Virus record (IMG/VR): IMGVR_UViG_3300017708_003257
Span: 1-26,066 of that record
DNA: 26,066 nucleotides
Origin: a virus
Direction: 5' to 3' (one strand)
The position numbers and the translations under genes are program-made. Below the pieces are notes generated by a model that was not told the origin of the DNA, searched no databases, and saw only the letters and a list, made by a program, of their open reading frames with translations. The first letter of the stretch is position 1. Every line of letters starts with the position of its first letter. This document shows positions 1 through 26,066 of the stretch, one piece after another.

Positions 1-69
1 GATTCTGATTATAAATCAGAATTGGACGGTTATGAAGTATCACAATTTTTTAAAGAATGGCAAAATTAA
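1..69 (+). CDS. C-terminal end of an unidentified upstream gene (partial)
   Basis: The window opens inside a reading frame that runs 22 codons to a TAA at 67-69. The visible tail is acidic and polar and ends in FFKEWQN. Its stop overlaps the start of the next gene (ATG at 57) by 13 bases, the tight packing seen throughout this block, which supports a real coding end. Too little is visible to name the protein. In T4-like phages other baseplate, hub or recombination genes can lie upstream of gene 25, but nothing here distinguishes among them. Confidence 0.6.
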   Translation, partial: DSDYKSELDGYEVSQFFKEWQN

Positions 70-713
70 TTGCAAACTTACCAACTAAAAAGGTATGGGT
101 AAGAAGAGAGTATCTTCGTGATTTTCAAGGTGGGCATGGAGAATATGTAGAAGGTATCTGGGTTAGTGCAAAGTCCATACAAGGACGTGCATTCTACTTT
201 GAGACCTATCTGCCTGAATATGGTGCAATGTTCGATAAACTGCCCATCTCGGCGTTCCTAGCGCGTCCAGAGAAACCAGATCCTGACATGGACCTGGTGA
301 ATCTTCAGTTTTGGAACTGTATGGACTATGATTTCGTTGTGATCGAAAAGCAATTCGTGTCACCAATGGAATGGGAAGTCAGAACAAGACACTTTGGCAA
401 CATCAAGGGAAGTTATATTTGTACTTTAGACAACTATCATGGAGATTTCAATCAAATTGATGCTTCAACAAGTGAGTTGCCTGATGAACATAAGTCATTT
501 AATCTGATTGAGTTGAGAAATGGTCAGTTTTGCCTGTATCCAAACAACAGATGTCGCATCTATGACACTTCAATGACTCCTGAGAATCCCAAAATTCCTG
601 ATTTCAAGGTATCGACACGTATTTTCCAAACTGAAAACGATACTAATTGGGGAAGACTGGGTGATTGTGACGATTATTTCTGGACAACACCTGATGAGAG
701 ACAAAAAGAATAA
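57..713 (+). CDS. Conserved cyanophage-type hypothetical protein, 218 aa
   Basis: This is a 218-aa soluble protein with no signal peptide or membrane segment. It opens with MAKLIANLPTKKVWVRREYL, then a GGHGEY motif (about residues 26-31), an aromatic stretch around FYFETYLPEYGAMFDKLP (about 47-64) and a later PNNRCRIYD motif (about 162-170). I recognise this pattern from T4-like cyanophage genomes, where such proteins sit near the baseplate genes and are annotated as hypothetical. No catalytic signature is evident. The start at 57 overlaps the preceding gene by 13 bases, and the end overlaps the next gene by about 20 bases, so it is probably translationally coupled in a late operon leading to gene 25. 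A structural or assembly role is only inferred from position. Confidence 0.85.
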   Translation: MAKLIANLPTKKVWVRREYLRDFQGGHGEYVEGIWVSAKSIQGRAFYFETYLPEYGAMFDKLPISAFLARPEKPDPDMDLVNLQFWNCMDYDFVVIEKQFVSPMEWEVRTRHFGNIKGSYICTLDNYHGDFNQIDASTSELPDEHKSFNLIELRNGQFCLYPNNRCRIYDTSMTPENPKIPDFKVSTRIFQTENDTNWGRLGDCDDYFWTTPDERQKE

Positions 714-1188
714 ACATATTCGGAAATGGATTCGCAATTTATCTAAAGTTAGACCTGAACTGGGAAATTTTTCGTTATGTCCTTTTGCTTCAACTGCTAA
801 TTTTCTAATTATAGAAAAAAATCTAAATGAAATTGTTCCATTTCCTGAATATGATGTTGTAATCTACATTGTAGAGGATCATCATGAGAGTGATTTTCTT
901 TATAACGCTGTAGATGACTATAATCTTCAATATCCAGGTTATAAATTTCTTTCTGATGCCAGAAATGAAGATACTTTTATCAATGGCATTCAGTCAAATA
1001 ATGGAAAATACAACTTAGTTCTAGCACAACCAAGAAAAGATCTTCTAGAAGCGAGAAAAAAACTTGCCAAAACAAATTATTATGATAATTATGATCAAGA
1101 TTATCTAAAAGAAGTTCTTGAAGAGGACTTCAATACTATACACCAAGAAATAAATACTAAAAAAGAACTGAAGGAGGAAAATGGGTAA
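694..1188 (+). CDS. Hypothetical phage protein, 164 aa
   Basis: This soluble protein starts MRDKKNKHIRKWIRNLSK. It has a CPFA motif (about residues 30-33), a hydrophobic YDVVIYIVEDHHES stretch (about 53-66) and a charged, lysine/glutamate-rich C-terminal helix. The pattern of an N-terminal helix with WI-LS-, then PELGNF, CPFA and DVVIYIVED matches a hypothetical family I associate with marine T4-like phages. Its function is unknown. I chose the ATG at 694 because the family-like sequence begins there. An in-frame GTG at 661 would add 11 residues and is preceded by a GGGGAAG, so it remains possible. The gene overlaps its upstream neighbour by 20 bases and its downstream neighbour by 8. Confidence 0.75.
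   Translation: MRDKKNKHIRKWIRNLSKVRPELGNFSLCPFASTANFLIIEKNLNEIVPFPEYDVVIYIVEDHHESDFLYNAVDDYNLQYPGYKFLSDARNEDTFINGIQSNNGKYNLVLAQPRKDLLEARKKLAKTNYYDNYDQDYLKEVLEEDFNTIHQEINTKKELKEENG
1171..1178 (+). promoter_or_regulatory. Strong Shine-Dalgarno sequence for the 83-aa gene
   Basis: AAGGAGGA lies just before the ATG at 1181, with GGAGG ending three bases upstream of the start. It is the clearest ribosome binding site in the window, though its spacing is short. It lies inside the end of the preceding gene, which fixes the start of the overlapping 83-aa gene. Confidence 0.75.
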
Positions 1189-1432
1189 TTCACCAGTCGA
1201 TAGAGACACCAATTACATGAAAGAAGTGTGGGGAACCACATGTTTGACCACAGATCATTGGTCACTGCCCGCTGATGCGTCTTATAAAGAACCTGTAATT
1301 CTTCAAGAAGTGGTTTTTGATGAATCAAAACCCATTAATCTTAATGAGAGGGATCAAGTTCTATCAGATGTAGACCCCTTATCACCCGAAAACTTGGATG
1401 ATGAGTATAAATCGATTCCAAATCGCTACTAA
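1181..1432 (+). CDS. Small hypothetical protein, 83 aa
   Basis: This acidic 83-aa protein has no signal peptide or membrane segment. Visible features are VWGTTCLTTDHWSLPADAS (about residues 16-34) and an Asp/Glu/Pro-rich C-terminal half. It overlaps the upstream gene by 8 bases (ATGGGTAA) and has a near-perfect ribosome binding site, so it is very likely expressed. I do not recognise a domain. It is the last of three small unknown genes before gene 25 and is followed by a 37-base gap with a candidate late promoter. It could be a minor structural or assembly protein, but that rests on position only. Confidence 0.75.
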   Translation: MGNSPVDRDTNYMKEVWGTTCLTTDHWSLPADASYKEPVILQEVVFDESKPINLNERDQVLSDVDPLSPENLDDEYKSIPNRY

Positions 1433-1437
1433 ACCAT

Positions 1438-1445
1438 TATAGATA
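1438..1445 (+). promoter_or_regulatory. Candidate T4-type late promoter (one mismatch) before gene 25
   Basis: TATAGATA lies in the 37-base gap between the 83-aa gene and gene 25, 24 bases upstream of the gene 25 ATG. It differs at one position from the T4 late promoter TATAAATA, which is recognised by gp55-directed RNA polymerase. Its place in one of the few real intergenic gaps supports it. The mismatch makes it weaker than the two perfect copies downstream. Confidence 0.45.
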
Positions 1446-1469
1446 GTATGTTGAAGTGTATCCAAACAG

Positions 1470-1868
1470 ATGCCAGTTAAGCGTTCGCGTAGTTTTAGGG
1501 ATATAAGTCTATCTTTTAAACGTCATCCCATAACAAACGACATAACAACTCTTAAAAATGAAGATGCGATCAAGAAATCAGTTATAAATCTGATCCGAAC
1601 TCGCATTGGAGAGAGATTTTTCAACGATTTGCTCGGAACATCTGTTGGTGATACACTTTTTGAATTAAGTACATTTGATAATGATGTATTAAGGGAAGAA
1701 GTTATTTCATTATTAAAAAATTTTGAACCTAGAATCGACCTGACCAACGTTTTCGTTGAGGGTCAGGATGATACTAACAGTTTATTCATTCAAATTGAGT
1801 ATGATATTACTGGATTACCACTTCCGACACAGAATATAGAGTTTATCTTACAACCTTCTAGGGTATAA
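1470..1868 (+). CDS. 25: Baseplate wedge protein gp25 (GPW/gp25 family)
   Basis: This 132-aa protein equals the length of T4 gp25. It shows the GPW/gp25 pattern: an N-terminal region, then ENAIK-like NEDAIKKSVINLIRTR (about residues 29-44), then IGERFFNDLLGTSVGDTLFE (about 46-65), and a C-terminal strand region with VEGQDD and IEYDITG. In T4, gp25 sits at the inner baseplate wedge, helps initiate sheath polymerisation and binds gp6. An older lysozyme claim for gp25 is not well supported. The ribosome binding site is weak, so expression may rely on the candidate promoter in the gap upstream. Its TAA overlaps the gene 6 ATG (TAATG), so the two are probably coupled, in keeping with equal assembly into wedges. 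Confidence 0.95.
   Translation: MPVKRSRSFRDISLSFKRHPITNDITTLKNEDAIKKSVINLIRTRIGERFFNDLLGTSVGDTLFELSTFDNDVLREEVISLLKNFEPRIDLTNVFVEGQDDTNSLFIQIEYDITGLPLPTQNIEFILQPSRV
1739..1767 (+). other. Potential RNA stem-loop inside gene 25
   Basis: Bases 1739-1745 (CCTGACC) pair with 1761-1767 (GGTCAGG), and 1746-1749 (AACG) pair with 1754-1757 (CGTT). This leaves a TTTT loop and a three-base bulge at 1758-1760. The result is 11 base pairs in two helices, which stands out in AT-rich coding sequence. No U-run follows, so it is not a terminator. It may be chance or a local mRNA structure. Confidence 0.3.
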
Positions 1869-3805
1869 TGTCATTTAACCAGTTTACCAACCTCGATTTT
1901 AATGATATAAGAACTCAGATTAAGGATTATCTGAGGTCGAACAGTAATTTTACGGATTTTGACTTTGAAGGATCCAATTTTTCTGTTCTAATTGACACGT
2001 TAGCATATAATTCATACGTTACTGCCTATAATACTAATATGGCAGTGAACGAATCGTTCATTGATAGCGCAACATTGAGAGAAAATGTTGTATCTTTGGC
2101 AAGAAATATTGGATATGTGCCTAGATCGAAAAGATCTTCAATTGCAACCGTAAGTTTTAGTGTAAATGTGAGTGCTGCTTCATTGCAGTCCAATTTTGGT
2201 GCCAGATCCGTGAAATTGAAGAAAGGCGTAGTCGCTTTGGGTGCTGCAAATAACTCAAATTACATTTTTTCAATTCCAGAAGACATTTCAGTAACTCCAA
2301 ACTCTGCAGGAGTAGCAGTATTCAGTGGAATTGAGATTTATGAAGGAAATTTACTGAAAAAAACCTTTACAGTAGACGATTCTCAACCAGATCAAAAATA
2401 TATTTTACCAAACAGTAATATTGACACCTCTACAATTCGTGTTTCGACGATTGGAACTAGTATAGAGGAATATACTCCATACGAAAACATTTTTAATGTA
2501 GAACCAGACACTCGTTTGTATCTTATACAAGAAATTGAAGATGAAAAGTACCAAATTCTCTTTGGTGACAACATTTTAGGTAAAAAACCCACCTCTGGTG
2601 ATAAAATTGAAGTCACTTATATTGAAACAAGTGGGTCCGCAGCAAATGGTGCATTGAATTTCACATTTTCCGGAAAACTAACATATTTGAAGGGTGGAAC
2701 TGAAACAAATATAACAAATAATATCTCCAATATAACGACCCTAGAAGCGTCTGTAAACGGTGATGAGATAGAAAGTATTGATACCATCAAATACCTCGCT
2801 CCTAGGGTCTATGCATCACAGTACAGAGCGGTTACTGCCAATGATTACACTAGTCTGATCCCTTTCCTATATCCAAATATAGAATCAGTATCAGCATATG
2901 GTGGTGAAGAACTTGATCCACCACAATATGGTAAAGTTTTTATCACAATTAAACCGAAAAATGGTGATACTCTTTCAGATGTAGCAAAAAATACCATTGA
3001 AAGTAAATTGAAGCAGTATACTATTGCTGGCATCAAACAAGAATTTTTAGATTTGAAATATTTGTACGTTGAGTATGATTCCACTGTTTCATACAGTCCA
3101 GGTTTGGTTACAAATAAGCAAGATCTTTTCAGCAGAGTTACGGCAGCAATTGAAAATTATGCAAAATCATCTGACATCAATTCTTTTGGTGGAAGATTGA
3201 AGTATAGTAAACTTCTTTCTCAGATTGATAATGTTGATAATGGAATTACCTCAAACATTACAAATCTTGTAATGAGAAGGAATTTAGTTCCTGCATTTAA
3301 TACTTTAGCAAATTATGAACTTTGTTATGCAAATAAATTCCATGCTGAGGTCGAAGGTTTCAATATCAGATCATCTGGATTTACAGTTTCTGGTATTGAA
3401 GGAACTCTTTTCTTAACCGATGTTCCTGACACTGATATTACCATACCGGGAAGACCACTTCAAGTAGAACCAAAGACTGGATCTATATCGGTTATCAAAT
3501 TTAATGAAAATAATCAAATTTTGACAGTTATTGAGAATGCGGGAACTGTTGATTACGTGAAAGGTGAAATTATTCTCTTCCCAATCAACATCTCGTCCAC
3601 ATCTCTTTCCAATCGTATTGAAATTGGAGTAACGCCAGAATCAAATGATATTGTTGCAAAAGAGAATCTTTATATTGTCCTAGATACTACAGGAAAAAGT
3701 GTTTTAACACTCAAAGAGGATTCACTCACTTCTGGATCTAATAGATCTGGTACTAATTACAATCCCCCTTCAAGTTACACCAGCAGCACGAAATTTACTC
3801 GATAA
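1868..3805 (+). CDS. 6: Baseplate wedge protein gp6 (baseplate J-like)
   Basis: This 645-aa protein is close to T4 gp6 (660 aa). The N-terminal part has FNQFTNLDFNDIRTQIKDYL (about residues 3-22), then SNFSVLIDTLAYNSYVTAYNTNMAVNESFIDSATLRENV. This is the typical start of the gp6/J-like family in T4-like cyanophages. The middle holds LYLIQEIEDEKYQILFGDNILGKKP and YLAPRVYASQYRAVTANDY (about 308-326), matching the J-like core. In T4, gp6 dimers form the ring that joins the wedges and binds gp25, gp53 and gp7. The start overlaps gene 25 by one base and the end lies three bases before the giant gene. The last 30 residues are a Ser/Thr/Asn-rich tail. Identification is firm from order, length and motifs. 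Confidence 0.94.
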   Translation: MSFNQFTNLDFNDIRTQIKDYLRSNSNFTDFDFEGSNFSVLIDTLAYNSYVTAYNTNMAVNESFIDSATLRENVVSLARNIGYVPRSKRSSIATVSFSVNVSAASLQSNFGARSVKLKKGVVALGAANNSNYIFSIPEDISVTPNSAGVAVFSGIEIYEGNLLKKTFTVDDSQPDQKYILPNSNIDTSTIRVSTIGTSIEEYTPYENIFNVEPDTRLYLIQEIEDEKYQILFGDNILGKKPTSGDKIEVTYIETSGSAANGALNFTFSGKLTYLKGGTETNITNNISNITTLEASVNGDEIESIDTIKYLAPRVYASQYRAVTANDYTSLIPFLYPNIESVSAYGGEELDPPQYGKVFITIKPKNGDTLSDVAKNTIESKLKQYTIAGIKQEFLDLKYLYVEYDSTVSYSPGLVTNKQDLFSRVTAAIENYAKSSDINSFGGRLKYSKLLSQIDNVDNGITSNITNLVMRRNLVPAFNTLANYELCYANKFHAEVEGFNIRSSGFTVSGIEGTLFLTDVPDTDITIPGRPLQVEPKTGSISVIKFNENNQILTVIENAGTVDYVKGEIILFPINISSTSLSNRIEIGVTPESNDIVAKENLYIVLDTTGKSVLTLKEDSLTSGSNRSGTNYNPPSSYTSSTKFTR

Positions 3806-3808
3806 GAA

Positions 3809-6800
3809 ATGTCAGATAGTAAAGTAAAAATCTCCAATATTCTGGAAAGTCAACTTCCAGAATTTATTTTAGATGACAATCCACTCTTCAAAGAATTTTT
3901 GGAGCAGTACTATCTGTCTCAGGAACATGAGTACGGAACAGTTGATCTTGCAGAAAATATTGCAAATTTAAAAAATATTGACAGTTTTGCGAAACTTAAA
4001 TTTACTGCAACAACACCAAAACTGACTAAGTTTATCGGAAACCTTGATAGTACTATCGAAGTTGATAATCATTTAGGTTTTCTACCTAAAAATGGACTTG
4101 TAAAGGTAAATAATGAAATTTTTACATACACTGGTAAATCATCGTATGCACAGAAAGTTGTTAGTTTTAATGCAACAAATAACACTATTCAACTTTCATC
4201 CTGTGTTGGTTTAGATTCTTTCAGAAATCAAAGTATTATTTTTGACAGGTCATTTTCATCGATTGTTGCTGGAAAAGTATATTATGTTACGCAAGTCATA
4301 GATTCTACTTCAATTACAGTTTCTGATGAAGCAAATATTCTTAATGATGTATATTCATTAACAAATGCTAACCCTATAAACTCATCAACACTTCCAAATG
4401 CGACTAGTTTCGCCTTTACTGGATGTATTCGAGGTTTTTGTGGTATTGATAATGTTGATGATGGTGATTCAGAATTTTTAAATTTCAACGTTACTAATTC
4501 CAGTTTTCATAGTGCAGGATCATCTCTCACTAACCTTGGTTTAGTCTTCTTAGCAGAATTTTTTAAAAAATATAAGAAACTATTTTTACCAGGAATTGAA
4601 GAACGACAATTCCAAAATGTTAATATCGATAATATCCTTTCAAGGGCAAGAGACTTTTACAGTTCAAAGGGAACAGACTCTTCTCTAAAAATTCTTTTTG
4701 GTGTTTTATTTGGAAAATTTGTTGAAGTTTTAAAACCATTTGATAATACAATTTTAGCATCGTATGCTGATTGGTCGCGTTCGGATATTGTAATTTTTGA
4801 AGCAATTAGTGGAGATCCATCTAAACTTCAAGAAACAACTTTATTACAAGGTTCGATCATCAGTCCAACTGCAAAGGGTGTAGTTGCAAGAAGACAAGAT
4901 GTATTTTTAGGAAGAAAAAAATACCATAAAATCTTTTTCTCGAAAGATTCTATTGAAAACAAATTCGTAGTTAATAAAAAAACTAAGGTCTTAGGAGTTG
5001 GTGTTACAGATACAACTTTGACTGTCGATTCTACTATTGGATTTCCTGAGAGTGGTTCATTTTTCAATTTAGAAAATGGTGAATATGCTGAGGTCACTTA
5101 TGGAAGTAAAAGTGCTAATCAATTTTTTGATTGCGTAGGTTTATCTACTTCTCTTGTAGAAAACGATCCAATTATTGATGGAAATTTGGTATACGGTTAT
5201 GAAGATAATGATATCAATAAACTTGTTACAATGCGAGTTGTCGGAACGGTTGTAGGACTTGATGACAATTCAAATACTAGTCAGTTTAGAAAAAACGATA
5301 CGATTTCAGTTAAGCATCTTGGAAAAAAAATAAAAGAAACAGATGTTAAATTTAATAGATGGTTTTATAATAATGTAACATATACTAATGGTAAAGGCAC
5401 TACGGCAACTGCTATTATAACTGAGGTAGATCATCATCTCAATGTTGATGATTATGTAGATGTAATAAGAGCAAGAGATAATAATGTTGTAGAATCAAAT
5501 CGTTTAGTCACATCGGTTAATAGTAGAACCGAATTCCAAATCAATACTGGCACCTTAACAGTTGATGAGAAATATATTGTAAGAAAGAGACTCGATTTTG
5601 CAAATTCAAATCTCAATAGCAAGGGTGTTTTATCAAATATTCAAAATACATTTGTAGATGATGATGAGAATACCTACGTAGCATTCTCAGGATTTCCTGG
5701 TTACAATGATGTGGACATCACAAACAGATCAAAAGAATTCCAATCTACTGCTGTAGATATGGTTGAAAATACAATTAATATTCCTAACCATAATTTTAAA
5801 AATGGTGAAAAATTATATTATCAGTTAATTTCGGGAATAAGTGGAATTTCTACGGGAAATTATTACGCTTCTGTAATTGATAATAATACCATTAAATTAT
5901 CACCTAGTCCCGCTTCACTTGATAATCAAATTTATTTCAATATTACCGGAATTTCAACTATTTCCGGAAGTCATACACACATATTAACTCCATCTTCTAT
6001 ATTTGGGTTAGATTTAGTTAATCAAAATAATTTCAAAAGAATATACAAGACACCACGACCAGCAACTAAACATGTTGATATTATTGGTCCAATCGGTGTT
6101 TCTTTAAATGGTATAGAATTAAATTCACCAATTGGAGAAGATTCAATTTTCTTTGGTCAAATAGATGCCATTAATGTTTTAAACAGTGGAAATGGTTATG
6201 ATGTCGTAAATCCTCCAAAAGTATCAATTACAGATAGCAATGGATCAGGTGTTTCTCTTGTCGGACAATACACAGGAACAATTGAAGATGTTATTTTAAC
6301 TAATAGTGGTTTTGATTATGTTGATACTCCTGTTGTAACAATTTCCGGAGGAAATGGAACTGAGGCGAGTGCAGAAGCAAGAATGAGAGGATTCAATCAC
6401 TCTGTATCTTTTAATGATTTCGGTGTAGATCTCATTGGTAATAAAATCACCATATCGGAAGATCACAAATTATTAGACGGTGAAGAAGTTAATTATTCTT
6501 CAACTGGAACTCCGATTGGTATTGGAAGCACCGCTGTTGGTTTTTCAACCACCAGACTTACATCTGGTGCGATATATTTTATTCACAAACTTAGTGATAC
6601 GGAACTTTCTTTACACACATCAAAAGAGAAAGCATTGGCTGGTATTGGCACGATTGACTTTAATGCTTTTGGTAATCAAACACATACGCTTAGGTCGAGA
6701 AAAATTAGAAAAATTATTGATAAAATTGTAATTACAAAATCCACCAATGATTTTTCCAATAAAAAAGTAATTGTTGATGCAGTATCTTGGCCCCCTGTGG

Positions 6801-9800
6801 ATCAGAAAGATTTATATTCTAGTTTTGTTGGAATCAATACTGAAAATAATTACATTTATGCAAGAAACCACTCTTTCAAAAATGGAGACAATGTAGAATA
6901 TTCGTTTGATGGTACTGCAATTTCTGGATTATCATCAGGAGTTAATTATAAAGTAACTATTTTAGATGAACATAGATTCTATTTGAGTGAAGCTGGTACG
7001 GCATCATCCATTAGTAGTGTTAACTATGAAAGAAAAATATATGAAAATCTTGCTAGTGTTGGTGTAGGAACTCATACATTCCAATATCCTAGTATCAATA
7101 TAACAATTAATGGATTAGTTTCAGTTGGTGAAACCAGTGGTATCCCCTCTTACTATAACGCCATTGGCACTCCTGTGGTCCTAGGAAGTCTTGATAATGT
7201 ATTCATCAGAAATGGTGGTGTAGGTTATGGTGTAACTAATTTGATAAACTATCAGAAAGATACTCTTGTAAAAGTTGAAACTGGAAAGGATGCAGATATC
7301 AAAGTTATTGTTGCCAATGGCAAAATAACCTCAGTTTATATTGCAAATTCTGGTTCAGAGTATACTACTCCACCAACAATTAACGTAGTTGGCGTAGGTA
7401 AATTAGCAAAATTAGTTGCTACTATTGTTGATGGTTCAATAACAGCGGTTGATATTATCAATCCCGGTGCTGGATACGAAGAAGGTACAACTGTTGAAGT
7501 TATTCCGACTGGTTCAGGTGCAAAATTAAACGCAGAAGTTCATGAATGGAAACTTAATAATGTTGAAAGATATGCAAATGCACTCTCTATTCCTAATAAC
7601 AGAGATCTAGTTCAGATTAAATCAAATTTAGCAGTAAAGCAAAATAAAGTAGTTTCTTTCTATCCAGGTAAAAAACTTCGTACAATATTAAATGATAATC
7701 TTGATAGTAATGGAGATGAAAAAACTTCTGGTTTAGATCACTCTCCAATTATTGGATGGGCATATGATGGTAATCCAATTTACGGTCCATATGGAAATGG
7801 AATTGCAATTTTTACTGATGGAAATACTGGTGGTAAGAAAAAAATAGTTTCCAGTTATGTAAAAGATATAGAAACTTCAACATTACTCAGACCACCTGGT
7901 TTTACTGAGGGTGTCTTTACTCAGGATTACGTTTATAAGGCAAGTGGTGATCTTGATGAGTATAATGGAAGATTCTGCATAACTCCGGAATTCCCTAATG
8001 GAACATATGCATATTTTTCTACATTAGATTCAAACAATAATCTCGCATATCCATATATTACAAAATCACACTACAATGAAACTGATTCGTTTAACTATGA
8101 TAGTTTAACCGATCAAAATGATTCAATTTTGAATAGCGGTTCATATAAGAGAAATGTAACTCATCTTGGATTAGATGATCTATCTAGAAACTATCCATTT
8201 TTACAAGATCCTCTTACTTCTAAAACACAACTTGATGTAAATGAAATAAAATTTGACAGAATTGATTCTATCACCGTAACAAATTCTGGTTCTGATTATA
8301 AAGTTGGAGAGCAAATTAATTTTAATGAACCATCAATTGATGCTGAAATTGATGAAATTGTAGGAAAAGATATTTTCAATATCACAACTTCAGACACAAT
8401 ATTAGAAAATACAATATTCAGTGTTGAAAACAATACAATTACCGGTATTACTACAATTCCACATGGTTTTTCTGATAATGACATTATTGAAATTTCTGGA
8501 ATTTCTTCTTCACTGTATAAAAATGTTGAAGGTTTTAGACAAATTGGAATAACCACACTCAGCAGTAGAATATCTGTTGCCATAGCAAATACAGCAACTA
8601 CTGGTCTCACAGCAGATATTCAATTATCGGACTCCACATTTACCGGAAAATTCCAGAAAGATGAAATTTTCAAAATTGGTAATGAGTTAATGCAAATTGT
8701 TGCTATTGATAATACTAATAACAAGTATAGAGTTACTAGAATTGTTAATGGTAGTTCTGGAAGTAGTCATTCGGCAGGAGCGGTAGTAACAAAACAGTTG
8801 CAGAAGTTTACCTTTGACATTGGTAAAAAATTAGAAAACAAAAATATAGATTTCAGTAATAAAGAAAATTTTGCTCTTTCTGCTGTTGGTATTGGTTCAA
8901 CCTATACTTCAGTTGTTGTTGGTACTGCTGGAAGCACAAACATAACTGTTTCAATTCCACCAAGAGCAATTTATTTAAGAAATCATAAATTCAATACTGG
9001 TGATCAATTAAGTATTGTTTCCGTTGGCGGAACAATTAATGCTTCTGCTAGTGCTAGTTTAGCAAATGCATTTGATATTTCTACCGTTGATCTTTTTGCT
9101 GTAAATGTTGCAACTGATTTTATTGGATTAGCAACATCAAAAGCAGGTGTCGCATCATCTTCTATTTTCTTTGTTAGTAATTCAACTGGAAATAATCATA
9201 CATTATCTCAAATAAAAAATAACCTGACTGGCATAGTTAAAAAGGTTTCTGCAAATGTTATCCTTAATGATTCACATACATTACGAGTAGACGATGAAGT
9301 TAAGTTCAATATAATTCCTAGTAAAACTCAAAAATTTACATTAAAATTTAATCAAACTCTCAAAAAACTTGTAGTTGATCCACAAACATTCCTCCCTGCA
9401 TCTATAACCTCATCAGAAGTTACGATTACAAATCATGGTTTAGAAACTGGTGATATTGTCATCTATACAAATTCTGTTGGTGTTGCAACACCTCTGCAAG
9501 ATAATAGACAGTATCATGTTATTAAGATATCCGATGATAAGTTTAAATTAGCAGAATCAGATTTTGATTCAAAATCATTCCCATATCAAAATATTAATAT
9601 AACTGAACAGGGACATGGAACACATGAAATTTCAAAAGTGAATCCAAAGTTAAATGTTATAAATGGTGGAAAATTAGCACTTAGTGTTTCTGACACTAGT
9701 TTGCAAGACTTTGATATTAATTTCTATACCGATGAAAGATTTAATTCTAGATATGAGTCTAAACTGATTAAGAGAGAAGGAACTATCGGTGATGGAGATC

Positions 9801-12800
9801 CCAATACTCAAATCGTATTTGATATTACAAATGATCTTTTAAATGAATTTTATTACAGAATTGAAGGAGATGACAATAAATTTACAAACACATATCCATC
9901 ATCTGTTGATGAAAATGTAGGTGAGTTTTCTAAAATTTCTATAGTAGACTCAAAATTCAATCAAAATTATAAAATTACGTCAATTGGATCAAGTACATTT
10001 GGATTCACTTTGGTTGGATCTGCAGAAACAACATCATATACTTCTGCAGGATTTAGTAGTGCATTCTATTCCACTAATTCTAAAAATGAAATTGGTGGAA
10101 TTCACTCAGTTAAAATTGTAAATCCTGGTAATAATACCAAAAGTTTCCCAGCAGTTGTTTCTATTGCAACTACCACAGGAAAAAATGCAGATTTAAAAAT
10201 AAACAGTAAAAAAGTTGGTGAAATTGTAGATGTAAAAGTTAGTCATCCTGGTATTGAATACTTAGAAGATAACACTCTTAAACCAAAAGCAAATAGTAAT
10301 ATTGTCCTTAAACTGATCAATACTAGAGTTTTAAAGGGAATCGGTATTGCCACTGCTGGATTTGATTATACTACTCCACCAACAGTTATTGGAATTGGAA
10401 ATAGCACTATCATAACAAGAGCAAATCTTCAAAGTGGTTCAGTTGAATCAGTTGATATTATTTCTAGTGATAGTAATTTAAGAGAAGATCTCAAAATTAT
10501 ACCAACAAATAATTCAAATGGTGTTAGTGTTATTGGAGCGGTTTCAAATTCACAAATAAACACCCTTTCATTAAAGGCACCTGTAAATGGATTTACTATT
10601 TTCCCATTTGCGATTGGAGATCAAATTTTCGTAGAAAATGTTCAGATTACTAATGATGTAGATGGATATAATTCTAGTGATTATGATTTCAGAACTTTCA
10701 CTGTAACTGCTAGAAATGTAATTGCTGGAACTGAAAGTATAAGTTACTCTATTGCTGGAATTGGATCTACTGGTGGAGACTACGATATAGCTCAAAATGC
10801 ACAATTTGGTAGAGTTATCAAATCAACTGATTTGGCATCTTTTACTCCGGAGTTTAAACCCATTAGATTCACAGAAGGTGAAAAGGTTATTGACATCAAT
10901 AATCCAAATGTATCTGGTATTGTAGTAAAAGATGGTTGGGATGAAAATTTAAATACTCTAAGACTTACAAATGTCATTGGAGAATTTACGGAAGAATCAG
11001 TAATTCGTGGTGTTGTAGGCAATTTCAAGGCGACCATTTCAGATATAACTGAATTTGATTTTGATTTGAAAGTAGGAAGCACCTCAAATGATTTTGGTAT
11101 TTGGAGAAATAATATTGGTAGACTAAATGATAGTCTTCAAAGAATTCATGATAACGATTACTATCAAAGATTTTCATATAGTATTCGTGGAGAAATTGCG
11201 TTAGAAAATTGGAAAGAATCAGTTGACAGTTTAGATCATACTGCTGGATATAAAAATTTCTCGGATTATCAAATTATTACTGAACCAGATTCAAAATTTG
11301 ATGATAATCGCACAGACACTGAAATTAATCTGAATGTTGAAATAGTTAGTGATGCGTCAGTTCATACAAGAATGAGTTATGATCTCGCATCAGAAGATAC
11401 AAATGCTCCCAATCTGTCTAAACTCATTATATTTGATTCCAAAGTAATTACTGACTATAATGAATCTAGAACCAACAAGGTTCTTATGATAGATGATATC
11501 AGTCCATCATTTACTGGTATTACAACAGGTGTTGGTGGTGGAATCATAGGATTAAGCACATTCTTTATAAAGAATAATGGCAATTCCCTTTTACATCATT
11601 CAGTTAATCCTGTAACTGGTATCAACACCACTGATGGTGTTATTACTATAACAGATCATAATTTTAACACTGGGGAAAAACTCATATACGATCCAACAAA
11701 TGCTGGAATTAATACTGGTGCATCTATCAGTATTGTGACTGACAGTGCTCCTGGTGTTGCCGCGACTAATCTTTTACCCACAGAAGTTTATGCGATCAGA
11801 ACTGGTGATGATACTTTCAAACTTGCTATTAGTAGAGATAAAGCAGTTGCTGGTGATACAGGAATAGCGATGACGTTCACCAATACTGTAGGTATTGGAC
11901 TTACTCAATCATTCTCAACAGAAACTGACCTTGCTTCGTCTAGAAGTATTATCACAATTGATAATATTATCCAAAGTCCTCTTGCAAGAAAAGATGTAAT
12001 TGTTGGTCTAGCAACTGCTGTTGGTATTGGATCAACACAAATTTCAGTAACAGATGTATCAAATATTGCAGGTAAGTCCCTCATTAGAATAGAAGATGAG
12101 ATACTTAAAGTGGATCTAGTCGGTGTAGGAGCGACCAATGTGCTTAATATTCAGAGAGGGGCAATGGGTACAGTTGCTGCTGCACATACCGTTGGTGCCG
12201 CTACTACAATAGTCTCCGGTGATTATAGAATCAATCAGGGTAAAATATATTTCAGTGATCCACCATATGGACCCGCTGGAATTGGTAACTTGACAACTAG
12301 ATCAACTTTTTCTGGAAGAATCTATTACAGATTGAACTATAATACCAATCTTATTATGGATGACATCTCAGAACAGTTTGATGGAACTACGGATCAGTTT
12401 AGTATTGTTCAAAATGGTATTGGTGTAACTGGAATCACTACAAGTTTTGGAGCGGTATTAATTAATAATATTTTCCAGAAACCTTTCTTTGGTGATGTTG
12501 GTTCTATCTTGCGATCTGATTATAGAGTTGTAAAAACAAACACTGGGGAAGATCTTGATTTTACTGGATCTAACTTAAATGAGGATCTTCCTCGTGGTGG
12601 CATAATTAATGAATTTACAGTTGGTGTTGGTAGCAATTATCAAGTTCCTACTCGTGCTATTGGTGTTGCAGTTGTAAATGGTTCCGGTGTAATTACAGGA
12701 GTCACTGTTGGTCTGGGCACCACGGGTGTTCGCTCTGGTGGTGCTGGGCACTTATTCCCACCAAACGTTTCGATTGCAGACACACTTGGTGGTGGAACCG

Positions 12801-14398
12801 GTGCTGCGGTTACTGCAACTGTTGGCGCTGCAGGAACAATTACCGGATTTACTGTTGTATCTGGTGGTACTGGATATAGTCAATCAGCACCACCCAAAGT
12901 GTTCACAGATGAACCAGCACCGTATACAGGTTTATCAATGACTGGTGGCAGTGGTTCTGGTGCCAAGATGGATGTTACAGTTGGAACTGGTGGTAGTGTT
13001 ATTGGATTTAATATTTCGGATCGTGGTATTGGATACGAAGTTGGAGATGAATTATTCTTAACTGGTCTTCCATTTAATCCAGTCGGAGTTGGATCCACTG
13101 ATTTCAGTATTACTGTCAAGAACAAATATCAAGATAAGTTCTCTGGATGGATATTTGGACAATTATTGGAACTTGATGATTTCAGCAACCAATTCAATGG
13201 CGCTAGAAAATCATTCCTACTCACTAGAACCATTGCAAGTACAGAATATTATAGTATTGTTGCACAACCTGGTAGAGGAATAGTTCTTGCCAACAACTTA
13301 ATGATTTTCCTGAATGATGTTCTACAAAAACCAGGAATTGATTATATATTCAATGGAGGCACAAGATTAACATTTAACGAAGCACCAAAACCAGGAAGTA
13401 ATTTTAAAATTTACTTCTATACTGGTTCTGATCAAGACTTCCTTTCAATTGATATTGATGAATCAGTAAAACCTGGTGATAGATTAAGATTACAAAGACA
13501 AGATTTTGTTATTAGTCAAAATGAGAGGACCATTTACGAATTAATCGCTTCTGATACTGTTCAAACTGATACTTATGCTGGTGTCGGTATTGTTACTGAT
13601 ACATCATTCCTAAGACCAGTAGAATGGACTAAACAAACTTCTGATGTTATTATAGATGGTCAAATTATTTCTAAGGAAAGATCTTACCTTGAACCTCTTT
13701 ATCTGCCATCAACTAATATAATTGCTTCGATTGGTTCTACTGATAATGAAATATATGTTGAAGATTGTTGGTCATTCTCAAGAATTGATGATCTTGGACA
13801 GACATTGAATGATATCCGAGTTGTTGGACTGGGAACTACTGCAAATGTTGAGCAGATTAAAAAAGTCACTTATGAAGGTGATTTTGGAAATATTACTGCC
13901 ATTGGAGCAAGTGCGGTAGGAATTGGAACCACCACACCAAAGATTGAATTTACCCTTACACCAAATCCAACAATTTATAATCCAACTCCAAATACTAAAC
14001 AAATTTCAAGACCAGGTATTTCTACGGGTGATTATTTTGTGATTAGAAATACTACTCTTGGTGCCGGAGTCACATCAATAGATAATCACACAGATAATAT
14101 TGTTGCAGTCGGTGCAAGTTTTATTGATAATGTCTATCGTGCTGCAAAAGTAGTATCTATCGGATCATCTTCAGTTATTGTATCTGCTAACGTAAAATCT
14201 TTGGCAGGAATCAATACTCTTACACAACCAACTGATCTTGCAACTTTTGGTACTTATAGTTGGGGTAAGATAAATACAGGGGATAGACCAGTAGCAACTG
14301 CAAAATCATTTACTTTCCATAATACAAATGGTAATGCTGGTATTAATACCTCGGCGCACATCTCAAGACTTATTCAGTTAAGAGTTGCCTACACATAG
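3809..14398 (+). CDS. Giant modular baseplate/tail protein at the gene 7 position, 3529 aa
   Basis: One uninterrupted 3529-aa frame lies between wedge genes 6 and 8, the place of T4 gene 7 (1032 aa). I see no sequence resemblance to T4 gp7. Residues 1-330 look like a structural head, with NPLFKEFLEQYYLSQE (about 25-40) and AEFFKKYKKLFLPG followed by RARDFYSSKGTDSSLKILFG (about 247-300). The rest is beta-rich and modular. It has six copies of an H-x-F/L-x-x-G-D/E module, glycine-rich NxGxGY segments, an EIxxV...H..GA module and three DDIS-x-x-F modules near the C-terminus. A YHYH-type domain with WAYDGNPIYGPYG lies at about 1310-1405. The protein ends in a cyanophage-like YSWGKI tail. It has no signal peptide or membrane segment. 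Presumably it is the wedge's long peripheral arm, or a fusion of wedge and fibre functions. The coding call is certain; the role is inferred. Confidence 0.85.
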   Translation: MSDSKVKISNILESQLPEFILDDNPLFKEFLEQYYLSQEHEYGTVDLAENIANLKNIDSFAKLKFTATTPKLTKFIGNLDSTIEVDNHLGFLPKNGLVKVNNEIFTYTGKSSYAQKVVSFNATNNTIQLSSCVGLDSFRNQSIIFDRSFSSIVAGKVYYVTQVIDSTSITVSDEANILNDVYSLTNANPINSSTLPNATSFAFTGCIRGFCGIDNVDDGDSEFLNFNVTNSSFHSAGSSLTNLGLVFLAEFFKKYKKLFLPGIEERQFQNVNIDNILSRARDFYSSKGTDSSLKILFGVLFGKFVEVLKPFDNTILASYADWSRSDIVIFEAISGDPSKLQETTLLQGSIISPTAKGVVARRQDVFLGRKKYHKIFFSKDSIENKFVVNKKTKVLGVGVTDTTLTVDSTIGFPESGSFFNLENGEYAEVTYGSKSANQFFDCVGLSTSLVENDPIIDGNLVYGYEDNDINKLVTMRVVGTVVGLDDNSNTSQFRKNDTISVKHLGKKIKETDVKFNRWFYNNVTYTNGKGTTATAIITEVDHHLNVDDYVDVIRARDNNVVESNRLVTSVNSRTEFQINTGTLTVDEKYIVRKRLDFANSNLNSKGVLSNIQNTFVDDDENTYVAFSGFPGYNDVDITNRSKEFQSTAVDMVENTINIPNHNFKNGEKLYYQLISGISGISTGNYYASVIDNNTIKLSPSPASLDNQIYFNITGISTISGSHTHILTPSSIFGLDLVNQNNFKRIYKTPRPATKHVDIIGPIGVSLNGIELNSPIGEDSIFFGQIDAINVLNSGNGYDVVNPPKVSITDSNGSGVSLVGQYTGTIEDVILTNSGFDYVDTPVVTISGGNGTEASAEARMRGFNHSVSFNDFGVDLIGNKITISEDHKLLDGEEVNYSSTGTPIGIGSTAVGFSTTRLTSGAIYFIHKLSDTELSLHTSKEKALAGIGTIDFNAFGNQTHTLRSRKIRKIIDKIVITKSTNDFSNKKVIVDAVSWPPVDQKDLYSSFVGINTENNYIYARNHSFKNGDNVEYSFDGTAISGLSSGVNYKVTILDEHRFYLSEAGTASSISSVNYERKIYENLASVGVGTHTFQYPSINITINGLVSVGETSGIPSYYNAIGTPVVLGSLDNVFIRNGGVGYGVTNLINYQKDTLVKVETGKDADIKVIVANGKITSVYIANSGSEYTTPPTINVVGVGKLAKLVATIVDGSITAVDIINPGAGYEEGTTVEVIPTGSGAKLNAEVHEWKLNNVERYANALSIPNNRDLVQIKSNLAVKQNKVVSFYPGKKLRTILNDNLDSNGDEKTSGLDHSPIIGWAYDGNPIYGPYGNGIAIFTDGNTGGKKKIVSSYVKDIETSTLLRPPGFTEGVFTQDYVYKASGDLDEYNGRFCITPEFPNGTYAYFSTLDSNNNLAYPYITKSHYNETDSFNYDSLTDQNDSILNSGSYKRNVTHLGLDDLSRNYPFLQDPLTSKTQLDVNEIKFDRIDSITVTNSGSDYKVGEQINFNEPSIDAEIDEIVGKDIFNITTSDTILENTIFSVENNTITGITTIPHGFSDNDIIEISGISSSLYKNVEGFRQIGITTLSSRISVAIANTATTGLTADIQLSDSTFTGKFQKDEIFKIGNELMQIVAIDNTNNKYRVTRIVNGSSGSSHSAGAVVTKQLQKFTFDIGKKLENKNIDFSNKENFALSAVGIGSTYTSVVVGTAGSTNITVSIPPRAIYLRNHKFNTGDQLSIVSVGGTINASASASLANAFDISTVDLFAVNVATDFIGLATSKAGVASSSIFFVSNSTGNNHTLSQIKNNLTGIVKKVSANVILNDSHTLRVDDEVKFNIIPSKTQKFTLKFNQTLKKLVVDPQTFLPASITSSEVTITNHGLETGDIVIYTNSVGVATPLQDNRQYHVIKISDDKFKLAESDFDSKSFPYQNINITEQGHGTHEISKVNPKLNVINGGKLALSVSDTSLQDFDINFYTDERFNSRYESKLIKREGTIGDGDPNTQIVFDITNDLLNEFYYRIEGDDNKFTNTYPSSVDENVGEFSKISIVDSKFNQNYKITSIGSSTFGFTLVGSAETTSYTSAGFSSAFYSTNSKNEIGGIHSVKIVNPGNNTKSFPAVVSIATTTGKNADLKINSKKVGEIVDVKVSHPGIEYLEDNTLKPKANSNIVLKLINTRVLKGIGIATAGFDYTTPPTVIGIGNSTIITRANLQSGSVESVDIISSDSNLREDLKIIPTNNSNGVSVIGAVSNSQINTLSLKAPVNGFTIFPFAIGDQIFVENVQITNDVDGYNSSDYDFRTFTVTARNVIAGTESISYSIAGIGSTGGDYDIAQNAQFGRVIKSTDLASFTPEFKPIRFTEGEKVIDINNPNVSGIVVKDGWDENLNTLRLTNVIGEFTEESVIRGVVGNFKATISDITEFDFDLKVGSTSNDFGIWRNNIGRLNDSLQRIHDNDYYQRFSYSIRGEIALENWKESVDSLDHTAGYKNFSDYQIITEPDSKFDDNRTDTEINLNVEIVSDASVHTRMSYDLASEDTNAPNLSKLIIFDSKVITDYNESRTNKVLMIDDISPSFTGITTGVGGGIIGLSTFFIKNNGNSLLHHSVNPVTGINTTDGVITITDHNFNTGEKLIYDPTNAGINTGASISIVTDSAPGVAATNLLPTEVYAIRTGDDTFKLAISRDKAVAGDTGIAMTFTNTVGIGLTQSFSTETDLASSRSIITIDNIIQSPLARKDVIVGLATAVGIGSTQISVTDVSNIAGKSLIRIEDEILKVDLVGVGATNVLNIQRGAMGTVAAAHTVGAATTIVSGDYRINQGKIYFSDPPYGPAGIGNLTTRSTFSGRIYYRLNYNTNLIMDDISEQFDGTTDQFSIVQNGIGVTGITTSFGAVLINNIFQKPFFGDVGSILRSDYRVVKTNTGEDLDFTGSNLNEDLPRGGIINEFTVGVGSNYQVPTRAIGVAVVNGSGVITGVTVGLGTTGVRSGGAGHLFPPNVSIADTLGGGTGAAVTATVGAAGTITGFTVVSGGTGYSQSAPPKVFTDEPAPYTGLSMTGGSGSGAKMDVTVGTGGSVIGFNISDRGIGYEVGDELFLTGLPFNPVGVGSTDFSITVKNKYQDKFSGWIFGQLLELDDFSNQFNGARKSFLLTRTIASTEYYSIVAQPGRGIVLANNLMIFLNDVLQKPGIDYIFNGGTRLTFNEAPKPGSNFKIYFYTGSDQDFLSIDIDESVKPGDRLRLQRQDFVISQNERTIYELIASDTVQTDTYAGVGIVTDTSFLRPVEWTKQTSDVIIDGQIISKERSYLEPLYLPSTNIIASIGSTDNEIYVEDCWSFSRIDDLGQTLNDIRVVGLGTTANVEQIKKVTYEGDFGNITAIGASAVGIGTTTPKIEFTLTPNPTIYNPTPNTKQISRPGISTGDYFVIRNTTLGAGVTSIDNHTDNIVAVGASFIDNVYRAAKVVSIGSSSVIVSANVKSLAGINTLTQPTDLATFGTYSWGKINTGDRPVATAKSFTFHNTNGNAGINTSAHISRLIQLRVAYT
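5771..11914 (+). repeat. Six dispersed copies of a ~70-90-aa protein module in the giant gene
   Basis: The copies lie at about 5771-5983, 6446-6691, 6851-7085, 8969-9211, 9419-9634 and 11639-11914. Each opens with a strand, then [NDE]H-x-[FL]-x-x-G-[DE]-x-[VIL], for example NHNFKNGEKLYY, DHKLLDGEEVNY, NHSFKNGDNVEY, NHKFNTGDQLSI, NHGLETGDIVIY and DHNFNTGEKLIY. A Tyr/Val strand and a [DE]-x-x-[FIL]-x-L motif follow, and most copies end with G-x-x-HT or similar. A shortened copy (IPHGFSDNDIIEISG) lies at about 8440-8503. The copies are diverged in DNA, so this is old protein-level duplication, not a recent DNA repeat. The fold is unknown; the alternation suggests small beta domains. Confidence 0.8.
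6163..13085 (+). repeat. Glycine-rich NxGxGY beta-repeat segments in the giant gene
   Basis: Segments lie at about 6163-6390, 7195-7550, 8263-8330 (one unit), 10095-10480 and 12605-13085. Each unit reads roughly I-x-x-[VI]-x-[VI]-x-[NS]-x-G-x-[GD]-Y, then PP-x-[VI]-x-[IV], then a Gly/Ala-rich turn and a further strand. Examples are VLNSGNGYDVVNPPKVSI, IANSGSEYTTPPTINV, IINPGAGYEEGT and VVSGGTGYSQSAPPKV. The period is about 35-45 residues, suggesting a beta-solenoid or stacked beta sheets. Related units occur in gp8 and in the DUF4815 protein downstream. Confidence 0.75.
7736..8050 (+). other. Degenerate YHYH-type domain in the giant protein
   Basis: Residues about 1310-1412 carry HSPIIGWAYDGNPIYGPYG, then a spacer, then LDEYNGRFCITPEFPNGTYAYF. 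This is the layout of YHYH-family domains, which normally read DG-x-PIYGP, LDECNG, TPE and GTYHYH. Here the naming YHYH motif is YAYF and the Cys of LDECNG is Tyr, so both histidines are gone. The metal-binding or enzymatic potential suggested for the family is therefore doubtful, and a purely structural or glycan-binding role is more likely. The domain match is from memory of the motif. Confidence 0.65.
11488..13435 (+). repeat. Three DDIS/LDDFS modules in the C-terminal third of the giant gene
   Basis: Copies begin near 11488 (DDISPSFTG), 12358 (DDISEQFDG) and 13170 (LDDFSNQFNG). The last two continue with an aromatic strand and a motif of the form [IL]-x-N-x-[IV]-[FL]-Q-K-P (NNIFQKPFF and NDVLQKPGIDY). 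The third adds RLTFNEAPKPGSNFKIYFYTG. This unit resembles repeating beta domains in phage tail and fibre proteins. The first copy is shortened. Between copies lie glycine-rich segments and one EIL-K-V...RGAMGT...H module (about 12070-12215), whose diverged partner is at about 8664-8795. Confidence 0.65.
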
Positions 14399-14406
14399 TA
14401 TAAATA
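14399..14406 (+). promoter_or_regulatory. Perfect T4-type late promoter TATAAATA before gene 8
   Basis: TATAAATA begins directly after the TAG stop of the giant gene (14396-14398), inside a 27-base gap, 19 bases upstream of the gene 8 ATG at 14426. It is an exact match to the T4 late promoter, recognised by RNA polymerase with gp55, gp33 and the gp45 clamp. Transcription would begin only a few bases before gene 8, giving a very short leader. It would drive gene 8, the DUF4815 gene and the 74-aa gene. Confidence 0.8.
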
Positions 14407-14425
14407 ATCAAAAAATCGGACAGAC

Positions 14426-16006
14426 ATGCCTGCCATAATTACTGACCAATTTAGAATATTGAATGCGGAGACTTTCACAAAGTCTCTGACTGGAATTGGC
14501 ACGACTTCCAACTTCTACTATACATTTTTGGCACACCCAAATCCAACAAATGTATCAATTGAAGAGTATGGAACTGCTACCTGGTCAACAACTCCTCCTG
14601 ACCCTAGGGATTCATTTGAACAGGAAGATAGATATCATGATTCAATGCTATTCCTGAAAAGAATTGCAATAAATGATGTTGCAAGAATTGTACCTAGAAT
14701 TGATTGGACTTCTGGTATAACCTATGACATGTATAAAAATGATTATGATATCACCAATGGAGCTCCTCAAACTAGTTCAAAGACATTGTATGAGTCCCGA
14801 TTTTATATTGTAAATTCTGAATTTAAAGTTTATATTTGTATCAACAATGGTTCCAATCCTGACAATCCAGATGGTCAGAGATCATTAATTGAACCAAACT
14901 TTGTAGATACAGTTCCTCAAGTAGCAGGAAATGGATCTGATGGATATCTTTGGAAATATCTTTATACAATTTCCCCTGCTGATATTGTTAAGTTTACCAC
15001 AGAAAAATATATGCCTCTCCCAGCAAACTGGGGGGATGCTAATACTTCAAATGTAAAAAATGCTGCTGTTCGTGGAAGAATTGAAACAGTAAATATCTTA
15101 ACCCGAGGTTCTGGATTTTCAATTGCTAATGAAGGTGCCACTGGAACAGTAGCAAATGTTCCAATTCTTGGTAACGGAACTGGTGGAGAAGTTTCTGTCA
15201 CCATTACTGGTGGAGAAGTTACTAAAGTTGAAGTCACATCACCCGGAGTAAATTATACTAGGGGATTGATTAACTTTGATCAAACTTCTGCTGGTTCAAA
15301 AACTATAACCTCTGGAAGTGGCGCATCATTTGAAGTCATAATTCCACCAAAGAATGGGCATGGAGCAGACATCTATCGTGAGTTGGGTTCATACCGAATC
15401 ATGGTATATTCCAAGTACGATGCTGATCCTGATTTTGTAATTGGAAATACTTTTTCAAGAGTTGGTCTTGTTAGAAACCCAACCGAATATGGAAGTTCAA
15501 CTGCCATTCTAAATACTTCTACCGCAACCAATCTTGGTGCATTGAAATTAACACCTACAGGTATTGGAGTCACCTCTGGCATCATTTATCCAGTAAATGC
15601 CGAAATTAGACAAACAGTTGGCGCTGGTCAAACAGCAGTTGGTTATGTTGCTTCATTCAATCAAAATACTGGTGTTTTAAGATATTATCAACCGGTGGGT
15701 CTGTCAACAATTGCAAATAACGCATTTAGGCAGTTTGATTTTGCAGGTATAGCAGCTCCAATTACTTGTACTGATGCAGTATTTAACAGTGGTAGTCAAT
15801 CTATTCTACAACCTGATATTACATTTGCTGGTTCTAGCACAAATATCGGTGGAAAAATAATTGATTTGGGACAAACTTTTACTACTGGAAAAGCAAACCC
15901 AGATGTTGAAAAATACTCAGGTGATATTATTTACATTGATAACAGAGCACCCATTACTAGGTCCTCATCTCAAAAAGAAGAAGTAAAAATCGTAGTAGAG
16001 TTCTAA
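14426..16006 (+). CDS. 8: Baseplate wedge protein gp8
   Basis: This 526-aa protein starts MPAIITDQFRILNAETFTKS, the typical start of gp8 in T4-like cyanophages. It continues with TSNFYYTFLAHPNPTNV (about residues 27-43), ATWSTTPPDPRDS (about 50-62) and YLWKYLYTISPADIVKFTTEKYMPL (about 174-198). In T4, gp8 (334 aa) is a dimer that joins gp6, gp7 and gp10 in the wedge. This homologue is almost 200 residues longer, partly because of a glycine-rich module at about residues 215-300 like those in its upstream neighbour. A perfect late promoter precedes it and the next gene starts four bases after its stop. No strong Shine-Dalgarno sequence is visible. Identification is firm by motif and order. Confidence 0.93.
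   Translation: MPAIITDQFRILNAETFTKSLTGIGTTSNFYYTFLAHPNPTNVSIEEYGTATWSTTPPDPRDSFEQEDRYHDSMLFLKRIAINDVARIVPRIDWTSGITYDMYKNDYDITNGAPQTSSKTLYESRFYIVNSEFKVYICINNGSNPDNPDGQRSLIEPNFVDTVPQVAGNGSDGYLWKYLYTISPADIVKFTTEKYMPLPANWGDANTSNVKNAAVRGRIETVNILTRGSGFSIANEGATGTVANVPILGNGTGGEVSVTITGGEVTKVEVTSPGVNYTRGLINFDQTSAGSKTITSGSGASFEVIIPPKNGHGADIYRELGSYRIMVYSKYDADPDFVIGNTFSRVGLVRNPTEYGSSTAILNTSTATNLGALKLTPTGIGVTSGIIYPVNAEIRQTVGAGQTAVGYVASFNQNTGVLRYYQPVGLSTIANNAFRQFDFAGIAAPITCTDAVFNSGSQSILQPDITFAGSSTNIGGKIIDLGQTFTTGKANPDVEKYSGDIIYIDNRAPITRSSSQKEEVKIVVEF
15074..15285 (+). repeat. Glycine-rich module inserted in gp8
   Basis: Residues about 217-287 of gp8 read IETVNILTRGSGF, then GNGTGGEVSVTITGGEVTKV, then VTSPGVNYTRG. 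This matches the NxGxGY units of the giant protein (strand, [NST]-x-G-x-x-[YF], Gly-rich turn, VTKVEV strand). T4 gp8 is much shorter, so this is probably an added domain on the gp8 core. Confidence 0.65.
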
Positions 16007-16010
16007 GAAC

Positions 16011-19000
16011 ATGACCCAGAACACCAATCTAAATGTCTCGCCTTATTTTGATGATTTTAATGAGGACAAGAACTATAATAAGGTACTGTTCAAACCTGGA
16101 TTTCCAATTCAGTCTAGGGAACTAACTACATTACAGTCTATTCTTCAGGGACAGATTGAAAAGTTTGGACAGCACTTCTTTAAAGAAGGGTCAATGATTG
16201 TGCCTGGTGGTATATTTTATGATAATAAGTATTTTGCAGTCAGAATTGATCCCACTTTCTTAGAAGTTCCTGTTACTGCATATATCTCTTATCTTAAAGA
16301 TAACAATATTGAGATTCAAGGTGAGACTTCTGGTGTTAGGGCAACTGTGGTCAATTGCCTTACAAATATTGAGTCCGAAGAATCTTTTGATACCTTATAC
16401 ATCAAATATACTGCCTCTGGAACTGATGGTGTAACAACAGAATTCTTAGATGGTGAAAACTTAATTACATTAGAAGATATTAATTTTTCATCAACTACTA
16501 TTACTGCAAATAATCAATTTGCAAGATGTATTGTTTCAGAATCTACAAAAATTGGATCTTCTTCATCAATTAATGAGGGAGTATTTTTTGTTAGAGGATA
16601 TTTCGTAAAAGTACCTGCAAGTACTGTAATTTTAGATCAATATACAAATTCACCTAGTTACAAAGTAGGTCTTCAAATTTCAGAGGATATTGTAACCGCT
16701 TCTTCTGAAAATCCTGATTTATTTGATAACGCTAAGGGATTTTCAAACGAGTCTGCACCAGGTGCAGATAGATTTAAAGTATCTGCAGTCCTTACTAAGA
16801 AATCACTAACAGATAATGAGGATGCTAATTTTGTAGAACTGTTGCGTGTAGATAATGGAATTGTAGAAAAACTAGTCAATAAAACTGATTATAGTATTTT
16901 TAAGGATGAACTCGCAAGAAGAACATATGACGAGTCAGGAGACTATTATATTAGACCATTTGCTGTTGATATTAGAGAATCTTTAAACGATAGAATTGGT
17001 AACAAAGGTGTTTATTTGCCCGGTCAATTGACTCAGGATGGCAATACTCCTTCTGATGATCTCTTTTCACTTCAAATTTCTTCAGGTAAAGCATACGTAA
17101 GAGGATATGAAGTTGACAAAATTTCTTCTACTTCGGTTGATGTTCCAAAACCAAGAACTACAAGAGAAAAAGAAAATATTAGTGTTCCAGTCAGAATTGG
17201 AAATAATCTCCAAGTAGAAAATGTTTATGGTTCACCAACTATTGGTGTCAATAACACATATACAGTTCAACTGAAAGATCAAAGACTCAACTCCGCCGGA
17301 TTAACTCAGGGAAATGTAATTGGAAATGCCAGAGTTTATGACTTTGGTAAAAAGAGTATATCAGGTATTAGTACAGAAAGATTTGACTTAAAATTATTTG
17401 ATATTCAAACGTTTACCACTCTGACAATTGCACTTGGTGTCACTGCTAACGATACTGCATTTGTAAGGGGCAAATTTAGTGGTGCAAGCGGTCATCTCAA
17501 AGATGCAATTACCAATGGAACATCTCTTGACCTAAGAGACGTGCAAGGACAGTTCCAAATCAATGAACCACTTACAATCAATGGACTTGAAGTGGGTAGA
17601 AATATCACAGCAATTAGAGATAATGATATAAGCGATGTAAAATCAGTTGGTAGAAGTGTTGGCGTTTCTACTTTTGCTGCTAATGTTGCGCTCACTAAGG
17701 AAAAGGGTCTTTTCCCAGTTGGTGCATCCTTCAATATTAATCATACAAATAATAAGGTAACTTCACCATCTGTTGGAGACTTCAGACAACTTGTGAATGT
17801 TGGTGATATTGTCAAATTCTCTAAACCAGGTGGGTCTCTACCAACTTTCAACAGAGTAAGCGCAGTCGCTATCAACGATGCTACATTAGCCGCCGTACAG
17901 AACGTTGTAGGAGTGTGTGATGGATCTCTTACTGGTAGTACGATTAATGTTACTGACTTTGCCGTTATTTCTGGTGTCTTAGAAAAAGCGGGTGAACCAG
18001 GAAAGACGATTAGTCTTCCTAATCAAAATATTTCTTCTATCAATCTTCTTGACAGTAACTATATTGTAAGGAAGCAGATTAGCAAAAATATAACTACAAC
18101 TGCATTCACATTCCAACTAAGTGATCTTGGTGATAATGATTTATTCTTAGAACCATATACTGAAAATAATTATACGTTAACTTGGGAAGATGGACATAAA
18201 GAAATTATACTTGATTCCCAAGTTACGGTTGCCAATGACCTCAGATCACTTGAATTCAAGTCACTTTCTAAGACTGGTAACGCAACCCTCACTATCACAT
18301 GCAAGAGAAGTAAATTAACTTCAAAGGCAAAAACAATTACAAGATGCGCTAATTTAGTTATATCAAGGTCTATGAATGGTGGATCAGGAGTTGGATCTAC
18401 TACATTTAATGACGGACTAACGTTTAATAATGTCTACGGAACAAGAGTTCAGGACGAAACTATTTCTCTAAATGTTCCAGATGTTGTTAGAGTTCTTGGT
18501 GTTTTTGAATCTAATGATACCAATAATCCAGATCTTCCATCTATCACTGCTTCTAATCAGAGTGATACATTTTCCAATAATGTGACCATTGGAGAACAAT
18601 TTATTGGTGCATCGTCAGGAGCAGTTGCCCGTGTTGTTGACATTGTAAGTGGCACTCAACTTAATTTCGTATATGAAAACGATAAGAAATTTGAATTAGC
18701 AGAATCAATTACATTACAAACTTCTGGTATCATCTGCACAATATCAACTCTTCTGCTTGGTGATAGAGAGGTAAGTGATGATTATACCTTAGATAGTGGT
18801 CATAGAAAAGAATTCTGTGATATTGCAAGGATTAATAGAAAATCAGGTTCTAATGAACCAACTAGAAGACTTAGAATTGTTTATGATCATATTGCAACTG
18901 ATGAAAGTACTGGAACAGTAGAATCTATTAACAGTTACAATACTCTCGATTATTCAACAGAAATTCCAGTATTTTTTGGTAAAAGAGCATCTGACGTTAT

Positions 19001-22000
19001 TGATTTAAGACCAAGAGTTGATACTTACGATCTTTCCTCAACAGATTCACCATTTGCATTTGAATCAAGATCATTTGCAAACTCAAAATCAGAAACTGCA
19101 GTATCCAATAAAACCATAATCTTAGACTATGCATACTATCTCGGTAGAATTGATAGATTGTATTTGACCAAGGAAGGAGAGTTTCAGGTTAAAGTAGGAG
19201 AACCTTCCGAATATCCAAAAATTCCAGTTGCAAATAGTGAAGGATTTGAAGTTGGTGTTATTGGAATGCAACCTTATGTATTTGATGCAACCTTTGACAC
19301 CAATTTGACACTTGTTCCACACAAGAGATTCACCATGAAAGATATTGGTGGTCTGGAAAATAGAGTTAAGAATCTTGAAAATTACACTACATTATCTTTA
19401 CTCGAAACTGATACTAAAAATCTATCAATTAAAGATCCCAATACTGGACTCGATAAGTTTAAATCTGGTTTCTTTGTAGATAATTTTAGAAATCATGATG
19501 GTTCTAATTTAAGAGGAGAATCGAAATTTGATATTGACTTAAAACGCGGAGAAATGCGTCCACGTTCTACAGAAAGAAATGTTACATTACAGTTTGAAAC
19601 TGTAACAACTCAAGCAGACTTTGCAAATGCTGACTATGCTTGGGCAGATGATTTTTCTGATAGTAATGCAACCAGAAATGGTCCAGGTTTGACACTGAAC
19701 TTTACTGAAGTTGAATTAATCGATCAACCACTTGCAACTAGAACAGAAAATTTAAACCCATATCACATTGCATTATATGCTGGATCAATAGACTTATCTC
19801 CTGCAACAGATTTCTGGATTGAAGAAGTCATTCTTCCAACTCCCGATATTGTTAAAGTTGATTCCGTATTCAACAGTATGTCAGAATTGCTTGGTGTTGA
19901 GGATCGTGAAAATGGCGGTATGGCAGCAAGTTGGTGGAATTCTTCCGAATTTACTTGGAGCGGAAGAACCAATTTACTTGCAGAAAGAGTTACTGGTAGT
20001 ACGGTAATTGGTTCTTCAAGTAGTAGCAGTAGTAGCACTAGAATTGAGCGTGGTAATCAAGGTATTCGTAGGGTTACTACTAACAGAACCAGTTCTTCAA
20101 CTACTTTTAGAGACACTATCCAACAAACATTATCCGAAGCTGGTACTGAAAGAATATTTGGTCTCGATCTTAGTTCTGGTCAAGAGGATATTAGTCTTGG
20201 AGACAGAATTATTGGTGTGGATATCATCCACAACTGTCGTTCTAGAAATCTGCAGGTAACTGGTAAGAGACTAAAACCAAATACAAGATATTATGTTTTC
20301 ATGGAAAATGTTGACATGAATGAGTTTGTATTCCCTAAAAATCTTCCCATCAAGATGACTAAGGGTGCATTCAAAACTGCTGATATTGTAGAAACAGTTG
20401 ATGGTTATGTGCAAGGATCTGCAAGTCTTCTTTTCCGTACAGCACAGCATGACCATGAAACTGGACCATTCAATAAACCAATAAAGACAGTCCCTGGACG
20501 TAGTTCTTCTTATTCTGGAACCTCAAATATTATAAACATCGATGTTGCAGGTCTCTCTAATCAAACTGACCCAAGAGCTCTTGGTTATATCAAACAAGGG
20601 ATGGTTATTGTTAATGCAGATGGAACAGCAGAAGCAGTTGTTGAAAACACACATTTAGTAACTGACGAAAAAGGTGATATTGAATTTTCAATTCATATTC
20701 CGGATCCAACTCTTGCTGCGAATCCCAAATTTACTGTTGGAACAAATACAATTAGACTAACTTCATCACAAACAAATGCATCTATCTTAGATCCAGGGGA
20801 CAGTTCTGCTGAAACTGAATATAGTGCGACTGGATATGCTGCAAGTGTCGAAGAGCAAGTTCTCGCAATTAAAACCCCAGAAATTGAAAGAAGACAGATA
20901 GGAACTCAACCGGCATCAAGACTTAGAACTAATCAAACAACCAGAACGAGAACAGAAAGATCATCTTCCAGTTCTACTAATACTGGTGCTTGGTATGATC
21001 CACTTGCCCAATCTTTCTTAATTGATACCGATCAAGCAGGACCAGCATCTGATGGTGTATTCATTACTGGTGGTGATTTATTCTTCAAGACTAAGGATCC
21101 TAGAATTCCCGTAACTGTTCAAATCAGAACTATGAGGGACGGCACCCCAACTACAACCATTGTACCGTTTGGTCAGGTTAACATTGAGTCAGCAGATGTA
21201 AATGTATCTACTGACGGTAGTGTAGCAACAAACTTCAAATTTAATACTCCTGTATATCTCCAATCTGGTTATGAATATGCTCTGGTGCTTGTATCACCCA
21301 CAGAAAAATATCTGACATTCATCACTAGAATGGGCGAAGAAGATCTCCGTCTAAAATCAGTTTATAACAAGCAACCATATCTTGGTTCACTGTTCAAATC
21401 ACAAAACCAGTCAACCTGGACTCCAAGTCAATTAGAAGACCTGAAATTCAAACTCAATAAAGCGAAGTTTGTAACAGATACTCCAGTATCAGTTTCATTC
21501 TTTAACAGTGAACTTCCAGTAGGAAAGATCAAAAAGAATAATCCAGTCACTGCATACTCTAAGAGGCAATTTGTTGGAATTGCAGCAACAAACACTGCGT
21601 TTGGACTTGGCAATGAAATTAGACAAGGCAATAATAATGGTAAGATATTTGCAACTGGTGGTCCATTATCAGTTAAAACTTCTCCTAATGAGAGCATCCT
21701 GGCACTAGTTCAACCAACTGCTGGTGTTGGTTTGACAAATGGAACATTTACCGGCATTGGGTTCGCAACACTTACTGGTTTTGGTAGTTCCTGCACAGCA
21801 ACTGTAACTGTTGGAGGTGGATCAGTTACTCAAATTCAGGTCACTAATGGTGGTGCTGGATATCAAGTTGGAGATCTTCTGTTGATGAATCAACTTGGTT
21901 CTACTGGAAGTGGAGTGAGAGTTAACGTAGGTGTTTCGACCAGAACTAACTTGCTGGTTGTTGATAATGTTAAGAATAACATTTCTGCTGGAACTGCATA

Positions 22001-23315
22001 CACTTTCTATAATAATTCTGGCACTCCTAAAAATATGACTGCAGTTGAATATGTAAACAATGATCCAATTAGAGATGGTGTGACAATGTTGTTTGATCAC
22101 CATAATCATGGAATGCATGCAAGCACAAACAAACTTAGAGTATATAATGTTGCAAGTGATGTAAAACCAACAAACCTGACTGCGGCAATTGATGATGATA
22201 CTACAATTATCAATGTTGCATCTGGAACAGACTTTACTACTTTTGAAGGATCAACAGTTGGTGCTGCAAATACCGGTTATCTATTAATTGATAAAGAAAT
22301 TATTTCTTACAATACTATTTCTGGTAATGATATTACTATTGCAAATAGAGTTATAGATCAAAGTCTTAAATCAAATCATACACAAAATTCAAATGTGTTT
22401 AAGTATGAATTTAATGGAGTGTCTCTCTTGAAAATTAATAAGGTTCACAATATTGACCCAAGAGAAAAAACATTTAATAGTTACCATGTAAGTCTTGAAG
22501 ATACCACTAAGACTTTTAGTACAACAAAAGCAGGTGGCGGCGGCACTGTTGAGGTTACTCAAAATATTCCGTTTGAATATATTAATCCGAACTTTAATTT
22601 AATTAGTCCATCTGGAACAAGTATTTCTGCAAGAATTAGGACAACTTCAGGTACAAGTTTGAGTGGAAATGAAGCATCTTTCCAAAATCTTGGATATGAA
22701 GATGTCACTATAAATCAGTTAAATCGTCTTGATAGTCCAAGAATTGTTGCTTCTAAATTGAATGAATCCGAACTTCTTGGTGGAGAAAAATCATTTGAAC
22801 TTGAACTCTTGATGTCAACCATTGATGAAAATGTATCACCCATGATTGATCTCAATACAACTAATATTATTGCAACTAGTAATCTTATTGATTCTAAGGT
22901 TACCAATTATGAAACTGATAGTAGAGTTAACATTCCTGGATTTGATCCAAATTCTGGAATTTATGAAACCAAGAGAATTGATCTTGAATTCACCTCTAAT
23001 TCATTATTTGTACAATTTGATGCACATAGAATGGGAGACGCCAACATTAAGGCGTTCTACAAGTTGTTTAGAAATGATTCTAGCGATAGCGCACAGTCAT
23101 ACATTCCATTCAACATTAACGGATCATCGGATAAAGTTGTAAATCCAAATGAATCTGAAGATGCATTTAGTGAATATAAATTTACTGCTGAAAATACACC
23201 TCAGTTTAATGGATTTATGATTAAACTTGTAATGACTTCTACTAATCAAGCAGAAGTCCCTAGAGTTAAAAACTTTAGGTCAATTGCCCTAAGATCATTC
23301 TCATCAGATGAGTAA
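16011..23315 (+). CDS. DUF4815-type giant structural protein, 2434 aa
   Basis: The N-terminus has LNVSPYFDDFNEDKNYNKVL, FKPGFPIQSRELTTLQSILQ and FGQHFFKEGSMIVPGG (about residues 7-67). Together with SGKAYVRGYEVDKISSTSVD (about 358-377), this is the DUF4815 pattern of phage tail proteins. A short coiled coil, LENRVKNLENYTTLSLLETD, lies at about 1115-1134. Ser-rich linkers follow at about 1333-1343 and 1650-1656. A second conserved-looking domain starts WYDPLAQSFLID (about 1661-1672) and runs through MGEEDLR, NKQPYLGSLFKSQNQSTWT and EDLKFKL to about 1820. A glycine-rich NGGAGY module (about 1925-1965) and an LLIDKEIISY module (about 2085-2095) follow. It occupies the place of T4 genes 9-12, so it is probably a baseplate-periphery or receptor-binding component. 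It overlaps the 74-aa gene by 8 bases. No signal or membrane segment is seen. Confidence 0.88.
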   Translation: MTQNTNLNVSPYFDDFNEDKNYNKVLFKPGFPIQSRELTTLQSILQGQIEKFGQHFFKEGSMIVPGGIFYDNKYFAVRIDPTFLEVPVTAYISYLKDNNIEIQGETSGVRATVVNCLTNIESEESFDTLYIKYTASGTDGVTTEFLDGENLITLEDINFSSTTITANNQFARCIVSESTKIGSSSSINEGVFFVRGYFVKVPASTVILDQYTNSPSYKVGLQISEDIVTASSENPDLFDNAKGFSNESAPGADRFKVSAVLTKKSLTDNEDANFVELLRVDNGIVEKLVNKTDYSIFKDELARRTYDESGDYYIRPFAVDIRESLNDRIGNKGVYLPGQLTQDGNTPSDDLFSLQISSGKAYVRGYEVDKISSTSVDVPKPRTTREKENISVPVRIGNNLQVENVYGSPTIGVNNTYTVQLKDQRLNSAGLTQGNVIGNARVYDFGKKSISGISTERFDLKLFDIQTFTTLTIALGVTANDTAFVRGKFSGASGHLKDAITNGTSLDLRDVQGQFQINEPLTINGLEVGRNITAIRDNDISDVKSVGRSVGVSTFAANVALTKEKGLFPVGASFNINHTNNKVTSPSVGDFRQLVNVGDIVKFSKPGGSLPTFNRVSAVAINDATLAAVQNVVGVCDGSLTGSTINVTDFAVISGVLEKAGEPGKTISLPNQNISSINLLDSNYIVRKQISKNITTTAFTFQLSDLGDNDLFLEPYTENNYTLTWEDGHKEIILDSQVTVANDLRSLEFKSLSKTGNATLTITCKRSKLTSKAKTITRCANLVISRSMNGGSGVGSTTFNDGLTFNNVYGTRVQDETISLNVPDVVRVLGVFESNDTNNPDLPSITASNQSDTFSNNVTIGEQFIGASSGAVARVVDIVSGTQLNFVYENDKKFELAESITLQTSGIICTISTLLLGDREVSDDYTLDSGHRKEFCDIARINRKSGSNEPTRRLRIVYDHIATDESTGTVESINSYNTLDYSTEIPVFFGKRASDVIDLRPRVDTYDLSSTDSPFAFESRSFANSKSETAVSNKTIILDYAYYLGRIDRLYLTKEGEFQVKVGEPSEYPKIPVANSEGFEVGVIGMQPYVFDATFDTNLTLVPHKRFTMKDIGGLENRVKNLENYTTLSLLETDTKNLSIKDPNTGLDKFKSGFFVDNFRNHDGSNLRGESKFDIDLKRGEMRPRSTERNVTLQFETVTTQADFANADYAWADDFSDSNATRNGPGLTLNFTEVELIDQPLATRTENLNPYHIALYAGSIDLSPATDFWIEEVILPTPDIVKVDSVFNSMSELLGVEDRENGGMAASWWNSSEFTWSGRTNLLAERVTGSTVIGSSSSSSSSTRIERGNQGIRRVTTNRTSSSTTFRDTIQQTLSEAGTERIFGLDLSSGQEDISLGDRIIGVDIIHNCRSRNLQVTGKRLKPNTRYYVFMENVDMNEFVFPKNLPIKMTKGAFKTADIVETVDGYVQGSASLLFRTAQHDHETGPFNKPIKTVPGRSSSYSGTSNIINIDVAGLSNQTDPRALGYIKQGMVIVNADGTAEAVVENTHLVTDEKGDIEFSIHIPDPTLAANPKFTVGTNTIRLTSSQTNASILDPGDSSAETEYSATGYAASVEEQVLAIKTPEIERRQIGTQPASRLRTNQTTRTRTERSSSSSTNTGAWYDPLAQSFLIDTDQAGPASDGVFITGGDLFFKTKDPRIPVTVQIRTMRDGTPTTTIVPFGQVNIESADVNVSTDGSVATNFKFNTPVYLQSGYEYALVLVSPTEKYLTFITRMGEEDLRLKSVYNKQPYLGSLFKSQNQSTWTPSQLEDLKFKLNKAKFVTDTPVSVSFFNSELPVGKIKKNNPVTAYSKRQFVGIAATNTAFGLGNEIRQGNNNGKIFATGGPLSVKTSPNESILALVQPTAGVGLTNGTFTGIGFATLTGFGSSCTATVTVGGGSVTQIQVTNGGAGYQVGDLLLMNQLGSTGSGVRVNVGVSTRTNLLVVDNVKNNISAGTAYTFYNNSGTPKNMTAVEYVNNDPIRDGVTMLFDHHNHGMHASTNKLRVYNVASDVKPTNLTAAIDDDTTIINVASGTDFTTFEGSTVGAANTGYLLIDKEIISYNTISGNDITIANRVIDQSLKSNHTQNSNVFKYEFNGVSLLKINKVHNIDPREKTFNSYHVSLEDTTKTFSTTKAGGGGTVEVTQNIPFEYINPNFNLISPSGTSISARIRTTSGTSLSGNEASFQNLGYEDVTINQLNRLDSPRIVASKLNESELLGGEKSFELELLMSTIDENVSPMIDLNTTNIIATSNLIDSKVTNYETDSRVNIPGFDPNSGIYETKRIDLEFTSNSLFVQFDAHRMGDANIKAFYKLFRNDSSDSAQSYIPFNINGSSDKVVNPNESEDAFSEYKFTAENTPQFNGFMIKLVMTSTNQAEVPRVKNFRSIALRSFSSDE
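20017..20037 (+). repeat. Serine-codon run (AGT/AGC) in the DUF4815 gene
   Basis: A run of AGT/AGC triplets codes for consecutive serines, giving a flexible linker of eight serines with its TCT/TCA codons. It lies between the coiled-coil region and the C-terminal domains and is followed by Arg/Thr/Ser-rich sequence. A second shorter Ser run lies near 20960-20976, just before WYDPLAQSF. Triplet runs like this can change length by slippage. Confidence 0.6.
21783..21925 (+). repeat. Glycine-rich NxGxGY module in the DUF4815 protein
   Basis: The segment GSSCTATVTVGGGSVTQI followed by VTNGGAGYQVGDLLLM and GSTGSGVRV matches the glycine-rich units of the giant protein and of gp8. It is placed after the WYDPLAQSF domain. 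Its presence in a third adjacent protein points to sharing of a module among baseplate components. Confidence 0.65.
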
Positions 23316-23532
23316 GTATTTAAAAGTTGATTCAGACACATCCCTTTATAGGGATGTGAACAATGGTGCCATTGTTAATCAAAATCAAACTGAATTTGAT
23401 AAATTTATGAAACTTTCTGAAGCAAAGTATAAGGAAAAGATGGAAATGAAAAATTTGAAGAACGATGTGGAGAGTATGAAATCCGACATTGAGGAGATCA
23501 AATCACTTCTGATATCTATTGTGAAAAAATGA
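23308..23532 (+). CDS. Small coiled-coil protein, 74 aa
   Basis: This 74-aa protein has an N-terminal motif MSKYLKVDSDTSLYRDVNNGAIVNQ, followed by a charged helix from about residue 30 to the end (EFDKFMKLSEAKYKEKMEMK, then KNDVESMKSDIEEIKSLL), a likely coiled coil. I associate the SLYRD-x-x-x-GAI-x-N pattern with small proteins in T4-like cyanophages that sit just after the DUF4815 gene. The start overlaps the DUF4815 stop (ATGAGTAA). Its function is unknown. Helix-only small proteins here could be assembly chaperones or trimerisation aids for fibres, but that is inference. A perfect stem-loop lies inside its 5' part. Confidence 0.8.
   Translation: MSKYLKVDSDTSLYRDVNNGAIVNQNQTEFDKFMKLSEAKYKEKMEMKNLKNDVESMKSDIEEIKSLLISIVKK
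23337..23358 (+). other. Perfect RNA stem-loop near the start of the 74-aa gene
   Basis: CACATCCC at 23337-23344 is an exact inverted repeat of GGGATGTG at 23351-23358. With the T-A pair at 23345/23350 the stem has nine pairs and a TTAT loop. It begins 22 bases after the DUF4815 stop. No U-run follows, so it is not an ordinary intrinsic terminator. It could be an mRNA processing or stability element, or simply coding sequence, since it encodes part of the TSLYRDV motif. Confidence 0.45.
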
Positions 23533-23534
23533 TT

Positions 23535-23542
23535 TATAAATA
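23535..23542 (+). promoter_or_regulatory. Perfect T4-type late promoter TATAAATA before the 113-aa gene
   Basis: TATAAATA starts two bases after the TGA of the 74-aa gene (23530-23532), in a 40-base gap, 30 bases upstream of the ATG at 23573. The exact match and intergenic placement parallel the promoter before gene 8. It would start a transcript for the 113-, 74-, 520- and 55-aa genes and gene 13. Confidence 0.8.
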
Positions 23543-23572
23543 CCAGTAGATAGATTCTAACTGACTGTAATA

Positions 23573-23914
23573 ATGGCAGCATATGTAAGCAACATTACAA
23601 TTGACGTTGGTGCAAATTTTGACCAATCGTTTAATCTTGAGAGTAGTGCTAACGCTCCATTAGATCTGACGGGATTTACTGGCACTTCAAAATTGAAAAA
23701 ATCAGCAGCATCATTATCAACTGCTGCTTCCTTTGTTGTTTCATTTCCCAATAGAACACAAGGACAATTGCAAATTTCCTTAGGATCGTCAATTACTGCT
23801 GGATTGAAACCTGGTAGATATGTATATGATGTTCTTTTGAGCGACCCCTCATCACTTAAAACCAGAGTGGTAGAGGGTAGTGCTATCGTCACAGCCGGAG
23901 TTACTACGAGTTAA
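23573..23914 (+). CDS. Small virion-type protein, 113 aa (beta-sandwich-like)
   Basis: This 113-aa protein starts MAAYVSNITIDVGANFDQSF. A strand-rich body follows, with LDLTGFTGTSKLKKS (about residues 31-45), then LKPGRYVYDVLL (about 80-91) and KTRVVEGSAIV (about 98-108). The layout 'interaction strand, LTG, GRYVYD, VVEG' is a pattern I know from small structural proteins of cyanomyoviruses next to the fibre genes. It suggests a compact beta fold like those of baseplate accessory or fibre-adaptor proteins. It follows a perfect late promoter and lies five bases before the next gene. The exact role is unknown; an adaptor or decoration role at the tail is inferred. Confidence 0.8.
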   Translation: MAAYVSNITIDVGANFDQSFNLESSANAPLDLTGFTGTSKLKKSAASLSTAASFVVSFPNRTQGQLQISLGSSITAGLKPGRYVYDVLLSDPSSLKTRVVEGSAIVTAGVTTS

Positions 23915-23919
23915 AACAT

Positions 23920-24144
23920 ATGGCAGATATTAAAGTCAGAGTTGGATCACAAAATGCTATTAAGGTTTTATCTTCCTTTGCCGGAGGTGGTGGAACTTTA
24001 GGTGGTTTATCTGATGTTGACATATCGGGAGTTCAGGACGGTGCTGTTCTGGTCTATAACGGGTCAACTAATAAATTTGAAGCAACTTTAGAATTAACGC
24101 CTGGACCAACCCAAAATTTGGATATCAATGGAGGAAATTTCTAA
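23920..24144 (+). CDS. Small fibre-associated protein, 74 aa
   Basis: This 74-aa protein starts MADIKVRVGSQNAIKVLSSF and has a Gly-rich turn (AGGGGTLGGL). It then shows LSDVDISGVQDGAVLVYNG (about residues 33-51), the 'L-x-D-V-x-D-G-x-V-L-x-Y-N' motif common in phage tail-fibre proteins, and ends QNLDINGGNF. The same DGG/NGG-x-F ending occurs in the 520-aa fibre-like protein three bases downstream. It therefore looks like a short fibre piece or fibre-base protein. The GGAGG in its last codons (24130-24134) lies 13 bases before the next ATG. Confidence 0.78.
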   Translation: MADIKVRVGSQNAIKVLSSFAGGGGTLGGLSDVDISGVQDGAVLVYNGSTNKFEATLELTPGPTQNLDINGGNF

Positions 24145-24147
24145 GCC

Positions 24148-25710
24148 ATGGCAAGTATTATACGAGTAAAAAGATCTACGGGCACTGGCGCTCCATCGAG
24201 TCTCAACTTTGGTGAACTAGGTCTTACCGTTGGAGTAGGCACTCACGGTAATAAAGGTGGGCGTCTGTTTGCTGGTGATAACTCACAGAACGCTCAGGTA
24301 GTTGGTGGTAGATACTACACCGACTTATTAAGTATTGCTCCTGGACTAGTAGCGGGTCAAGTTAACCCTACAACTGCAGCAAATGGATTTGTTGCTATTC
24401 TAGACCAGAATCGAAAGGTCGATCAATGGAACGTAGATAATTTAAGATTAGATACAAATACATTATCTTCTACAGATACCGATGGAGACATCATCCTTGA
24501 TCCTAATGGATCTGGCGAGATTGTTATTCCTGATGATACCAAACTTACTTTTGGTACAAGTAAGGATGTCAGTATTGAATATGATGAGGATGGCGATAAT
24601 CAAATCGTAGTCACTGGTCACGGATGGCAGTGGAACTCTCCTCAAATATTTGGTAGTGTTGGTATTTCATCTAACACCATTTCCACCAAATCTGGTAGTG
24701 GTAACCAACTATTCATTGACCCATATCCTGATGGTCTGAGCAATGAAGGCACGGTTATCATTAAAGGTGACCTACAAGTTGATGGTACGACAACTACTGT
24801 TAACTCAAATGAAGTTACAGTTAATGATGCTATTTTTGGTATTGGTGATGTAACCAGTATCAAGACAGTCATGGGAACTGTCGCATCTGGTGTATCTACG
24901 GTTCTCCTTGATTCCGTTGCTGGCATCAACACCGGAGACCAACTGGCAGTATCAGGTATTGATGCCTCTGGTATTGCTACGGTTACAGCATACAATACCT
25001 CAACTAAAGTTGTAACATTCACAGGTACAGCAGTTGGTGTTACTACTACATCTCAAATAACTGTTACTCATGGATTTGATACCAATACAGACCGTGGTAT
25101 TTCATTCAGTTACAATATAAGTAGCGGAGTTGGTAATAACAAGGTTGGTTTCTTTGGATTTGATGATAACGCTCTCTCAAATAATGTATCATCTAAAGAC
25201 AACCATGGAACTCATGGTGATGCAAGCAGAAAGTGGACTTATATTCCCGATGCTACCATCAATAATAATGTTGTATCAGGAACCAAAGGTTTCCTAGACG
25301 TTAAAGGTATCTACTATCAGTCTGGTAATTTTAATACTGGCGGTGCTGTCTACTTCGACAGTGATGGTCTGCAAAGATCAACCAATGCCCCAACAGATGC
25401 TGTAAATTCAAGAACTTCTACGCAAGTTCTGACTGCTCTAACTGAAATTACAATCGCTCTACCATCTGGACAGACGATTGCCCAGGATGCTCTGGTTACT
25501 CAACAGAATAACAGCACAGCGTTTGGTGTTTGTAAGACATCTATTTCTAGTGGAACCACTCTTACTCTGATCGGTGTTCAAGGAACATTCGATACGTCAA
25601 ATGATCTGGTTGTAAATGGTGCTAGTATTTCAGTCTCACCAAATACAGTAACTGTCGTATATGAAAACAAACCAACTTGGACAAACACTCTCGATGGAGG
25701 AACCTTCTAG
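24148..25710 (+). CDS. Tail-fibre-like protein, 520 aa
   Basis: This 520-aa protein starts MASIIRVKRSTGTGAPSSLN, then FGELGLTVGVG and GGRLFAGDN. That N-terminus is typical of a fibre-like family in T4-like cyanophages. Further on are NTLSSTDTDGDIILDPNGSG (about residues 104-123), GDLQVDGTTTTVNSNEVTVN (about 208-227), a repeat-like TGDQLAVSG, and TDRGISFSYN with KVGFFGFDDN. It ends TLDGGTF. The Gly/Thr/Asn-rich beta pattern fits an elongated trimeric fibre. No chaperone or peptidase domain is seen at the C-terminus. Its place between small fibre-associated genes and neck gene 13 corresponds to T4 gene 12/wac territory, so whisker or short tail fibre roles are both possible. I cannot tell which. 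Confidence 0.8.
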   Translation: MASIIRVKRSTGTGAPSSLNFGELGLTVGVGTHGNKGGRLFAGDNSQNAQVVGGRYYTDLLSIAPGLVAGQVNPTTAANGFVAILDQNRKVDQWNVDNLRLDTNTLSSTDTDGDIILDPNGSGEIVIPDDTKLTFGTSKDVSIEYDEDGDNQIVVTGHGWQWNSPQIFGSVGISSNTISTKSGSGNQLFIDPYPDGLSNEGTVIIKGDLQVDGTTTTVNSNEVTVNDAIFGIGDVTSIKTVMGTVASGVSTVLLDSVAGINTGDQLAVSGIDASGIATVTAYNTSTKVVTFTGTAVGVTTTSQITVTHGFDTNTDRGISFSYNISSGVGNNKVGFFGFDDNALSNNVSSKDNHGTHGDASRKWTYIPDATINNNVVSGTKGFLDVKGIYYQSGNFNTGGAVYFDSDGLQRSTNAPTDAVNSRTSTQVLTALTEITIALPSGQTIAQDALVTQQNNSTAFGVCKTSISSGTTLTLIGVQGTFDTSNDLVVNGASISVSPNTVTVVYENKPTWTNTLDGGTF

Positions 25711-25714
25711 AATT

Positions 25715-25882
25715 ATGAATAGTGACGTTGACGTGAATATCTTGATTAAGAATTATCATTCTAAAATTTCTTCATTAATGAATCAGAATATTCTTTTGGA
25801 AGCAAAACTAGAGTCTTTAACAAAGGACTATGTTGAACTGCAAAACAAAGTTAAATATCAGGAAGCAGGTATCGAAGAATGA
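25715..25882 (+). CDS. Small coiled-coil protein, 55 aa
   Basis: The reading frame is open further upstream, but the ATG at 25715 is the likely start because it follows the fibre gene stop by four bases. The alternative ATG at 25661 would overlap that gene by 50 bases. The 55-aa product is one long amphipathic helix (ISSLMNQNILLEAKLESL, then KDYVELQNKVKYQE), a clear coiled-coil pattern of heptad-spaced Leu, Ile and Val. It ends with ATGA, sharing bases with the gene 13 start, so it is probably coupled with it. GGAGG at 25696-25700 inside the previous gene is the nearest ribosome binding candidate, 14 bases away. Function unknown. Confidence 0.72.
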   Translation: MNSDVDVNILIKNYHSKISSLMNQNILLEAKLESLTKDYVELQNKVKYQEAGIEE

Positions 25883-26066
25883 GCAAACCATCGACCAGAC
25901 AAGAATTGATCGATTATTGTCTTAGAAGACTTGGATTTCCTGTTCTGGAAATTAACGTAGATGATGATCAGATTGAAGATCTGGTGGATGATGCCATTCA
26001 ACACTGGCAGGATTACCATTTTGATGGTTATCAGAGAATGTTCTTGAAGCACAAGGTTACTGCAGC
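25879..26066 (+). CDS. 13: Neck protein gp13 homologue (partial, 5' end)
   Basis: The gene runs off the window after 62 complete codons. The translation begins MSKPSTRQELIDYCLRRLGF, then PVLEINVDDDQIEDLVDDAI, then an aromatic helix with MFLKHK. The 'STR-x-x-L-x-DYC-x-RRLG-x-PV-x-EINV-x-x-x-QI-x-DLVDDAI' pattern is that of gp13 in T4-like cyanophages. In T4, gp13 (309 aa) joins gp14 in the neck complex that closes the filled head before tail attachment. It follows the fibre genes as in T4 (wac, then 13). The start shares ATGA with the 55-aa gene. Confidence 0.87.
   Translation, partial: MSKPSTRQELIDYCLRRLGFPVLEINVDDDQIEDLVDDAIQHWQDYHFDGYQRMFLKHKVTA

Follow-up and report, generated by a model that had tools for sequence, protein, structure and literature searches.

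A giant protein between baseplate genes 6 and 8 of a marine cyanophage is probably a T4 gp7 orthologue with a split core

The stretch of DNA analysed here (the window, 26,066 nucleotides) is a 26-kb virus fragment represented by a single contig, and among isolates it comes closest to marine Synechococcus phages (56% identity to S-SSM7 gp6). On its plus strand, to which all gp7 features described below also belong, it carries a run of baseplate genes: (i) gp25, a baseplate wedge subunit (1470..1868) that precedes gene 6; (ii) gp6, a baseplate wedge subunit with Pfam Gp6 domains (1868..3805); (iii) the giant gene considered in this study (3809..14398), which starts after a gap of 3 bp; (iv) gp8, a baseplate wedge subunit with the Pfam Phage-Gp8 domain (14426-16006), located 27 bp downstream; and (v), after gene 8, a gene for a VrlC-type protein with DUF4815 (16011..23315, 2434 aa). 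This gp25-gp6-gp7-gp8-VrlC synteny is common to the window, P-HM2 and pelagiphage HTVC008M, and is also found in Sinorhizobium phage phiM7 with one extra ORF. Upstream of gp25 lies a ferredoxin-type auxiliary gene (PHROG 3704, 57-713); in S-CAM9, too, a ferredoxin gene immediately precedes gp25. Exact copies of the T4-type late promoter box TATAAATA number only two on both strands scanned (14399-14406, directly after gp7, and 23535-23542, before an ORF at 23573); both are in gaps between ORFs, and their count in the window is not above chance. The window gp8 comprises 526 residues vs. 334 in T4, and its insert (residues 217-318) has matching modules within two giant gp7s, at 40% over 106 aa in S-SZBM1 (E=3e-15) and also in Syn9; this suggests an exchange of modules between wedge proteins.

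The giant ORF encodes 3529 aa followed by a stop codon, without any internal stop, and the corresponding protein has a computed mass of 382 kDa and a pI of 5.0. Since the longest stop-free run in 100 Markov shuffles of this segment is 184 aa, it is not a chance frame; the intact 10.6-kb frame reported in the preliminary description is thus confirmed, with Pfam-supported neighbours on both sides. Most of the protein is covered, in five stretches, by the profile of PHROG 2885 ('baseplate wedge subunit', E=0, 2278 bits). Uncultured IMG/VR relatives share 92-99% identity with it over residues 1-664, and the 92%-identical one has nearly the same length (3526 aa).

A tblastn search with the first 397 residues revealed relatives in no fewer than 460 phage records. 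Almost all of these are Synechococcus or Prochlorococcus phages, and many of the matches are already named 'baseplate wedge initiator' or gp7. The gp7-position protein of the 16 isolates checked ranges from 3,007 to 7,351 aa (S-SSM7 3007, S-PM2 3048, S-RSM4 3515, S-CAM9 3884, S-8S55 3891, SynMITS9220M01 4067, P-TIM68 4307, S-CAM7 4314, P-HM2 4454, S-SCSM2R 5172, P-SSM2 5195, S-MbCM100 6064, Syn9 6076, Syn19 6483, S-SZBM1 6619, P-TIM40 7351), placing the window protein near the short end, and the median among 41 complete IMG/VR relatives is 3540. The giant protein, initially thought to make this phage unusual, is therefore a feature of every marine cyanomyovirus checked. Of the points that the preliminary description named as refuting its idea, homologues of similar length and the same architecture are abundant, but no solved baseplate of a marine T4-like cyanophage in which they are placed was found.

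The first of two anchors that tie this protein to T4 gp7 is a core with a KGT motif (DFYSSKGTDSSLKILFGVLFG, KGT at 287-289), which together with the start of the beta domain occupies residues 241-400 (4529..5008). When a cyanophage head profile was compared with a profile of T4-type gp7 by hhalign, window residues 276-378 aligned with T4 gp7 727-814 (E=1e-9). Among 17 single T4 proteins, gp7 alone matches the head profile (E=2e-6 vs. 0.08 for the best of the 16 others), and reversed-sequence controls of this test gave no match. A separately built alignment has T4 gp7 729-758 as its top PDB match (E=1e-5), followed by phage KP1 gp7. When the 291 ORFs of 11 T4-like loci were scanned, the first 11 places went to the 11 gp7 genes (E<=2.4e-7), the next ORF scoring 0.35; a tblastn search at relaxed E additionally matched query residues 278-307, around DFYSSKGTDSSLKILFGVLFG, to gp7 of enterobacterial and other T4-like phages. 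All E-values quoted for T4 come from the round-1 profile, since T4-like gp7s had entered the model by round 2, which made that round partly circular. The direct similarity to T4 is limited to about 30 strongly conserved residues with weaker flanks and, because the core alone is conserved, the gp7 resemblance is easily overlooked; a phmmer search of the PDB with a single N-terminal sequence does not find T4 gp7, and a profile search is needed. The preliminary description had seen no resemblance to T4 gp7, a statement that the match of the KGT core to T4 729-758 in independent profile tests overturns. Its placement of a giant wedge protein in the gp7 position is borne out by the gene order and the core profile matches. 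Both the homology at the first anchor and the gene order are demonstrated by these data, and we regard it as nearly certain that the window gene is an orthologue of T4 gene 7.

Upstream of this core, the N-terminal helical segment (residues 1-66, 3809..4006) would correspond to the start of the wedge helical bundle. The core profile picks up the N-terminal segments of five short gp7s (BUCT-ZZ01, YB07, phiM7, HTVC008M and EXVC030M), and residues 8-204 of phiM7 gp7 align with T4 642-829. By transitivity, window residues 1-66 would be equivalent to T4 gp7 643-689, the region of the Pfam helical domain (Gp7_helical, PF21428), for which no Pfam match was obtained in the window gp7 itself. Between the helix and the core lies a variable wing insert (residues 67-240, 4007..4528), the most divergent part of the protein; the distance from helix 1 to KGT is about 70 residues in the shortest gp7s, 258 in the window and 680 in S-SZBM1. 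Conservation within the gp7 lineage is highest at residues 1-66 and 241-400, so that the 'conserved head' of about 330 residues proposed earlier holds for these two stretches, while residues 67-240 in its middle are the most variable of all. The most divergent and most gapped portion of the wing, around residues 101-200 (4109-4408), is the sole hypervariable stretch within the lineage, and the wing may form an exposed surface that evolves rapidly.

The second anchor (NDSLQRIHDNDYYQRFSYSIRG..WKE..DHTAGY) occupies residues 2384-2510 (10958..11338). By blastp, the C-terminal end of phiM7 gp7 (1006 aa) matches window residues 2430-2514, and a profile of window residues 2380-2620 detects the short gp7s of BUCT-ZZ01 (9e-12), phiM7 (2e-10) and YB07 (9e-9), with matches at residues 287-382, 927-991 and 378-441, respectively. 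Matches to the T4 family are weak (T4 811-911, E=3e-5; T4 alone 865-907, E=6e-4) and fall in the expected place, and in the ORF scan with this anchor one other ORF of Cr30 scores equally well. As the direct T4 match is weak, the case for the second anchor draws on colinearity and on the short gp7s, to which its relationship is clear, and we regard this anchor as well supported.

With the glycine of KGT as one landmark and the tryptophan in 'ENWKES' as the other, we found a spacing of 135-136 residues in five T4-type gp7s (136 in T4 itself). In the short gp7s it amounts to 260 (BUCT-ZZ01), 320 (YB07), 432 (EXVC030M), 584 (HTVC008M), 609 (Cr30) and 863 (phiM7), and in the giants to 1637-1648 (S-RSM4/S-PM2), 2180 (window) and up to 2850 (S-SZBM1). 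The landmark interval of T4 is largely domain V (Pfam Gp7_5th, 766-861); this position, together with the spacing, points to the giant protein being a gp7 that has gained some 2,000 residues there by insertion. A split architecture, in which the core would be present as two colinear pieces around a large insertion, is in our view very probable. What is new here is the evidence for the gp7 name and this split architecture, the name itself being already in GenBank for several cyanophages; a literature search confined to open-licence papers found none describing the split. Overall, we put the probability that the window protein is a T4 gp7 orthologue with a split core, an inserted beta arm, a variable wing and a C-terminal tail at roughly 85%.

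The beta arm (residues 379-2383, 4943..10957), i.e., the insertion of about 2,000 residues in the region of T4 domain V, contains many repeat modules. It is followed, beyond the second anchor, by a junction with repeat modules (residues 2511-2780, 11339..12148) and a tail with 'LNxxLQxPGxDY'-type modules (residues 2781-3529, 12149..14395), the C-terminal tail of the giant gp7 taking up about 1,000 residues past that anchor. Using profiles seeded from the protein itself, we identified four repeat types with 21 copies in total, which account for 28% of its length; at least two of these types were found in every giant tested, and T4, Aeh1, phiM7, YB07 and BUCT-ZZ01 lack all four. The earlier picture of everything beyond the head as repeated beta modules in a chain is thus correct in part: the 21 repeats and the mostly beta secondary structure predicted in the two slices modelled agree with it, while the repeats cover 28% only. 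The AlphaFold2 models of these slices are of low confidence (residues 1-664, pLDDT 61, pTM 0.32; residues 2700-3529, pLDDT 59), and Foldseek searches with both returned no match with E<0.001, the T4 baseplate chains appearing for residues 1-664 only at E of about 0.06. Endoxylanase matches of the tail (E 0.05-0.09) and a Pfam match to E1_FCCH (E 0.18) were insignificant and were set aside.

Repeat modules of kinds resembling fibre modules raise the question of whether the giant gp7 is mainly a receptor-binding protein or adhesin, with the arm and tail acting as built-in fibres or tip adhesins and the core as their anchor. The variability of the tail fits such a role, as its length differs most between phages and tracks the total length of the giants more closely (r=0.95) than those of the wing (0.75) or the insertion (0.56). 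The same can be said of an annotation of one relative as 'large exoprotein' and of S-SSM7, in which a distinct, neighbouring ORF holds the matches to two stretches of the window tail (2781-3023 and 3042-3230). That ORF, SSSM7_103 (from 26090 in the S-SSM7 locus), comes after the genuine gp7 and likewise bears the gp7 label; its similarity is to the tail of the window protein, not to the core. Its separate existence indicates that the tail is probably a detachable unit. In two related IMG/VR gp7s, which have the core and insertion in common, one protein ends 158 residues past the W landmark and the other runs on for 1315; the shorter may possibly reflect a premature stop, a gene split or an assembly error. 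However, the sequence of the tail is conserved about like that of the core within the close lineage (67% vs. 72% identity) and is hardly gapped, hypervariability being confined to wing residues of about 101-200, and this level of conservation is more in keeping with a structural arm than with a tip that binds receptors. In addition, fold and sequence searches with the tail (the former from the low-confidence model) gave no significant receptor-binding match. An adhesin as the main function of the protein is therefore unlikely in our judgement.

For the preferred reading of a structural wedge protein, it is relevant that relatives are virion components. S-SZBM1_208 (6619 aa), whose gene we checked to be in the gp7 position, was found in virions by LC-MS (71 in the peptide column of the table, 13.5% coverage; PMC9146016), and the Synechococcus-enriched cluster T4-GC969, the label borne by the 6483-aa gp7-position protein of Syn19, was found in S-SM1 particles (PMC3037559). 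Absence from virions, which would have spoken against a baseplate role, is thus at odds with the virion proteomics of relatives. T4 gp7 is a monomer present in six copies per tail (PMC3004832). By extension, the orthologue in the window would be the wedge monomer that pairs with a gp6 dimer; both core pieces would fold together and dock on this dimer as they do in T4, and six copies per virion would be expected. The insertion would then leave the wedge as a long modular arm, with the tail as a second arm, and the two might take over the peripheral scaffolding that T4 builds from the N-terminal extension of its gp7 and from gp10/gp11/gp12. Our guess is that such arms would serve to arrange how fibres are attached or how the baseplate changes state, and would not themselves bind a receptor. 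The arms have about an even chance of forming a peripheral scaffold.

Genes g10, g11 and g12 are among the T4 genes listed as missing in the first cyanomyovirus genomes (review, PMC2984593), although in the Syn9 record the gene after gp7 is labelled 'T4 gp10-like'; the arms may thus make up for a periphery that is missing. A further proposal, that six giant gp7 arms replace, each within one polypeptide, the gp10/gp11/gp12 pins and short tail fibres of T4, is tentative, and we consider it rather unlikely. If it were true, the number of modules per gp7 would set the baseplate outline and the attachment of fibres.

Between the two core anchors lies the C-terminal half of a YHYH domain (residues 1308-1409, 7730..8035; PF14240 positions 89-185 of 193, E=6e-23), which is found in all marine giants long enough to test and was not detected in the short non-enteric gp7s. 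The YHYH domain is a predicted zinc-dependent hydrolase (PMC7824862). This match and its presence in the marine relatives could be taken to mean that the protein carries an enzymatic activity against the cell wall or surface, its size being that of an enzyme carrier. Against this, the match lacks the first half of the domain, the segment expected to hold the histidines reads YAYF, the remaining His is not invariant, and the YHYH string is absent from the whole window gp7, making the predicted zinc hydrolase activity unlikely. A structural relic is the likelier interpretation of this region from its sequence, and an enzymatic role of the giant protein is highly improbable.

Also highly improbable is the reading of PMC7029224, according to which cyano- and pelagimyophages lack T4 gp7 and have VrlC (DUF4815) in its stead; the giant would then be a fibre-like structural protein, unrelated to gp7, that lies by chance between genes 6 and 8. 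The 'putative fiber' label of the Syn9 version and the failure of the single-sequence phmmer search agree with it, but the core profile gives exactly one gp7 per locus and, in a scan for the gp7 core only, matches none of the VrlC proteins scanned, phiM7 and HTVC008M have both gp7 and VrlC, and PDB and PHROG profiles independently tie the giant protein to gp7.

Retention of gp7 also revises some annotations. The gp7 of pelagiphage HTVC008M is gp055 (1016 aa, 9727-12777 of its locus), annotated as 'head closure Hc2' (PHROG 3465), and that of pelagiphage EXVC030M is an unnamed/hypothetical protein (874 aa, 7186-9810 of its locus). PHROG 3465 is likely mis-named, as it matches gp7 proteins, and PHROG 460 is probably mis-named too. 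Sequence evidence thus indicates that marine cyanophages, as well as SAR11 phages with their shorter versions, keep gp7, contrary to PMC7029224. Two landmarks locate gp7 in diverse T4-like phages and mark the site where about 2,000 or more residues are inserted in a baseplate wedge protein, which helps to interpret the baseplate of these abundant ocean viruses, whose structure is unsolved.

Compared with known systems, the window protein has the KGT core and the position between gp6 and gp8 in common with T4 gp7 (1032 aa; PDB 5HX2, 5IV5) and, more weakly, the second W-motif segment. The differences are that T4 gp7 has about 640 residues N-terminal to the core, whereas the window core begins at residue 1, and that the landmarks are 136 residues apart in T4 and 2,180 in the window, which also adds a tail of about 1,000 residues. 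Neither the T4 N-terminal extension (1-640) nor domain VI (PF21456) has a match in the window gp7; as PF21456 is also missing from the short non-enteric gp7s, it appears peculiar to the T4 branch and not defining for gp7. A minimal version of the wedge protein is gp17 (242 aa) of Vibrio phage XM1, a simple contractile phage, which is described as the T4 gp7 orthologue in a (gp6-like)2-gp7 wedge module (PMC10457771). The short non-enteric gp7s (YB07 503 aa, BUCT-ZZ01 607, Cr30 767, EXVC030M 874, phiM7 1006, HTVC008M 1016) resemble the window protein in having an N-terminal core followed by the second anchor, without a T4-type N-terminal extension, and differ from it in landmark spacing (260 to 863 vs. 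2,180). Finally, gp7s of marine cyanomyoviruses ('baseplate wedge initiator', PHROG 2885/4406/701) share with the window protein the position after gp6, colinear similarity along most of the chain, the split core, the YHYH-like half domain and module types. Their identity to it is only about 30-40%, and most isolates measured have a shorter wing, the exceptions being Syn9 and S-SZBM1; with S-CAM9 gp7, the homology is colinear over nearly the whole length at 32-38% identity.
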